From Gammaproteobacteria bacterium (lineage in GTDB: Bacteria; Pseudomonadota; Gammaproteobacteria; SZUA-229), in contig JAOUKV010000013.1 of NCBI GenBank assembly GCA_029882355.1, positions 1-64,000 on the forward strand: a DNA stretch of 64,000 nt, in the 5' to 3' direction. The position numbers and the translations under genes are program-made. The notes under the pieces are model-generated. The model ran no database searches. It saw nothing but the letters and a program-made list of their open reading frames with translations, and was not told the DNA's origin. This document shows, piece by piece, positions 1 to 64,000 of the stretch. Every line of letters begins with the position of its first letter. The stretch's first letter is position 1.

Positions 1-164
1 GTGCCTTACCTCGTTATGATGAGAAAAGTGGTCGTGCGGTGATTCCTGCAGGCTCGCTCGATCACGAGCCTGAGATAAAACCTGAAGCCCGTATCTTCTG
101 GAATTCGCGTGCCGATTGGTCGTGTGAAGATGATTTACCAGCTTTCGCTGAATATCCGGAATAA
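1..164 (+). CDS. GFA-family (glutathione-dependent formaldehyde-activating-like) protein, C-terminal end
   Basis: An open frame enters from the left edge and stops at TAA 162-164, so only about 53 residues are visible. The end contains GSLDHEPEIKPEARIFWNS followed by ADW and DDLPAF. This is the pattern with which GFA/CENP-V-fold proteins end: a Gly-Ser-Leu-Asp turn, a KP..RIFW strand, then a DW...DDLP tail. Family members are small zinc proteins with cysteine clusters in the N-terminal part, which is outside the window, so zinc binding cannot be checked. The next gene starts 4 bases after the stop, so the two may be co-transcribed. Assignment rests on the tail alone. Confidence 0.6.
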   Translation, partial: ALPRYDEKSGRAVIPAGSLDHEPEIKPEARIFWNSRADWSCEDDLPAFAEYPE

Positions 165-167
165 ACT

Positions 168-923
168 ATGATTTCAGAGTTACTTCAACTCACCCCCTTA
201 CAAATTGTTCTTTCCATCATCATTATCTTTATCGCTTATGTGGTTAAAGGTTTGTCTGGCTTTGGTTCGGGTTTGGTCGCCATTCCATTTTTGGCTCTGT
301 TATTTCCACTTAAATTTATCGTGCCTGTTTTTGCACTGCTCAGTTACAGCGGCACGGTCATGCAAAGTCTACAACTAAGAAAGCAGGTGGTGTGGGGTGA
401 TTTGTTACCACTCATACCCTTCACTCTGGCAGGCATCAGTGTTGCCGTGTGGTTGCTGGTTAATGTTGAGGCGCATTTATTGGTATTAGCACTGGGGATT
501 TTTGTACTGGCTTATTCGGTCTATTCTCTATTTTCATTTCATAGCACACCCGGTAGTCGGGGCTGGGCTGTTTTAGCCGGTAGCTGCGGTGGTCTGGTTG
601 GTGCCTTGTTTGGTACTGGCGGGCCTTTTTATGTCGCTTATCTGAAAATGCGCCGACTCGATAAGGGTGCTTTTAGAGCCACCATCGCCATGGTATTTTT
701 GATCGATGGCGGCACACGCATGTTGGCTTACGCCAGTACGGGTTTATTTAACACCAAGGTGCTAACACTGGTCGCGATCATGTTTCCAGTATTACTGCTA
801 GGCATGTATGTTGGCCATCACCTGCATATAAAGATAGAACCTCACCGATTCAATCAAATGATCAGTATCATGCTGCTGGTTAGCGGTATTATGCTGATTT
901 ATAAGGCGATGAGTTTTGACTGA
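168..923 (+). CDS. TauE/SafE-family anion exporter-like membrane protein
   Basis: This 251-residue protein is almost entirely hydrophobic with about eight membrane spans. It carries the two related glycine-rich segments typical of the TauE/SafE family: VKGLSGFGSGLVAIPFLALL near residues 25-45, and GGLVGALFGTGGPFYVAYL near residues 143-162. Family members are thought to export sulfite, sulfoacetate or other small anions across the inner membrane; the substrate here cannot be read from sequence. The ATG lies 4 bases after the stop of the upstream GFA-like gene, suggesting a shared transcript. Length is normal for the family. Confidence 0.88.
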   Translation: MISELLQLTPLQIVLSIIIIFIAYVVKGLSGFGSGLVAIPFLALLFPLKFIVPVFALLSYSGTVMQSLQLRKQVVWGDLLPLIPFTLAGISVAVWLLVNVEAHLLVLALGIFVLAYSVYSLFSFHSTPGSRGWAVLAGSCGGLVGALFGTGGPFYVAYLKMRRLDKGAFRATIAMVFLIDGGTRMLAYASTGLFNTKVLTLVAIMFPVLLLGMYVGHHLHIKIEPHRFNQMISIMLLVSGIMLIYKAMSFD

Positions 924-970
924 TGTATAATTACTTATCCATTAAAACGTTTAAATAATCCACAATTACA

Positions 971-1369
971 ATGAATATCGAAGAAACAATACAAAAAGCC
1001 AAACAGTTTGTTGACGAAGGCCTGCATGATGAAGCACGTATGTGCCTGCTGGAAGTACTAAAAGAAGAAGCCACTAATAAAGCTGCTTTGATTATGCTAG
1101 GCGGTTCTTATTTCAGCATGGAAAAATATGCAGAAGCTGAAATGGTGTTTGAAAGATTGATTTTACTTGAACCCGGTATCGGCCAATTTTCAATCGGTTT
1201 ATTCAATACGCTATGGCGAATGAACCGACAGGAAGAAGCGCTTGAAGAAATAAAACGTTTTTTATCGCATGCCGATCAGGAAGTTGAAAATGACACCATT
1301 AGCCAGTATATCGCCATCATTAATCACATTGATAACGGTGACAACCTGGATGTCGATAATTTAGATTAG
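971..1369 (+). CDS. Small tetratricopeptide-repeat protein
   Basis: A 132-residue soluble protein with no signal peptide. Residues about 5-100 form roughly three TPR-like helical hairpins, visible as alternating A..L and Y.eAe..f..L..l.P patterns (for example SYFSMEKYAEAEMVFERLI). The C-terminus is acidic and repeats a DNLD motif. TPR folds bind other proteins, but no partner is evident. It sits alone between the TauE-like exporter and pdxH with short gaps on both sides. Function unknown beyond the fold. Confidence 0.72.
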   Translation: MNIEETIQKAKQFVDEGLHDEARMCLLEVLKEEATNKAALIMLGGSYFSMEKYAEAEMVFERLILLEPGIGQFSIGLFNTLWRMNRQEEALEEIKRFLSHADQEVENDTISQYIAIINHIDNGDNLDVDNLD

Positions 1370-1422
1370 TAGACTACTGCACATTCATAGCCAACCTATC
1401 TTATTTGTAACAACAAAAACAC

Positions 1423-2064
1423 ATGATTAGAACTGAAGAATTACGTAAAAAATTTATGGCTGAAGGTTTACGGAAAAACCAACTGTCAACAGATCCTTAT
1501 CAACAGTTTGAAAACTGGTATCAACAAACAATGAATTCTGATCTGGCCGAGCCAACAGCAATGTCTTTAGCGACGGTTGATACTAATGCTCAACCCTGGC
1601 AACGTATGGTATTGCTAAAAACTTTCGATGAAAGTGGTTTTGTTTTTTTTACCAACTACGCTAGTCGAAAAGCCGAACATATTGATAACAATGCCAAGGT
1701 TAGTTTATTGTTTCCCTGGCACTCCATGGGTCGCCAGATAAAAGTAACTGGGAAGGCGGAAAAAATATCCACGGCTGAATCATTAAAATATTTCACCAGC
1801 CGTCCACGCGGCAGTCAGATTGGCGCATGGGCATCACATCAAAGCCAGGTAATAAAATCTCGCGCATTATTGGACGGCATGTTTGAGCAGGTAAAAAATA
1901 AATTCTCCAAAGGCGAGATACCCTTGCCTGATTTTTGGGGTGGTTACCGAATCAAAGCTGAGACAATAGAATTCTGGCAAGCCAGAGATAATCGTTTACA
2001 TGATTGCTTCTTTTACCAACTAGAGAGCGATGGGCGATGGCTTGTTAACCGTTTGGAACCATAA
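1423..2064 (+). CDS. pdxH: Pyridoxamine 5'-phosphate oxidase
   Basis: This FMN enzyme oxidises pyridoxamine or pyridoxine 5'-phosphate to pyridoxal 5'-phosphate, the last step of vitamin B6 synthesis and salvage. The 213-residue length is standard. Diagnostic stretches are present in order: AMSLATVD near residue 46, RMVLLK near 66, FFTNYASRKA near 75-84, RGSQIGAWAS near 128-137, PDFWGGYRI near 169, and EFWQARDNRLHD near 188-199. The final RLEP corresponds to the RLAP/RLSP end of the family. The protein should be a cytosolic homodimer. The gene ends 8 bases before the next gene, so both may share a message. Confidence 0.97.
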   Translation: MIRTEELRKKFMAEGLRKNQLSTDPYQQFENWYQQTMNSDLAEPTAMSLATVDTNAQPWQRMVLLKTFDESGFVFFTNYASRKAEHIDNNAKVSLLFPWHSMGRQIKVTGKAEKISTAESLKYFTSRPRGSQIGAWASHQSQVIKSRALLDGMFEQVKNKFSKGEIPLPDFWGGYRIKAETIEFWQARDNRLHDCFFYQLESDGRWLVNRLEP

Positions 2065-2072
2065 GTCGTTAT

Positions 2073-2693
2073 ATGAATTTTTCAAAATTACTCACGCTCA
2101 TGACATTAACGCTGATCACATTCACATCAGCATGTTCAACAACACCACCAAAAAACATCGACAATAGTTGCGATATTTTTTTTGAGAAGGATGACTGGTA
2201 CGACGATGCAAAAGACAGCTATGAAAAATGGGGCGTACCCATTCATGTACAGCTGGCGATCATTCATCAGGAATCGAGCTTTAACTATGATGCCAAAACA
2301 GCGATGCAATATTTTTTATGGATTATTCCCATAGGACGTAAATCTGATGCTTATGGTTATGCTCAAGTTAAAGACGACACCTGGGACTGGTATATAGAAA
2401 AATCAGGTAATTCAGGCGCAGATCGTGATGACTTTGACGATGCCGTTGACTTTATCGGCTGGTATGGAAAACAAACCCATAAAGTTCTCGGCATATCTAA
2501 ATGGGATACTTACAATCAGTATTTAGCTTATCACGAAGGTCACGGTGGTTTTAAGCGTAAAACATATAATAAAAAACCATGGCTAGTAAAGGTCGCAAGA
2601 AAAGTTGAGGCGCGTGCCAAACGGTATTCAGCGCAACTTAAGAAATGTCAAAAGGAACTTGAGTCCCGTTGGGACTTGTGGCCATTCTGGTAA
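2073..2693 (+). CDS. Lipoprotein with lytic transglycosylase (SLT) domain
   Basis: The N-terminus is a lipoprotein signal: a hydrophobic stretch ending TFTSAC, with Cys21 as the likely lipidated residue. After it, residues about 55-180 form an SLT lysozyme-like domain. IIHQESSFNYDAK holds the expected catalytic glutamate, SDAYGYAQVKDDTWDWY matches the GxxQ/W segment, and YLAYHEGHGGF matches the substrate-groove segment near the end. Such proteins cleave murein glycan strands with formation of anhydro-muramic ends, here probably at the inner face of the outer membrane. The basic tail after residue 175 is not part of the catalytic fold. The gene sits between pdxH and a YcgN-like gene with gaps under 10 bases. 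Confidence 0.87.
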   Translation: MNFSKLLTLMTLTLITFTSACSTTPPKNIDNSCDIFFEKDDWYDDAKDSYEKWGVPIHVQLAIIHQESSFNYDAKTAMQYFLWIIPIGRKSDAYGYAQVKDDTWDWYIEKSGNSGADRDDFDDAVDFIGWYGKQTHKVLGISKWDTYNQYLAYHEGHGGFKRKTYNKKPWLVKVARKVEARAKRYSAQLKKCQKELESRWDLWPFW

Positions 2694-2699
2694 ACAACT

Positions 2700-3158
2700 A
2701 TGACTATAAAAACTAATTTCTGGGAAACAAAATCGCTCGATGATATGAGCGATGAGGAATGGGAGTTGCTATGTGATGGCTGCGGTCGTTGTTGCCTGGT
2801 AAAACTTGAAGATGAAGAAAATGAAAAAGTATACGTGACCAATGTTGCCTGCAAACTGCTCGATTTAGAAACTTGCCGCTGTAGTGATTACTTAAATAGA
2901 ATAAAAATCGTTCCAATGTGCATGAATCTGAAAACTGATTTAGCTGAAATGGTGGATTATTTACCTGAGACTTGTGCTTATCGTCTTATATATAAAGGCT
3001 TGCCACTCGAAAGCTGGCATCCATTAACAAGTTCAAATTCTGATTCCGTTATTGATGCAGGCGCATCCGTTAGTGAATTTGCCGTTTCTGAAGAAGCCAT
3101 CCACCCTGATCAACTCGAATTACACATCATTGATTCATTCGGTGATGACGATCAATAA
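2700..3158 (+). CDS. YcgN/UPF0260-family cysteine-cluster protein
   Basis: A 152-residue soluble protein with the cysteine-rich core of the YcgN (UPF0260, CxxCxxCC) family. LCDGCGRCCLVKLEDE lies near residues 21-36, CKLLDLETCRCSDY near 52-65, VPMCMN near 72, and a further Cys occurs in PETCAYR. The cysteines probably bind a metal ion or iron-sulfur cluster, but the biological role of the family is not established. The family normally ends shortly after the HPL segment; here an extra acidic tail of about 30 residues follows. Spacing of 6 bases from the upstream gene suggests a common transcript. Confidence 0.92.
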   Translation: MTIKTNFWETKSLDDMSDEEWELLCDGCGRCCLVKLEDEENEKVYVTNVACKLLDLETCRCSDYLNRIKIVPMCMNLKTDLAEMVDYLPETCAYRLIYKGLPLESWHPLTSSNSDSVIDAGASVSEFAVSEEAIHPDQLELHIIDSFGDDDQ

Positions 3159-3173
3159 CCAAAGGCCATGTAA

Positions 3174-3443
3174 ATGAGTGCAGAAGAAATATCAGGCTGG
3201 CTAGCCGCCATATTCACCACATCAATTTTTGTGCCACAACTTCATAAGGCTTTTACAACAAAAAAAACACGGGACATTTCCATGTTGATGATTGTCTTAG
3301 CCATCATGGGGAACTCGGCCTGGTTTGTGCAGGCCTCATTCACATCAAACACGCCTCTAATGGTTTGTGCTGTGCTGATTATTATCATGAGTATTATTTT
3401 GATCATATTTAAATACAATAACGATAAAAAACAAAAAGAATAA
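3174..3443 (+). CDS. SemiSWEET-type small sugar transporter
   Basis: An 89-residue protein with three membrane helices and the PQ-loop pattern of bacterial SemiSWEETs: SIFVPQLHKAFTTKKTRDIS near residues 18-37, then NSAWFVQA near 47-54. SemiSWEETs dimerise to form a sugar-conducting pore in the inner membrane. The conserved Pro-Gln and Asn-Ser-x-Trp segments are intact. The C-terminal lysine-rich tail is cytoplasmic by charge. The substrate cannot be inferred. It is separated by 5 bases from the next gene. Confidence 0.86.
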   Translation: MSAEEISGWLAAIFTTSIFVPQLHKAFTTKKTRDISMLMIVLAIMGNSAWFVQASFTSNTPLMVCAVLIIIMSIILIIFKYNNDKKQKE

Positions 3444-3448
3444 TTATT

Positions 3449-4459
3449 ATGGATGTACTTACTCAAGGCCTGCTAGGTGCAGCGCTTTCACAATCGATCG
3501 CCAATAAAAAAGAAACTCGTATTGCCACCGGCGTTGGTTTTTTTGCGGGATTAATTGCTGACGCAGATATATTAATTTCATCGGCTTCTGATCCGATGCT
3601 AAATATAGAACTTCATCGTCACTTCAGTCATTCAATATTTTTTGTACCTGTTGGTGCCTTAATCGCAGCACTCATTTTATGGCCGATACTACAACGATTT
3701 TTTAATACACAACCATTAACATTCAAACGTTTGTATATTTTTTGTTTATTAGGTTATAGCTTGAGTGGATTTATTGATGCCTGTACCAGCTATGGCACGC
3801 ATCTACTTTGGCCACTTAATGATGAACGAATTACGTTTCACCTGATATCGATTATCGATCCTATTTTCACTGGGGCATTAATGATCGCCGTCATTATGGC
3901 GTGGCGAAAACATCGACCACGTATTGCACATATCGGCTTATTATTATGTAGTGGCTATTTGTTATTAGGTTTGTTGCAGTTGAATCGTGCCACTGATCTC
4001 GCCATGGAGCTAGCACATTCTCGTCAACACGATGTTGAAATGTTAGTAGTAAAACCATCCTTAGGCAATAATCTTGTCTGGCGTTCTACCTACATTGCCA
4101 ACGAAACGATCTATGTTGATGCCGTACGCGCTGGTATTACAGAAAATAAAATTTATCCCGGCAGTTCCGTACCATTGTTTGTACCGGAACGCGATGCCAT
4201 AGGTATTCCTAAAGATTCCGTTTTGTATTCAGATATTCTTCGCTTCAAAAAATTCTCTGACGGCTTTATAGCGATGGAACCGGGCAAGGACAATATACTT
4301 GGTGATATGCGATACAGCATGTTGCCAAATAAAATCGCCACACTCTGGGGGATCACCTTAGATAAGAACAAACTGGACGAGCATGCCTATTATGGTTTTT
4401 ATCGAGCAAGCTCACCGGATGACCGTAAAAATTATATCTCGATGATACAGGGTAAATAA
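3449..4459 (+). CDS. YdjM-like (DUF457) membrane-bound metal-dependent hydrolase
   Basis: A 336-residue protein. The N-terminal half has the LexA-binding/YdjM pattern: MDVLTQGLLGAALSQ, then GLIADADILIS and HRHFSHSIFF, in which conserved Asp and His residues could bind a metal. Four to five membrane helices follow through about residue 180, after which a soluble, probably periplasmic, C-terminal region of about 150 residues is seen. Family members are annotated as putative inner-membrane hydrolases without a proven substrate. The ATG is 5 bases from the SemiSWEET stop, so the pair is likely co-transcribed. Confidence 0.82.
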   Translation: MDVLTQGLLGAALSQSIANKKETRIATGVGFFAGLIADADILISSASDPMLNIELHRHFSHSIFFVPVGALIAALILWPILQRFFNTQPLTFKRLYIFCLLGYSLSGFIDACTSYGTHLLWPLNDERITFHLISIIDPIFTGALMIAVIMAWRKHRPRIAHIGLLLCSGYLLLGLLQLNRATDLAMELAHSRQHDVEMLVVKPSLGNNLVWRSTYIANETIYVDAVRAGITENKIYPGSSVPLFVPERDAIGIPKDSVLYSDILRFKKFSDGFIAMEPGKDNILGDMRYSMLPNKIATLWGITLDKNKLDEHAYYGFYRASSPDDRKNYISMIQGK

Positions 4460-4482
4460 GCAGTTCTACCCATAACAAAACA

Positions 4483-4680
4483 ATGAGTCATTCCTTAGAT
4501 TCAATTCCTGATTGGGTATGCTGGATAGCACAGGACAGCAGTGGCGCATGGTGGGGTTATTCAGTTGAGCCTTTAAGAAATGATAAAGGCTGGTATGAAA
4601 ACGAAGTCGGCGAGTATGCGTTGCTCGGCACAACCGATCCTCTCGATTGGCCGAACTCGTTAAAACGTATTAAACATTAA
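4483..4680 (+). CDS. Small conserved hypothetical protein
   Basis: A 65-residue acidic protein rich in tryptophan, with WVCWIAQDSSGAWWGYSVEP near residues 11-30 and a second block around DPLDWPNSLKRI at the end. It lacks a signal peptide and membrane helix. The pattern of a small antiparallel fold built round Trp residues looks like a genuine conserved protein rather than a chance frame. It lies 23 bases after the YdjM-like gene, and its last 11 bases overlap the 3' end of the convergent symporter gene. Function unknown. Confidence 0.6.
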   Translation: MSHSLDSIPDWVCWIAQDSSGAWWGYSVEPLRNDKGWYENEVGEYALLGTTDPLDWPNSLKRIKH

Positions 4681-6019
4681 CGGCTTTCGTCGAAAAATAT
4701 TCACGCGTCAATTTAAACACCAACGGACTGAGCAATAACAAGGCGATCAAATTGGGTAATGCCATAAGCGCGTTCAATGTATCCGCCAGCAACCAGATGA
4801 ACGAAAGCTTTGCCGTAGCACCAATTGGGATTGCAATAACCCAGAGCACGCGAAACGGAATTATCGAGCGCACGCCGAATAAATACTCGACACATTTTTC
4901 CCCATAAAAACTCCAGCCGAGCAGGGTGGTAAAGGCAAAAATACTCAGACCAAATGTAACCACATAAGCACCGACACCGGGCAGGGCAGTTTCAAATGCC
5001 AGCGAAGATAAGGTAGCGCCGGTTTCACCACTGGTCCATGCGCCAGTAACGACGATAACCAGGCCGGTCATGGTGCAAAGAACTAGTGTATCAATGAAGG
5101 TACCTAGCATGGCAATGGTGCCCTGACGAACGGGGCTGTCAGTTGCCGCGGCGGCGTGTGCTATGGGCGCACTGCCCAAACCTGCTTCGTTTGAAAAAAT
5201 ACCCCGTGCCACACCGAAACGAATTGCCGCCCAAACCGCAGCACCTGCAAAACCACCCGTCGCAGCCACCGGTGTAAAAGCATGAGTAATGATGAGGGAG
5301 AGGGCCGCCGGTATCTCCGATGCATACAGGGCTAAAACAACCAGACTAGCCGCAATATAAGCGAGTGCCATGAAGGGCACCAGCTTACCGGCCACATCTG
5401 CAATACGTTTAATACCACCGATCAGCACCAGGGCAACCAGTGCAGCGATGACAAAGCCTGTTAATAAATGAGAAATCCCAAATTTAGAATTGAGCGCATC
5501 GGCGACAGAATTGGCCTGTATGGTGTTACCAATACCAAAACCTGCCAGTGCACCGAAGATGGCAAAGGCGGTACCCAGCCATGCCCAGTGACTCTTCAGG
5601 CCGTTTTTGATATAGAACATCGGCCCACCGATATGATTACCCTGTTCATCAATTTCACGATAATGCACTGCGAGTACCGCCTCAGCGTATTTGGTCGCCA
5701 TACCTACCAGCGCGGTGCACCACATCCAGAACAGGGCGCCAGGACCACCCAGAAAGATAGCCGTGGCCACACCGGCGATATTGCCAGTACCAATGGTGGC
5801 CGCTAATGAGGTCATCAGGGCCTTAAAGGGCGCTATATCACCTTCACCGGACTCTTTACGACCTGCCCACAACATACGAAAGCCGTATCCAATATGACGC
5901 AAAGGTATAAAACGCAAGCCGCCCATCAGGAACAGGCCGGTACCAAGTATCAATATCAGCATGACCGGGCCCCAGACAATACCATTCAATTCAGTCAGTA
6001 GTTTGTTAATAAGCTCCAT
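4670..6019 (-). CDS. AGCS-family alanine/glycine:cation symporter
   Basis: A 449-residue inner-membrane protein with about ten or more hydrophobic spans. It has the AGCS family hallmarks: GPVMLILILGTGLFLMGGLR at the start, then FKALMTSLAATIGTGNIAGV near residues 65-84, GGPGALFWMWCTALVGMATK near 91-110, a GGPMFYI segment, and GVARGIFSNEAGLGSAPIAH near 268-287. Members import alanine or glycine with sodium. Length is normal. The gene is transcribed against its left neighbour with a tail overlap of 11 bases, and no hairpin terminator is visible there. Confidence 0.95.
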   Translation of the reverse strand: MELINKLLTELNGIVWGPVMLILILGTGLFLMGGLRFIPLRHIGYGFRMLWAGRKESGEGDIAPFKALMTSLAATIGTGNIAGVATAIFLGGPGALFWMWCTALVGMATKYAEAVLAVHYREIDEQGNHIGGPMFYIKNGLKSHWAWLGTAFAIFGALAGFGIGNTIQANSVADALNSKFGISHLLTGFVIAALVALVLIGGIKRIADVAGKLVPFMALAYIAASLVVLALYASEIPAALSLIITHAFTPVAATGGFAGAAVWAAIRFGVARGIFSNEAGLGSAPIAHAAAATDSPVRQGTIAMLGTFIDTLVLCTMTGLVIVVTGAWTSGETGATLSSLAFETALPGVGAYVVTFGLSIFAFTTLLGWSFYGEKCVEYLFGVRSIIPFRVLWVIAIPIGATAKLSFIWLLADTLNALMALPNLIALLLLSPLVFKLTREYFSTKAVNV

Positions 6020-6102
6020 GTAGCTTCCCCTTGATGATCAGATTATTTTTATTATTCTTAATTTTTGATATTTAGTCGGATGTTAAAGCTGAATGCCTTA
6101 AA

Positions 6103-6975
6103 ATGCACGTGATGAATATTATTCCTGCACATAATCTAGCCTGTCCTATCGATAAACTCGAATTACTTAACAAAGGAAACTATTACCAGTGCGCTAATGG
6201 TCATAGCTTTGATATTGCCAAACAGGGCTACGTCAATCTGTTACCTGTTCAACACAAGAAATCTAAAAATCCGGGTGATAGCAAAGCCATGGTGCAGGCG
6301 AGAACCAATTTTCTTGATGGTGATTTTTATAAGCCGATTGCTGATCAATTATCAAAAATCATTTTCTCTCAACTCTCTGATGAAAATGAGCACTGCGTTT
6401 TAGATGCAGGTTGTGGTGAAGGCTATTATTTACATCAGGTTATGAATGTTGCCCAGGCAATTGATAATACTTCTAACATTTCTTTTCTCGGCATAGATAT
6501 ATCCAAACCCGCTATCATTGCAGCAAGCAAAAGAACGAAGCAGGCTAGCTGGGTTGTTGGCACTAATAGTCAGCCACCTTTTCTAAAACAATCTGTTGAT
6601 CTTATTTTCTGCGTTTTTGGTTTTCATAGCTTTTGTGGTTTTAAAAAAATACTTAAACCTGAAGGAAAACTCATTCTTGTTGAGCCTGGTGAAAAACACT
6701 TGCAGGAATTAAGAAATATCATATATGCCGAACCAACTACTGAAAAATCTAAAGATAAATCAGATAAAGATGCTGATTACAGCCTGATTGACACACAGAC
6801 ACTGGAATTTGAAATTCAGCTAAACAGTAACCAGAAAATTTTAGATCTACTCAGCATGACTCCACATCTTTTTAGAGCTAATACTGAAGGGAAATCCATC
6901 ATAGAAAACATGGATTCGCTCAGCCTGACGACTGATATTATCTTCAAAATTTTTGAATACAAGCTAGAAATCTGA
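6103..6975 (+). CDS. rlmA: 23S rRNA (guanine-N1)-methyltransferase, RlmA type
   Basis: RlmA methylates a guanine in helix 35 of 23S rRNA (G745 in E. coli). The N-terminal zinc-finger region reads CPIDKLELL then YYQCANGHSFDIAKQGYVNL, followed by HKKSKNPGDSKAM, a very characteristic RlmA stretch. The class I SAM-binding motif is VLDAGCGEGYYL near residues 100-111. The usual CPxC of the finger is CPID here, so one expected zinc ligand is aspartate. A start at 6112, giving MNIIPAHN, is equally possible; no clear ribosome-binding site separates the two. A lysine/aspartate-rich insert lies around residues 213-226. Confidence 0.85.
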   Translation: MHVMNIIPAHNLACPIDKLELLNKGNYYQCANGHSFDIAKQGYVNLLPVQHKKSKNPGDSKAMVQARTNFLDGDFYKPIADQLSKIIFSQLSDENEHCVLDAGCGEGYYLHQVMNVAQAIDNTSNISFLGIDISKPAIIAASKRTKQASWVVGTNSQPPFLKQSVDLIFCVFGFHSFCGFKKILKPEGKLILVEPGEKHLQELRNIIYAEPTTEKSKDKSDKDADYSLIDTQTLEFEIQLNSNQKILDLLSMTPHLFRANTEGKSIIENMDSLSLTTDIIFKIFEYKLEI

Positions 6976-7004
6976 TAGCTGTTACACACCTAAGATTAAA
7001 CTCT

Positions 7005-7661
7005 ATGAACACCCCTATACTTTACAGTTTCCGTCGTTGTCCCTACGCTATGCGTGCACGCCTGGCACTAAAATACGCAGGTGTTAATGTTGAGCTACGG
7101 GAGGTTGATCTAAACGAGCCACCAGAAGCATTAATCAAAATATCTAAAAATGCAACCGTACCCGTATTACATTTACCTGACGGCAACGTGATTGATGAAA
7201 GCTGGGATATCGTACAATGGGCGGTACGACAAAATGACCCCGATTTATGGTTGGGTGAAAACGATCAATTTCTGATCGAATCAAATATGTTGCTGGAAAC
7301 AAATGACTACTCTTTCAAACAGGATCTTGATCGCTACAAATATGCTGATCGATATCCCGAACAACCAATGGAACATTATCGACAACAGGGTGAAGAATTT
7401 TTACAGGAACTGGAAGACCAATTAAATCAAACAGACTTTCTTCTATCCAATGCAATCTCTATAGCCGACATAGGTATATTTCCATTCATAAGACAATTTG
7501 CCATGGTCGATCAACAGTGGTTCGATCAGGCACCATATCCAAAGCTAAGAAATTGGCTTAACTATTTTATTGATTCAGATGGTAGTCAGCCTCATCTTTT
7601 TTTAGCCGTCATGAAGAAATACGATATCTGGAAACAGGGAGACTCAGGCATCTTTTTGTAA
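7005..7661 (+). CDS. Glutathione S-transferase family protein
   Basis: The N-terminal 75 residues form a thioredoxin-like GST domain: ILYSFRRCPYAMRARLALKY with a Cys-Pro motif, the cis-proline segment TVPVLHLPDG near residues 52-61, and the E-S glutathione-contact pair in VIDESWDIV. The remaining part is an all-helical C-terminal domain containing SIADIGIFPFIRQF near 152-165. The type with RRCPYAMRAR is sometimes annotated as glutaredoxin-like GST. The substrate is unknown. It stands about 30 bases after rlmA. Confidence 0.9.
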   Translation: MNTPILYSFRRCPYAMRARLALKYAGVNVELREVDLNEPPEALIKISKNATVPVLHLPDGNVIDESWDIVQWAVRQNDPDLWLGENDQFLIESNMLLETNDYSFKQDLDRYKYADRYPEQPMEHYRQQGEEFLQELEDQLNQTDFLLSNAISIADIGIFPFIRQFAMVDQQWFDQAPYPKLRNWLNYFIDSDGSQPHLFLAVMKKYDIWKQGDSGIFL

Positions 7662-8048
7662 ACTCACCTGTAATCAAAATCTAGATAAATACCATACAAT
7701 TACCTAGTCTTTTCAATAAAAACAACCGCTTGTCAGTTAACCTATCAATGTGTCGACATTATTTTTTATATTTATTGTTGAAATATCGACAGACTAAGTC
7801 TATATTTCAACTGTGAACTAATCATAGAAGGAAAATCTCTTAGTTAGCTCCTTACTATCAACAAGTTATTGACGATAGTTAAATCAAATTCAAAAATCAT
7901 CATGGTCAGACCAGCCTTTTAACAGCTAGTCTATCGACCTCAAATGCTCGAAAAATCCCTAATCAGCCTATTTAAATGAGGCAACAGCTAGCGTCGGCAC
8001 GCGCCAATATATATCTGCGCGCGCTGGAATCGAGCGGAGTGAAAACAC
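7662..8048 (+). other. Intergenic region before the DUF1631 gene
   Basis: This 387-base gap holds no convincing gene. A loose inverted repeat (TGTCGA near 7750, TCGACA near 7787) is visible. A GC-rich alternating tract with GCGCGCC and GCGCGCGC around 8000-8025 lies just before the next gene. A GGAG lies shortly before the DUF1631 ATG and probably serves as its ribosome-binding site. The size of the gap suggests that the promoter of that gene lies here, but no clear -35/-10 pair was identified. Confidence 0.4.
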
Positions 8049-10286
8049 ATGACTACAGATAACTACTCATTAAAGACCGGTGACTTATCTGAGAATCAAC
8101 CTCAGGACCATCAATATAGCCAACTTATTGAAGGTATTTATGGTTTCCTTAATGATGAATTGTTACAACTATTCAGTGAAATGTTGACCAATTCAGAGAA
8201 CTCCCTGAACGAACATGAACAGAATATTGCGTTATCCGTAGAAGCTGACAGCAACTACCAGATTGAAGATAAACAAGACCTGGAGATCAAAACATTAAAA
8301 ACCCTATATAGAGAACGTGCGAGCATCCACACAAATTTCTTTATAGCCATGAACGAACAGCTACTTCCATCAACTCTTTCGGCATTTGAAGAGTATGAGG
8401 AAGAAGAGCTCAGTCTAGTAGATACAGATGAAATGGAAGAAATGGTAGCTATTACCACCATGCATTCTAATGCGCTTAATCTATTTGGTGAAGACGTCAA
8501 TCACCTGGAAGCGCGTATTGAATTTCTAGAAATAATGGACGCACCAATCTTTACACACAAATCAGTCAGCCCTAATCGCATATGTGAAGCTTTTCAAATT
8601 GCGATAAAACCTCTTGAATTAAGAACTGAAAACAAGATGGTTTTATTTAAATATTTTGATGAACACGTTAATTTAAAGCTTGGTAATTTATATCAAACAA
8701 TTAACAAAATGCTTATTGATGCTGGCGTACTTCCTGAAGTCATCCTTAGTTCAAATAGTGATGACGAAATAGTAGAAGAAAAAGTATTTGAAACTCGAAC
8801 TGCTACCTATTACAACCCAGAAGAAAAAGTAGAAACAAATTTTATTCCACGTTCAAAAGAAGAGATGAACAGTATTGTCAGTCAATTTATGAAAGGCAAT
8901 ATTTCCGTCACTGGTGATGAACTAGAACTACCCGCATCTTTCTATAGAGACCCTAACGAACAAAACAATAGCGACAAAAAACTTTATGCCAGAAGAGATG
9001 TTCTAAAGTCACTTAACAAGCTACAAAAGAAATTACTGGAATTAGGCATTCAATCCGAGCTAGCCAGCAACAATGAGATCAAAGATGCTTTAATGAAAGA
9101 GATGGGCATAGATGCCAATGACCCCATTGCGAAAGAAATAGGCATACTTGATGAACGCAGCATTGACTTTGTAGGCATGATGTTTGATGCCATTGCCTCT
9201 GACGAGAGCATTTCACCTGTTATCACTGACCTTATAAAGCAACTTCACATCCCCATGATCAAAGTAGCTGTTAGCGATGAAAAGCTATTCTCAAATGATC
9301 AACATCCTGCTCGCAATGTTTTGAACCTCATACCTCAGGCTGGTAAGGGTGTAATAGAGAAAGAAGATCGAATTTATTCTGATTTAGACAAAATTGTTAC
9401 CAATATTCTCGATGAATACGAAATCGATACGACTTGTTTTGATCATGCCGTTGACCAACTCTATGACCTTATCGAGAACGAAGAGCGACTAGCAAAAACA
9501 AAAGAACTCGAAGAACAAAGAACCATTATCAAGGAACATACGCGAGGTGTTGTTTTGTCTGAACTTCGTGACTTAACCACAAACAAAATCATTCCACAGG
9601 ATATACAGCCACTTGTACTGAAGAACTGGTCTACATTAATGTTTAATCGCCATATAAAACATGGCAAGGAAAGTTATGAGTGGCTCGAATCTATACTTTT
9701 ACTTAAGTTATTATTAAAATGCTTACAACCTATTGAACAAAAATCACAGTGGGAATTCCTCAACAATAATCATATTGCTTTGGTCGAGGCAGTTAATGAT
9801 GAACTCTATGAGACTAAACAGGATAAGACCGAGATCGACACAAAACTATCATTACTGGGTAACACTTTCCTAACCATGCTCGATGAATTAGGCTACACCA
9901 TTGATGAAGTAGAAGACGAAACTTATGATGCACAAAATCAGGCGTTTGAATCAATCAATACAGATATGGGACAGGAGTTTGATATTGCCCGACAAGAAGC
10001 CCAGATAGCCCTGGAAAAAATTAGCCGCCTACCTGATAACGTTAAACCTGGTGTGTGGTTTGAGGTGTTCAATGGCAAGGATAGGGCAGTAAGACGTGTC
10101 AAGATGTCAACCATACTAACGGAGGCAGCGAAAATTATATTTGTTGATAGAAAAGGCGTTAAAGTCATTGAAAAGGATGCAGGTGATTTTGCAGAAGAAC
10201 TCAACCAGAATATATCACGCGTTCTTGCTGATCACTCAACATTTGATCACGCGCTCAGCAGAGTTATTGGCTCAATGGCCGCATAA
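8049..10286 (+). CDS. DUF1631 family protein
   Basis: A 745-residue soluble protein without signal peptide or membrane helix, rich in acidic and helical segments. The C-terminal 100 residues are the most recognisable: GVWFEVFNGKDRAVRRVKMS, then AKIIFVDRKGVKVIEKDAGD and FDHALSRVIGSM. These fit DUF1631, whose end resembles a small beta-barrel (PilZ-like) fold. Proteins of this family are sometimes mis-annotated as thymidine phosphorylase; nothing here supports that. Family function is not established. The length matches. The DUF938 gene begins 28 bases later. Confidence 0.82.
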   Translation: MTTDNYSLKTGDLSENQPQDHQYSQLIEGIYGFLNDELLQLFSEMLTNSENSLNEHEQNIALSVEADSNYQIEDKQDLEIKTLKTLYRERASIHTNFFIAMNEQLLPSTLSAFEEYEEEELSLVDTDEMEEMVAITTMHSNALNLFGEDVNHLEARIEFLEIMDAPIFTHKSVSPNRICEAFQIAIKPLELRTENKMVLFKYFDEHVNLKLGNLYQTINKMLIDAGVLPEVILSSNSDDEIVEEKVFETRTATYYNPEEKVETNFIPRSKEEMNSIVSQFMKGNISVTGDELELPASFYRDPNEQNNSDKKLYARRDVLKSLNKLQKKLLELGIQSELASNNEIKDALMKEMGIDANDPIAKEIGILDERSIDFVGMMFDAIASDESISPVITDLIKQLHIPMIKVAVSDEKLFSNDQHPARNVLNLIPQAGKGVIEKEDRIYSDLDKIVTNILDEYEIDTTCFDHAVDQLYDLIENEERLAKTKELEEQRTIIKEHTRGVVLSELRDLTTNKIIPQDIQPLVLKNWSTLMFNRHIKHGKESYEWLESILLLKLLLKCLQPIEQKSQWEFLNNNHIALVEAVNDELYETKQDKTEIDTKLSLLGNTFLTMLDELGYTIDEVEDETYDAQNQAFESINTDMGQEFDIARQEAQIALEKISRLPDNVKPGVWFEVFNGKDRAVRRVKMSTILTEAAKIIFVDRKGVKVIEKDAGDFAEELNQNISRVLADHSTFDHALSRVIGSMAA

Positions 10287-10314
10287 TATACAAACTTATA
10301 ATTTATCCAATACC

Positions 10315-10914
10315 ATGCATAACAAGCCTTATGCCGATTCCTGCGATCAGAACCGTGATTCAATATTAAACATCATTCAGCCTTTGTTACTGAACTCAAG
10401 TTCTGTATTAGAAATAGGCAGCGGCACTGGTCAACACGCAGCATATTTTTCTAAAAAACTACCTCATCTCATCTGGAACACCAGTGATCGAGCTGAAAAT
10501 ATCGAAGGTATTAAACTTTGGTTATCTGAAACTGATACAAAACAAACTCCACAGCCTGTTGAACTAGACGTTACTCAGGAGGTTTGGCCTAGAATCTCAT
10601 TCGATACCGTTTTTACAGCCAACACATGCCATATCATGAACCAACAATCCGTTGAGATTATGTTTAAGCGCATCGGTGATTTATTACCTGGTATGGGACA
10701 ACTGATAATTTATGGGCCTTTTAATTACAATCAGAAATACACCAGTCTTAGCAACGAGCAATTTGATCAATGGCTGAAATTACGCAACCCCGAAAGTCGG
10801 ATAAGAAATTTTGAAGATTTAAATGCCATGGCTGAACAGGCAGGAATGAATTTGATAAATGATTATGAAATGCCTGCTAATAACCGCATATTGCACTGGA
10901 AAAAGATGAAGTAG
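10315..10914 (+). CDS. DUF938 SAM-dependent methyltransferase-like protein
   Basis: The likely start is the ATG at 10315, giving MHNKPYADSCDQNRDSIL, which is how this family begins; an in-frame opening at 10141 would overlap the upstream gene by 146 bases and is less likely. The SAM-binding motif VLEIGSGTGQHAAYFSKKLP is near residues 29-48, followed by ANTCHIMN and GQLIIYGPFNYN, both typical of DUF938 (METTL26-like). The substrate is unknown. Predicted length of about 199 residues fits the family. It is convergent with the HD-GYP gene, with a gap of 7 bases. Confidence 0.85.
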   Translation: MHNKPYADSCDQNRDSILNIIQPLLLNSSSVLEIGSGTGQHAAYFSKKLPHLIWNTSDRAENIEGIKLWLSETDTKQTPQPVELDVTQEVWPRISFDTVFTANTCHIMNQQSVEIMFKRIGDLLPGMGQLIIYGPFNYNQKYTSLSNEQFDQWLKLRNPESRIRNFEDLNAMAEQAGMNLINDYEMPANNRILHWKKMK

Positions 10915-10921
10915 TTTTAAA

Positions 10922-12115
10922 TTATCCGTACGTATTTTCAATAAATAACTGTTGTATTTTTTCTATTTCATCAAGATTATTTACCAGAGCACTTACACAA
11001 TCCGCATCTAATTTTTCACCGGCAAGCTCGTTCAGCACCTCAATAGCTTTTTGATTTGTCCATGCCTGTTTGTAAGGACGGCTACTGGTAAGCGCGTCAA
11101 AAACATCAGCCACAGCAACAATACGTGCTTCCAGTGGAATATCATTTTGAATTTTACCTTCAGGATATCCGGTACCATTAACTGCTTCATGATGATATTC
11201 CGCAATATTACGAAGCACATCAATATGTTTAATATTATGCAGTCCAAAATTATTAACCAGATCATCAATCATCTCACGACCTTTACGCGCGTGTGTTTTC
11301 ATGATAACGATTTCATCATCACTCAATATACCCGGTTTCAAAAGCACTTCGTCAGGAATCGCGATTTTGCCAATATCATGCAATGATGAGAACATAAAAA
11401 CATGTTCAATATACTCATCATCAAGATGATATTTTTTGGCAATGGTACTGGCAATAAGCCGGCTATAACGCGACATTCTATCTAAGTGACTACCGGTCTC
11501 CGGATCGCGACAGTGCGTGATCTGGCTGGTTGTTTTGATCGCGGCAGTCAATGCCTTTATCGAACTCAACTCATTAATCACCATAAGCGCGATCATATGC
11601 CCATAAATATCTACCTGACGTAAAACTGCTTCGGTAAAAACGTCTGTCTCAGTCGAATTAAAAAATATAAAACCAAAAAAATCACCCTCATTAAACATTG
11701 GCAAGGTATAGCTCGCTTTATATCCCTGCCGGGCAATTCTTTTCGTCCGATCATTCTCGCCTTCGGTAAAGGTCAAAGAGTTATTGATAACACGTGGTAC
11801 ACCTTGATCAAGAAGTGCTTTTAGGGATGGGGAATTAGCAATAAGCTCCTGGTAATTTTCTAACTGACTATCATCATCACCACTATGTATATAGGTCTTT
11901 AAAATCTTAGTTTTAGAATCATAAAGCGTTACCGCAACTCGCACTATAAAAGGGAACTGCTGGCAAATTGATTCATGTGCAGCAATGAGCTTATCCCTGA
12001 GGGGCAAGTGTTTGTTTAAATTTTCGAGCGTATCACGGTGTGACATCATACCGATAAAGAACCAACCATTTAAATTGTTAAAATATATCCGAAAAGTATT
12101 TATAACACATGCCAT
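10922..12115 (-). CDS. GAF plus HD-GYP domain protein (putative cyclic-di-GMP phosphodiesterase)
   Basis: The N-terminal half (about residues 40-185) is a GAF-like sensor domain. The C-terminal half is an HD-GYP domain: HCRDPETGSHLDRM near 206-219, SSLHDIGKIAIPDEVLLKPG with the HD pair, a lone His in KTHARKGREM, EYHHEAVNGTGYPEG carrying the GYP signature as NGTGYPEG, and VADVFDALTSSRPYKQAW. HD-GYP enzymes hydrolyse cyclic-di-GMP, and all visible metal-binding residues are present. An alternative start is the double ATG at 12049/12046, which would remove an odd hydrophobic leader. No good ribosome-binding site distinguishes the options. Possible influence on the exopolysaccharide locus is inference only. 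Confidence 0.9.
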   Translation of the reverse strand: MACVINTFRIYFNNLNGWFFIGMMSHRDTLENLNKHLPLRDKLIAAHESICQQFPFIVRVAVTLYDSKTKILKTYIHSGDDDSQLENYQELIANSPSLKALLDQGVPRVINNSLTFTEGENDRTKRIARQGYKASYTLPMFNEGDFFGFIFFNSTETDVFTEAVLRQVDIYGHMIALMVINELSSIKALTAAIKTTSQITHCRDPETGSHLDRMSRYSRLIASTIAKKYHLDDEYIEHVFMFSSLHDIGKIAIPDEVLLKPGILSDDEIVIMKTHARKGREMIDDLVNNFGLHNIKHIDVLRNIAEYHHEAVNGTGYPEGKIQNDIPLEARIVAVADVFDALTSSRPYKQAWTNQKAIEVLNELAGEKLDADCVSALVNNLDEIEKIQQLFIENTYG

Positions 12116-12358
12116 CTAAAAACAACTAAAACATTATGCATAAATAGCTAAAAACAGAGAAGACGCCTTTATGTCTACTCCTCCAGTACTACTTCAACAG
12201 TATTCTCGAAGCCGCTCACACCCAACAAGCGCTGCCACATCAAGTCGTAAATAATCAATCACTTAGGCACAATATCTGACGCTGGGTTTATCCGCAATAT
12301 TGACCCATTAACCGATATATAATAAAATGCTTATGTTACAATTACTTTGAGTTGATTT

Positions 12359-12646
12359 ATGAACAAAGAGATTACCTGCACGGAGCTGAAGCAGTTTTTA
12401 GAAAATGGAGCTCAACTTATCGACGTACGATCCATCATGGAATTCAATCAGGGCGCACTGAATGGCGCTATTAATTTACCAATCACTTCGATACAGCACC
12501 ACACAGACTCAATCGACCAGTCGAAGCCTGTTTTGCTTTATTGTCGCTCTGGTCACCGCTCAGGCATGGTCAAACAATTCCTAATTTCTCTAGGCTTTGA
12601 AGATGTTTATAATATCGGCAGTTATACTAAATACGCTTTTTGTTAA
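12359..12646 (+). CDS. Single-domain rhodanese-like protein
   Basis: This 95-residue protein is one rhodanese domain. It begins ITCTELKQFLENGAQLIDVR, continues EFNQGALNGAINLP, and has the active-site loop LLYCRSGHRSGMVKQFL with the catalytic cysteine near residue 61. Such proteins carry sulfane sulfur as a cysteine persulfide. There is no signal peptide, so it should act in the cytoplasm. The C-terminus is a little short, ending NIGSYTKYAFC where others have GG..W. The next gene, an HMA-domain protein, begins 21 bases later. Confidence 0.9.
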   Translation: MNKEITCTELKQFLENGAQLIDVRSIMEFNQGALNGAINLPITSIQHHTDSIDQSKPVLLYCRSGHRSGMVKQFLISLGFEDVYNIGSYTKYAFC

Positions 12647-12667
12647 ACAACGCCTGGATCAGATGAT

Positions 12668-12949
12668 ATGAATTACGAAATCAGTGTCGAAAACATCAAA
12701 TGTGGTGGCTGCGCTGGCACCATCGTCAAAAAGATTAATGCGATTGATGGTGTTGAAAATACTGATGTAGAAATCGAGGCTGGCATTGTAAAAATAAACG
12801 CCATTGATGGTCTCCATGAAAGCCTGTTGGCCTGTCTGCTCAAAATGGGGTATCCCGAGAAGGGCAGTACTGAGGGCATCGCGGCAGCCAAAGCCAAAGC
12901 CAAATCCTTTGTAAGTTGTGCTGTTGGTAAATTTAACACTGAGAAGTAA
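12668..12949 (+). CDS. Heavy-metal-associated (HMA) domain protein
   Basis: A 93-residue protein with an N-terminal HMA fold of about 65 residues. The metal-binding loop is VENIKCGGCAGTIVKKI with Cys-Gly-Gly-Cys near residues 12-15, followed by the beta-strand pattern of copper chaperones. The final 30 residues are alanine/lysine-rich and contain one more cysteine (SFVSCAVGKF), which is unusual for a simple copper chaperone. The position 21 bases after a rhodanese gene suggests a joint role in thiol or metal handling, but this is inference. The metal cannot be determined. Confidence 0.83.
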   Translation: MNYEISVENIKCGGCAGTIVKKINAIDGVENTDVEIEAGIVKINAIDGLHESLLACLLKMGYPEKGSTEGIAAAKAKAKSFVSCAVGKFNTEK

Positions 12950-12986
12950 ATCGAAATCGGTCGTTTCGTGATACTCTACGCGCGCT

Positions 12987-14024
12987 ATGCGAACCGACGA
13001 TTTCCATTTCGACCTTCCTGATGAGTTAATTGCTCAACAACCCTGCGAACAACGCTCTGCCAGCCGCTTGCTACACCTGTCTCGTACACCTGACGTCGAC
13101 CAGAAGCCTGTACAACATCGCCAATTCAAAGATTTAATCGAACTACTCAATCCCGGCGATTTATTGGTCTTCAACGATACCCGCGTTATTCCAGCTCGTT
13201 TATATGGACAGAAGGCAACGGGTGGAAAAGTAGAGGTGCTGATCGAACGTCTTGTCGACGAGAACCACTGTCTGGCACACGTTCGAGCCAGCAAAACACC
13301 CAAGGTTGATTCACTACTACATATTGGAGATGGTGGTGCTTTCACTCTAAAAGTGGATGCCCGTCAGGATGATTTATTCGTTCTGAGTTCAAACACTGAG
13401 GTCAAACTCACTGAGATCATGCAGCAAGTTGGTCACATTCCTTTGCCACCTTATATTACGCGCGCTGATGAAGCGGTGGATTTTGAACGCTATCAAACAG
13501 TCTATTCTAAAAATCCTGGTGCGGTAGCAGCACCCACAGCGGGTCTTCATTTTGATGATGCCATGATAGAGCAACTGAAAGAGAAGGGCGTGCAATCAAC
13601 TTTTGTCACCTTGCACGTTGGTGCGGGTACTTTTCAGCCAGTTCGCACTGAAAATATTGAAGACCACCCCATGCATTCCGAATATCTTGAGGTTAGCCAG
13701 GCCAGCGTCGATGCCTGCCGACAAACAAGAAAAAATGGTGGACGCATTATTGCGGTTGGCACCACGGCGGTTCGATCATTGGAAACAGCCTCATCCAGTG
13801 GTTCGCTTCAAACCTTTGCTGGAGAGACCAACATCTTCATCTATCCCGGTTATGAGTTCCGCAGCGTTGACGCCATGATCACTAACTTTCACCTGTCGGA
13901 ATCAACCTTACTCATGCTTGTCAGCGCCTTTGCCAGCAAAGACTTAATCTTCGAAGCCTATCGGCAGGCCATTGAAAACCGCTATCGCTTCTTCAGTTAT
14001 GGCGATGCTATGTTCATATCCTAA
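12987..14024 (+). CDS. queA: S-adenosylmethionine:tRNA ribosyltransferase-isomerase
   Basis: QueA transfers the ribosyl part of SAM to preQ1-modified tRNA to form epoxyqueuosine. The 345-residue length and motifs agree: [20 protein letters not shown] at the start, [52 protein letters not shown]-like [16 protein letters not shown], and the end [19 protein letters not shown] with [12 protein letters not shown]. Start MRTDD fits the family. It begins the widely conserved queA-tgt-yajC-secD-secF gene string. Confidence 0.98.
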
Positions 14025-14066
14025 GCACCGCACAAAAGTACAATATACATTAACAAGACAATATAA

Positions 14067-15185
<1,119 letters not shown>

Positions 15186-15254
15186 TTAACCCTTATCGTA
15201 CGGGGTATCTGTGGCATAATATCGCGCTTTAACAAATAGACACTGGGGATACTA

Positions 15255-15593
15255 ATGAGCTTTTTTATATCTGATGCAATCGCAGAGGCCGCACCAGCCG
15301 CCGCCGGACAAGCTGATCCACTCGCTTCGCTGATACTTCCTATCGGCCTGGTCGTGCTATTCTACTTCTTCCTGATTCGCCCACAAAGCAAACGTCAAAA
15401 AGAACATAAAGAAATGGTGAGTGGCCTGCAAAAAGGTGAAGAAGTCATCACTTCAGGTGGTCTGTTAGGAAAAATCACCAATGTCGGTGAAAATTTCGTC
15501 ACCATGGAAATCAGTAAAGACGCCTGTATTCATGTACAAAAAAATTCTATACAAGCGATCATGCCTAAAGGCACTATCAAAGAACAACAATAA
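15255..15593 (+). CDS. yajC: Sec translocase accessory subunit YajC
   Basis: A 112-residue protein with one membrane helix (LASLILPIGLVVLFYFFLIR) followed by PQSKRQKEHKEMVSGLQKGE and VITSGGLLGKI, the YajC signature. An alanine-rich N-terminus precedes the helix. YajC associates with SecDF in the inner membrane and its gene sits directly upstream of secD here, as in most gammaproteobacteria. The gap to secD is 21 bases, with AAGGAAG near 15598-15604 as ribosome-binding site for secD. Confidence 0.97.
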   Translation: MSFFISDAIAEAAPAAAGQADPLASLILPIGLVVLFYFFLIRPQSKRQKEHKEMVSGLQKGEEVITSGGLLGKITNVGENFVTMEISKDACIHVQKNSIQAIMPKGTIKEQQ

Positions 15594-15614
15594 AGTTTAA
15601 GGAAGCCATCAGCC

Positions 15615-17465
15615 ATGCTGAACCAGTATCCATTGTGGAAATACCTGATGTTAGCCATCGTGCTAATTGCAGGCAGTATTTATGCATTACCGAATCTCTA
15701 CGGTGAAGATCCTTCTGTACAGATCTCTCATAGCTCTCAAGCACTTGAAGAAAGCGATCGTCTGACTATTGAACAGGCTTTGAAAAAAGAAGAAATCAGC
15801 TTTAAACGTATCGAGTTTGCCGATAATAAATTTCTGGTTCGTTTCGATGATGCACAAATACAGCTCAAGGCAGCTCGCGCATTAAAAGAGGCACTGGATA
15901 AAAAACATCTGATTGCACTCAATCTAGCACCTGCGACACCTGACTGGCTACGATCACTCAATGCATCACCGATGTATTTAGGTCTGGATTTACGTGGTGG
16001 CATTCACTTCCTGATGGAAGTTGATATGCATGCGGCGATCAAGCGCGTTGAGGAGAGCCTGCTTTCTGATATCCGCAGTTTTTTACGTGAAGAAAAAGTT
16101 CGCTATCGTGGCGTAAAGCGTGACGACAATACTTTAGTCATTGAATTTCGTGACGCGGACAATCTTATTGAAGCAATACCCAAACTTAAAAGACAGTTCC
16201 GCCAACTGGAATTTACTGAAATAGAAGATCAACTACGCATCAATGCCAAATTAAGCGAAGTTGCTGTTCGTGAAGAGAAGAAATCAGCCCTACAACAAAA
16301 CATTATCACCTTACGCAATCGTGTTAATGAACTTGGGGTTGCCGAACCTATTATCCAGCAACAGGGTGACTCACGTATTGTTGTGCAGCTACCGGGCGTT
16401 CAAGATTCTACTCGCGCTAAAGCTATTCTTGGTGGCACTGCAACACTTGAGTTCAGGCTCACTGAAGGTAATGTTACAGACTGGTATAGCGCTGAAGAAA
16501 CAGGCCGAGTTCCAGTCAAGGCTCTTATGTATCACGAACGTGATGGCAGCCCGGTTTTACTAAGCCGTCGAGTTATTGTCACCGGCGACATGATTACCGA
16601 CGCAGCTTCAACCATTGATACAGATAAAGGCACACCTGCTGTCAGCGTCAGCCTTAATGGCAAAGGTGCTAAAAAAATGAATGATACAACGCGAGAATTC
16701 GTTGGTCATAAAATGGCGGTAGTCTTCATCGAAAACAAAGTCGAAACCAAAATGGTGGGTGATGAGATGGTGAAGCATCGCACCACAACAAAAGAAGTGA
16801 TCAACGTTTCTACTATACAAGGTGTGTTTGGCGCAAGATTTCAGATCACCGGTATGGAATCACAGGAAGCACGCGACCTATCTTTATTGCTTCGCGCAGG
16901 CTCACTTAGAGCTCCGATCGAAATCATCGAAGAACGTACTATTGGTCCAAGCCTGGGCGCCGATAACATACAACAAGGCTATCGCTCAGTGTTGATTGGC
17001 TTCCTGCTAGTGCTTATCTTCATGGCCGTTTATTACAAAGCATTTGGCCTGATTGCGAATCTTGCGCTGACCATTAATCTGGTGCTGCTTATTGCTATTC
17101 TTTCCATGTTACAGGCCACCTTAACGTTACCCGGTATTGCTGGTATCGTTTTGACTGTGGGTATGGCGGTTGATGCAAACGTACTGATCTTTGAGCGAAT
17201 AAGGGAAGAGTTGCGTAATGGCAATTCAGTTCAGGCGAGTATCCATGCTGGCTATGAAAAAGCCTTTAGTACAATTACCGATGCCAACATCACTACTTTG
17301 ATTGCTGCCATCGTTTTGTTCAGTCTGGGCACAGGTCCGATCAAAGGTTTTGCCGTTACATTAAGCATCGGTATCCTGACTTCGATGTTCACCGCCATCG
17401 TAGGAACACGCGCTATTGTGAACCTTGTATACGGTAATCGTAATCTAGACAAAATATCAATATAG
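15615..17465 (+). CDS. secD: Protein translocase subunit SecD
   Basis: SecD uses the proton gradient to pull exported proteins through SecYEG. The 616-residue protein has an N-terminal membrane anchor, MYLGLDLRGGIHFLMEVDM near 117-135 (the conserved D-LRGG motif), a large periplasmic domain, and a C-terminal block of about five helices with TIGPSLGADNIQQGYRSVLI, GIAGIVLTVGMAVDANVLIF and ERIREELRNG. The conserved Asp of the AVDANVLIFERI segment is intact. Length is normal for gammaproteobacterial SecD. secF begins 22 bases downstream. Confidence 0.98.
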   Translation: MLNQYPLWKYLMLAIVLIAGSIYALPNLYGEDPSVQISHSSQALEESDRLTIEQALKKEEISFKRIEFADNKFLVRFDDAQIQLKAARALKEALDKKHLIALNLAPATPDWLRSLNASPMYLGLDLRGGIHFLMEVDMHAAIKRVEESLLSDIRSFLREEKVRYRGVKRDDNTLVIEFRDADNLIEAIPKLKRQFRQLEFTEIEDQLRINAKLSEVAVREEKKSALQQNIITLRNRVNELGVAEPIIQQQGDSRIVVQLPGVQDSTRAKAILGGTATLEFRLTEGNVTDWYSAEETGRVPVKALMYHERDGSPVLLSRRVIVTGDMITDAASTIDTDKGTPAVSVSLNGKGAKKMNDTTREFVGHKMAVVFIENKVETKMVGDEMVKHRTTTKEVINVSTIQGVFGARFQITGMESQEARDLSLLLRAGSLRAPIEIIEERTIGPSLGADNIQQGYRSVLIGFLLVLIFMAVYYKAFGLIANLALTINLVLLIAILSMLQATLTLPGIAGIVLTVGMAVDANVLIFERIREELRNGNSVQASIHAGYEKAFSTITDANITTLIAAIVLFSLGTGPIKGFAVTLSIGILTSMFTAIVGTRAIVNLVYGNRNLDKISI

Positions 17466-17487
17466 AACGCATACACGAGACAAGCAT

Positions 17488-18429
17488 ATGCAACTTTTAG
17501 ACGGAAAACTACATATTGATTTCATGAGCAAACGTAAGATTGCTCTTGCCACATCATTATTATTAATTATCTTATCGATCGCCAGCCTGGCTAAAAACGG
17601 TCTTAATTTAGGTGTCGACTTTACTGGCGGCTACCTTATCGAGGTAGGCTATCCAAACGATGCTGATATCGAATCGATTCGTAACGCCTTAGCCAATAAT
17701 AATTTCAAAGACGCACAGGTACAAAACTTTGGTACTAGTAAGGATGTCCTAATACGCATAGCACCTTCCAGTGATATCAATAAGGCCAGCATCAGCGATA
17801 AGGTACTTGAGACACTGAAAAATAATACTGATCAGTCACTCGAAATGCGACGTGTTGAGTACGTTGGCCCTCAAGTGGGTGAAGAACTTCGTGACCAGGG
17901 CGGCATGGCTATGCTGGTGGCACTGTTCTTTATTCTTGTTTATGTAAGCCTTCGCTTCCAGTTCAAGTCGGCAGTCGGCGCGATTCTGGCATTGATACAC
18001 GACGTTATCATCACCATCGGTTGCTTTTCAATTCTGCAGTTAGATTTTGACTTGAGCGTTCTGGCGGCCATTCTCGCTATCATTGGCTACTCCTTGAATG
18101 ACACTGTTGTAGTACTCGACCGTATTCGTGAGACATTCAGGAACGTCCGAAGAACTAATCCCGGCGAAATCATTAATCTTTCAATCAATCAAACTTTGTC
18201 ACGTACATTGATGACTTCATTCACCACATTGATCGTGCTACTAGCACTTTTTTTTCTTGGTGGCGAAGTGATTCACGGTTTTGCTTCCGCGCTCATCATC
18301 GGTGTTATTGTCGGTACATATTCCTCAGTCTACGTTGCCAGCAGCACCTTGATGGCTATGAACATTACCAAACAGGACTTTCTTGCTCATACAAAAGAAA
18401 AGGAAGAGGTGGTTGATGATATGCCATAG
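17488..18429 (+). CDS. secF: Protein translocase subunit SecF
   Basis: The 313-residue partner of SecD. It shows the GVDFTGGYLIEVGY segment near residues 44-57, VGPQVGEELRDQGGMAML at the start of the C-terminal membrane block, and LAAILAIIGYSLNDTVVVLD near residue 190-210 with the conserved Asp. RTLMTSFTTLIVLLALFFLG follows. Six membrane helices are expected. The gene closes the queA-secF string. After it lies a 0.5 kb gap before the oxidase genes. Confidence 0.98.
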   Translation: MQLLDGKLHIDFMSKRKIALATSLLLIILSIASLAKNGLNLGVDFTGGYLIEVGYPNDADIESIRNALANNNFKDAQVQNFGTSKDVLIRIAPSSDINKASISDKVLETLKNNTDQSLEMRRVEYVGPQVGEELRDQGGMAMLVALFFILVYVSLRFQFKSAVGAILALIHDVIITIGCFSILQLDFDLSVLAAILAIIGYSLNDTVVVLDRIRETFRNVRRTNPGEIINLSINQTLSRTLMTSFTTLIVLLALFFLGGEVIHGFASALIIGVIVGTYSSVYVASSTLMAMNITKQDFLAHTKEKEEVVDDMP

Positions 18430-18934
18430 ATATGGCGTAGCAATATCACAACTCAATCCTAACTTCTCCGCTCACTAGGTCGGGGAAGGGCATCCCACTC
18501 TACTCCAAATAGCTCAGCAATCCCTTAATTGCCTGAACATCTTCAATCTAGCCCAGTTCATCTTATGATTTCTCAAAGGTGAATATTATTCCGCATATAT
18601 TACAAATATAAATATACGACCCATATTCCCTTGTTTCAAATATAATGACCCCCTAATATTCGAATGTAAATATGTATTTATACAGTACCAAACCCGCATA
18701 AAGACTGGAAATAACCTCTAAAGATATAATTTTTAACTCATTTAATCGATTTAGTAATATTAATGATAATAAATCTTAGACTCGTTATTGAAAGACATCA
18801 CTGCAAGTGCTAGTATTCCGCCATCAAATCTGGGCAGGTATAAATTCCGGGAGATGTGTGAGATTCATGACTGAGTTTAACTCAAGAAAATAAAATCCAG
18901 CACGATAACCACTCCAGATAATCAATAATAATAA
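18430..18934 (+). other. Intergenic region between secF and the oxidase operon
   Basis: About 505 bases without a supportable gene. The stretch just after secF (18430-18550) is more GC-rich and contains short frames only. The rest is very AT-rich. A plausible sigma-70 promoter for the oxidase genes lies at 18788-18816. No convincing rho-independent terminator for secF was found. Confidence 0.4.
18788..18816 (+). promoter_or_regulatory. Putative sigma-70 promoter of the cytochrome oxidase operon
   Basis: A TTGAAA hexamer at 18788-18793 is followed after exactly 17 bases by TAGTAT at 18811-18816. Both are close to the -35 and -10 consensus and the spacing is optimal. Transcription would start near 18823 and give a leader of about 125 bases before the GTG start of the cytochrome c gene. 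It was found by eye only. Confidence 0.4.
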
Positions 18935-18949
18935 TTGGAGATATTAAGA

Positions 18950-19261
18950 GTGAAAAAAACAACCATATTAGGAATTTTCTGTTCATTGTTTGCCTTCGGT
19001 AATAGTTACGCAGCTGGCGACATTGAAGCCGGTAAAGAAAAGGCGGGCATCTGCATTGGCTGTCATGGTACTGACGGTCACGCCCTTAATCCCGAATGGC
19101 CAAACCTTGCTGGTCAGAATGTTAAATATATTGAAAATCAGCTTCACGCCTTCCAGAATGGTGACCGAAAAAATGAACTGATGACCCCTATGGCTCAATC
19201 ATTGAGTGGCGATGATATCCCTAATCTTGCAGCTTACTTCAATAGCTTGAAGGCTCAATAG
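18950..19261 (+). CDS. Class I c-type cytochrome, periplasmic
   Basis: The likely start is the GTG at 18950: it has GGAG at 18937-18940 nine bases upstream and gives a clean signal peptide (KKTTILGIFCSLFAFGNSYA). An in-frame TTG at 18935 is less likely. The mature part, about 83 residues, carries one heme site, CIGCHG, and a distal methionine in LMTPMAQSLSGDDI. PEWPNLAGQNVKYIENQL is typical of cytochrome c553/c4-like single-heme domains. As the first gene before oxidase subunits III, II and I, it is probably the electron donor to that oxidase. Confidence 0.9.
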   Translation: MKKTTILGIFCSLFAFGNSYAAGDIEAGKEKAGICIGCHGTDGHALNPEWPNLAGQNVKYIENQLHAFQNGDRKNELMTPMAQSLSGDDIPNLAAYFNSLKAQ

Positions 19262-19317
19262 TTAATTCCCGTCATAAAATCACAATAACAATTAATAATT
19301 TCTGAGGATTTTGGATA

Positions 19318-20079
19318 ATGAGTGATCATGCAGCACATGCACACGGCGCACCAACAACACCGTGGCCACTAGTTATTAGTATTGGAATCTTATTTCTCAT
19401 ACCTTTTGCTTTCATGGCTAAGTTTGTTTACCACCAACCATTTGCCGCCATTCTATGTTTAGGCCTTGGTGCACCCATGATTATCATGGGCATTATTGGA
19501 TGGGTTAGAGAAGCCATCGGTGGGGCGGAGTTCCCGGAGATGCGCGGACTTGGTTTTGGCGCAATGGGATGGTTTATCCTCGCTGAAGCGCTCATTTTCT
19601 TACCGACTTTTGCGACCTACTGGTTGATGCGTCTTAACGCAGATGAATGGCCACCAGCCGGCACTGTTGATATGCCTGCGTTACTGCCAATAATTATGAC
19701 TGTAATACTGGTGTCTTCGAGTTTCACTATTCATTACGCAGAAGAAGCGTTAGAAAAGGGCAGAGAAGACGTCTTTAAAAAGCTGCTAATGGTAACCATG
19801 GCTTTGGGTCTTATATTCCTGACGATGTCTATGTATGAGTGGAATCACTTATTCCACCAGGGCTTTGTCATGTCGACGAACATTTATAGCTCAACATTCT
19901 TCACTATTACAGGTTTACATGCCTCCCACGTTATCGTTGGTTTAGGCATTTTCACCGCCATGTTATTACCGGCATTGAATGGAACTATTAACCACGTTTT
20001 TGTTAGAACCGGCTCACTGTATTGGCATTTTGTCGATATCATCTGGTTCTTTGTTGTTTCACAAATGTATTTTTGGTAA
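19318..20079 (+). CDS. coxC: Heme-copper oxidase subunit III
   Basis: A 253-residue integral membrane protein with about seven helices. A histidine-rich soluble start (MSDHAAHAHGAPTTPWP) precedes them. GFGAMGWFILAEALIFLPTF near residues 78-97 matches the conserved helix III, and FTITGLHASHVIVGLGIF near 198-215 matches the TGxHxxHV motif of the family. GSLYWHFVDIIWFFVVSQMY closes the protein. Subunit III stabilises the catalytic subunit. Here it precedes subunits II and I, whereas it usually follows subunit I. The operon is cyt c, III, SCO, II, I. Confidence 0.95.
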   Translation: MSDHAAHAHGAPTTPWPLVISIGILFLIPFAFMAKFVYHQPFAAILCLGLGAPMIIMGIIGWVREAIGGAEFPEMRGLGFGAMGWFILAEALIFLPTFATYWLMRLNADEWPPAGTVDMPALLPIIMTVILVSSSFTIHYAEEALEKGREDVFKKLLMVTMALGLIFLTMSMYEWNHLFHQGFVMSTNIYSSTFFTITGLHASHVIVGLGIFTAMLLPALNGTINHVFVRTGSLYWHFVDIIWFFVVSQMYFW

Positions 20080-20123
20080 GCAACTTAAAAACAAAAACTG
20101 ATATTCAGACAGCTTTTTTTTGC

Positions 20124-20957
20124 TTGAAGATTAAAAACTATTATAAGAACAAATGGCTACTGGTTATTTGCCTGTTGATTTCGACACAGGCAATAGCCAT
20201 AAGCGATGGAAATGTAAATTCAATACTTGATCCTAACGTGGTCAAAATTGATGAAGCAAAGTTTCTCGGTACACCTCTCGATAAAGACCTGATCTTAATC
20301 GATGAGAAAGGGAATGAATTCACGCTAGCTGAAAAAATGGGAAAGCCGTTGATACTGCTTTTCTCTTATTACACCTGTGACGGTGTATGTGAAACGTTAA
20401 ACCAATATCTGGCTCAACGTTTAATTGAACTAAAAGAAAGTGAACCCGAACGTGATTACCAGGCATTAACAATATCGTTTGATAAAAATGACAATATTGA
20501 ATCACTCGGCACTTTTATTAATCACAGAGTAGGCGTTCCTGAAGATCTAAAAGATCACTGGAAACTCTCAGTGATGAAAAACCCGGAAGACATAAAACGT
20601 CTTACCGATAGTGTAGGGGTACGATACTTTTGGTCTCATAGAGACAAAACTTTCATACATCCAAATGCATTTATTTTTGTAACACCTAAAGGACGTGTTG
20701 CTCGTTATTTGCACGGCGCTGAATTCACGGTAAAAGATTTAAATCTTGCCCTGATAGACGCAGATTGGGAAAAAATTTCCCGAGCTGGGCGAGTAATAGA
20801 TATTTTGGCTGGTGCCTGCTTTAGTTATAACTATAAAGAAGGCAAATACACACTCAGCGTACCTTTGGTCGTTGGCGTAGCCTCATTGTTAACAGGCATT
20901 TTTATAACGATCTTTGCGTTCAGAGTAAAGATCAATAAGAAGAAAAACGAGGAGTAA
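20124..20957 (+). CDS. SCO1/SenC-family copper chaperone with C-terminal membrane anchor
   Basis: SCO proteins help deliver copper to the CuA site of subunit II. This one has the copper loop YYTCDGVCETLNQYL (CxxxC) and the later histidine in KTFIHPNAFIFV. A hydrophobic N-terminus (KWLLVICLLISTQAIA) looks like a signal peptide. A second membrane helix lies at the end (LVVGVASLLTGIFITIFAF), which most SCO proteins lack. The start is unclear: no ATG is available, TTG at 20124 gives a good signal peptide, and the frame opens with a TTG at 20022 inside the subunit III gene. Subunit II begins 4 bases after the stop. Confidence 0.83.
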   Translation: MKIKNYYKNKWLLVICLLISTQAIAISDGNVNSILDPNVVKIDEAKFLGTPLDKDLILIDEKGNEFTLAEKMGKPLILLFSYYTCDGVCETLNQYLAQRLIELKESEPERDYQALTISFDKNDNIESLGTFINHRVGVPEDLKDHWKLSVMKNPEDIKRLTDSVGVRYFWSHRDKTFIHPNAFIFVTPKGRVARYLHGAEFTVKDLNLALIDADWEKISRAGRVIDILAGACFSYNYKEGKYTLSVPLVVGVASLLTGIFITIFAFRVKINKKKNEE

Positions 20958-20961
20958 AAAC

Positions 20962-21696
20962 ATGCACAAGCTCGGAATGACAGGTTTAAGCCTGACATCA
21001 TCCTTATTCGGCTTTATCGCTAGCCTTCTACCTACCAGTGGATTTGCTAAAGATATTCCTGATAATGCACAAGGCTTTGACCATCTCTGGTATGAAGTCA
21101 TGGTTGATATCACCATTATCGGTGTGATTTTTGCCGTCATATTGGTCTACTTCATGATCAAATATAGACGTCGTAGCCCAGATCAAGAAGGCTCACAAAA
21201 ACCCATGTCAGCCGTCAGTGCCGTAGGCTGGTCAGTGATTCCTGTATTCATGTTTCTGGCTGATGACCTTTATTTGGCGGCTAGTGGATGGGAGTTATAT
21301 AACGACTACCGTAACGTTCCTGAAAATGCATTTGAAGTTCAAATGGAAGCGGCCATGTGGACCTGGGACTACACCTATCCTAATGGCGCCAAAACTTATA
21401 ATGAATTGCGTGTGCCTGCAGGAACGCCTGTCGTAATACGTATGACTAGCCGAGATACTCTGCACAGTCACTACATCCCAGATTTTAGAATTAAAGAAGA
21501 CTCTATGCCTGGCCGAGTAACTTACATCTGGTTCTACCCACAGGAACCGGGTGAACATGTTGTTACCTGTGCCGAGTACTGTGGTCTATTACATTCAAAA
21601 ATGTATGGCAAGATCACAGTGATGCCGGAAGATGAATTCACCGCCTGGTATAAAAATGAAGGCGAGAATTTAGAACAAGCCGTAGCATTAAACTAA
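20962..21696 (+). CDS. coxB: Heme-copper oxidase subunit II with CuA site
   Basis: A 244-residue protein: signal/anchor (about 1-30), two helices (about 43-66 and 87-105), then a periplasmic cupredoxin domain. The CuA ligands are all visible: His168 in LHSHYIPDF, then Cys203, Glu205 and Cys207 in CAEYCGLLHSKM, His211 and Met214. The aromatic patch for electron entry is AAMWTWDYTYPNG. No cytochrome c domain is fused, so electrons must come from a separate cytochrome, probably the one encoded first in the operon. The spacing of 4 bases to the SCO gene indicates tight co-expression. Confidence 0.97.
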   Translation: MHKLGMTGLSLTSSLFGFIASLLPTSGFAKDIPDNAQGFDHLWYEVMVDITIIGVIFAVILVYFMIKYRRRSPDQEGSQKPMSAVSAVGWSVIPVFMFLADDLYLAASGWELYNDYRNVPENAFEVQMEAAMWTWDYTYPNGAKTYNELRVPAGTPVVIRMTSRDTLHSHYIPDFRIKEDSMPGRVTYIWFYPQEPGEHVVTCAEYCGLLHSKMYGKITVMPEDEFTAWYKNEGENLEQAVALN

Positions 21697-21750
21697 ACAA
21701 ACACACTTAATAATTAATAAGAATCTATATATTCAAGGGGAACACCTTAG

Positions 21751-23340
21751 ATGATGAATGTATTAAAAGACTGGATATTTACGACTGATCATAAAAAAAT
21801 CGGTCTGCTATATCTAATAGGATCAATCGCCGCTTTTGCACTAGCTGGTTGCATGGCACTGTTAATGCGTACCGAACTTAGCGCAATTGGGCCAACGATT
21901 ACTGACAATCCCGGCGACTATAACGTCTGGTTGTATTTCCATGGTGCGGCCATGATTCTTGGCTTTCAGATTCCTGCACTGACAGGTTTTCTTGCCAACT
22001 ATCTTATCCCACTGCAAATCGGTGCACGTGACGTAGCATTTCCACGCGTCAATGCATTGAGTGTCTGGTTGTTCTACATGGGCATCGTGCTGGCACTGAT
22101 GACTTTTGTGGTTCCTAACCCACCTGATGTAATGTGGACAGGTTACCCTCCATACTCAGTACTGACACCGGGCAACACGGCTTTATATACATTCACCGTA
22201 TTGTTGCTAGGTTTTGCATCAATTTTGGGTGGTGTTAACTTCTTAACCACGATTACCTTCATGCGCGCTCCTGGCATCGGCTGGAATCAGTTGAATGTTT
22301 TCACCTGGTGTACTTATGGTGCATTCATCCTGCAGCTGATCTTTGTACCTGTATTAGGTACTGCGGTAACCATGATCACGCTCGATAAATACATGGGCAC
22401 GCATTTCTTTGATCCCGCTGCCGGTGGTGATGTATTGATTTACCAGAATCTTTTCTGGTTCTACTCACATCCAGCTGTATATGTAATCTTCCTACCATTC
22501 ATTGGTATCGTATTTGATATCGTTGCGACATTTGCTCGTAACCGTATCTTTAACTACAAAGCGGCTATATATGGCGGTGTAGGCGGTATCGTATTATTGG
22601 CTGGTGAAGTATGGATTCACCATCTGTATGTAACAGGTATGCCTGACTGGATTCGTGTAGGTCAGATGATAACTACATTGATGATCAGTATCCCTGTTGG
22701 CTTGTTGTTCATCAGTTTGGTTGGCACCTTGTTTAAAGGCTCTATCGACTTTAGAACTCCGATGCTTTACGGACTATCAGTTATCTTCCTGATGTTGATT
22801 GGTGGCTTGACTGGTATTCCTCTGGCAATTGTATCTTTGGATTTACATGTATCAGATACTTACTTCATCATCGGTCATTTCCATTATGTAATGGCAGTAG
22901 CTGGTACGTTCTCGATTTTCGGTGGCGTTTACTATCTCTACCCTAAATTCACCGGTAAAATGTACAATGAAGCGATTGCTAAAATTGGTTTCTGGTTATC
23001 ATTCATCGGTGTGAACACTATCTTCTTCCCAATGATGATCGTCGGCGTTACCACCGGTATGCCACGCAGATACTGGGATTATTCACAGTTCCCTGATGCA
23101 GCGCCATACCATACAATAATGGGCATTGGCGCAGGCATTATCGCAATAGGCTTCATCGTGATTTTGATTAGCTGGATACACGGTTTATTCAAAGGCACAC
23201 CTGCTGGTGATAATCCCTGGGGTTCACGTTCACTTGAGTGGACAACAACTTCACCACCTCTTGCACATGGTAACTGGGAAGCAGTACCTACTATTGCAGA
23301 AGGTTGGGGCCCGTACGAGTACGGTACCGATAAAGCCTGA
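21751..23340 (+). CDS. coxA: Heme-copper oxidase catalytic subunit I, A-family with YSHPAV motif
   Basis: The 529-residue subunit holds heme a ligands His64 and His378, heme a3 ligand His376 (GHFHYVM), and CuB ligands His240, His290 and His291. Tyr244 is placed to form the His-Tyr cross-link. Residues 238-243 read YSHPAV where classical A1 oxidases have FGHPEV, so the gating glutamate is absent and the tyrosine-serine pair typical of A2 enzymes is present. The usual K-channel pair is also missing: positions equivalent to bovine Thr316 and Lys319 are Val316 and Leu319 in IPVGLLFISL. The D-channel entry aspartate is kept (GARDVAFPRVN, Asp94). A strong terminator follows. Confidence 0.96.
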   Translation: MMNVLKDWIFTTDHKKIGLLYLIGSIAAFALAGCMALLMRTELSAIGPTITDNPGDYNVWLYFHGAAMILGFQIPALTGFLANYLIPLQIGARDVAFPRVNALSVWLFYMGIVLALMTFVVPNPPDVMWTGYPPYSVLTPGNTALYTFTVLLLGFASILGGVNFLTTITFMRAPGIGWNQLNVFTWCTYGAFILQLIFVPVLGTAVTMITLDKYMGTHFFDPAAGGDVLIYQNLFWFYSHPAVYVIFLPFIGIVFDIVATFARNRIFNYKAAIYGGVGGIVLLAGEVWIHHLYVTGMPDWIRVGQMITTLMISIPVGLLFISLVGTLFKGSIDFRTPMLYGLSVIFLMLIGGLTGIPLAIVSLDLHVSDTYFIIGHFHYVMAVAGTFSIFGGVYYLYPKFTGKMYNEAIAKIGFWLSFIGVNTIFFPMMIVGVTTGMPRRYWDYSQFPDAAPYHTIMGIGAGIIAIGFIVILISWIHGLFKGTPAGDNPWGSRSLEWTTTSPPLAHGNWEAVPTIAEGWGPYEYGTDKA

Positions 23341-23363
23341 TTTAGCAGTACAAGGCTTAACTG

Positions 23364-23394
23364 AAAAAGAGGGTTTAAAACCCTCTTTTTTTTT
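23364..23394 (+). terminator. Rho-independent terminator of the oxidase operon
   Basis: The stem arms AAAAAGAGGG (23364-23373) and CCCTCTTTTT (23381-23390) pair perfectly round a 7-base loop and run into nine T residues ending at 23394. The hairpin starts about 24 bases after the subunit I stop codon and separates it from ctaB. Confidence 0.9.
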
Positions 23395-23419
23395 GTAAAC
23401 AATGAGTTAGAATAACGCC

Positions 23420-24334
23420 ATGCATGAAAAAGCCCTCAATATGATTACCTCCATTAACTATAAAAGTTACTGGGCACTGTGCAAACCCAAAGTGGTTGCC
23501 TTAATTATCTTTACAGCCGTCGTTGGGATGCTGCTGGCCTCGCCAGATGGTATCCCATGGCATGCTTTGCTGTTTGGAACGCTGGGCATAGGCATAGGTG
23601 CTGCATCCGGCGCCGCAATGAATCACTGGGTCGATTTTCGAATCGATGGCGTCATGGATCGCACCAGCAACAGGCCACTGCCACAGGGCGACTTACCTCC
23701 CTATGCAGCACTGATTTTTTCTCTAACACTGGCAGCCATATCCAGCTACATACTGATTGTCTTCGTCAACAACATCACCGCGCTTCTAACCTTTCTATCG
23801 CTGATCGGTTATGCCGTTATCTATACGATGTATTTGAAGAGAACCACACCCATGAACATCGTTCTAGGTGGTGCTGCTGGTGCCGCGCCGCCATTACTGG
23901 GCTGGGCAGCAGTCACTGGTGATGTGCCTCCAGAGGCATTATTATTGTTCCTGATTATATTTATCTGGACCCCACCTCACTTCTGGGCGCTGGCGATTAA
24001 ACGTCGTGAAGAATACCGTGCTGCTGGCATTCCAATGTTACCAGTGACACATGGCGTTGCCGCAACCAAACGTCAAATACTGGCTTATACCATTCTGCTC
24101 GTTTTTGTCTCCATACTGCCATTTTTCATTCAGATGAGTGGCCTTATTTATCTCAGTGGTGCCATCGCACTCGGCATAGGCTTTCTGTACTACGCAGTTA
24201 AACTTTACCGCACTGATTCAGACGAATTGGCCATGAAAACCTTCGGCTATTCCATTTTCTATCTCAGCTTATTGTTTACTTTCTTGTTGGTCGACCACTA
24301 CGCTCGATTACTGCTTCGTAACTTTATCTTCTAA
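23420..24334 (+). CDS. ctaB: Protoheme IX farnesyltransferase (heme O synthase)
   Basis: CtaB attaches a farnesyl group to heme b to make heme o, the precursor of heme a. The 304-residue membrane protein has the first aspartate motif as NHWVDFRIDGVMDRTSNRPL, the loop YTMYLKRTTPMNIVLGGAAG, and the conserved WTPPHFWALAIKRREEYRAA. About eight to nine helices are expected. Its location next to the oxidase and a SCO gene fits heme a supply for this enzyme. The heme A synthase gene ctaA is not in the window. A shorter start at MITSINYKSYW, eight codons later, is possible. Confidence 0.97.
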   Translation: MHEKALNMITSINYKSYWALCKPKVVALIIFTAVVGMLLASPDGIPWHALLFGTLGIGIGAASGAAMNHWVDFRIDGVMDRTSNRPLPQGDLPPYAALIFSLTLAAISSYILIVFVNNITALLTFLSLIGYAVIYTMYLKRTTPMNIVLGGAAGAAPPLLGWAAVTGDVPPEALLLFLIIFIWTPPHFWALAIKRREEYRAAGIPMLPVTHGVAATKRQILAYTILLVFVSILPFFIQMSGLIYLSGAIALGIGFLYYAVKLYRTDSDELAMKTFGYSIFYLSLLFTFLLVDHYARLLLRNFIF

Positions 24335-24342
24335 ACAAAACC

Positions 24343-25005
24343 ATGTCTGATAATAAAGTTAAAGCACCAAGGGCGCTCTACCTTGTCGTTGCCACAATTA
24401 TAATACTGGCGACACTGGCACAATTTGCATTTCTTAAATATGGAATGTCTAACGATAATATTCAGTATAAAGATGATGGCATATCAGCCACCATTCTTTA
24501 TGATGCAACACCGATCACTTCTTTTGCTTTGAAGAATCATAATGATGAAATCTTTACTCAGGACAATTTAATCGATAAGTGGAGCTTTCTGAGTTTTGGT
24601 TACACGCATTGCCCGGACATATGCCCAACCACACTAAAGACTTTAGATCACGTAGATAAAATTCTGAACGAAATGGATAATGCCATTCTGCCTCAGACTG
24701 TTTTTATAACGCTGGATCCAGAACGTGATAATGTGAAGACACTGTCAGAATACATCCCCTGGTTCAATAAAGATTTCATCGGCCTCACTGGCACTGCTGA
24801 GAAAATTGCAGTGCTAACAAAAAATTTAGGCATTCTGAATCAGAAAAGAGAAGCGCAAAATGGAGAAGAGGGTTACCAGATTGATCACACGGTGGTAATC
24901 ATGCTGATTGATCCCAAGGGCCGCCTTAGAGCCTTATCATCAGCACCCCATGATGCACAAACTATTGCCGATGACTTTATAAAAATCACAGAAAGATTTA
25001 ATTAA
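24343..25005 (+). CDS. SCO1/SenC-family copper chaperone, second copy
   Basis: A 220-residue protein anchored by one N-terminal helix (LYLVVATIIILATLAQFAFL). It shows a thioredoxin-like fold with the copper loop THCPDICPTTLKTL (CPxxC with CPDIC) near residues 91-104, VFITLDPERD, and the third ligand in QIDHTVVIMLID. This is the classical short SCO form, in contrast to the longer protein encoded between subunits III and II. It probably loads CuA or CuB. It lies 8 bases after ctaB. Confidence 0.94.
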   Translation: MSDNKVKAPRALYLVVATIIILATLAQFAFLKYGMSNDNIQYKDDGISATILYDATPITSFALKNHNDEIFTQDNLIDKWSFLSFGYTHCPDICPTTLKTLDHVDKILNEMDNAILPQTVFITLDPERDNVKTLSEYIPWFNKDFIGLTGTAEKIAVLTKNLGILNQKREAQNGEEGYQIDHTVVIMLIDPKGRLRALSSAPHDAQTIADDFIKITERFN

Positions 25006-25086
25006 ATCTGTAATAGCTTAAGCGCTCTCTAACTACAATTACACCTACATAAAATTTTAAGCTTGAAGCAACAGTGAGATAAAGTA

Positions 25087-25665
25087 ATGAAAAAACCAAA
25101 AGTTATCGCAGGCATCGTTATTATGGCCGTCGGCCTGCTAATGATTAACACCAGCTCCATCGACGCCATTATCGATTCTTCCAGTCATTTATATCAAGAA
25201 ACCCAGTCTTATAATATTGATCTCGAACTAAAAACTGAGACCATTGCATTTAACAATCCAGATAAAAGGAAAATCTCATTTTGGTTAGCCTTGCCAAACA
25301 AAGACGTTGAAACCAAAAACTTTAAAATTGTTGTATCTATACTTGATTCAAATAAAGAAATTATTAAAGGATTCAGGAGAGATTTAGCTTTTAAAACTAT
25401 CAGACAGGAAATTGATGATATCTTCTATTACAAATTAGGTGATCACAAATTTGGCTACGACTTTGAGGGCTACATCAAATACGAACTGGAAGGAGACTGG
25501 CTGCCAGGAACTAAAACGCTGTTATCATTGAAAGAAAATCGTAAGACCTCTTTTTCAACTAATCAAATTATTGTCGCATTAACAGGTGGCATCGTTCTCG
25601 CCCTTGGCTTCGTGGTATTAGTTAGAAACACTTCAGAGCAGGGCGAGACAAAAGCTGACGTCTAA
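25087..25665 (+). CDS. Hypothetical two-helix membrane protein in the oxidase region
   Basis: A 192-residue protein with an N-terminal hydrophobic segment (VIAGIVIMAVGLLMIN) and a C-terminal one (IIVALTGGIVLALGFVVLVR). The central 120 residues are predicted extracytoplasmic and beta-rich, with no cysteine pair or histidine cluster that would suggest metal binding. I do not recognise the family. Its place directly after a SCO gene and in the same direction suggests a link to oxidase biogenesis, which is inference. Its last 4 bases overlap the end of the convergent gene. Confidence 0.62.
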   Translation: MKKPKVIAGIVIMAVGLLMINTSSIDAIIDSSSHLYQETQSYNIDLELKTETIAFNNPDKRKISFWLALPNKDVETKNFKIVVSILDSNKEIIKGFRRDLAFKTIRQEIDDIFYYKLGDHKFGYDFEGYIKYELEGDWLPGTKTLLSLKENRKTSFSTNQIIVALTGGIVLALGFVVLVRNTSEQGETKADV

Positions 25666-27029
25666 GCCTTTCCTGGCCACATAGCTTTGATGGTTACCAC
25701 CACAAAGATCAAACCACCAATAATCGCTATTAAACCTCCCAGCCCCATCATCGCCATTCCGGCGATCTCGGGGAGGTTCTCAAGCCCTTGCGCACTGCCT
25801 GCCGTCTTGCGCTGAACACCATAACCACCCGACCATGCCAGACCAAGGATATGCATCATTTGGCCACCACCATAAACCCATGGTTGAATCCTGGCTGCGC
25901 GTGAAACAGCAGAACGAAAACCTAGTTTCGGCAACAGATAATAGGTCAACCCCATAAAAGCCAAAGTTACCCCTACAATTGATCCATGATAATGCGCAGG
26001 TATCACTACGTTTATACCTTCAATCATAAAACCGAGAATACCGCCTGCACTGAATAATATTATCGATGCTATTAATGCATTGTGGGCAGGGCGCATTTTT
26101 GTATCAATATTACGTGTTGATAACACGCTAACGATGACAATTACCATTAACGGCAAAACAGCCAAACCACCAAAACGCATCAACTGTGTAAATGAGTTTC
26201 TATGCTCTAAAGAAGTAACGTCATACATAAAATAAACAGGTATAGCCAACAATACCGGGGCGATGGCAATAGCAAATAAAATACGTAGTGTCTTAGAATT
26301 TATATTGAGGATGGATCCGGAAGCAGAGGACAACCATAACCAGACAACTAACAACACAATACTGTGCGTAAATTGCAAAACATGGCCGCCACCCCAGAAT
26401 AAAACCTCAAAATCGGTGACATCGTTCAAATCACCGGATATTCCTGAATAAGAAACTAACAAGGCCACCATCGCAAGCATGGCTGCAAAAGCGGCTGTTT
26501 TTAATGCAAAAGTAAAGGCGGCTGATGATTGCCCGGCCGATGCGAAAAATACAGCTCGAAATACCAGTATTAAGAAACCTGCACCAAACATAAATAAACC
26601 TGCAAAATAAACAGGATGCACCAATACAGGCACATAGTTATTCATTAAGGGCTTATCCGCTCCCAGAAACGGTGAGATCGCGATAATCACAGTACCAACA
26701 GCGCACAACCAGAAACTGAGCTTCGCCATCGACATCATTCGACCATTATCAAGCAGCGCCCAGAGTACACCTTCAAAGGCAAGGAACCAGATTAGCACCG
26801 ACAGGTCAACGTGAACCACCAAAGCGATATGAAAGAAATCAAGCAGGGGGATCATGTCCTGAATCGCTGGTGTTCTCGATAACACCAGCAAGATTGAATA
26901 GAAACCTGAAGCCACCAAGGCTGAAATTCCAAGTGTCAACCAAAGCCGTGCGAGCTTGGTTCGATCAGAATTATTAGCAGGATCAAGGGCAGGATTATCA
27001 ATCTGTAATTCAAGTGTAGCGTTATTCAT
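25662..27029 (-). CDS. Divergent heme-copper oxidase subunit I-like membrane protein
   Basis: A protein of about 455 residues with some twelve helices. It has features of cbb3/NOR-like subunit I: an early His pair in FFHIALVVHVDLSVLIWF, WGGGHVLQFTHS near residue 212-223, and PAHYHGSIVGVTLAFMG late in the protein, where the two histidines match heme ligands. The segment where a His-His CuB pair would be expected reads SLEHRNSFTQLMRFGG, with only one His, and no cross-link tyrosine follows the first His. It may therefore bind copper differently, reduce another substrate, or have a non-catalytic role. The start is taken at ATG 27029; an upstream in-frame TTG at 27047 exists. Confidence 0.82.
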   Translation of the reverse strand: MNNATLELQIDNPALDPANNSDRTKLARLWLTLGISALVASGFYSILLVLSRTPAIQDMIPLLDFFHIALVVHVDLSVLIWFLAFEGVLWALLDNGRMMSMAKLSFWLCAVGTVIIAISPFLGADKPLMNNYVPVLVHPVYFAGLFMFGAGFLILVFRAVFFASAGQSSAAFTFALKTAAFAAMLAMVALLVSYSGISGDLNDVTDFEVLFWGGGHVLQFTHSIVLLVVWLWLSSASGSILNINSKTLRILFAIAIAPVLLAIPVYFMYDVTSLEHRNSFTQLMRFGGLAVLPLMVIVIVSVLSTRNIDTKMRPAHNALIASIILFSAGGILGFMIEGINVVIPAHYHGSIVGVTLAFMGLTYYLLPKLGFRSAVSRAARIQPWVYGGGQMMHILGLAWSGGYGVQRKTAGSAQGLENLPEIAGMAMMGLGGLIAIIGGLIFVVVTIKAMWPGKA

Positions 27030-27130
27030 ATCATCAGGCTCTAGCAAAAATAAAACGAGGTGAATAATAACAGAGCAGAGCTAAGATCATGAAACTTTTA
27101 TGTATTTTTGCTATTTTATAGTCACTTATC

Positions 27131-27161
<31 letters not shown>

Positions 27162-27269
27162 AGACATATAAGTAACCAGTATAAAGGGCAAACCACAACA
27201 TAGCCCTTGTGTTTAGCGTTAAGGACTGGATAATGCTCGATTCATTGTAAATAACATCGATATGAACCT

Positions 27270-30200
27270 GTGCTAAAGCCTCTTTTACCCAACAACACCG
27301 AAACCTCAACTAACTGGAGTCGTTTGTACGGCAGCGCCTTTGCATTGGCTATTGTCGAAGCATCGAAACAGTTTAAGCAAGGTCCTGTGGTTATTATCGT
27401 TGAGGATATTGCACACGCAGATGCACTCACCACTGAAATCCAGTTCTACGGCTCAAGCGCTATTAATATCCTACATCTACCGGACTGGGAAACTTTACCT
27501 TACGATGTTTTCTCACCACATCAGGATATTGTCTCGGAGCGTCTAAAAACGCTATACCAGCTGCAAAACATACAGGCTGGCGATATTCTTTTATTACCTG
27601 TCACTACGCTGCTACAGAAGCTCACACCACGAAAATATATTAACGATAGCGTTCTGATCTTTAAACCTGGCCAGAAACTGGATACCCATGAATTTAGAAC
27701 CAATCTAGAATCGGCAGGATATTCTTTTGTGTCACAAGTTATGGAACACGGCGAATTTACAGTCCGTGGTTCGATCATCGATATTTTCCCAAGTGGCTCA
27801 TCAACACCGTTTCGCATAGATTTATTTGATGATGAAATTGAATCAATTAGAGAGTTCGATCCCGCTAATCAGCGTTCAGATAAAATAATCGATGCCATTG
27901 AATTATTACCCGCGAGAGAATTTCCAACTGACAAGGAAGGCGTTCAGCTATTTCGCGAAAATTATCGCCAACATATTGTCGGCGACCCGCTAAAAAGTAT
28001 CATCTATAGCAGCATCAGTGACGGCCTTATACCCACAGGTATCGAATATTATTTGCCGCTATTTTTTAACCAGCTTGAAACTACCTTTGATTATCTGCCT
28101 GATGGCTCCTTATTTATACAACCAGATAACTTAGATGAAATTGTTGAATCTTTCACACAAGATTTAGAAAACCGTTATGAACAGCGTAGACACGATATTG
28201 AGCGCCCCATTCTGCCACCACAATCGATCTTCCTTGGTCAGGATGAAATAAAACAAAGAATAAAAAGCTACGCAGGCGTCAGCGTTTCAAAATTTGGTGG
28301 TCTCGAAAAAAAACATGATCTGGCGGTAAAAAGGCCACCCGAACTAAAACTCAACACACAAAGTAAAGACCCCTCCTCTGCATTGACAGCTTTTCTTCAG
28401 GAATACACCGGCCGTATTCTGTTTGCCGCAGAAACACCGGGGCGCCGAGAAATAATTTCTGAATTATTACGTTCCCACCATATCTATCCAAAACTTTGTC
28501 AATCATGGGATGAGTTCGTCAATGCAGAAGAACCCATCTGCTTAACAGTCTTCGAAATTGAAAATGGTTTAAGCATCATTGAACCGGAACTATGTCTCAT
28601 CACCGAGCCACAGATTTATGGCCAACGTGCCATTCAAAAAAGACGCAGAACAAAACGTGGCTTGGATCCTGACACGGTAGTAAAAAACTTAACCGATCTA
28701 AATATAGGTTCTCCGGTTGTCCATCTTGACCATGGCGTCGGCCGATACCTTGGTTTACAAAAACTGTCGAGCACTGCTTTTGATACCGAGTTTTTAACCA
28801 TTGAGTACGCTGGTGGTGACAAACTCTACGTTCCTGTTTCATCATTACATCTTATCAGCCGATACACCGGTGCATCGCAAGACCATGCACCTTTGCACAG
28901 ACTTGGTTCTGAGCTATGGCAGAAAGCTAAAAGCAAGGCCATTAAAAAGGCCCGTGATGTTGCTGCTGAGTTACTGGATATACATGCACGGCGTGCTGCG
29001 GCTAAAGGCAATCAGTACGAAATTAATCATGATGAATACCAAAGTTTCTGCAATGGTTTCCCATTTGAAGAAACGCATGATCAGGCTGTCGCCATCATGA
29101 ACGTACTGGATGATCTAAGCAGCCCTATGCCGATGGATCGTGTAGTGTGTGGTGATGTGGGTTTTGGTAAAACAGAAGTAGCCATGCGCGCCGCATTTGC
29201 TGTTGCCAATACCGGTAAACAGGTTGCCATACTGGTGCCCACTACCCTGCTCGCACAACAACACTATCAAAACTTTAGCGATAGATTTGCCGACTGGCCG
29301 ATTAAAGTCGAAGGACTAACCCGGTTCAATAGTGCAAAAAAACAACAGACAGTACTTGATAGCCTGGAATCTGGAAAAGTAGATATTGTTATTGGCACAC
29401 ATAAACTTCTGCAAAAAAGCGTCAAGTTTAAAGATCTTGGTTTGGTCATTATCGACGAGGAACATCGTTTTGGAGTCAAACATAAAGAGCAAATGAAATC
29501 GCTGCGTTCCGAAGTGGACATCCTGACGTTAACAGCGACCCCCATTCCAAGAACACTAAACATGTCTTTAGCGGGTATACGCGACCTTTCCATTATCGCG
29601 ACACCACCTAACCAACGACATTCAATCAATACCTTTGTTACCCAGTGGGATGAAGTTGCTATCAAGGAAGCCTGCCAACGTGAATTAAAACGTGGCGGTC
29701 AGATTTATTTCTTGCACAACGAAGTTAAAACCATAGAAAAATTTACCCATGATTTAAAAGAATTATTACCGGGAACAAAAATAGAATTTGCCCATGGCCA
29801 AATGCCAGAAAAAAATCTTGAGCAAATCATGCTGGATTTTTATCATCAAAGATTTAGCATACTGGTTGCCACCACCATTATTGAAAGCGGCATTGACGTT
29901 CCCACCGCCAACACCATTATAATTAATAGAGCCGATAAATTAGGCTTATCACAACTTCATCAAATTCGTGGTCGCGTTGGTCGCTCTCATCATAGAGCTT
30001 ATGCGTATTTAATTACGCCACCCGAATCATTACTCACCGATGACGCAAAAAAACGTTTAACCGCCATCGAGTCACTGGAAGATCTGGGTGTTGGTTTCAC
30101 ACTCGCAACACATGACCTGGAAATTCGTGGTGCAGGTGAATTATTAGGTGAGAATCAAAGTGGGCAAATTACAGAGATCGGTTTCAGCCTTTACAGTGAA

Positions 30201-30710
30201 TTACTGGAAAGAGCGGTTGAATCATTGAAAAAAGGTGAAAGTTCAAACGTACCACTCAATTCGGGCGTTGAAATCGACCTCGGCATGCCAGCTATCATTC
30301 CCGATGATTATGTTTACGATATACACCTTCGTTTGATCCTCTATAAACGAATTGCCAGCGCCAAGAACTCGGCTGAACTGGATGAGCTACGCGTCGAATT
30401 TATCGATCGTTTTGGTTTATTACCTGACAGCACCAAGAACCTGTTTGCCATTACCGAAGTAAAACTGCTGGCAGAAGCCGCAGGCATTTCAAAAATTGAT
30501 ACCAACGACAATGGTTTCAGAGTAATCTTTACCGAACAACCCAATATTAATCCAGCGAAGCTGATAGAGTTAATTCAAACACAGTCTAGCGTCTACCAAT
30601 TTAACGGCACCGACACATTACGAATTAGCTATGATATGGACGATGAGGATTACAACAAACGTACATCTGCAATCATTGAAGCCATCAACACATTAACAAT
30701 ACAAGAATAA
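27270..30710 (+). CDS. mfd: Transcription-repair coupling factor Mfd
   Basis: Mfd displaces RNA polymerase stalled at DNA lesions and recruits UvrA. The 1146-residue length is normal. The order is: UvrB-like N-terminal module, RNA-polymerase-interacting domain (LDHGVGRYLGL near residue 487 onward), then a RecG-like helicase with Walker A GDVGFGKTEVAMRAA, DEEHRFGVKHKEQ, TLTATPIPRTLNMSL and the QIRGRVGRSHHRAYAYL motif VI. The start is GTG at 27270, giving VLKPLLPNNTE. The csiV-like gene follows after 12 bases. Confidence 0.97.
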   Translation: MLKPLLPNNTETSTNWSRLYGSAFALAIVEASKQFKQGPVVIIVEDIAHADALTTEIQFYGSSAINILHLPDWETLPYDVFSPHQDIVSERLKTLYQLQNIQAGDILLLPVTTLLQKLTPRKYINDSVLIFKPGQKLDTHEFRTNLESAGYSFVSQVMEHGEFTVRGSIIDIFPSGSSTPFRIDLFDDEIESIREFDPANQRSDKIIDAIELLPAREFPTDKEGVQLFRENYRQHIVGDPLKSIIYSSISDGLIPTGIEYYLPLFFNQLETTFDYLPDGSLFIQPDNLDEIVESFTQDLENRYEQRRHDIERPILPPQSIFLGQDEIKQRIKSYAGVSVSKFGGLEKKHDLAVKRPPELKLNTQSKDPSSALTAFLQEYTGRILFAAETPGRREIISELLRSHHIYPKLCQSWDEFVNAEEPICLTVFEIENGLSIIEPELCLITEPQIYGQRAIQKRRRTKRGLDPDTVVKNLTDLNIGSPVVHLDHGVGRYLGLQKLSSTAFDTEFLTIEYAGGDKLYVPVSSLHLISRYTGASQDHAPLHRLGSELWQKAKSKAIKKARDVAAELLDIHARRAAAKGNQYEINHDEYQSFCNGFPFEETHDQAVAIMNVLDDLSSPMPMDRVVCGDVGFGKTEVAMRAAFAVANTGKQVAILVPTTLLAQQHYQNFSDRFADWPIKVEGLTRFNSAKKQQTVLDSLESGKVDIVIGTHKLLQKSVKFKDLGLVIIDEEHRFGVKHKEQMKSLRSEVDILTLTATPIPRTLNMSLAGIRDLSIIATPPNQRHSINTFVTQWDEVAIKEACQRELKRGGQIYFLHNEVKTIEKFTHDLKELLPGTKIEFAHGQMPEKNLEQIMLDFYHQRFSILVATTIIESGIDVPTANTIIINRADKLGLSQLHQIRGRVGRSHHRAYAYLITPPESLLTDDAKKRLTAIESLEDLGVGFTLATHDLEIRGAGELLGENQSGQITEIGFSLYSELLERAVESLKKGESSNVPLNSGVEIDLGMPAIIPDDYVYDIHLRLILYKRIASAKNSAELDELRVEFIDRFGLLPDSTKNLFAITEVKLLAEAAGISKIDTNDNGFRVIFTEQPNINPAKLIELIQTQSSVYQFNGTDTLRISYDMDDEDYNKRTSAIIEAINTLTIQE

Positions 30711-30722
30711 CACCATCAGATT

Positions 30723-31514
30723 ATGAAAAAATTTATAACATCACTGTTCAGCTTACTGCTATCCCTAATAGCCATCTCCGTTCAAGCAGAGACTACTCGA
30801 TACAATATAGAAATTGTTATCTTTGAAGACATTTCTGACCGTTATCTCAATAGCGAACAATGGCCAGTAATTCATCATCCAGAAGACATTCAAACAACTG
30901 AAATGTTAAATCAGGAATTAGATGTTTTACCACCTGGTGATACAAATTTGGAACTCAAAAATAAACTAGAAACGCATCCAAAAAATAACAGTGTCATCAA
31001 TGTCACTCATCATGCAAGTGATGCTCTCGCTGATTATGTTGCAAAGCTAAATCTATCATCCAGATACAACGTACTACTCCACCAATCATGGCAACAGTCA
31101 GGACTGAGTGATACTGATGCTATAAATATTCAGGTCAATACGACGAAGCCAAACGACAGCGAAAAGTATAATGAGGCGTTACCCAACCCTGCTCATCAAC
31201 TTTCTGGCACAACAAATCAAAAGCTCGAATCTAATGTCCAGGGCACACTCAAACTGGTACTGGGACGCTACCTGCACATTCATACCGATTTACTCTACAC
31301 GCGCCTTAACAATGCTGACAAGCAAGCGTTACCTACATTAGACAGTAAGATTTTTAGTGAATTTAAAATAAAATCCCAACGCAGAATGCGCAGCAAAGAA
31401 CTACATTATCTCGACCACCCACTACTGGGCATTCTTATCCTCGTCAGCCCAATCGAGCTACTGCACTCAGTGGAAGATAATAATGAATCTATTGGACTCA
31501 AAGCCGCTCCATAA
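30723..31514 (+). CDS. CsiV-like periplasmic protein
   Basis: A 263-residue exported protein with signal peptide ending VQAETTRYN. The mature N-terminus YNIEIVIFEDISDRYLNSEQ matches the CsiV family (peptidoglycan-binding cell-shape protein of Vibrio), as do VLLHQSWQQ near residue 120 and the end QGTLKLVLGRYLHIHTDLLY with RRMRSKELHYLDHPLLGILI. The usual position of csiV is directly after mfd, as here. The mid-part is Asn/Thr-rich and variable. It may bind peptidoglycan and help control cell shape. Confidence 0.78.
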   Translation: MKKFITSLFSLLLSLIAISVQAETTRYNIEIVIFEDISDRYLNSEQWPVIHHPEDIQTTEMLNQELDVLPPGDTNLELKNKLETHPKNNSVINVTHHASDALADYVAKLNLSSRYNVLLHQSWQQSGLSDTDAINIQVNTTKPNDSEKYNEALPNPAHQLSGTTNQKLESNVQGTLKLVLGRYLHIHTDLLYTRLNNADKQALPTLDSKIFSEFKIKSQRRMRSKELHYLDHPLLGILILVSPIELLHSVEDNNESIGLKAAP

Positions 31515-31520
31515 ATAAAA

Positions 31521-31751
31521 TTATTTTTTTGGCTTGACGCCCAAAATGCCCTTTAATAAATCCTTAAAAGACTTTAAGGGATGATGTTCTCTTCGTTCGA
31601 CCCCAAGCCTTCTACCCAAAGCATCACCAAATCGAACCACTGCCCTGCGATCCTCGCATAGACGTCTCAGTTGTATTCGTCGCTCACATTTGTCTTTATG
31701 ATTACCTAAAAGCACAACGACCTCATTCACCTTAAAATTATTTAACAGCAT
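31521..31751 (-). CDS. Small arginine-rich hypothetical protein
   Basis: A 76-residue basic protein with a dense ERR-type pattern: CERRIQLRRLCEDRRAVVRF then GRRLGVERREHHPL. Short proteins with repeated DRR/ERR and RRK motifs and a central VRF occur in several Proteobacteria, and this pattern is unlikely in a chance frame. There is no signal peptide. It lies convergent to the csiV-like gene with a gap of 6 bases. Function unknown, and moderate doubt remains that it is translated. Confidence 0.45.
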   Translation of the reverse strand: MLLNNFKVNEVVVLLGNHKDKCERRIQLRRLCEDRRAVVRFGDALGRRLGVERREHHPLKSFKDLLKGILGVKPKK

Positions 31752-31907
31752 TAACTATGCCAAATTTAAATAAACCAAATAAAACCAATGAATTAGGCAA
31801 AAGTAATTTTGTTAAGTGAACCTCGCTAATTATCATACTGTCAATTAAATCGACAATTATGTAATCTAAATCTCATCATGTCTTTTGATGATATTTCTAT
31901 ACAAATG

Positions 31908-31945
31908 AAAAAAGCAGATACCTTAAAAAGATATCTGCTTTAAAT
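31908..31945 (-). terminator. Rho-independent terminator of the FadL-type porin gene
   Basis: Arms AAAGCAGATA (31911-31920) and TATCTGCTTT (31932-31941) pair perfectly. Read on the minus strand, the hairpin lies about 30 bases after the porin stop codon and is followed by a run of T residues (TTTTTTC). Confidence 0.85.
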
Positions 31946-31972
31946 TTTACAGCTTGATCTTATGCTAAATAT

Positions 31973-33364
31973 TTAGAATCTAATGCTCAATGTTGCACCG
32001 AGAGAGTCCTGTTCCATAGCAATTGAAGCATTAGAACCTGTCACCGTTGCACCACCCTGACCGAAAGCTGTAGGGCCTTTAATGGTATTGAGGAAAGCAT
32101 GCATATAATTCACCGATAACCAATAATCTTCGTTAAACTTATATTCAGCACCCAGAGTTATGTGATCTTCAATCGTGGCAGGCGCCAGCATATTGAATAA
32201 AACCTGATCATCTGGGATAGGACTATCACCGTGATTCAAGCCAGCTCTAAGAGCGAGTTGTTCAGTGTACTGCCAGTTAACACCCAATTTGATAATAGTT
32301 TGATCTGTCCAACCAAAACCCATACCTAGAGTGCCACCTAATTTACATTCTGCTGTATCAGCTCCAGGACAAAGTGGGTTCAAGTCTGAAGGATCTGCCG
32401 CATTAGGTCCAGGGTTTCCCACCGAGGCAATATCACTGTAGTTGATGCGTTGAAAATCAATGATTCCTGTAATAGCAGGGGTAATCTTGTAAGCCACACC
32501 AAAAGTAAAGTTCTCTGGGATATCAAAATCTCCCTGCTCTGCAAATAAATTTTGATAACGTGCAAATTTACTCATATGAACTCGGGCAGAATAATTAATA
32601 CCTAGAGATAAATCGTCATTCATGAATTTACCAAACCAGCCAAGTCGATAACCCATACCAAAAGAATGTGAGAAGTCGACCCCAGTCAAACCATTTTGAG
32701 CGTCTGTGAGATTCGTAGCGGCGCCACCAGCAGTAAAACCTGCAGAACCAAAATCTTCAAGGCCTTCAGCACGGAAGTACTGACCGGCTATAACAAAAGT
32801 AGCGCCTACTGAATGCTGATCATTAAGTTTGTAGGCGATACTGGGTGTCATTTGTATCTGGTACAGCTCAATACCGGCTTCGTTAGAGGCCAGATTATCA
32901 AGAATATTAAACACCGTTGGAGGACAACCACCACTTGATTGGAGACAAGCGCTATTATTAGCAGTTTGATTGAACTCGGATTTCATACCTGCGCCAATCA
33001 CGGCAGCACCCAGAGTAATTTTCTCATTCAAGTGATAAACGCCACCCATTGCAGGAATCAAAAACTTGTCATGGTTACTTGTTTCATCAGTTTGTCCCAT
33101 TAAACCACTATCATGCTTGATGGCCATTTCTGGTCTGAAAAAATCACCACCAATATCAAAGCTATCAGAGGCTTCAGTCATGGTTGCAGGGTTAAATGCA
33201 GATGACAGACCATCCATGCTATAGGCAACACCCGTGCCACCCATAGATCGAGATTTTGCACCAAAACCAATTAAAAAATAACCGTTTGTAGCGAAAGCGT
33301 TAAGTGGTACAGCCACACTTAAGGCAAGTGCAGACAACAGAATGCGTCTGGAATTTAAAATCAT
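31973..33364 (-). CDS. FadL/OmpP1-family outer-membrane transport protein
   Basis: A 463-residue protein with signal peptide ending NAFA, followed by TNGYFLIGFGAKSRSMGGTG, the conserved N-terminal hatch of FadL proteins, and AFNPATM. Alternating beta-strand pattern runs to the C-terminal phenylalanine of an outer-membrane barrel. FadL-type porins take up fatty acids and other hydrophobic compounds. A four-cysteine element is visible in CLQSSGGCPP and CPGADTAECK, probably in surface loops. TTAGGGGAG before the ATG is a strong ribosome-binding site. Its own terminator is at 31908-31945. Confidence 0.94.
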   Translation of the reverse strand: MILNSRRILLSALALSVAVPLNAFATNGYFLIGFGAKSRSMGGTGVAYSMDGLSSAFNPATMTEASDSFDIGGDFFRPEMAIKHDSGLMGQTDETSNHDKFLIPAMGGVYHLNEKITLGAAVIGAGMKSEFNQTANNSACLQSSGGCPPTVFNILDNLASNEAGIELYQIQMTPSIAYKLNDQHSVGATFVIAGQYFRAEGLEDFGSAGFTAGGAATNLTDAQNGLTGVDFSHSFGMGYRLGWFGKFMNDDLSLGINYSARVHMSKFARYQNLFAEQGDFDIPENFTFGVAYKITPAITGIIDFQRINYSDIASVGNPGPNAADPSDLNPLCPGADTAECKLGGTLGMGFGWTDQTIIKLGVNWQYTEQLALRAGLNHGDSPIPDDQVLFNMLAPATIEDHITLGAEYKFNEDYWLSVNYMHAFLNTIKGPTAFGQGGATVTGSNASIAMEQDSLGATLSIRF

Positions 33365-33401
33365 GGGTTTCTCCCCTAAATATTTTTTATTTATTTTTAT
33401 A

Positions 33402-33425
33402 ACGGGCGGCTATATTGCCGCCCGT
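33402..33425. repeat. Perfect inverted repeat between the Ig-like protein and porin genes
   Basis: ACGGGCGGC (33402-33410) and GCCGCCCGT (33417-33425) form a 9-bp GC-rich stem with a 6-base loop. It lies 18 bases past the stop of the large surface-protein gene on the minus strand. No T tract follows on that strand, so it is either a factor-dependent terminator, an mRNA 3' stabiliser or a processing site. Confidence 0.6.
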
Positions 33426-33443
33426 ATATCGCTAATCTTACTA

Positions 33444-35666
33444 TTAGTGTCTGACGCGTCTTCTAAAGAAAGCAATAACAGGCAGTAAACCCAACAAGGA
33501 TACTAATCCCATCGCCCCATTACCAAGTTGTGTATCAGATACGGTACTGGTTATGTCTGGTAAGGCAGCACCAGAACCAGTGGGGCCATCGCTGAAGTTT
33601 GCAGAAAAACCAACAAAGGGCCCATCGATCATGGGTGAACCATTAAAACCGTCACCATTTACATCTCGAGAAACAAGTGCCCAGGTTGTCAGTGGATCAG
33701 GTGCTGTGCCAGCAGGTCCTACATATAAGTCATTTACAATAGATGCAGTACCATCAGGATCAATCCAGACACCGTCTACATCCCAGAGATTAACTACATC
33801 AATATCAACGCTACCACTGTAGTCAAACAGTATATGTGCACCGTACTGACCCGGGCCAACAACCAATGTCATTTCACTTGGGCCACCCGTGCCAGGACAA
33901 CCAGTACTTTCTAATACAGCTGTAGTACATATAGCGTTATCTGTTTCAAAAGTATAAGTACCTTCACCAAAGACACGCACATGATGTGCATACCATGGCA
34001 CACCCAAAAATGGTTCTGGACCTTTCGACTCAATGGTCATAATACTGAAATCAGTATCATTCTCGTCAACATTGAGCGTGGAATAATCCCAGGTAAAGAT
34101 CACATCATTAGTACCACCGAAAGACTCTCCGCTAGCGGTTAGCATGGTGAAATTACCGTACAAAACACCTACCGTAACATTCGCGGTTGCTGTTACTGGA
34201 CCGGTACCACCATCTGATACGGTGAAGTCAAAGCTATCATCACCAATATAACCAGCGAATGGTGTATAAGTTAATGTGCCCGCACCGTCACTGGCAAGTG
34301 TACTACCAGTCACAACAGGGTTTGTTGTACCAGTAACAACTAATGTATCTCCTTCAATATCCGAACAGGTCGCGATCAGATCAGTCGCTTCACTAATAGT
34401 CAGTGGTACATCTGTATCGGTTTCCAAATTAACATCGGCACAAACAGGATCATCATTAACCGGATTAATCGAAATTGTTACAGTACCCACACTTGAACTA
34501 TCAATAGTATCAGTCACCTGATAAGTAAATGTATCATCTACGCCATCATAATTAGTAGGCGGTGTGTACGTTAGTTCATTGTTTGCTACATTAACAGTTA
34601 CACTACCGCCCTGCAGAGTGCCCGCATCAAAGTTAGAAAAAGTCAGAGTATCGGTGACGTCAGCATCAGTAGCCAGGCTAGTCATAACGATAACCAGAGG
34701 TGTATCTTCATCGGTATTCAGACTTGGGTCTAATGCAACGGGAGCCGCATTAGGTGCTGCAGTAACCGTAATATTTACCGTCGCAGTAGCCGATGTATTT
34801 AAAAAAGTATCTGTCACCGTGTAGGTAAAGCTATCTGGCCCTATATATCCACCCGTTGGCGTGTAATCAATAGTGCCATCACTTAATACAGTTAACGCAA
34901 ACCCCTGAGTAGAAGTGGCTGGTGCATTTACAGTTGTGGTTGTTGGTAGCGGTGGCGCCATGCCAACACCGTCTTCAAAATCGATATCATTAGCTAGAAC
35001 CGCTATATTTTTGGTGAGATCAGCTGTTGTACTAGTCACATCATCATTGGCAACAGGGGTCGCATCAATATTAGCCAGCGTAGTACCACTAAAAGTGGCG
35101 TGCTGGCCAGGAAACGGACCATTGACCATGGTAGAACCGGGAACATCAGGGTGATCCGCTGCATGAAAGGCTGGGTCTACATACAAATCATCTGTAGAAT
35201 CATTGTGTACACCGATACAGGCTCCGGCCGTACCGTTTGGACAATCAAAAATCTGTAATACGGCTATACCTGTATTTACACTCCAGTCGAAGTATAAACC
35301 GACTGCGACCTGATTTTCAGTTAATACATAGGTAAAACTATAATCTCCAACTGCAGTGGTACCCGCCCAGACTTTACCAGCGCCCGGAGTGCTGTCCCAC
35401 ATCTGTTGAGTTGCTGTCCATGGCTCGAAGAAGAAAGGAACTGTTCCCGAGGTTAGAATACCATCGCCATTTGAATTTACATTACCTGTAACTTGGTCGT
35501 TGTAAGAACCAAGTCCAGTATCAGGAATAGCCGCTGCAACCCCACCAGCACTATAGAAATGCATTGTGTCCACGTTAATTGTTTGTACCGCAGGCCCCAC
35601 CGCCTGTGTAAAACCACTAACCAGTGTCAGTGCCAGTATTGCAATAATTTGATATTTCATATTCAT
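33444..35666 (-). CDS. Large secreted protein with Ig/cadherin-like repeats and C-terminal membrane tail
   Basis: About 740 residues with signal peptide MKYQIIAILALTLVSGFTQA. An N-terminal domain (about 25-210) is followed by three Ig/cadherin-like repeats of the Big_9/tandem-95 kind, marked by TPTGGYIGPDSFTYTVTD, TPPTNYDGVDDTFTYQVTD and TPFAGYIGDDSFDFTVSD, and then a second beta-domain. The tail GNGAMGLVSLLGLLPVIAFF followed by RRRVRH is a glycine-hydrophobic-arginine sorting signal, not the VPLPA type. The start at 35666 has GAGG nine bases upstream. A sigma-54-like promoter lies at 35703-35718. The N-terminal domain is related to the small VPLPA protein encoded at 44110-44631. Confidence 0.87.
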   Translation of the reverse strand: MNMKYQIIAILALTLVSGFTQAVGPAVQTINVDTMHFYSAGGVAAAIPDTGLGSYNDQVTGNVNSNGDGILTSGTVPFFFEPWTATQQMWDSTPGAGKVWAGTTAVGDYSFTYVLTENQVAVGLYFDWSVNTGIAVLQIFDCPNGTAGACIGVHNDSTDDLYVDPAFHAADHPDVPGSTMVNGPFPGQHATFSGTTLANIDATPVANDDVTSTTADLTKNIAVLANDIDFEDGVGMAPPLPTTTTVNAPATSTQGFALTVLSDGTIDYTPTGGYIGPDSFTYTVTDTFLNTSATATVNITVTAAPNAAPVALDPSLNTDEDTPLVIVMTSLATDADVTDTLTFSNFDAGTLQGGSVTVNVANNELTYTPPTNYDGVDDTFTYQVTDTIDSSSVGTVTISINPVNDDPVCADVNLETDTDVPLTISEATDLIATCSDIEGDTLVVTGTTNPVVTGSTLASDGAGTLTYTPFAGYIGDDSFDFTVSDGGTGPVTATANVTVGVLYGNFTMLTASGESFGGTNDVIFTWDYSTLNVDENDTDFSIMTIESKGPEPFLGVPWYAHHVRVFGEGTYTFETDNAICTTAVLESTGCPGTGGPSEMTLVVGPGQYGAHILFDYSGSVDIDVVNLWDVDGVWIDPDGTASIVNDLYVGPAGTAPDPLTTWALVSRDVNGDGFNGSPMIDGPFVGFSANFSDGPTGSGAALPDITSTVSDTQLGNGAMGLVSLLGLLPVIAFFRRRVRH

Positions 35667-35702
35667 TAAAATCAACCTCAACAGAATTTTTAGTACCCGA
35701 AC

Positions 35703-35718
35703 TGCAAATATTTAACCA
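35703..35718 (-). promoter_or_regulatory. Sigma-54-like promoter of the Ig-like surface protein gene
   Basis: The minus strand reads TGGTTAAATATTTGCA. Compared with TGGYACRNNNNTTGCW it keeps the GG and GC cores at exact spacing and differs at two positions of the -24 element. Transcription would start near 35692, leaving a 26-base leader containing the GAGG ribosome-binding site. Confidence 0.45.
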
Positions 35719-36375
35719 TGCAGCTTCTACTTTTAATGTATTCATCAGCAATGCCAATGATCTAACTATTACCTTGTTACCAAAGCATTTATGCTCCGAT
35801 CTTTATCAGATCAGGATTTGAATTCGAACTTCATACACAACTTTGACATATGTGCAATAAAGTGACCTCATACAGTCGAGTTTATTATTATCAGGAAAAT
35901 ATTCACCATGATGCAAACTTCCAGTTAACTCTATTACAAACCCTTCATGAAGCCTCTTCAAGTGTAAAAAACTAGCCAAAGCAATTAACAATCTGTTTTA
36001 GGAGTTGTTTTTACTATTTAGTGAGAACTCTGCTGAATTTAATCACGTTGAGAGGTAAGTTTCCACTCAATAATTCAAAAAGTAGGGATATTTCTGATGA
36101 CAGGTATGATTCTTAAGAAAAAATATAATTCTGCATAAAAATTCAGATGCTTTTACTGAATTTCTAGTCAAATTAAAAGAATTCATCATAATTCTTCCTT
36201 TTAATATTTCTAATGCTGCCTTGTCGTTTTATAGAGTTAATCATTTAGTGTTCAAATATGTCTTTTGGATTATTGCAAAAAAGAGACGTCAGCAACCTCA
36301 CCTTACAAACTATATTTTCACAGTAAAATAATTCATATATTATCTACAGCTTGTTAAATATTAATTCATAAAATA

Positions 36376-36404
36376 ACAAACCCCCGCACTTAGGCGGGGT
36401 TTAA
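36376..36404 (-). terminator. Putative terminator of the dockerin/cohesin operon
   Basis: AAACCCCGC and GCGGGGGTTT pair across a 6-base loop on the minus strand, 20-50 bases after the stop of the cohesin-like gene, followed by TTTGTTATTTT. The T tract is interrupted but the stem is strong. Confidence 0.7.
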
Positions 36405-36424
36405 ATACAAAACATGTAATTATA

Positions 36425-36976
36425 CTAAGCACTTCTTTTCCGTTTGGCTACACCAAACATACCTAAAAGCCCTGAGCCAAATAACCAAACAGCCGCAGGC
36501 ACGGGTACAGCAATGACACCACCAACATATGTAGGATTAATCGCACTGCCACCGCTAGCCCAGGGGTTCAGTGCATTTTCTGTTAATAGCAACGAACTGT
36601 TGCCAACCCCAATTGCCTGCATTTGTATACTGGCAACAACAAAGTCACCTGTTACATTTGCAAAGGTATTGACCATTATTCCATTTAAAGTACCATTTAA
36701 ATTATCGATTAAACCAGTACTAATACCTGCACCACCAAAATCCCACACAACCTCATTAATGGTTACAGACAATACGTTCACCACCGTTTGATCAAATGAA
36801 ATATTAACTCCACCGCCATCTACATTACTTAGAAAGCCAGTTCCAACAACATCAATACTAAAAACATCATTGACACTAACATACGTAGTCGGCGCACCCC
36901 AGGTAATAGTGGCTGCAAGTACATGACTACTCAACAACATTGAAATTACAAAAAATAATTTTGTTACATTTTTCAT
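36425..36976 (-). CDS. Cohesin-like protein with VPLPA/PEP-CTERM sorting signal
   Basis: A 183-residue protein with signal peptide (KLFFVISMLLSSHVLA). The body resembles a cohesin fold: YVSVNDVFSIDVVGTGF, GGGVNISFDQTVVNVLSVTI, the Asn-Gly region NLNGTLNGIMVNTFANVTG, FVVASIQMQAIGVGNSSLLL. The C-terminus is an exosortase signal: PVPAAVWLFGSGLLGMFG plus the basic end KRKRSA. The exosortase encoded at 62159 is the likely processing enzyme. The start at 36976 is preceded by AGGGG. The gene lies about 65 bases after the dockerin protein gene on the same strand, and one transcript from the sigma-54 promoter at 38770 probably covers both. Cohesin assignment is by pattern and needs a profile search. 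Confidence 0.78.
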   Translation of the reverse strand: MKNVTKLFFVISMLLSSHVLAATITWGAPTTYVSVNDVFSIDVVGTGFLSNVDGGGVNISFDQTVVNVLSVTINEVVWDFGGAGISTGLIDNLNGTLNGIMVNTFANVTGDFVVASIQMQAIGVGNSSLLLTENALNPWASGGSAINPTYVGGVIAVPVPAAVWLFGSGLLGMFGVAKRKRSA

Positions 36977-37041
36977 ATTCAAATTTCCCCTAAGAAGATT
37001 CTTTTCATTTATCATTTTAAAATTCCTTTAATTTTTTCTTT

Positions 37042-38586
37042 TTATGCACCTGGAGATATAAAGAAACGTGTCTTGAATAAACCTATATCTAATGAATTAA
37101 CCACCCCATCAGCATTAAGGTCCGCATCAATGTTACCGGATGTAAAAAACATTGACCTAAAAAACCCGATATCTAATGAATTAACAACTCCATCATTATT
37201 AAAATCAGCATCACAGCCATTTCCAAAACCATCAGCATCTGTATCTTGCTGATCAGGATTACTTAAGTTATCACAATTATCATCATAAGCTAGGACACCA
37301 TCAGCATCTGTATCTTCTAAATAATCCATTTGGCCATTACCATTAGCATCTAATGTCATAGGATCTGGACCATATACACCAGCATCAAAGTAATCAGGAA
37401 CTCGTATACCGTCTGCTCTTAAAATATATGCATAACCTGCGAAAGCATTCTGATTCCATTTGGCATCAGGATTTGCTGCAGTGCACGCTGTAGTATCAGC
37501 TATACCCGGGATAAGTGATTCAAACCTTTTGATACCAGGTCCACGCTGCCCAGCAATCCACTCAGCAGTTTCTATACCACAAAATCCCAAACCAGAACCA
37601 CCAGGAATCACATCTGCTCCCATGAAAGAAACCTTATTATGCCAGACACCAGGATCACCAACCGGGGTAGCAGGACCAACACTCTGACTAACTACAGTAG
37701 GATCTGTGTTATTTACAATAGCTCTGGCACTCATTACTTGAGTGCCAGTACCTGCCGCATTTGTCATTTCAAGATAAATATCACCAAAGCTTCTCATCTG
37801 AAAACCATCGGTAATTTCAGAACTCCAGTAAGTAAGCGAACTATCTGCATTGGTAAAGTAAACATCAAAAACAACATCAAAGGTTACCTGGCCTGCCATT
37901 GCCTCATGTGCATTGGGATGTGTTGCTATCACCGAACCACACCAGCCTTTCGCATCACTAATTGCATATGGTTGAAAACCTAGTGTATTGCTGTATACAC
38001 CATCAACAACAGTTCCTACTCTAGGCTGACCATCCGGAACTATTTGTTTATAATCAATAACACTGTAATATTCGAAGGACATATCATCCTTGGCAATATG
38101 ATAGTCCCCATCGAAGTCAATCAGCATATTACTGAATGTAGAACCAGCAACGGTTGTATACCCCCATTTATAAAACGTTGTTAATGAGTCAACATTTGCC
38201 TCGGCATAAGGACCATTTGGACTCATGAAATCACCTTCAATGTAATGCGCAGGATCCTGAGTAAGCCCATCAGGTCCTGTAGTAACTACGTGCTGCATTT
38301 GACCAATGCCACAAGATGCGGGATCTGCAATACAAGTTGCAGCAGTTCCTGCGTTAAACACACCATTACCAAAACCACCAAGAGGCTCAAAGTCCATTGC
38401 AGTACGACCATTTGGCCCAACAAAATCCCAATCATCAAGCGTGATTGTACCGTGCCATCCATTATGATTTGTTCCGTCCATGGTTCTTACCAAATCGCCT
38501 CCAACCCATAGCGTAGAGTCAGCATAACTACTGCTAGAAGAAATCGTTGCTAAGATAATTAGCAATGAGAATTTATTGTATTTCAT
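37042..38586 (-). CDS. Secreted protein with thrombospondin type-3 repeat and dockerin domain
   Basis: 514 residues with signal peptide (FSLLIILATISSSSSYADS). Residues about 25-410 are a beta-rich domain I do not recognise, containing several Cys residues. A calcium-binding thrombospondin-3-type stretch follows: DTDADGVLAYDDNCDNLSNP and DQQDTDADGFGNGCDADF. The end has two dockerin F-hand repeats, DFNNDGVVNSLDIGFFRSMF and DLNADGVVNSLDIGLFKTRF, with calcium ligands at positions 1, 3, 5, 9 and 12. There is no membrane tail, so it should be released unless held by a cohesin. The cohesin-like gene is next on the strand. A consensus sigma-54 promoter lies 184 bases upstream. Confidence 0.88.
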   Translation of the reverse strand: MKYNKFSLLIILATISSSSSYADSTLWVGGDLVRTMDGTNHNGWHGTITLDDWDFVGPNGRTAMDFEPLGGFGNGVFNAGTAATCIADPASCGIGQMQHVVTTGPDGLTQDPAHYIEGDFMSPNGPYAEANVDSLTTFYKWGYTTVAGSTFSNMLIDFDGDYHIAKDDMSFEYYSVIDYKQIVPDGQPRVGTVVDGVYSNTLGFQPYAISDAKGWCGSVIATHPNAHEAMAGQVTFDVVFDVYFTNADSSLTYWSSEITDGFQMRSFGDIYLEMTNAAGTGTQVMSARAIVNNTDPTVVSQSVGPATPVGDPGVWHNKVSFMGADVIPGGSGLGFCGIETAEWIAGQRGPGIKRFESLIPGIADTTACTAANPDAKWNQNAFAGYAYILRADGIRVPDYFDAGVYGPDPMTLDANGNGQMDYLEDTDADGVLAYDDNCDNLSNPDQQDTDADGFGNGCDADFNNDGVVNSLDIGFFRSMFFTSGNIDADLNADGVVNSLDIGLFKTRFFISPGA

Positions 38587-38717
38587 TATGTCAGCACCTT
38601 TTTATTGTTTTGATCATTTATTATCAAATTTTACGAAAAAAATCGTATTTATTATAAAATTAACATTAAGTTCTACATCCATCGGAATATGCTTTTCTAA
38701 AGTAGCAAATCTCACTT

Positions 38718-38736
38718 GTGTAAACTTCTTTTACAC
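38718..38736. promoter_or_regulatory. GTGTAAA-N5-TTTACAC palindrome in the dockerin gene leader
   Basis: Perfect 7-base arms GTGTAAA (38718-38724) and TTTACAC (38730-38736) with a 5-base spacer. It lies about 20-40 bases downstream of the predicted sigma-54 start site, a place where a repressor could block transcription. A similar half-site occurs near 44990 and near 35957. The binding protein is unknown. Confidence 0.4.
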
Positions 38737-38769
38737 TTCAACCTAATACATTCACCTACAAGTAACAAC

Positions 38770-38785
38770 AGCAAAACACGTGCCA
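38770..38785 (-). promoter_or_regulatory. Sigma-54 promoter of the dockerin/cohesin operon
   Basis: The minus strand reads TGGCACGTGTTTTGCT, a match at every defined position of the TGGCACRNNNNTTGCW consensus, with the GG and GC cores at the -24 and -12 positions. The ATG of the dockerin gene is 184 bases downstream. The locus encodes PrsR, a sigma-54 activator with GAFTGA motif, which is the obvious candidate regulator. Confidence 0.82.
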
Positions 38786-39299
38786 TAATAAAAAAAATCA
38801 ATATTATCAAATCATTATAACAACATGAGCATTTCATTAAATATTAATGTGTAATAATTGTTGTACAAAATTTCTAATGCCTATAGTGCCAAAAAACAGA
38901 CCACTTACCACTAAATACCGCACCGCAAGAAATATCATCAATCATAAAAAAATTAAGGCAATTAAAGATACGAACGACCTATAAGTATGCATCAATTAAT
39001 TCGACTCGAAAATGAGCTACAAAAGAGACGACAGTCACCTCCCGCTATTTAAAGCCCGTAATAAATAAAGCTGAACAACAAGGAACAAGCAGTAAAAAAT
39101 AGTCGTGATTAGATACGAAAACACAAAGATATAAATTGCAAAATATTGCTATTACCCACGATTAGCATTCTGTAGAACCGTCAAATAACTGCACATTTGA
39201 AGAGTAAATAATTCTTTAGAAATCAGGTAATTTTCTTTTCATATGACTGCACTGTGTTTAAATACAAAGCATTACAAATATTCAGTTACAGGCACAATC

Positions 39300-40073
39300 A
39301 TGATATCAGACACAGATGTGAAACGATTATACAAAGATGCACAAGGCATTCTAACTAGAGACATGAATTGCAACCAACTATTAAATGCACAACTTAGCGA
39401 CTTAAGGATGCACTCTCAATTTTACAGAGGGAGATCTCCGCATACCTGGGTAAACCAACATCCAGCCAGTTGTAAACGACATACCTCTGCATTTATAACA
39501 TTCAAGATCATTCCAGAATATTGCTTTAATTGCTATAAAATAGTTATTGAACCTAGAACTGTTCTGGAACTTTTTAAACTTATGATGGTTTTTGCACAAA
39601 TAAAACTACCCACTGACAATACGCGTAAATGCACTGTAGAAATCAGAGAACAAGCTTCCGGTGACTACAAGGGGTTTATTTATTGTAGAGAACTCAAAGA
39701 AGGTAAAAAACTAGTAAAAATACTACAGAAAATTATAACAAGAGAAATTGCAAAAGACATTCCAATTACCTTAAAGAGAGGATGCTCTGAATTTGCCGAG
39801 GTATTTCCAGAATACACCCAAACATCCCATGGCGCTAAAATGATGAGATACAATAAAGAATGGAGAAAATTTGAAGATATTATTGATAAAAAAATGGCTC
39901 TTACCCCCTCCCCCTCTACAAGCATCTCATATAATCATCCTTCATATAATTTACAAGATGTGCACGCCATGTTTTTCTGGCTAAGATATGCTGCATCGAT
40001 AGGCGATACAAGCTATCTGGAAATCACCGGAGACACTCTACAACCTTTTCCTGATTTAAAAAATCACAAATAA
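39300..40073 (+). CDS. Hypothetical cysteine-containing protein
   Basis: About 257 residues, no signal peptide, basic. Conserved-looking elements are HPASCKRHTSAFITFK near residue 55, PEYCFNCYKIVIEPRTVLEL near 72-91 with a CxxC pair, RKCTVEIRE, and TLKRGCSEFAEVFPEYTQ. The Cys pairs could form a zinc site. I do not recognise the family. It is the only plus-strand gene in the 31.5-64 kb block and is divergent from the dockerin gene. ATG 39300 is preferred over 39243 because an AGG lies eight bases upstream. Confidence 0.68.
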   Translation: MISDTDVKRLYKDAQGILTRDMNCNQLLNAQLSDLRMHSQFYRGRSPHTWVNQHPASCKRHTSAFITFKIIPEYCFNCYKIVIEPRTVLELFKLMMVFAQIKLPTDNTRKCTVEIREQASGDYKGFIYCRELKEGKKLVKILQKIITREIAKDIPITLKRGCSEFAEVFPEYTQTSHGAKMMRYNKEWRKFEDIIDKKMALTPSPSTSISYNHPSYNLQDVHAMFFWLRYAASIGDTSYLEITGDTLQPFPDLKNHK

Positions 40074-40160
40074 TTTAATGTTGCCATATTGCTTAGTGAT
40101 GACCAAGGACACTTAAAGGCATTATTCTTATATTAAGAACACTATAAACGATATCTCAGA

Positions 40161-42059
40161 TTAATCTGAAGCAGGAAAATCTATTGATGCCTTTATGTGT
40201 TCAGGTAGTGCATCATATAGCGGCTGTATATATTGCTCATAATTACGCCACCTCTCCCTAGATGATTTATAAATCGGTTGTCGAACCTGATCATAACTAG
40301 CCGTTGCAACATCCCTTTTGTTTTTATGGAAATCCAAAATAGCGTCATCCCATTCAAGGTCACAAAAATCGAGAATTTTGCGAGACATTGACTCCTGATC
40401 ATCAATTACATCTTCATACTGAACAGTGAGTATTGGGACATCTAAAACATTCTCCCAGTGTTGCATCATCTTGTCATAAAACCCATAAAAGAACCCCAAA
40501 TCTGATAGATCCAAAGCATAGTCATGAGCCCAGTTAAAACTTTGAAAATAGATAGACAAAGCATTATCAAGTGGGTGACGACGACAATGAATAATTTTTG
40601 CTTCCGGAAACAACAATGCAATTGAACCAAGATGCATAAAGTTATGAGGCATCTTATCGACAACATATCTGGTTTCATTATTTAAATGACTAATATTATT
40701 TAAATATTGCTCCGTCAAATCATTAAGTTTTTCTATACTTGCATTGTTAAAAAATTCAACATTGGAAGAAGTTGCTTGAATATCACGATTAATATCTGTG
40801 ATATAACCTAGCTCACCTGCACCATAAACATCACTATGACTAGCCAAAATCTGCTCCGTCAATGTTGTACCTGATCGAGGCATACCAACAATGAAAATTG
40901 GTCTTGAACTCTTCTTATTTGAACGCGGATATTTAGAGAAATTTGATTCAGTGAAAGAGCTTGATATATCATCGTATATTTCTTGATAGCGTTTCTTATT
41001 ACACTTAAGATCCAACAATAAATTTGCACGTTTATAATAAGTCATGGATTCATCATATCGTTTCAGCTTATCTAGCAAGTCCCCTGCTGCAAATAACAAT
41101 GCCTGCTTATCTGAACTAGAAACTTCAATTCGATCTATTGTTGAATTTATTAATTCGATTGCTTCATCACAACGATCGTAGATACGACATAATCTTGAGA
41201 AGACAGCAATAGCTTGAGCTGTAATTTGCCCTGTATCCAATAATTTATTTATAATCTCATATGCCCCTTCCTTATCGCCTTTTTGCTCCAGTAAATGAGC
41301 CTTCAAGGACAATATAGTCGTGTGCTCTGGTGATAACTTTTCAGCCTTTGCAAGAAAATCCAGCCCAATATCGTATTCTGCCGTGAAGCGCTTAACATTA
41401 GCCAGGCCTACATAAGGCTCAATACTGCTTTTATCAAGTTCAATGGCTTTATTGAAATGGCGCTCTGCCTCATCGAGCAAACCCGCACCACAAACCACTA
41501 TTCCTTTACCAATATGAGCCTCAGCTAAATTGGGATCTAACTCTAACGCTGTATTAAATTCATTTTTTGCATTTTCAATCTGACCTGACTCCACATACAC
41601 TTTACCTAAAGACGCATGAGTCGGCGCATGGTTCTCATCTGCATTCAACGCTTTCAAGAAAATATCAATACTTTCATCACGTCTACCAATAAGTGACAAA
41701 GCCCTGCCATAATTATTAAAAATTTCTCCAGCGTTAGGGTTAATCTCTAATGCTTTTTCGTAATATTCAAGAGCGGTAGCAGGATCTCCTAAAGTGATCA
41801 GCGCATTGGCCAGATTACACATAGCGCCAAAATGCCCGGGTACGATTTTCAGTGCTTTATTAGAAACGCGTTTAACGTCATTCATTCTTCCTAACTTTCC
41901 GTAAGCAAGTCCTTCCAGGTAAAAGATATCAGCATTTTCACACCATGATTTTCTTACTTTGGCAAATAACTTTAATGAGTTCTCAGGGTTGCCCCCGTTT
42001 AGCTCATTCATGGCATTCTGAAAATTTATCTTATCTTTTTTTGATGGTTGTTTAATCAT
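40161..42059 (-). CDS. TPR-repeat sulfotransferase (first copy)
   Basis: A 632-residue soluble protein. Residues about 1-350 are ten or so TPR units, for example AMCNLANALITLGDPATALE and NAGEIFNNYGRALSLIGRRD. From about 380 a sulfotransferase domain follows: the 5'-phosphosulfate loop PIFIVGMPRSGTTLTEQILA, then VDKMPHNFMHLGSIALLFPE and IIHCRRHPLDNALSIYFQSF, which forms the 3'-phosphate site. These residues bind PAPS. The enzyme would transfer sulfate to a hydroxyl of a sugar or a protein; the acceptor is unknown. It has no signal peptide, so it acts in the cytoplasm. A paralogue is the next gene upstream on the strand. Confidence 0.93.
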   Translation of the reverse strand: MIKQPSKKDKINFQNAMNELNGGNPENSLKLFAKVRKSWCENADIFYLEGLAYGKLGRMNDVKRVSNKALKIVPGHFGAMCNLANALITLGDPATALEYYEKALEINPNAGEIFNNYGRALSLIGRRDESIDIFLKALNADENHAPTHASLGKVYVESGQIENAKNEFNTALELDPNLAEAHIGKGIVVCGAGLLDEAERHFNKAIELDKSSIEPYVGLANVKRFTAEYDIGLDFLAKAEKLSPEHTTILSLKAHLLEQKGDKEGAYEIINKLLDTGQITAQAIAVFSRLCRIYDRCDEAIELINSTIDRIEVSSSDKQALLFAAGDLLDKLKRYDESMTYYKRANLLLDLKCNKKRYQEIYDDISSSFTESNFSKYPRSNKKSSRPIFIVGMPRSGTTLTEQILASHSDVYGAGELGYITDINRDIQATSSNVEFFNNASIEKLNDLTEQYLNNISHLNNETRYVVDKMPHNFMHLGSIALLFPEAKIIHCRRHPLDNALSIYFQSFNWAHDYALDLSDLGFFYGFYDKMMQHWENVLDVPILTVQYEDVIDDQESMSRKILDFCDLEWDDAILDFHKNKRDVATASYDQVRQPIYKSSRERWRNYEQYIQPLYDALPEHIKASIDFPASD

Positions 42060-42126
42060 AGTTATTAATATATTTGATTTATAATTGTACAGTGCAAGTG
42101 TGTTGTATTTATTGAAAATAAGCTTT

Positions 42127-42149
42127 GCCTTATTCTTTTACAATAAGGC
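42127..42149 (-). repeat. Small hairpin between the two sulfotransferase genes
   Basis: GCCTTATT (42127-42134) and AATAAGGC (42142-42149) form an 8-bp stem with a 7-base loop, about 60 bases beyond the stop of the upstream sulfotransferase gene on the minus strand. The sequence after the hairpin on that strand (AAAGCTTATTTTC) is only weakly T-rich, so terminator activity is doubtful. Confidence 0.4.
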
Positions 42150-42205
42150 TCTACATGTCACTACTTATTAACGTAAGGATACTTCATTCTATCGGAAAAG
42201 GGGGA

Positions 42206-43975
42206 TTAAAAATCTCTTGCTAGACCTTCTTTTAGACCACTCAAATATTTTTCATAATTTCGCCAGCGATTGAGCGAATCTTTATACATCGGTTGTCGCA
42301 CTTGATGAACACTTGCAGTATTAACTTCTCTATCAACTTTGTGAAAATTCATACAATCATCCTCCCACTCCAAACCAATAAATTCCAAGATTTTTCTTGT
42401 CGACATTTCTTGGTCGGAAACAAGATCTTCATAAGCAACATGCAAAATTGGTATATTCAACACTTTATCCCAATAATCCATCAGATATTGATACTGATTA
42501 TAATGCGTTCCAATGTTAAACAAGTCATTTGAATATTGATGACCATCAGTAAAATCCTGAAAATAAATTGACAAGGACGTATCCAATGGGTCACGTGTAC
42601 AGTGGATTATCTTTGATTTTGGGAATATCAACTGAATTAAACCTAAAAGATAAAAATTATGCGGCATTTTGTCTATTACGTAATGCGCATTATTTGATAA
42701 TTTAGCAGTTTTACTTAAATATTCATCAGCTACTTTTCTCAGCTGATCATTTGAAGCCTCTTTAATTAGGCCAGGATACTGTTTTTTATTATTCACGTTA
42801 AGCTTAGAACCCATAGTGAGTTCATATAAATAAGTCAATTCACCCGCCGCAAAGACTTCTGAGTGCGCCGCAAGTATTTGCTCAGTTAAGCTTGTACCAG
42901 AACGTGGCATCCCAACAATAAATACCGGTGTCGTATCTAAGCTATACGCGCCAGAATGCTTCATATAGAAATCAGAATTAAACACTTCCATTATCTCATC
43001 TATCTGTTTTTTATGAGAAACGGCTTCATACATATTCCTCATCACATCATTTCCTATTTTAAAATGAGAAAAGGCTCTATCAAACTCTCCTTTTTTATCT
43101 AGTAATTGACCAATAGATATATTTAAGCTTTTAATCATAGGTTTTGGCAGACTCGGCAATTTTAACACCGTCTCAATATATGCAATAGCTTCAGAACATT
43201 TGTTTAAATAGCGGCATATCTGCGCAAAAGCCAGACCTATTGATGGATTTATAATTTTTTTATCCAATATTGGATTAATAAGTTCTCCAGATTTTTTATA
43301 ATCCCCACTAGAAGCATACACTAATGCCAAGCCTGAAATTGCCCCAATATCGCCCTTGTCAATCTTTAAAGCTTTTTTATAATAATTCTTTGCATCATTT
43401 TTTCTTGCTAAATTCATCAATGAGGTCGCAATACCATTCAATGCATTTATATTATTACTATCCAATTTAATAGTTTTTTCAAAATATAGTATGGCTATTT
43501 TATGAGCACCAGCCTCCTGCTCAATCCGCCCTAATATAAAATAAGCATCACTTTTATTTGGATTTAATTCAATAACATGATTTAAATGATCTTTTGCAGC
43601 CTCTATATCACCTTTTGCAACCAACAAATTAGCCAGACTGCAATGCGCCTCGTCCATATTATCATCATACTTCAAAGCATTCTGTAAACAATGAATAGCT
43701 TTCTCCTGCTCTCCTATGGCTATCATAGCTCCAGCATATGCAAAATGACTCTGAGCCACATCTGGTTTAATTTGTATACAAAGCTCAAATGCTTTAATCG
43801 CATTATTCCACTGTTGCATATTTGCATAACAACAACCGTACATATACATTAATTCTGCATCATTTGGTGACTGCTTCTTGATCTTCGCAAGTATTTTTAA
43901 CGCATCTTGGTAACGCCCTTGTGACATTCTCTTCCATGCTTGCTGCTTATTATGAGTTAACTGTTGATTTAACAT
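42206..43975 (-). CDS. TPR-repeat sulfotransferase (second copy)
   Basis: About 589 residues with the same layout as its neighbour: N-terminal TPR units (such as AELMYMYGCCYANMQQWNNA and SDAYFILGRIEQEAGAHKIA) and a C-terminal sulfotransferase domain. PVFIVGMPRSGTSLTEQILA near residue 350 is the 5'-phosphosulfate loop, IDKMPHNFYLLGLIQLIFPK and IIHCTRDPLDTSLSIYFQDF give the 3'-phosphate site. The two paralogues differ widely in the TPR part, which may mean different acceptors. The start is taken at ATG 43975; a GTG at 43993 is possible and neither has a clear ribosome-binding site. A strong terminator separates it from the VPLPA gene upstream. Confidence 0.92.
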   Translation of the reverse strand: MLNQQLTHNKQQAWKRMSQGRYQDALKILAKIKKQSPNDAELMYMYGCCYANMQQWNNAIKAFELCIQIKPDVAQSHFAYAGAMIAIGEQEKAIHCLQNALKYDDNMDEAHCSLANLLVAKGDIEAAKDHLNHVIELNPNKSDAYFILGRIEQEAGAHKIAILYFEKTIKLDSNNINALNGIATSLMNLARKNDAKNYYKKALKIDKGDIGAISGLALVYASSGDYKKSGELINPILDKKIINPSIGLAFAQICRYLNKCSEAIAYIETVLKLPSLPKPMIKSLNISIGQLLDKKGEFDRAFSHFKIGNDVMRNMYEAVSHKKQIDEIMEVFNSDFYMKHSGAYSLDTTPVFIVGMPRSGTSLTEQILAAHSEVFAAGELTYLYELTMGSKLNVNNKKQYPGLIKEASNDQLRKVADEYLSKTAKLSNNAHYVIDKMPHNFYLLGLIQLIFPKSKIIHCTRDPLDTSLSIYFQDFTDGHQYSNDLFNIGTHYNQYQYLMDYWDKVLNIPILHVAYEDLVSDQEMSTRKILEFIGLEWEDDCMNFHKVDREVNTASVHQVRQPMYKDSLNRWRNYEKYLSGLKEGLARDF

Positions 43976-44048
43976 ATCGTTTTCGACAAACACCTATAAA
44001 CAAAAGACTAATTTACAAAATATACTTATTGGAACTTTTATCTGAATC

Positions 44049-44080
44049 AAAAAAAATGGACACCCTAGGGTGTCCATTTT
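44049..44080 (-). terminator. Rho-independent terminator of the small VPLPA/PEP-CTERM gene
   Basis: AATGGACACCC and GGGTGTCCATT form a near-perfect palindromic stem. On the minus strand it is followed by eight T residues (44049-44056 on the plus strand as A). It lies 30 bases after the stop codon of the gene at 44110 and should isolate this gene from the sulfotransferase genes. Confidence 0.93.
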
Positions 44081-44109
44081 CAGTAACAAATTGTTACTTG
44101 CCCTAATGC

Positions 44110-44631
44110 TTAGGCAGCTTTGCGACGACGCGCAATACCAACTAAACCTAGCATACCTGAACCAAACAACCAAACTGCGGCAGGAACTGGAACAGCAACT
44201 GTACCCTGGAATGAAGGTGCCTGACCTGGGAAAGGAGGAGTCTGCATTGGTACACCTGGACCAGCAGAACCATCAGCATTAAAGATAGCAAGAACTGGAA
44301 TACCGTTATTACCGCTCCAGTCGAAGTAAGTACCAAATGCAACCTGACCAGCAGTCATTGTGAAGTTGTAAGAGTAAGCACCTTGTGGAGATGTACCAGC
44401 CCAAGTGTTTGGAGCAGTAGTTGTGTAAGCAACCAGTGTAGTAGCAGTCCAAGGCTGACTGAAGAATGTACCACCAAAGGTTGTACCCATAGTACTAGTA
44501 TCAGCAACACCAGAAGCAGCACTAAGGCCTGGGAAATTCATGCCTGTAACACTAATAACAACTGCTGAAGCAGAAGTCGCAACAGTACCAAGAGCTAAAG
44601 CAATAGCACCTGCGATTATTGATTTATTCAT
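44110..44631 (-). CDS. Small VPLPA/PEP-CTERM surface protein
   Basis: 173 residues: signal peptide ending ATSASA, a beta-rich domain of about 120 residues and the exosortase signal VPVPAAVWLFGSGMLGLVGI followed by ARRRKAA. The body shares PWTAT, WAGT, a YFDWS-N-GIPVL core and a PPFPGQ..F.GT end with the N-terminal domain of the large protein at 33444-35666, so both contain one domain family. Codon choice looks clean and consistent, as in a highly expressed gene. It stands alone between a consensus sigma-54 promoter and a strong terminator, which suggests abundant, regulated production of a matrix or surface protein. Confidence 0.9.
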   Translation of the reverse strand: MNKSIIAGAIALALGTVATSASAVVISVTGMNFPGLSAASGVADTSTMGTTFGGTFFSQPWTATTLVAYTTTAPNTWAGTSPQGAYSYNFTMTAGQVAFGTYFDWSGNNGIPVLAIFNADGSAGPGVPMQTPPFPGQAPSFQGTVAVPVPAAVWLFGSGMLGLVGIARRRKAA

Positions 44632-45196
44632 ATTTCTTCTCCGAAAAAGATTTAATTTTTATTTAGTAAAAATTTATTTAGTAAAAAAGCCAAAGTATTC
44701 TTAGCTCTCAAAGTAACTAATGCAATCACCGTACCAACTATCAAACAAAATATATAACACACTGATTACACTGATATTTTTAATTAAAACAGCTTAGCAG
44801 ACAGCTTTCTCACTGATAACTATAGCTCACTCTTTCCGTGTCTGTAAGAAATATCGACAAGTAAATATTTGAAAATGCCTCTGTACTTCATGATCAACTA
44901 GCTCGTTTATCGCTTAACCCATTGATATATTTACCATTTGAATATTAAGGATTAATAATACACTAATTATTCGCTAAAGCTCAGTTATTGTGTAAAAAAG
45001 TTCGACTACATTCGAAGATTTAATAGTAGCTATAAAAGCTATTCATTAAATAACTATATCGAAGGATTAACCATCAGGAGCGTAAAACGATTATGAAGGA
45101 CTTGAATGCAGGGAGACGAGCAGATAAAGCAGCGTTACAATTTTACCTCAAAAATTAAGCTAGTTAGGTGGAAATAAGCAGAGAAAAACACATATA
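44632..45196. other. Promoter region of the VPLPA/PEP-CTERM gene
   Basis: About 565 bases with no gene. The sigma-54 promoter at 44721-44736 is the main element. Further upstream, GTGTAAAAAAGTTCGACTAC (about 44991-45010) combines a half-site like that in the dockerin leader with TTCGA, and TTCGA/TCGAA (45001-45016) form a short palindrome. These are candidate activator sites by position only. Confidence 0.45.
44721..44736 (-). promoter_or_regulatory. Sigma-54 promoter of the small VPLPA/PEP-CTERM gene
   Basis: The minus strand reads TGGTACGGTGATTGCA, which agrees with TGGYACRNNNNTTGCW at every defined position. The ATG is 90 bases downstream. This matches the known control of PEP-CTERM genes by PrsK/PrsR and RpoN in other bacteria, and both regulators are encoded 2-6 kb away. 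Confidence 0.85.
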
Positions 45197-46819
45197 TTAG
45201 TTATATAGAATTTTTAACCTACGGCCAATCATTGATAAGAATAGTATACACAATACAATTGGGTGTAATTGGCCAGATGAGCTACTATTGAGCGAATCGT
45301 GGAAGGCTCCAACCACCTTAATTTCATTGTCCAAGTCAAAGGTAGAGTCACCTCTGGCCGCATTTTTTAAATATAACGTGACAAGCGTGTTGGTTATTAG
45401 ATCTCCATTATCGGCTGTAAAAGTAAAATCCGAAATGATTTCAGACCCCGTCCCAGTATTAGCGTCCAAAATAAATTCAAACCAACTTGGTTGTGCTGCA
45501 ATATCTATCGGACCATATATATAAAAAGACTCGGGATTGAGCGTTGCTGGCAAATACATTCCTATTTGAACATTTTGATCCTGCTGAAGGCTATTTAGAG
45601 AAAACCCGATCACATCGACCTGATTTGCCACATTACCCGGTGTATTGGGTATCGCAGCCTTATCGACAAAGTGAACACCACTATAATTTATGAAACTTGA
45701 ACCTGTTAGCGTCACATATACACCATTACCGCTAGCAATACTGACAACATTACTTTGAGTGCTATCTAATACATCATCATGATTACCATCACCACCGTTT
45801 GGCCCTGAACTTTCGATCAAATCACTCACTCCATCGCCATCTGAATCATAATCTGCTAATGATAAGACTCCATCGCCAGATACATTAACCGTGTAATCAA
45901 ATCCCAATCCAGGAAATTCAATGTTAAAACTATCAATAAAGCTATTAATTGCTACCGGACTGAATGAAACAGCAAAAACACATGAAGCCCCGGGAAGAAG
46001 CGTTGTATTATTACACCCAGTGTCATTAATTCCGAATGGAGGCATAATTGGATCACTGCTTCCAATGTTACCGATCGATAGATTCTGTGCGCTTATATTT
46101 TCTATAATAAAGTCAGACTGCTGATAAGCATTGGATTCTACAGCTCCAAAATCATAGTCTGAGCTTATCTTAACCAGGCCTTCAACTTTAGTTATCTTAA
46201 CAAAGCTAGATATAAGTGCGGGGGGGGGATTATAATCAAGTAACGGAATTTCACTTAAACAACCAAAAGACAACAAACACCCCACATCGTAGATTGGAAT
46301 GAAAGATATTGAATCTATTACCTGCATACCATTATTAATTACTTCGCCAAACACAGTAAAACCACCATTCTGCCCGTCAAGGTTGGCCGAATTATCTGCT
46401 AGATTAAAAAACCATTGGCTTGTCGCACTATTTGGATCCCCATCAACCTTTGCCATTGCAATAGTACCCCGTAAATTTGAGATACCAGGCTCATTTAAAA
46501 TTGGATCTTTTTTTAGAACAAGCGAAAGACTACCAGCGATATCAGAAATACTCGGGTCATATTTGTAGCCGCCACCCTGAATAATAAAATTCGATACACT
46601 TCGATGTATAAAACTATTGTCATAACTACCATCATTGACATAGCTCATAAAGTTACTAACAGTTAATGGTGTGTCGGCATCATATAATTTTAGGTCGACT
46701 GTATTCAGAACTACCCCTTGCTGAATATTGAAACGAACGACAGTATCCGCATTACATATATTGAATGTAAGTATTGACAATATTAAACAAAACGAACGAA
46801 TTATTGAAAACCTATACAT
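45197..46819 (-). CDS. Secreted cyclophilin-type peptidyl-prolyl isomerase with anchor-like C-terminal domains
   Basis: 540 residues with signal peptide ending NICNA. Residues about 25-190 are a cyclophilin domain: FIHRSVSNFIIQGGGYKYDP and SQWFFNLADNSANLDGQNGG with GEVINNGMQVID. A choice-of-anchor D-like beta domain follows (DYDFGAVESNAYQQSDFIIE and LLPGASCVFAVSFSPV), then a calcium-loop motif (DYDSDGDGVSDLIE) and a choice-of-anchor U-like domain ending in LVTLYLKNAARG. The tail SSSSGQLHPIVLCILFLSMI plus GRRLK is a serine-hydrophobic-arginine sorting signal. It would present a proline isomerase on the cell surface. Its ATG is 60 bases from the prsR stop. Confidence 0.9.
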   Translation of the reverse strand: MYRFSIIRSFCLILSILTFNICNADTVVRFNIQQGVVLNTVDLKLYDADTPLTVSNFMSYVNDGSYDNSFIHRSVSNFIIQGGGYKYDPSISDIAGSLSLVLKKDPILNEPGISNLRGTIAMAKVDGDPNSATSQWFFNLADNSANLDGQNGGFTVFGEVINNGMQVIDSISFIPIYDVGCLLSFGCLSEIPLLDYNPPPALISSFVKITKVEGLVKISSDYDFGAVESNAYQQSDFIIENISAQNLSIGNIGSSDPIMPPFGINDTGCNNTTLLPGASCVFAVSFSPVAINSFIDSFNIEFPGLGFDYTVNVSGDGVLSLADYDSDGDGVSDLIESSGPNGGDGNHDDVLDSTQSNVVSIASGNGVYVTLTGSSFINYSGVHFVDKAAIPNTPGNVANQVDVIGFSLNSLQQDQNVQIGMYLPATLNPESFYIYGPIDIAAQPSWFEFILDANTGTGSEIISDFTFTADNGDLITNTLVTLYLKNAARGDSTFDLDNEIKVVGAFHDSLNSSSSGQLHPIVLCILFLSMIGRRLKILYN

Positions 46820-46879
46820 AACTAAATCCCATAAGGTAAAAAACTAAATCTTAGAGTCAAATCATAAAGACATATGAAA

Positions 46880-48235
46880 TTAAACCGTAATATTCAACTT
46901 CTTAATTAAATCATAGAGGGTGGGTCGACTTACTCCTAGCAATTCAGCCGCAGGTGCTATTTTTCCGTTAACATGAGACATAGCTCGAATAATTGCTTGA
47001 CGTTCTACTTTTTCTCTAATCTCTTTTAAATCATAGTGCATTCTTTCAGTCGGTGCTGTATCTAACTCAAGGTCTGATGCCGATATATATTTTCCATCTG
47101 ACATTATTACCGCTCGTTTTATTCTATTTTGCAACTCACGTACATTTCCTGGCCATATGTAAGACTCCATAGCTATAAGTCCGTCTTTACTAAATCCTTT
47201 TAGCTTTCCACCATGCTGCTCATTAAATTCTTTAAAAAAATATTTGGCCAGCAATACAACATCCCCTTCTCGATCTCTTAGTGGAGGAATCTCAATTGGA
47301 ATTTCACTGATCCTGTAGAATAAATCTTCCCTGAACTCACCCGTTGTTATTTTTTTTCTTAAATTTTGATGTGTTGCGCACACAATACGAACATTAACTG
47401 GAATCGGCTTATGACTACCAATACGCTCCACTACCCTTTCCTGCAAAAATCTTAGTAATTTTGCCTGCAATGCAATTGGCAGATCTCCCATTTCATCAAG
47501 AAACAGCGTGCCGCCGTCAGCATATTCAATCTTGCCTATTGTTTGTTTGGAAGCACCAGTAAAAGCACCTTTTTCATAACCAAATAATTCACTTTCTAAT
47601 AAGTTATCTGGTATTGCAGCACAGTTTATTGCCACAAAGTTACCCTTATTATTTCGCCCTTTCACATGAAGACCTCGGGCACAAATCTCTTTACCCGTAC
47701 CACTTTCCCCCAATAACAGAACTGTCGCATCTGATGGTGCAACTTTTTCAACGGCCTTACAGACACTTTGCATCTGTGGGCTGCAAGCTATAACTCCATT
47801 AAAGTGCTCATGATTTGAGGTATCGTGTAATATCTTATTCTCTTTCTCTAATTCATTAAGCCTGAACGCACGCCCTACAATAAGACTCATGATTTCTGGC
47901 TGGAATGGCTTAGCATAGAAATCATAAGCCCCAAGACCTACTGCCTTCACGGCATTTTCTTTTTCATCTTGACCGGTAACCACTATAACTTTTGTATTGG
48001 GCTCAATCTCTAGAATGCTTTCCAGTGTTGCAAAACCTTCAGAGGTGTTATCTGTTTCTGGTGGCAAACCAAGATCTAGAGTTACAACCGATGGTTTGTG
48101 TACTCTCACCTGTTCAAGAGCACTTTCACGATCATCCGCTAGCAATACATCGTATCCTTCGAAACACCACCTAATCTGGCTTTGCAAGCCAGGATCATCT
48201 TCCACAATAAGCAATTTATTTTTTTCTGTAGACAT
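46880..48235 (-). CDS. prsR: PEP-CTERM system sigma-54 response regulator PrsR
   Basis: 451 residues. Receiver domain about 1-125 with phospho-acceptor Asp in VVTLDLGLPPETDN and the Lys in FYAKPFQPEI. Sigma-54 AAA+ domain about 150-390: Walker A LLGESGTGKEICARG, GYEKGAFTGASKQ with the GAFTGA loop, LFLDEMGDLPIALQAKLLRF, and ELQNRIKRAVI. The C-terminus is a Fis-type helix-turn-helix (KIAPAAELLGVSRPTLYDLI). It is the partner of the histidine kinase encoded just upstream, and its predicted targets are the sigma-54 promoters in this locus. Confidence 0.95.
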   Translation of the reverse strand: MSTEKNKLLIVEDDPGLQSQIRWCFEGYDVLLADDRESALEQVRVHKPSVVTLDLGLPPETDNTSEGFATLESILEIEPNTKVIVVTGQDEKENAVKAVGLGAYDFYAKPFQPEIMSLIVGRAFRLNELEKENKILHDTSNHEHFNGVIACSPQMQSVCKAVEKVAPSDATVLLLGESGTGKEICARGLHVKGRNNKGNFVAINCAAIPDNLLESELFGYEKGAFTGASKQTIGKIEYADGGTLFLDEMGDLPIALQAKLLRFLQERVVERIGSHKPIPVNVRIVCATHQNLRKKITTGEFREDLFYRISEIPIEIPPLRDREGDVVLLAKYFFKEFNEQHGGKLKGFSKDGLIAMESYIWPGNVRELQNRIKRAVIMSDGKYISASDLELDTAPTERMHYDLKEIREKVERQAIIRAMSHVNGKIAPAAELLGVSRPTLYDLIKKLNITV

Positions 48236-48292
48236 AGACCCTTTTTACCATAAAACTGCGCAATTGTCGAAATACTTTACATATAATGAGTA

Positions 48293-50356
48293 TTATAATT
48301 CAACTGGAATGCGAGCGATAAAGCTCGATCCCTTTCCATATTCACTAAAAACATCTATCCCACCACCAAAAGATGAAAGAATTTCTCTGGCTTCATAGAC
48401 ACCGATTCCCATACCGCTAGAACCCTTTGTAGTCTTAAAAGGTTTAAATAATTCATTTTTTATAAAATCTTCAGACATACCACAACCTGTATCCCTGATC
48501 TCTATTACTACCCAGTCTCCTTGTTCAGAAACTAAGACATCTATCTTTCCATCACTCTCAGTTGCATCCTGTGCATTTTGAATCAAATGACCAAAGATCG
48601 ATAAGAGTTGACCACGGTCCCCTCTCACATAGCTTTGTTTGATTTCAGACGCTAATACTGGTACTGGTTTACCGCCCGCTTTATTTCGATTAACCACAAG
48701 TTCTTCCAGAAGACCCACAATATTAACTGTCACAAATGGCTTAGTTATTACCTTACCTTGTAACAACTCCATCATAACGTTCATCTTATCTACAGAATTT
48801 GAAATTGTTTTTATCACATCGTTAATGAACAATGGATTACTTTTATGTTTTTCTGCATTGCTTGTAATCAGTGATAACTGTGTTATAAGATTCTTTATAT
48901 CATGCACCATATAAGTGGCGAGTTTGTTATAACTTTCAAATTGTTTTGCCTCTGCCAGCTGTTCAGAAACTTCTCGTTGTACAATAAATGATGCTGCCTG
49001 CCTTGCAGCCGTATTTAACAAATCACTATCTTCCCAATTGAAATGTTTATTACTAATTTTTGAGTGATTAAGTATAATAAATCCGATTAGATCATCAATA
49101 TTTATTAGAGGAACAATTAGCCACGCCTCAACATCACGCACCCATAAAGGAAGTTCAAGAGATCCCAATCGATCATATACTTCTGGAGTCATGTCAAATT
49201 CATCAACACTGATTACAAATTCGTTTTCCGCAAGAAATTTCACTAGTGATGAATCAGAGGCTTCACTAATATTAATAGTTGGAATATTCATCGTCTCAAC
49301 ACATTGATAATTGCCTCCTTCCTTACGAAGCCAGAGCATAGCACCAGAACTATCAATTATCTGGGCAATTGACTTCAACGTCTTCGTATAAAATTCTATA
49401 CAATCTTCTGAACTAGATATTGTGCGAATAAATCGTAACCATTCATCTCGATAGTCATACTTATAGGGATATAAATGTTTATTAAGTAAAACCTTCCAGC
49501 GAGCACGTATCCTTTCCGAAAAAAGAAGTAGCAATAATGATAGAAAAGTAAAAAATAAAAGAAAGGCTTGCCCAACTAATCCCCAACTACCTCCATAATC
49601 GCGGACATAGTAACCAACCGCTCCCATTGTCATGAGATAAACAGCACTTGCCAAAAGAGATGTAGTATGAAATACAACTTTTCTTGAAATAAAAATTTCT
49701 GGAGACCACAGAGGATCCCTGATTATCGCAACACCCATCAAAGGAACAACAAGAGCATCTACAAATCCTCTAGCGTACCATAATGTTATATCTATACGTT
49801 TATACAAAAGTCCATCAGAGTACATGTAAAAGTCATAAATACACATTCCCCCTAGCCCCAAACAGAGAAACTTTATACTCCCCCTCTTCTCAGGCCTGGT
49901 ATTCCTGTATAACTGTTCAATAAGAACTATTCCAATAACCGCCAGTAATAAGTGACTTGTCAGTAAATAATTAAAATTATCTCCGAAGGTTGTAATGCCA
50001 TCATTCTGGTACTGATACAACACTGGAAACATCATTAAAATAACAAAAACAATGATTGATCCCAAAGCAACCATGAAACTTTTTGTTGTAATACCTGCAC
50101 CATAAGTAACACTAAGCATTCTTAGTAAAAGCGCTATCCAGCTTATACTTTTCATGAACTCAAGAACTTGTGGAGTTATTAGGTCGCTTCCTGTCATAGC
50201 CTGATAGGTCATTGAGAAGGCCCAAATACAGCTAGCGAATGCGGCTATGACAAGAAGAATTTTAGCGGAGCCTTTTTGCTTATCTGTAAGTAATACAGCA
50301 GAAAAAACAAGGAACGCAATAGCGCTAATAGAATAACCGATTGATCCGATATTCAT
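48293..50356 (-). CDS. prsK: PEP-CTERM system histidine kinase PrsK
   Basis: 687 residues. The first 290 contain about eight membrane helices. A GAF-like domain follows (about 320-460). The kinase core begins with the phospho-acceptor box KLATYMVHDIKNLITQLSLI, with an HDIKN motif, and ends with the ATPase domain: NAQDATESDGK (N box), EIRDTGCGMSEDFI (G1) and TKGSSGMGIGVYEAREIL (G2). This layout is that of PrsK, the sensor kinase of exosortase systems. It lies 57 bases upstream of prsR on the same strand. The signal sensed is unknown. Confidence 0.94.
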   Translation of the reverse strand: MNIGSIGYSISAIAFLVFSAVLLTDKQKGSAKILLVIAAFASCIWAFSMTYQAMTGSDLITPQVLEFMKSISWIALLLRMLSVTYGAGITTKSFMVALGSIIVFVILMMFPVLYQYQNDGITTFGDNFNYLLTSHLLLAVIGIVLIEQLYRNTRPEKRGSIKFLCLGLGGMCIYDFYMYSDGLLYKRIDITLWYARGFVDALVVPLMGVAIIRDPLWSPEIFISRKVVFHTTSLLASAVYLMTMGAVGYYVRDYGGSWGLVGQAFLLFFTFLSLLLLLFSERIRARWKVLLNKHLYPYKYDYRDEWLRFIRTISSSEDCIEFYTKTLKSIAQIIDSSGAMLWLRKEGGNYQCVETMNIPTINISEASDSSLVKFLAENEFVISVDEFDMTPEVYDRLGSLELPLWVRDVEAWLIVPLINIDDLIGFIILNHSKISNKHFNWEDSDLLNTAARQAASFIVQREVSEQLAEAKQFESYNKLATYMVHDIKNLITQLSLITSNAEKHKSNPLFINDVIKTISNSVDKMNVMMELLQGKVITKPFVTVNIVGLLEELVVNRNKAGGKPVPVLASEIKQSYVRGDRGQLLSIFGHLIQNAQDATESDGKIDVLVSEQGDWVVIEIRDTGCGMSEDFIKNELFKPFKTTKGSSGMGIGVYEAREILSSFGGGIDVFSEYGKGSSFIARIPVEL

Positions 50357-50435
50357 AGTAAACTTAGCACTTTATAAAATCATGGTGTGATTATAAACAA
50401 CCTGAGACCATCCTTTTTTCACAGATTGTTTTTAT

Positions 50436-52811
50436 TTATTGAAGTTTCTTAAGTAAAGCTTTCGCATCGTCCTTACCAATAAAATCATTATTATTAGCAA
50501 GTGAATTCGTTAAATATACTTTTGCAGCTATCTCATCACCTATTTTATGCAAAGCCATACCTAAATGGTAATTAAAGACAGGTACTTTTGGTGATTTTTC
50601 AACAACAACATTCAAGATATTAACGGCTTCAGTATAATTTCCAGACTTATAATAGATCCATCCAACCGTATCAAGTAACACTGCCTGCTTTTCATTTTTA
50701 AGTTTATCTGCCAGCTCCACAGCTCGTTTCATACTATCTACAGCAGCACCATGTTCAGATAAAAGCACAGCAAGATTGTTAATTAAAATAACATTGTCAG
50801 AATTTTTTTCATATGACTTTTCATATACATTAATAGCAGCACTAAAATCGTTAAGATCTTCATATATTTTTGCCAGAACAATTGATAACCGTATATCATT
50901 TTCAGTCTCTACAAGACCTCGTTGAAGAATATCTATCGCCTTCGAGTTTTGTTTTTCGTCATTGTATATTTTAGCCAGTAGAAAATAAGGTTCATTCCAG
51001 TCTGGCTTAATATTTAGTACTTTAAGTATACTTGATTTTGCGTCCTCAATTTTATTTGAAGACAATTCTATCTTAGCAATGAGCATATTTAACTCTGCCG
51101 TTTCACCTTTCTCTAGTATAGCCGAACGAACCATACTAGTTGCGACATCAAAGTCCTTACGAGAAATATAAAGAGAAGCTAAGAGTTCAAGTATACGGCT
51201 ATTTTCACTAACACGACTATACGCATCCTTAAGCAAATTAATTGCCTCATTTATTTTACTTTCGGATCGCAGGTAAGATACAGATTGAATGTATCCGTTT
51301 GGCATATTGGGATATAGCTTGATCATCCGTGAAGCATAAACATATGCTTCAGAGAACATTTTCTTTTTATTCAGAATTTTGCTTTTGTAGGTCAACGCTT
51401 CATAATTGTTAGCATCTACAGAAAGATAACCATCGACAACTTTTTCTAATTCATCACTATTGTTTTTATCAGCATGATATTCCGCCAACTTCATCAGCCC
51501 ATCTTTATTAGTTCGATTATTTTCATAGGCTCTTCTAATTATTTCAACAGCCTGTTCATTTTCACCATTTGCTTCAAGAGCCGCTGACAATAAAATATAT
51601 GCAACGACATTCTCTGGGTCATCTTTAATTACGATTCTAAGTGAGATGATAGCGCTTTCATAGGCCTTATTAATTAACTGCAATTTCCCTTTAATAAAAT
51701 TCACTTCAGAATCATTAGGGGATATCTTAACAGCTTCATTAATAATACTTATTGCTGCATCTTGATTTTTCTTCTGCATATACAGATTTGCAAGATTCAC
51801 CCTTGCCTTAATACCTACAGAGTCTTCAGAAAAGTCTGACGCCGCAGCTATTAATACTTTTTCGGCATCCTCCGTATTATTTTCTATTATGTAAAGTTCC
51901 GCTAAACTTAATCGTAACTCACCCATGTCTTTATTATTTCTTACAAAATGTTTCAATTCATCTATAGCGCTTTTATTACCTCTAGCCTGTTGAATGAATA
52001 CAACTAATGCTAGCTTCCTCTTGATATCGTCAACGTTTTTATCGACAGCCATTCGTAGGACATCTTCTGCTTTTTCAAAAGCCTCACTTTCCTTATAAAA
52101 CGACGCGAGCATCAAATAATTTGCAAACTGCCCAGGATTTTTATCAAGAATCCCCCTGTACTCCAATTCTGCCAAATCCAATTTTCCTCCTTCATAATAT
52201 GCTTTAGCTAATGCATGTACCAATGAGCGATCTTCAGGGTTTTCTTTTATACAAGCCTTTAGTACATTGATGGACTCATCAAATTGCTTATCCTTAATAT
52301 ATATGGCTGATAGAAATATAGCATTCTGAACGTTCTTAGGCATTTTCGAAAATACAGCCTGCGATATCTTCTTTGCTTCGGCTATATTGTTCAGTCTGGA
52401 TAAAATAGTTGCTTTGAGTATAAGTCCGTCTACATTAGTGGCATCTTTACCAAGAATAAGATCTCTTTTTTCTATAGCCGCATCGACATCATTTGCCAAC
52501 AATATGTAATAAATGCCAACTTTTGCATGGAATTTAAGATTATCTGGAGCCAGCTCTACCGCTTTTATGTAGTTTTTATATGCACTTTGATATTCTTTCT
52601 GCAGATCATATAAATCACCTAGCTTGGAATAAGCCTCAGCATGTTTTGGATCAATCTGAAGTACATTTTTTAATTCAATTCGTGCCTTATCCAGATCACC
52701 CGTTCTTAAGGATAGCTCTGCTTTTTCCATGTACACTGATTTTCTTTCTTCAGCTCCACCACAACCAACTAGAGCCATTATGGTAATTATTGATATCAAA
52801 AAATACTTCAT
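50436..52811 (-). CDS. prsT: PEP-CTERM system TPR-repeat lipoprotein PrsT
   Basis: 791 residues. The signal peptide ends in the lipobox LVGC (Cys17 or so), then GGAEERKSVYMEKAELSLRT begins a series of more than 15 TPR units that fill the protein, for example GDLDKARIELKNVLQIDPKH. PrsT is found in exosortase EPS loci and is presumed to organise export or assembly in the periplasm; its biochemical role is not settled. It is directly upstream of prsK on the strand, with a gap of 79 bases. AGGG lies about ten bases before its ATG. Confidence 0.9.
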   Translation of the reverse strand: MKYFLISIITIMALVGCGGAEERKSVYMEKAELSLRTGDLDKARIELKNVLQIDPKHAEAYSKLGDLYDLQKEYQSAYKNYIKAVELAPDNLKFHAKVGIYYILLANDVDAAIEKRDLILGKDATNVDGLILKATILSRLNNIAEAKKISQAVFSKMPKNVQNAIFLSAIYIKDKQFDESINVLKACIKENPEDRSLVHALAKAYYEGGKLDLAELEYRGILDKNPGQFANYLMLASFYKESEAFEKAEDVLRMAVDKNVDDIKRKLALVVFIQQARGNKSAIDELKHFVRNNKDMGELRLSLAELYIIENNTEDAEKVLIAAASDFSEDSVGIKARVNLANLYMQKKNQDAAISIINEAVKISPNDSEVNFIKGKLQLINKAYESAIISLRIVIKDDPENVVAYILLSAALEANGENEQAVEIIRRAYENNRTNKDGLMKLAEYHADKNNSDELEKVVDGYLSVDANNYEALTYKSKILNKKKMFSEAYVYASRMIKLYPNMPNGYIQSVSYLRSESKINEAINLLKDAYSRVSENSRILELLASLYISRKDFDVATSMVRSAILEKGETAELNMLIAKIELSSNKIEDAKSSILKVLNIKPDWNEPYFLLAKIYNDEKQNSKAIDILQRGLVETENDIRLSIVLAKIYEDLNDFSAAINVYEKSYEKNSDNVILINNLAVLLSEHGAAVDSMKRAVELADKLKNEKQAVLLDTVGWIYYKSGNYTEAVNILNVVVEKSPKVPVFNYHLGMALHKIGDEIAAKVYLTNSLANNNDFIGKDDAKALLKKLQ

Positions 52812-52873
52812 ACTAAATAACCCTTATATTGTTATACATTTATAAACACAGGTATCAAGAATCTAGATCTTAT

Positions 52874-53962
52874 TTATTCGTAGTATCGATTAGTTCTATA
52901 ACCTTCTTTTTCGCAAAGTGAATCGCGCTTTGCAATCATAATATCGTGCTCTACCATTTCTTTTACCATTTCTTCTAATCCTATCTTAGGTATCCAGCCC
53001 AACTTCACTTTCGCATTTGTCGGATCACCTAATAACGTCTCAACTTCCGTTGGCCTAAAATAGCGCTTATCAACTTCAACAAGGCATTTTCCAGTTGCTT
53101 TATCGTAGCCCTTTTCATCTACACCCTCTCCTTTCCAATCCATTTCAATACCGACTGCTTTAGCTGCTTTATTGACAAAATCTCTAACTGAATATTGAAC
53201 TCCTGTCGCAATCACAAAATCCTCTGGACTATCTTGCTGCAACATTAACCATTGCATTTCTACATAGTCTTTTGCATGCCCCCAATCTCTTTTAGCATCC
53301 ATATTGCCAAGATACAGGCTATCTTGAAGACCTAATTTTATTCTTGCAAAAGCACGTGTAATTTTTCTTGTTACAAAGGTCTCCCCTCTTACAGGTGATT
53401 CATGATTAAATAAGATTCCATTACAGGCATAGATCCCATACGCTTCACGATAATTCACTGTAATCCAGTAAGCATAAAGTTTAGCTACTGCATAAGGTGA
53501 CCTAGGATAAAACGGCGTTGTTTCTGTTTGTGGAATTTCCTGAACCTCTCCATAAAGCTCAGAAGTCGATGCTTGATAATAACGCGTTTTTTTCTCCAGC
53601 CCAGCGATACGAATCGCCTCAAGAATACGAAGAGCACCCATACCTACAGCATCGGCAGTATATTCTGGACACTCAAACGACACTGCCACATGACTTTGGG
53701 CGCCAAGATTATAAATCTCATCAGGTTGAATTTCCTGAACAAGGCGTACCAGATTCATGGAGTCGGTAAGATCGCCATAATGCAGCTTAAACCTCTGATT
53801 TTTCTCATGAGGATCCTGATATAAATGATCAATACGATCAGTGTTAAAAGAAGATGCTCTTCTTTTTATTCCATGTACTTCATAGCCCTTATCCAACAGG
53901 AACTCAGCTAAATAAGCACCATCTTGCCCTGTAATGCCCGTAATTAATGCAATTTTACTCAT
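52874..53962 (-). CDS. gmd: GDP-mannose 4,6-dehydratase
   Basis: Gmd converts GDP-mannose to GDP-4-keto-6-deoxymannose, precursor of GDP-fucose, GDP-rhamnose and related sugars. The 362-residue protein shows the NAD(P) motif [53 protein letters not shown], the catalytic YxxxK as [20 protein letters not shown], and [20 protein letters not shown]. All catalytic residues are visible. No fcl or rmd gene lies in the window, so the final sugar is unknown. The gene sits between prsT and the PAPS synthase gene. Confidence 0.97.
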
Positions 53963-54025
53963 ATCAAATCAACTCTAAATCATTAAAAAAATAAACCTTT
54001 CACACAGTTAGACTCCAAAAACCAC

Positions 54026-55756
54026 TCAAACTTTTGTATTCGAATTAATATACCCCTCACGCACAAGATACAAATGAATCTCTTCTGCAGCCTGTATTGG
54101 TAACACATTTTCAGTATTGATAATTAATTCGGGATTTTCTGGTATATCATATGGATCACTGATGCCAGTAAACTCAGGTATCAATCCTTTTCGCGCTTTC
54201 GCATACAAGCCCTTACGATCCCTTCTTTCACATTCTTCAAGCGAGGTCGATACATGGATCTCTATAAATGCGCCATACTGTTCGATATTAGCGCGCACCT
54301 CTCTCCGCATCTTTGAGTATGGCGCTATCGGTGCGCATATAGCAACTCCCCTGTTCTTGGTAATTTCACTGGCAACATAACCAATACGCTTAACATTTAT
54401 ATCCCTGTCTTTTTTAGAAAAACCCAGCTCGCTAGATAGATTATGCCTGACCACATCACCATCAAGTAATGTAACAGGGCGCACACCATGCTCGATAAAT
54501 TTAGCATAAACAATGCGTGCCAATGTCGATTTTCCTGAACCAGATAAACCGGTGAAAAATAAAGTAATACCCTGTTTTTCACGCGGAGGACACGCTTGAT
54601 GCATCGCTGAAAGAACTTCAGGATAAGTCACCCACGAAGGTATTACCATGCTCCGCGATATAGCCTCAAGAATTTTATCATTCGAAAACTTAACAGCTTC
54701 ACAATCTGCTGATTTTATCTCAAGAATCGGCAGAAATTTCCCTAACTGCTGATTAAAACAAAGCTCATTTGCATAAACAATCTTGATATCAAGCGCGTCT
54801 TCATACTTTTTAATATATTGCTGAGAAGCGCCCGTAGGATAAAATCGAACAGCATTATCCCTTACATTAGGCGGTGCAGCATGTTCTGTTCCGACAATGT
54901 AATGTGAACACCCATAATTCTGTCTTATTATGGCATTCATCAAGGCCTCACGAGGACCGGCCATGCGCAGAGCGGCAGGGAGTAAAGACAGTTCAACCAG
55001 ACCTTTTGGATAGTATTCCATAATGGCCTGATAACAATGAACACGTGAATAATATTGAATATCGCCAGGCTTAGACATGCCGACAACAGGATGTATCAAA
55101 ATATGCGCATTAGCCTCGTTCGCAGCCAGCGTTGTAATCTCATGATGCACACGGTGCATGGGTTTACTGGTATGAAATGCGACGATATTCTGCCAGCCCT
55201 GTTTAGCAAACTTTTGACGTAACTCTCTAGGCGTATTACGCAACAAATCAAAATCATAATGAAATGGAAGCTGGATACCGCGAACACTACCACCAATATA
55301 AAAAGATCCAACTGAATTAAACAAATACTTCACACCGGGATGTTCATGATCAGACGTCCCATAAATAGCTTCAGCTTCCTTAGCTTTATCAACACGCCAA
55401 ACACTTTCAACAGTCAACACTGCAGGCATAAAACCTTCTGTATCCCTCAATGCCAATTGGCTGCCAATTTCAATATCTGCAAATTCATCGCCAACATCAA
55501 GACAATATGGAATTGGCCAAATAACACTATCAGGTAGACAAGTGTTTTCAATGACAGAATTATAAATATCCTCTGTCATAAACCCTGTTAAAGGTGAAAG
55601 CGCACCATTCAGTAACAACTCAAGATCACATTGTTGACGTTGCGAAAGCACAACAGCCGAAAATGTTTCGGACTCAATTTTTAACTGTTCGGCCTCTTCA
55701 TCAGACAAAAGAAGATCTATTAGCTCTCCCTGGTATGGTGAAATCAAGTGGTTCAT
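54026..55756 (-). CDS. Bifunctional sulfate adenylyltransferase / adenylylsulfate kinase (PAPS synthase type)
   Basis: About 576 residues, sulfurylase first and kinase last. The kinase domain (about 395-576) is complete: GLSGSGKSTLARIVY, LDGDVVRHNLSSELGFSKKD, and GLYAKARKGLIPEFTGISDP. The sulfurylase domain has the right length and fold signals (SPLTGFMTEDIY, AALRMAGPREALMNAIIRQN), but both nucleotide motifs deviate: HTSKPMHRVHHE replaces QTRNPMHRAHxE, and GTEHAAPP replaces GRDHAGPG. Only the HxxH pair is kept. The kinase should make PAPS from APS; whether the sulfurylase half works is open. An opening TTG at 55831 is possible but the ATG at 55756 begins like the family. Confidence 0.92.
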   Translation of the reverse strand: MNHLISPYQGELIDLLLSDEEAEQLKIESETFSAVVLSQRQQCDLELLLNGALSPLTGFMTEDIYNSVIENTCLPDSVIWPIPYCLDVGDEFADIEIGSQLALRDTEGFMPAVLTVESVWRVDKAKEAEAIYGTSDHEHPGVKYLFNSVGSFYIGGSVRGIQLPFHYDFDLLRNTPRELRQKFAKQGWQNIVAFHTSKPMHRVHHEITTLAANEANAHILIHPVVGMSKPGDIQYYSRVHCYQAIMEYYPKGLVELSLLPAALRMAGPREALMNAIIRQNYGCSHYIVGTEHAAPPNVRDNAVRFYPTGASQQYIKKYEDALDIKIVYANELCFNQQLGKFLPILEIKSADCEAVKFSNDKILEAISRSMVIPSWVTYPEVLSAMHQACPPREKQGITLFFTGLSGSGKSTLARIVYAKFIEHGVRPVTLLDGDVVRHNLSSELGFSKKDRDINVKRIGYVASEITKNRGVAICAPIAPYSKMRREVRANIEQYGAFIEIHVSTSLEECERRDRKGLYAKARKGLIPEFTGISDPYDIPENPELIINTENVLPIQAAEEIHLYLVREGYINSNTKV

Positions 55757-55799
55757 AGTGTTAGTGTTGGCAATAGATTTTGGGGAACTTAAAAAACAC

Positions 55800-56573
55800 C
55801 TAATAAATAGATTTATTAAGCACTGTTCCAATAATATTAGTGACGGACAAGATATCTACAGCTTGCTTCAAGTCACTTTCCTTGGTTACATCATCTTCAA
55901 TTACGATAAGACTTGCATCAATACAAGGAGCTATAGACATAGCGTCTGCAGTTCCTAATACAGGAGGAAGTACAAACAGAATAATTCTCTTCGGATAGTG
56001 ATCCTTTAATGTTTCGACGAGACCGCACATCTTAGGAGAACCCATCATCTCGGATGAATTCAGGAGTGGGACACCACCAGGAAGTATAATAAAATGCTCT
56101 ATCTCCTCAGGTCGATAGAGTACATCTGATAACTCAATATCACTACGTAAATAATCACACAATCCATATTTTGGCTGAACACCAAAAAATTCGTGTACCT
56201 TTGGATTCCTTAGATTAGCATCGACTAGTATGACGGAGTATTCGACTTCTTTTGCAATACTAATCGCTAAGTTTATTGCAGCAGTTGTTTTACCTTCACC
56301 TCCCGTTGGACTAGTTATTGCCAGTGTGGTCCAGCGATGCTCCTCCATGCGCTGAATAACTTGTATACCCAGTATATTAAATGCATCCGTATAGTTGTCA
56401 TGGCCTAAAGCAGTTGAGATTCTGCTCTCCTGCATTATCTTATTTGAACTTTTAATAGCTTGAGTTGTCGAATACTTAACAGGAGAGTCATTCTCATCTA
56501 AATCTACATAGTGACCTGAACCCCCTGCGCGTTCATTTCGAGCCCTCTCTAGTGCCTGCTTAATTTTTTCCAT
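55800..56573 (-). CDS. BY-kinase-like (CpsD/CapB) ATPase of the exosortase EPS system
   Basis: 257 residues starting MEKIKQALERARNERAG, a start typical of XrtA/EPS-associated tyrosine autokinases. Walker A SPTGGEGKTTAAINLA is near residues 90-105, and Walker A' SVILVDANLRNPKVHEFFG follows. At the Walker B position, where others have an aspartate (FDLPP or IDSPP), the sequence is LFVLPPVLGTADAM, so the usual aspartate is valine. The C-terminus lacks a tyrosine cluster, with only one final Tyr. With the Wzz-type protein upstream it should form the chain-length regulator; the kinase activity may be weak. Confidence 0.9.
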   Translation of the reverse strand: MEKIKQALERARNERAGGSGHYVDLDENDSPVKYSTTQAIKSSNKIMQESRISTALGHDNYTDAFNILGIQVIQRMEEHRWTTLAITSPTGGEGKTTAAINLAISIAKEVEYSVILVDANLRNPKVHEFFGVQPKYGLCDYLRSDIELSDVLYRPEEIEHFIILPGGVPLLNSSEMMGSPKMCGLVETLKDHYPKRIILFVLPPVLGTADAMSIAPCIDASLIVIEDDVTKESDLKQAVDILSVTNIIGTVLNKSIY

Positions 56574-56596
56574 CGATCTAAAACCTAGTAGTAATA

Positions 56597-58342
56597 TTAA
56601 CCAAAAAATAAATCAAATTTTCGCAATATACGAAACCACAAAACATCCAGTGGAGTTATTAGAAGATGCACAATAAGTACAGCAACAATGACCACCCCTA
56701 TGACAATAAGTAACAATCGTTTATTTAACTTGTTATGGTTTTCAATATCATCCAAATTCAACTGATAAGGAACTACGGACAAGGGAGCCACACCCAATAT
56801 ACGCTCAACAGCTCTTGAACCGCGTACCGTACCGCTAATTGATTCAGTAAGAAACACAAAACCAAGAGCTGACCCTATTGAGAAAATAAAGCCTAAAAAT
56901 AAAATTGCAGGTCTGTTAGGCCTAACAGGTTCTTCAGGTAATGCGGGTGGATCGATTAAAGTAAACCGTTCACCTTTGCTTTCTGTTTCAAGTTGCTTAG
57001 ATATATCTGCAGCACGTAGTTTTGATCTAACATCCTGATTCCGCCTCAAAGCATTTTCATAATCACGCTGCAAAACAAGGTATTCTCGCTCAACTTGCGG
57101 AGCCATCAGCATAACTTGCTCTAATTCTTCCTGTTTTTTCAGGTAACCTTTTTTCTGTATTTTTAAAGCACTCATCTCACTCAAAACACCTTCTAACTGT
57201 GCCTTAAGAGTTATATAAGCAGGGTTATCTGGAGATTCCTGTGAATACTTGCCAGACTCATTGTCAGCAGCGTTTTGAATTTTTGCAACACTTAACTGAT
57301 TTTCAAGAGCAGTTATTTTTGCATTTAGAGCTACGATATCAGGATGTTCTTGTGTATATTTTTTTCTTAAAACTTCTGACTCTGTACGCAAAGCCGTTAG
57401 TTGTTTTACTAAAAAATCTACACTGTCACCAGAACCAGATCGAAGCGCATCAATCTCATTCCTCAAGGCAATCACATCGGGATGGGATTCTGAGTATCGT
57501 GAAGCCGCTGATGCATATTCTGATTCTAGGATCTTTAATCTGGTACTAACACTTTGCACCAATGGATTATCTGGTTGAATTTGATCAAGCCTTCCTTCTA
57601 AATAAAATTTTCTATCTTCAAGATTTAAAAGCGTGGTATTAGTTGAGATTATATTCGACTCAATTCTTTGCAAAACCTGCATATTTACTTGCTGAACTTG
57701 TGGCAACATTTTTGCATTAGCCTGCTTGAATTTCGCTAACTTCTCTTCAAGTTCTGCAATATCAATTCTAATACGCTCTGACTCTTCCCTAAAAAACTCC
57801 GATGTTTCTAAAGCCTTGCTCGCTCTACTTTCAAGATTCTTATTTAAATACAAAGTCGTCAACTCACTGACAACTTTCTGCACCTGGCCAGGATTCTCTC
57901 CCTCATATGATAAAGAAAAAGCAATAGTCGCAGAAGATGCCCTGCCTGTTGAAGGATTCACAACATCTGCACTAATTACATCCAGCGAGGTATCATCTTG
58001 CATACGATAGATTATTGCTTCTGAAGTTTCGCGCTTACGCTCATCTTTATACAAATTAAACTTATCAATAATCTTAAATAAATTACTTCTGCTCATAACC
58101 TGAGCCTGTATTGATTGAATTCTTTCAGCTGCATAGCTGGTCATGGTTGACATGACTAGTGCTTGAGGAATTTGTTGTTGCTCAATCAAAATTGTGGCTG
58201 AAGACCGATACACTGATGGCAACAGAAATACCACCACTACAGTAATAAATGTGATAATAGCAATAATTGATATTAAAACTTTTTTTTGCTTCCGTAGGAT
58301 AGCGAGATAATCGCGAAAATCAAGATTTTTTTCTTCCACCAT
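56597..58342 (-). CDS. Wzz/GumC-family polysaccharide chain-length determinant
   Basis: 581 residues. One membrane helix near the start (VLISIIAIITFITVVVVFLL) and two segments near the end (PAILFLGFIFSIGSALGFVF, and LLLIVIGVVIVAVLIVHLLI) frame a long periplasmic part. Residues about 170-450 are coiled coil with GNVR-type ends (EREYLVLQRDYENALRRNQD). A P-rich segment (DPPALPEEPVRPNRPAILF) precedes the second membrane region, as in this family. The protein should control length of the exported polysaccharide with the ATPase encoded 23 bases downstream. Confidence 0.94.
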   Translation of the reverse strand: MVEEKNLDFRDYLAILRKQKKVLISIIAIITFITVVVVFLLPSVYRSSATILIEQQQIPQALVMSTMTSYAAERIQSIQAQVMSRSNLFKIIDKFNLYKDERKRETSEAIIYRMQDDTSLDVISADVVNPSTGRASSATIAFSLSYEGENPGQVQKVVSELTTLYLNKNLESRASKALETSEFFREESERIRIDIAELEEKLAKFKQANAKMLPQVQQVNMQVLQRIESNIISTNTTLLNLEDRKFYLEGRLDQIQPDNPLVQSVSTRLKILESEYASAASRYSESHPDVIALRNEIDALRSGSGDSVDFLVKQLTALRTESEVLRKKYTQEHPDIVALNAKITALENQLSVAKIQNAADNESGKYSQESPDNPAYITLKAQLEGVLSEMSALKIQKKGYLKKQEELEQVMLMAPQVEREYLVLQRDYENALRRNQDVRSKLRAADISKQLETESKGERFTLIDPPALPEEPVRPNRPAILFLGFIFSIGSALGFVFLTESISGTVRGSRAVERILGVAPLSVVPYQLNLDDIENHNKLNKRLLLIVIGVVIVAVLIVHLLITPLDVLWFRILRKFDLFFG

Positions 58343-58393
58343 ACAACCACTCAGTTAAATTTAAATTTCTATATCAAGATTAATTTTTGTAAA

Positions 58394-59578
58394 TCAAATG
58401 GAAGGAAAATCGTACTTCAAATTAACAGCAAATTTATTCTTTCCTATTTCATCCTGCGAAACACCTTCATAATTATTCTTAGAATAAAAATACTCAGCTC
58501 TAAGATTTAAGTTATGCGCCAAAGAAAAATTCATCGCCGGAATAATCGTTGTGAAAGAACGAGAGTAATCTACTACGTTATCATTAAGCTCTTCAATACT
58601 TACCTGATTAATAGCTAATACAATACCAATTAATGCTGTCACTTTCATCCTAAGCTTAGTATGTATTGTATCGGTTTGATCAAGCCCTCCCGTGAAGTTA
58701 GGTACAACATTTCTACTAGCACCAAATTCAATCCATTTTGCATCAATAACTGCTTCGAATGTTGCACCGGAATTACTGCCTTCAACCGCTTGAGTACCTG
58801 TAACATTAGAACCAAGAAAATTAAACCCCGCAGCACTTCTAGTACTGAAGTCACGAGTATTGACACCAACGAAAAGTTTCGAGGTGATCATTTCAGAAAA
58901 ATCATGATCAATTCCAAATTTTGATGCCAACATATGATATTCAGAAATATCATTCTCAGAGCTATAATCTGTAGATGTCAAAAGAAAACTGAGCTGACTT
59001 TTCTGAGATAACTTATATTCCACCTCACCCGATGCACCTGTAGTTTCATATGGCAAATATCTCTGTGATGCTGAAGTATATTTCACATCTGAGTATTGAT
59101 AAGCAAGTGAAAGTGATAGCCTTTCTGTTAAAAGATGTGAGTACTTTGGTGCAAGTGATAACTTCTTAGTATCAGTCTGCTCAAGAGATTCGGCTAAAAC
59201 ATTTTCCTCTGCTGTACGACTCGAAAAGTTGTCATAACCAACAAAGGCCGAATAAATATTTCGATTATCTTTATAGGCTGTTTCAAGATCCAGATGAGCA
59301 TCAAAATTATCTTGATAGTCAGCAGAATATGTTGTACCAGCGACACTAGCATTCACTGCAGTTTCCCAGGCATCACTAGTGTATTTTAACTTTATCTTAG
59401 GAGTAATCTTAACGATAGATGATGACTCATCATTACCTGTAGCCGATGCATTTATATTGTCATCGTAAGTGACACGAGCATTAATTTCCGACACTAGTAA
59501 AAAATTTGAAGCATTTGTAAATGTTGAAAATAGACAAAAAAATATTAAAAGGCAGTTATTAATGATAGATCTAAGCAT
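58394..59578 (-). CDS. Outer-membrane beta-barrel protein of the exosortase EPS locus
   Basis: About 394 residues with signal peptide NCLLIFFCLFSTFTNASN. The rest is alternating beta-strand pattern with repeated Y, S and D residues, as in the PEP-CTERM-associated outer-membrane beta-barrel family found in these loci. The first strand region reads INARVTYDDNINASATGNDE. It ends YDFPSI. The preferred start (59578) has GGAAG eight bases upstream, but a TAATG overlap with the upstream export gene gives a start at 59617 that would also work. Likely role: the outer-membrane channel or a partner in polysaccharide export. Confidence 0.85.
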   Translation of the reverse strand: MLRSIINNCLLIFFCLFSTFTNASNFLLVSEINARVTYDDNINASATGNDESSSIVKITPKIKLKYTSDAWETAVNASVAGTTYSADYQDNFDAHLDLETAYKDNRNIYSAFVGYDNFSSRTAEENVLAESLEQTDTKKLSLAPKYSHLLTERLSLSLAYQYSDVKYTSASQRYLPYETTGASGEVEYKLSQKSQLSFLLTSTDYSSENDISEYHMLASKFGIDHDFSEMITSKLFVGVNTRDFSTRSAAGFNFLGSNVTGTQAVEGSNSGATFEAVIDAKWIEFGASRNVVPNFTGGLDQTDTIHTKLRMKVTALIGIVLAINQVSIEELNDNVVDYSRSFTTIIPAMNFSLAHNLNLRAEYFYSKNNYEGVSQDEIGKNKFAVNLKYDFPSI

Positions 59579-59616
59579 GTTTTTATCTTCCATAGTAATT
59601 AAAGAAATAGCGTTCA

Positions 59617-60165
59617 TTACGGCACCACAACCGTATCACCAGCCTTCAACATAATATTCATCTCTATCTCATCTCCACTTACGACATCATCGTAGTCAAA
59701 TTCAAAGATCTCCTTGGTCTTATTAGTACGCCGAAGAATTTTTATATTATCAGAATCAGCATACGGTGTGAGACCACCTGCCAAAGTTAAAGCCTGCAAT
59801 ACATCCATATATTGTGAAGTAACAAACTGACCTGGTTTATTAACCTGCCCAATCACATAAACCCTGTTACTTGTAGACTGCAAGACACTAACTGTTACAT
59901 TAGGATTCGGGATATATGAATTAAGTTTATCGACTATCATTTTAGTAAGCATTTTTGTATCTATACCACCGGCCTTTATATCCCCAACTAGTGGGAACGT
60001 TATATAACCATCTGGCTTAACAAGAACCTCTTTCTGCAAGCCTTCTTCTTTCCAGACAGAAATCGATAGAAGATCACCTGGACCTATAACATATAAATCA
60101 GTCTCTGAATAAACATCAAAGACACATAAAAACATAACCAGCAAAAAACCAATAATTTTCTTCAT
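59617..60165 (-). CDS. Wza-type polysaccharide export protein
   Basis: 182 residues with signal peptide (IIGFLLVMFLCVFDVYS). The Wza hallmarks are YVIGPGDLLSISVWKEEGLQ near the mature start, PDGYITFPLVGDIKAGG, then NPNVTVSVLQSTSNRVYVIG and VLQALTLAGGLTPYADSDNI of the soluble-ligand-binding domain. It ends LKAGDTVVVP. It lacks a lipobox. Polysaccharide passes through such proteins across the periplasm and outer membrane. The ATG at 60165 is preferred to an opening at 60213. Its stop overlaps a downstream ATG by one base. Confidence 0.93.
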   Translation of the reverse strand: MKKIIGFLLVMFLCVFDVYSETDLYVIGPGDLLSISVWKEEGLQKEVLVKPDGYITFPLVGDIKAGGIDTKMLTKMIVDKLNSYIPNPNVTVSVLQSTSNRVYVIGQVNKPGQFVTSQYMDVLQALTLAGGLTPYADSDNIKILRRTNKTKEIFEFDYDDVVSGDEIEMNIMLKAGDTVVVP

Positions 60166-60504
60166 ATTTATATCTCGTTTCAACATGCCACATAGAGATG
60201 TGCAGCTAATCAAACCCCTATTTACCTTTAGTTAAGTTTAATGTCTTACCACCAATGAACATGTCACATCAACATCAGCATTAGAACCATATCCATAGGC
60301 GCTAATGAACCAATAAAAGACACAGCCTACCAAAGATGGATTATAACAGATACCTTACGACAGTTAAGCTATATTAAAACAATCACCACATAAGAATATA
60401 AGCATATAAGCAAACCCTAAACATTCAAATACAACCTAAAAAAAATAAAACAGCACATAAAACCGAACAATGCACAACAACGAGCAGATAATGTCACCAC
60501 ATCA
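60166..60504. other. Intergenic region inside the EPS gene run
   Basis: About 340 bases between the export-protein gene and the WecA-like gene. It is AT-rich with many short A/T tracts and no gene. A short self-complementary element (CACATAGAGATGTG, 60189-60202) is the only structure noted near the export gene. A promoter for the export-to-PrsR gene run could lie here, but no matching sigma-70 or sigma-54 elements were found by eye. Confidence 0.35.
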
Positions 60505-62142
60505 TTAAACAAGACCTCTAATAGCAATTAGACCCAACGCAAGCATTGCCGAGCCAGTTAAAACGTTTAGACGATTTTTCATGTGTTGAATGGTCAGTTC
60601 ACAGGCATAAAAAAGGACAATTATTTGGACCGCCATCCCAATCATACTTGACGACCCATGATCAATTCCCGGCAACATTCCTACAATGATCACCACAATA
60701 ATAACGAGATAATCTAGTGGAGTAATTTGAAATTTATCTGCAATAGTTATACGAGCAACAACAAATGAGGAAAAAGCCATAAGCACAAAGAATATATATA
60801 CAATACTAATTTGATCTAACAACCAGACAGGTGGGTAAGTGGATACTAAATAAACTGAGAAACCCATCGTAACAAACATGATTAGTCTATATAACTGAAT
60901 TCTAAACAAGCTAGTTACGGCTACTAAAAGTAGCAGTATAAGCAATATAAGTGATGAAACTCCCAAATCAACCGGGATATTATTCGACATGAGTGCAGCA
61001 GTAACTATAAACAGCGATATACCCAACTCAAGCACCCAATATGGAATAATAGCCAAATGTGCATTTTTATCTAAAACATTAGAAAGAAAAAGTGGTTTTA
61101 CGGTATTGCTAATATGTGCACTCCAACTGCTTCGTTCCGCAATAGTAATTATAGAAAAAAGCAATATAGATGAACCTAAATATAAACCTATAAGTAAATA
61201 ATCACTCTCATAGGGTAACAAAACAGCTCCTACTACAAATATCATTTGTATAGAGTAAATAATTATTACTGTTTCGTAATGATAAAATCCAAGCCCTAGC
61301 AACCTATGGTGCAAATGGTCTTTAGCAGCAACTACCAGACTAACCCCTCTTTTGCCGCGCAAATAAAATACCGCAATGCTATCAACTACAGGCAGACCTA
61401 ATAACAAAAGCGTTATAACCGGGCTAATAGTATGATTGACCTGCTGCGAGATATAAACAACCATCACCCCCAAAATAAAACCCAGTGTTTGACTCCCGGT
61501 ATCACCCATGAATATCCTTGCAGGATATGAATTAAATCGAAGAAAACCAAAGATTCCGCCAATTGTTGCAGCAGCAACTGCAAGCCCATTAGTGGCATCG
61601 TACAAATATGATAAAAAGGCTATTGCTGCAAGCGAGATCAACGCTTCACCACCAGCAAGCCCATCTAAACCATCAGATAAATTCAACGCATTAATCATTC
61701 CAACGATTGCAATTACGGTGAATGGTTTTCCAACATAAGGATGGAGCTCTTCAAGACCTATAAATGGGAAATGAAATACATAAATATCGCCATAATATAC
61801 GACAACAATTGCAGCCATTAACTGCCCAAAAAACTTAAATGCTGGGCGTATATTTCTAGAATCATCCCATGCACCGAAAAATAACAATATGGAACAACCG
61901 ATTAGGATTGATATAATAAATCGATCAAGTTCCAGCCATAAGAATAAAGGAACAAGCATACCGACTACAATGCCCACTCCACCTGATCTGGGTATCGCCG
62001 CTGTATGCACCTTACGACCATCCGGCTTATCCAGCATACCTATGATGGGGGCGATTCTTATCATAATTGGCGTAATAACCATGCAGATTACCATCGAGGT
62101 AATGGCAATCAGAATATAAAAACTAAGCTCGTTAGGATCCAT
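60505..62142 (-). CDS. WecA/MraY-like undecaprenyl-phosphate sugar-1-phosphate transferase
   Basis: 545 residues with about 15 hydrophobic segments. The catalytic part is in the first 330: RKVHTAAIPRSGGVGIVVGM, LLFFGAWDDSRNIRPAFKFF with the Asp-Asp pair, MINALNLSDGLDGLAGGEAL, RIFMGDTGSQTLGFILGVMV and AAKDHLHHRLLGLGFYHYET. The rest, about 200 residues, is an extra membrane domain not present in WecA. Such enzymes start polysaccharide chains by moving a sugar phosphate to undecaprenyl phosphate. It is encoded 16 bases after the exosortase gene, so both are likely co-expressed. Confidence 0.92.
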   Translation of the reverse strand: MDPNELSFYILIAITSMVICMVITPIMIRIAPIIGMLDKPDGRKVHTAAIPRSGGVGIVVGMLVPLFLWLELDRFIISILIGCSILLFFGAWDDSRNIRPAFKFFGQLMAAIVVVYYGDIYVFHFPFIGLEELHPYVGKPFTVIAIVGMINALNLSDGLDGLAGGEALISLAAIAFLSYLYDATNGLAVAAATIGGIFGFLRFNSYPARIFMGDTGSQTLGFILGVMVVYISQQVNHTISPVITLLLLGLPVVDSIAVFYLRGKRGVSLVVAAKDHLHHRLLGLGFYHYETVIIIYSIQMIFVVGAVLLPYESDYLLIGLYLGSSILLFSIITIAERSSWSAHISNTVKPLFLSNVLDKNAHLAIIPYWVLELGISLFIVTAALMSNNIPVDLGVSSLILLILLLLVAVTSLFRIQLYRLIMFVTMGFSVYLVSTYPPVWLLDQISIVYIFFVLMAFSSFVVARITIADKFQITPLDYLVIIVVIIVGMLPGIDHGSSSMIGMAVQIIVLFYACELTIQHMKNRLNVLTGSAMLALGLIAIRGLV

Positions 62143-62158
62143 TAGTTATTACAAAAGA

Positions 62159-63754
62159 TCAATCTGGAACATATTCAGAAATAATAGGGCTAATTTTACT
62201 CACAAAATCAGTTAGGCGTTTATCAGCCGCATCCATAGATTTTCCTTGAGGTACAACTGTGGTTAATCTAATAAGCGCCCCATCCGTTCTCTGTTTCTGA
62301 ATTGAGTCTATGAAAAAATACCACTTAATCATTTGCTCATTAGTAACTATACGATCACGTTGCTTGAACCAGTAATATACCAATTGCCTAACACCATCCT
62401 TCTCAATAACAAACCGGTTAACATTAAGAGGTATCGACGAAATAGTAACATTATCTAATGTTACTTTCTTCGAACTAATGACACGCCACCCTCCCCCAGG
62501 TAAACACGCTCTCGGAGAATGAGTTGTTGAATCTTTTCTTTGAGATTCATAATAAGCAGAATAAAAATTTATTAGTGTTTCGTTATCGCTTGTATAATTA
62601 ATAAACGCATAATCAGTCAGCTTTAATTTATCAAGAAAGATACTCTCCATAACTTCCGGCCGACCAGTCCATTTATCTATATTCAATGGGAAACCAGCAA
62701 ATGAATTTCGATCAGGAATAATTTCAGACCTCTTTTCTAATAAAAAAGCCGCAGGGACTGCAACAGTTAATATCATAATAGAGACGATAAACATTTTAGT
62801 CACAGAGCGATAATGAATATTTGCATCTTCAGGTGCAGGCTCAGGAAACTCAATGCCAAATGCTTCTATCAAAGGTAATTTGTTTGCACCAATCCTTGCA
62901 AGCAGCCACATCTCAAAGATAAGAATTGCAGTACAGCTCATAAACACGGCCCAGCCCTGAAAATCATGCAAGAATCCTTCTGCCATTTCCACACCCCAGT
63001 ATTCGACTGTGACACCTATTACACCAATCCTTAAACTATTCATTAAAACCGTAATAGGTATTGTCGATATAAAAATAATGACTTTTTTCCATAATGCTCC
63101 TGTAAAAAAATAGGCAGCAATAAATCCTAAGGTCATTAATGGAAATAAATAATTTAAGCCACTACACGCCTCAACAACCTGTAATTTAAAAATCCCCAGA
63201 TCAATTACATTGCCTTCAAGGTAGACGCTAATATCAATAAGACGAATAAATGCGACACCGAGCTGAGATGAAATCAATTGTAATTGAGCCGAAAGATCAT
63301 TAAACAGAAAATTTGGCAATGGAATCATAAAGAAAAGAATAATTAATGGAGCAAGAATCACTCTAAAACTAGTGATCCCCATTAAAGAAAGAGCTATTCC
63401 ATATACGGTAATCAAAAAAGCATATTGGCTTATTGTATAAATTGAAGCTAAATCGGAGAGAAAAAACACAATGACTCCAATCAAAACAAAAACAACACCG
63501 ACCCAGGAACCAGTGAATTCAATATACTCTAACTGATCCTTTCTTTGCCAGATAAGAAAAGCTGTAATTAGCGGTATCATAACACCGTGACCATATTCTT
63601 CGCGTGTAAGCCACCAAGAAACCATCAATTCCAGTCCGTCGTAAAAGAGTACACCCATTAATATTGCACATATTACAAACATACCCCATAGCACAGGTGT
63701 AATTTCCCATACATCATTTTGTTGCTCCATTGCTGGATTGGTATCTGGTTTCAT
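62159..63754 (-). CDS. xrtD: Exosortase with fused EpsI domain (probably XrtD, VPLPA type)
   Basis: 531 residues. The first 300 form an eight-helix exosortase core: Cys at about residue 196 in VVEACSGLNYLFPLMTLGF, Arg at about 241 in NSLRIGVIG, and His at about 262 in FLHDFQGWAVF, the catalytic triad. Residues about 300-531 are an EpsI-type periplasmic domain, with HSPRACLPGGGWRVISSK. The enzyme should cleave the VPLPA/PEP-CTERM tails found on at least two proteins in this window. The XrtD assignment rests on the EpsI fusion and on the PVPAAVWLFGSG type of its substrates; XrtA cannot be ruled out. Confidence 0.9.
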   Translation of the reverse strand: MKPDTNPAMEQQNDVWEITPVLWGMFVICAILMGVLFYDGLELMVSWWLTREEYGHGVMIPLITAFLIWQRKDQLEYIEFTGSWVGVVFVLIGVIVFFLSDLASIYTISQYAFLITVYGIALSLMGITSFRVILAPLIILFFMIPLPNFLFNDLSAQLQLISSQLGVAFIRLIDISVYLEGNVIDLGIFKLQVVEACSGLNYLFPLMTLGFIAAYFFTGALWKKVIIFISTIPITVLMNSLRIGVIGVTVEYWGVEMAEGFLHDFQGWAVFMSCTAILIFEMWLLARIGANKLPLIEAFGIEFPEPAPEDANIHYRSVTKMFIVSIMILTVAVPAAFLLEKRSEIIPDRNSFAGFPLNIDKWTGRPEVMESIFLDKLKLTDYAFINYTSDNETLINFYSAYYESQRKDSTTHSPRACLPGGGWRVISSKKVTLDNVTISSIPLNVNRFVIEKDGVRQLVYYWFKQRDRIVTNEQMIKWYFFIDSIQKQRTDGALIRLTTVVPQGKSMDAADKRLTDFVSKISPIISEYVPD

Positions 63755-63964
63755 ATTTTTCTATGCATCCAAAGTTAAATTGAGATATTTATTAGGGTGA
63801 TGAATTATAAGCATAATAGAGCAGAATGGTATATCTGATCTATATTACAAATTCAACGATTACTCTGTAATATTACACTAATATTTCTTCATAAAACCAA
63901 ACTCGCGATGAAGCGAACTTAAGTTAAAATCGTATTTTTCGTTAGAAAAGATCGTTATTTAGAT

Positions 63965-63999
63965 ATAACAAACCTAAATTATTTAATTAGGTTTGTTAT
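63965..63999. repeat. Long inverted repeat upstream of the exosortase gene
   Basis: ATAACAAACCTAA (63965-63977) pairs with TTAGGTTTGTTAT (63987-63999) round a 9-base AT loop, giving a 13-bp stem. It may be the terminator of a gene beyond the right edge, or a regulator site. The T-rich tract needed for a terminator would lie outside the window if on the plus strand. Confidence 0.5.
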
Positions 64000-64000
64000 C

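Follow-up and report, generated by a model that had tools for sequence, protein, structure and literature searches.

A gene that fuses an ATP-sulfurylase-like (Sat-like) half to an APS kinase half lies on the minus strand of the window, by which we mean the whole stretch of 64,000 nucleotides that was analysed. Its reading frame is open, which rules out decay of the gene by frameshift, and its product scores 771 bits with NF004040, the NCBIfam model for bifunctional Sat/APS kinase (PRK05537), against a cut-off of 669. A plasmid search returned only relatives with less than 60% identity. The gene stands inside an exosortase and exopolysaccharide (EPS) locus, and two TPR-sulfotransferase genes are found in the same window; CpsD, gmd, PrsK and PrsR are names that we take to apply to genes of the EPS locus.

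40161-42059 and 42206-43993, minus strand: two TPR-sulfotransferase genes, likely PAPS users
46880-62142, minus strand: EPS/exosortase locus around the fusion
48293 and 46880, minus strand: PrsK/PrsR-like kinase and regulator, EPS/exosortase locus
50436, minus strand: TPR protein gene, EPS/exosortase locus
52874, minus strand: gmd-like gene, EPS/exosortase locus, flanking the fusion
54026-55756, minus strand: Sat-like/APS kinase fusion gene, 576 amino acids, ATG start at 55756
54029-54589, minus strand: APS kinase half, residues 390-576, intact, with Pfam APS_kinase at 395-547
54524-54550, minus strand: kinase P-loop GLSGSGKST, residues 403-411
54590-55756, minus strand: ATP-sulfurylase-like half, residues 1-389, with Pfam PUA_2 at 5-162 and ATP-sulfurylase at 172-386
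55800, minus strand: CpsD-like gene, EPS/exosortase locus, flanking the fusion
56597, minus strand: Wzz-like gene, EPS/exosortase locus
58394, minus strand: beta-barrel gene, EPS/exosortase locus
59617, minus strand: polysaccharide export gene, EPS/exosortase locus
60505, minus strand: glycosyltransferase 4, EPS/exosortase locus
62159-63754, minus strand: exosortase (Exosortase_EpsH and DUF3485), upstream in the same EPS locus, with a TIGR03109 match below cut-off

The pair of TPR-sulfotransferase genes adjoins a short protein (44110-44631) whose end resembles a PEP-CTERM sorting tail, and a cyclophilin-type peptidyl-prolyl isomerase with an Ig-like domain is encoded at 45197-46819, with the sulfotransferases on one side and the EPS regulators on the other.

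The fusion exceeds the curated cut-off of the Sat/APS kinase model but lacks the canonical motifs QTRNP..H..H, GRDH and SGTxxR, and carries HTSKPMHRVHH, GTEH and SNDKIL at the three sites.

55139-55174, minus strand: altered motif 1, HTSKPMHRVHHE, residues 195-206, canonical form QTRNP(M/L)HRxHxE
54869-54892, minus strand: altered motif 2, GTEHAAPP, residues 289-296, canonical form GRDHAGPG
54668-54685, minus strand: third altered motif, SNDKIL, residues 358-363, canonical form SGTxxR with a probably PPi-binding arginine

Motif 1 has lost the R197 and N198 positions and kept H201 and H204, while motif 2 has lost the R290 position and kept H292. In A. vinosum Sat (PMC3779200), Gln199, Arg201 and the backbone of Ala299 bind the sulfate of APS; Gly295, His298 and the backbone of Arg296 contact the ribose, and Arg365 shifts into the PPi site. 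Docking to human PAPSS1 (PMC11697783) placed the sulfate between R421 and R522, which neutralise it. We matched these residue numbers to window columns by motif, and by position the SGTxxR arginine would be the equivalent of A. vinosum Arg365. The published roles thus indicate that the handles for sulfate and PPi are gone from the fusion and that the nucleotide contacts are largely kept. The original prediction had both sulfurylase motifs altered, as HTSKPMHRVHHE and GTEHAAPP, read directly in the DNA, confirm, and the kinase half complete, which also holds; it did not include the loss of the third motif. Its description of the two as lost nucleotide motifs has to be corrected, because mainly sulfate- and PPi-holding side chains are affected and both HxxH and the ribose-contacting histidine are kept.

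Fusions were compared in an alignment of 108 rows, comprising the window, the fusions of the searched genomes and three PDB chains, from which 20 monofunctional Sat rows had been removed before counting. A strict motif rule (QTRNP[ML]HR.H and GRDH) gave 67 canonical and 41 degenerate rows, the window among the latter. In the full-length tree of 71 rows, for which canonical rows were thinned to 30 as in the other tree, 31 rows including the window formed one clade (SH-aLRT 100). The same 31 rows were recovered with support of 98/91 by a tree of the kinase half only, which is beyond the influence of the sulfurylase motif changes. Arginine was absent at the R197 position in 31/31 clade rows and present in 66/66 canonical rows, and exactly the same counts were obtained at R290. 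Lysine replaces asparagine at position 198 in 25 of the 31 clade rows, and the SGTxxR arginine is retained in 2. Two rows, L119 and L120, have almost no motif 1 left. Since the same or similar replacements occur across the clade, the motif changes are not due to chance or sequencing error. The HxxH pair, which the original prediction described as kept, is so in the window fusion but not clade-wide, as the first histidine is present in 31/31 rows and the second in 16/31. Likewise, the proposal that HTSKP and GTEHAAP form a clade was right in that altered motifs mark the 31-row clade, but that exact form covers a subset only: HTSKP is the form of the closest relatives of the window, and QTSKP is common in the sister subclade.

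Degenerate fusions were also located outside the clade (3CR8, L123-L125, L012/L121, L122 and L126), so the loss may have occurred more than once. The group of 3CR8, the T. denitrificans protein that we take to have the locus tag Tbd_0210, fell outside the 31 rows in both trees, although a joint clade was not rejected (p-AU 0.475). Two degenerate fusions were present in one genome in G022 (L137, L128), G118 (L103, L126), G027 (L134, L129) and G229 (L105, L106), and the pairs of G022 and G118 come from different parts of the tree. One fusion with several stop codons (L164, in G063) is an apparent pseudogene of the family.

Conservation differed between the two halves of the protein: all 62 kinase columns conserved in canonical fusions were kept in the clade, compared to 57 of 93 such columns in the sulfurylase half, with the other 36 not kept at 90%. 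Special conservation of the sulfurylase pocket is not claimed, because the pocket looked well conserved when set beside all other columns but no longer did so once the comparison was limited to columns of equal conservation in canonical fusions; the partial row L129 was omitted from the first pocket-conservation analyses and from those of distance and dN/dS. An AlphaFold model of the window protein and three relatives was poor (mean pLDDT 43, pTM 0.32) and was not used.

The genome to which the window belongs (2.88 Mb, 98.5% complete) contains one other Sat (C41:63252-64415) with the canonical motifs QTRNPMHLAH and GRDHAGVG, and AprA is encoded on that contig too, at a distance of about 10 kb (C41:74575-76494). 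No CysD was found in this genome, and the window fusion is its sole APS kinase. The single match to the PAPS-reductase family (L153) adjoins accA and was read from the DNA as TilS. At least seven sulfotransferases were detected, consisting of six Sulfotransfer_3 matches and one Sulfotransfer_1 gene beside one of the six. Four of the seven share contig 2 with the fusion, two being the TPR-sulfotransferases of the window and two lying just beyond it, within a series of genes for glycosyltransferase, flippase and acyltransferase. A 642-residue protein with an Acetyltransf_6 (GNAT-type) and a sulfotransferase domain (L168:16345-18270, contig 37) is encoded in this genome at a second exosortase/EPS locus.

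Of 36 genomes that carry a degenerate fusion, 34 also had another ATP sulfurylase (monofunctional Sat or CysD), against 5 of the 37 with a canonical one (Fisher 4e-13; 16/18 against 5/22 when each family code is counted once, 3e-5). AprA, which marks sulfur oxidation by way of APS, was present in 24 of 36 against 1 of 64. These counts share ancestry, and a tree-aware test by independent pairs, run for degeneracy against a separate ATP sulfurylase, yielded a single supported pair and lacked power. The AprA comparison includes 27 canonical genomes of the phylum draw that were scored for AprA only. These counts omit G063 with its broken fusion as well as G596 and G297, which have the sulfurylase half only, and include three genomes classed by eye (G298 and G362 as degenerate, G202 as canonical). 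Thus a canonical fusion usually stands alone as ATP sulfurylase, with no other found in 32 of the 37 genomes, and a degenerate fusion almost never does. The suggestion that the fusion may need another ATP sulfurylase is in line with these data, one being present in its own genome as well. No other ATP sulfurylase was found in G351 (row L111, inside the clade), whose assembly is fragmented into about 410 contigs, nor in G314 (L127), whose fusion motifs are nearly canonical. AprA was without a match in 12 of the 36 degenerate-fusion genomes, which indicates that sulfur oxidation is not the sole setting of these proteins, and for 24 of the 36 the search for a further APS kinase came back empty. 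Degenerate fusions with a QTTQP motif (L117, L116 and L118, in G263, G361 and G147) occur alongside a complete CysD and a 649-residue open frame with a second APS kinase domain, probably CysNC, giving two apparent PAPS routes in one cell.

Degenerate fusions of relatives have much the same neighbour genes as the window fusion, and exosortase, Wzz or CpsD-type neighbours were not found at the fetched canonical loci, many of which had flanks of only 1.5 kb. We sampled neighbours from 17 chosen degenerate and 16 chosen canonical loci, as a rule two or three genes per side. Sugar-nucleotide and polysaccharide enzymes were the commonest Pfam families among the 83 neighbours of degenerate fusions, and no such group stood out among the 83 neighbours of canonical fusions. 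The exosortase XrtA model matched (E up to 1e-20) in 21 of 29 degenerate-fusion genomes, 9 of 37 canonical-fusion genomes and 82 of the 303 remaining genomes of the class draw. Sulfotransferases, searched with a home-made HMM, were not significantly commoner in fetched degenerate loci (6/32) than in canonical ones (2/19, p=0.69).

Proteins of similar construction are known. The Aquifex aeolicus Sat/APS kinase (2GKS) and the canonical fusions that answer, like the window fusion, to NF004040 have the same domain order and a similar length, but they carry the QTRNP, GRDH and SGTxxR motifs, unlike the window protein. The T. denitrificans two-domain APS kinase (PDB 3CR8) shares with the window protein a sulfurylase-like half fused to APS kinase, and is published as having no ATP sulfurylase activity (Gay et al. 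2009); its inactive half was proposed to stabilise a hexamer (PMC13213808). The residues it has lost are not those of the window protein: the motif-1 arginine is still there (QARQPMHRAQ), but the second histidine and GRD have gone (GGEH). About 26 residues of the window protein, between positions 121 and 152, have no counterpart in 3CR8. The E. histolytica APS kinase (23VK) likewise combines a sulfurylase-like half, inactive there, with an active kinase. In the same source (PMC13213808), that inactive half raises kcat about 100-fold, its removal lowering kcat accordingly, and the enzyme is described as a dimer without the substrate-binding loop and with a shortened linker. By sequence, the window protein matches it over residues 355-570 only. 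Over its full length the window protein is best matched by Penicillium chrysogenum ATP sulfurylase (1I2D); there too one half is dead and regulatory, as proposed here for the window protein, but it is the kinase half (PMC3779200). With an N-terminal sulfurylase-like half that lacks catalytic residues, a complete kinase and a separate ATP sulfurylase in the genome, the window gene is of the T. denitrificans kind, in an apparently different and wider lineage that has lost other residues. The kind is already known, since one such bacterial protein, whose sulfurylase-like half is inactive, has been published. Within the literature accessible to our search, we found no paper on the clade or its exosortase loci.

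We consider it highly probable that the fusion works as a one-step APS kinase whose PAPS goes to sulfotransferases, and that its sulfurylase half, though dead, persists as a scaffold or modulator. Because the sulfate arginines of motifs 1 and 2 and probably the PPi arginine of SGTxxR are gone, the sulfurylase half is predicted to be unable to make APS, and judged by its sequence it is best called inactive but retained. It would still fold and assemble, while APS would come from the canonical Sat encoded elsewhere and from sulfur oxidation by AprAB, in which it is an intermediate. The kinase half would convert this APS to PAPS, for use by sulfotransferases of the exosortase/EPS region and by the TPR-sulfotransferases on exopolysaccharide or protein. 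By analogy to T. denitrificans and E. histolytica, the dead half most likely serves as an oligomerisation scaffold and as a modulator of the kinase, and it may also spare the cell a second enzyme that runs back from APS to ATP.

A different possibility is that the half is altered yet active, with K198 in place of R197 and APS still made, perhaps slowly or with another oxyanion. The lysine at 198 (25/31 clade rows, and 12/12 full-length rows on the window side), the HxxH kept in the same 12 rows and the purifying selection on the domain are what such an enzyme might show. However, R290 and SGTxxR are lost as well, the second histidine is missing in 15 of the 31 rows, L119 and L120 have almost no motif 1, and 34 of the 36 degenerate-fusion genomes retain another ATP sulfurylase, which makes this reading highly improbable. 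We regard it as very unlikely, too, that the half is a functionless remnant on its way to loss. The ratio of sulfurylase to kinase distance is 2.12 in altered fusions against 1.37 in canonical ones, so that the altered half is the faster, 36 of the 93 columns that were once conserved fall short of 90% retention, and the fusion of G063 is broken by several stops. Against this, almost every clade row has the altered half over its whole extent, 57 of the 93 columns are kept, and dN/dS in close pairs is mostly 0.03-0.09, reaching 0.27-0.36 in three, with dS saturated in many; values well under 1 argue that the half is retained and not drifting freely.

The dead half might instead bind ATP, ADP or APS and switch the kinase, mirroring the PAPS-binding dead kinase half of the fungal enzyme, an explanation that we think unlikely. 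The 12 window-side rows keep T196, HxxH, GxxKxxD and H292 and have K198, P296, R299 and R304 as new invariant residues. Pocket columns, however, were not specially retained (15/24, against 58/108 of the other canonical-conserved columns, p=0.50), the pocket is eroded in the sister subclade (8/24), and the inactive half of the E. histolytica enzyme was reported to bind substrate no longer (PMC13213808). The particular version in which a remodelled sensor (K198, HxxH, GxxKxxD, H292, P296, R299/R304) controls the kinase in response to APS or ATP levels appears quite unlikely to us; if it were true, sulfur oxidisers would divert APS to PAPS only while the energy pathway runs, without the half remaking ATP. 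Returning to the original prediction, its idea of a separate lineage rather than a decayed domain is supported as far as the lineage goes by both trees, but a new catalytic function is not, given the pocket comparison, the further erosion of the motif within the clade and the fast evolution of the half.

Since the proteins of the clade pass the NF004040 cut-off, automatic annotation would assign to them a reaction that they are probably unable to carry out, and pathway reconstructions would then misplace sulfate activation. What is new here is the breadth of the lineage and the genomic complementarity, by which a single published bacterial oddity becomes a lineage. This offers a testable rule, namely that a supply of APS by another enzyme goes with a dead sulfurylase half, and in sulfur-oxidising relatives it would link the provision of PAPS to exopolysaccharide loci.
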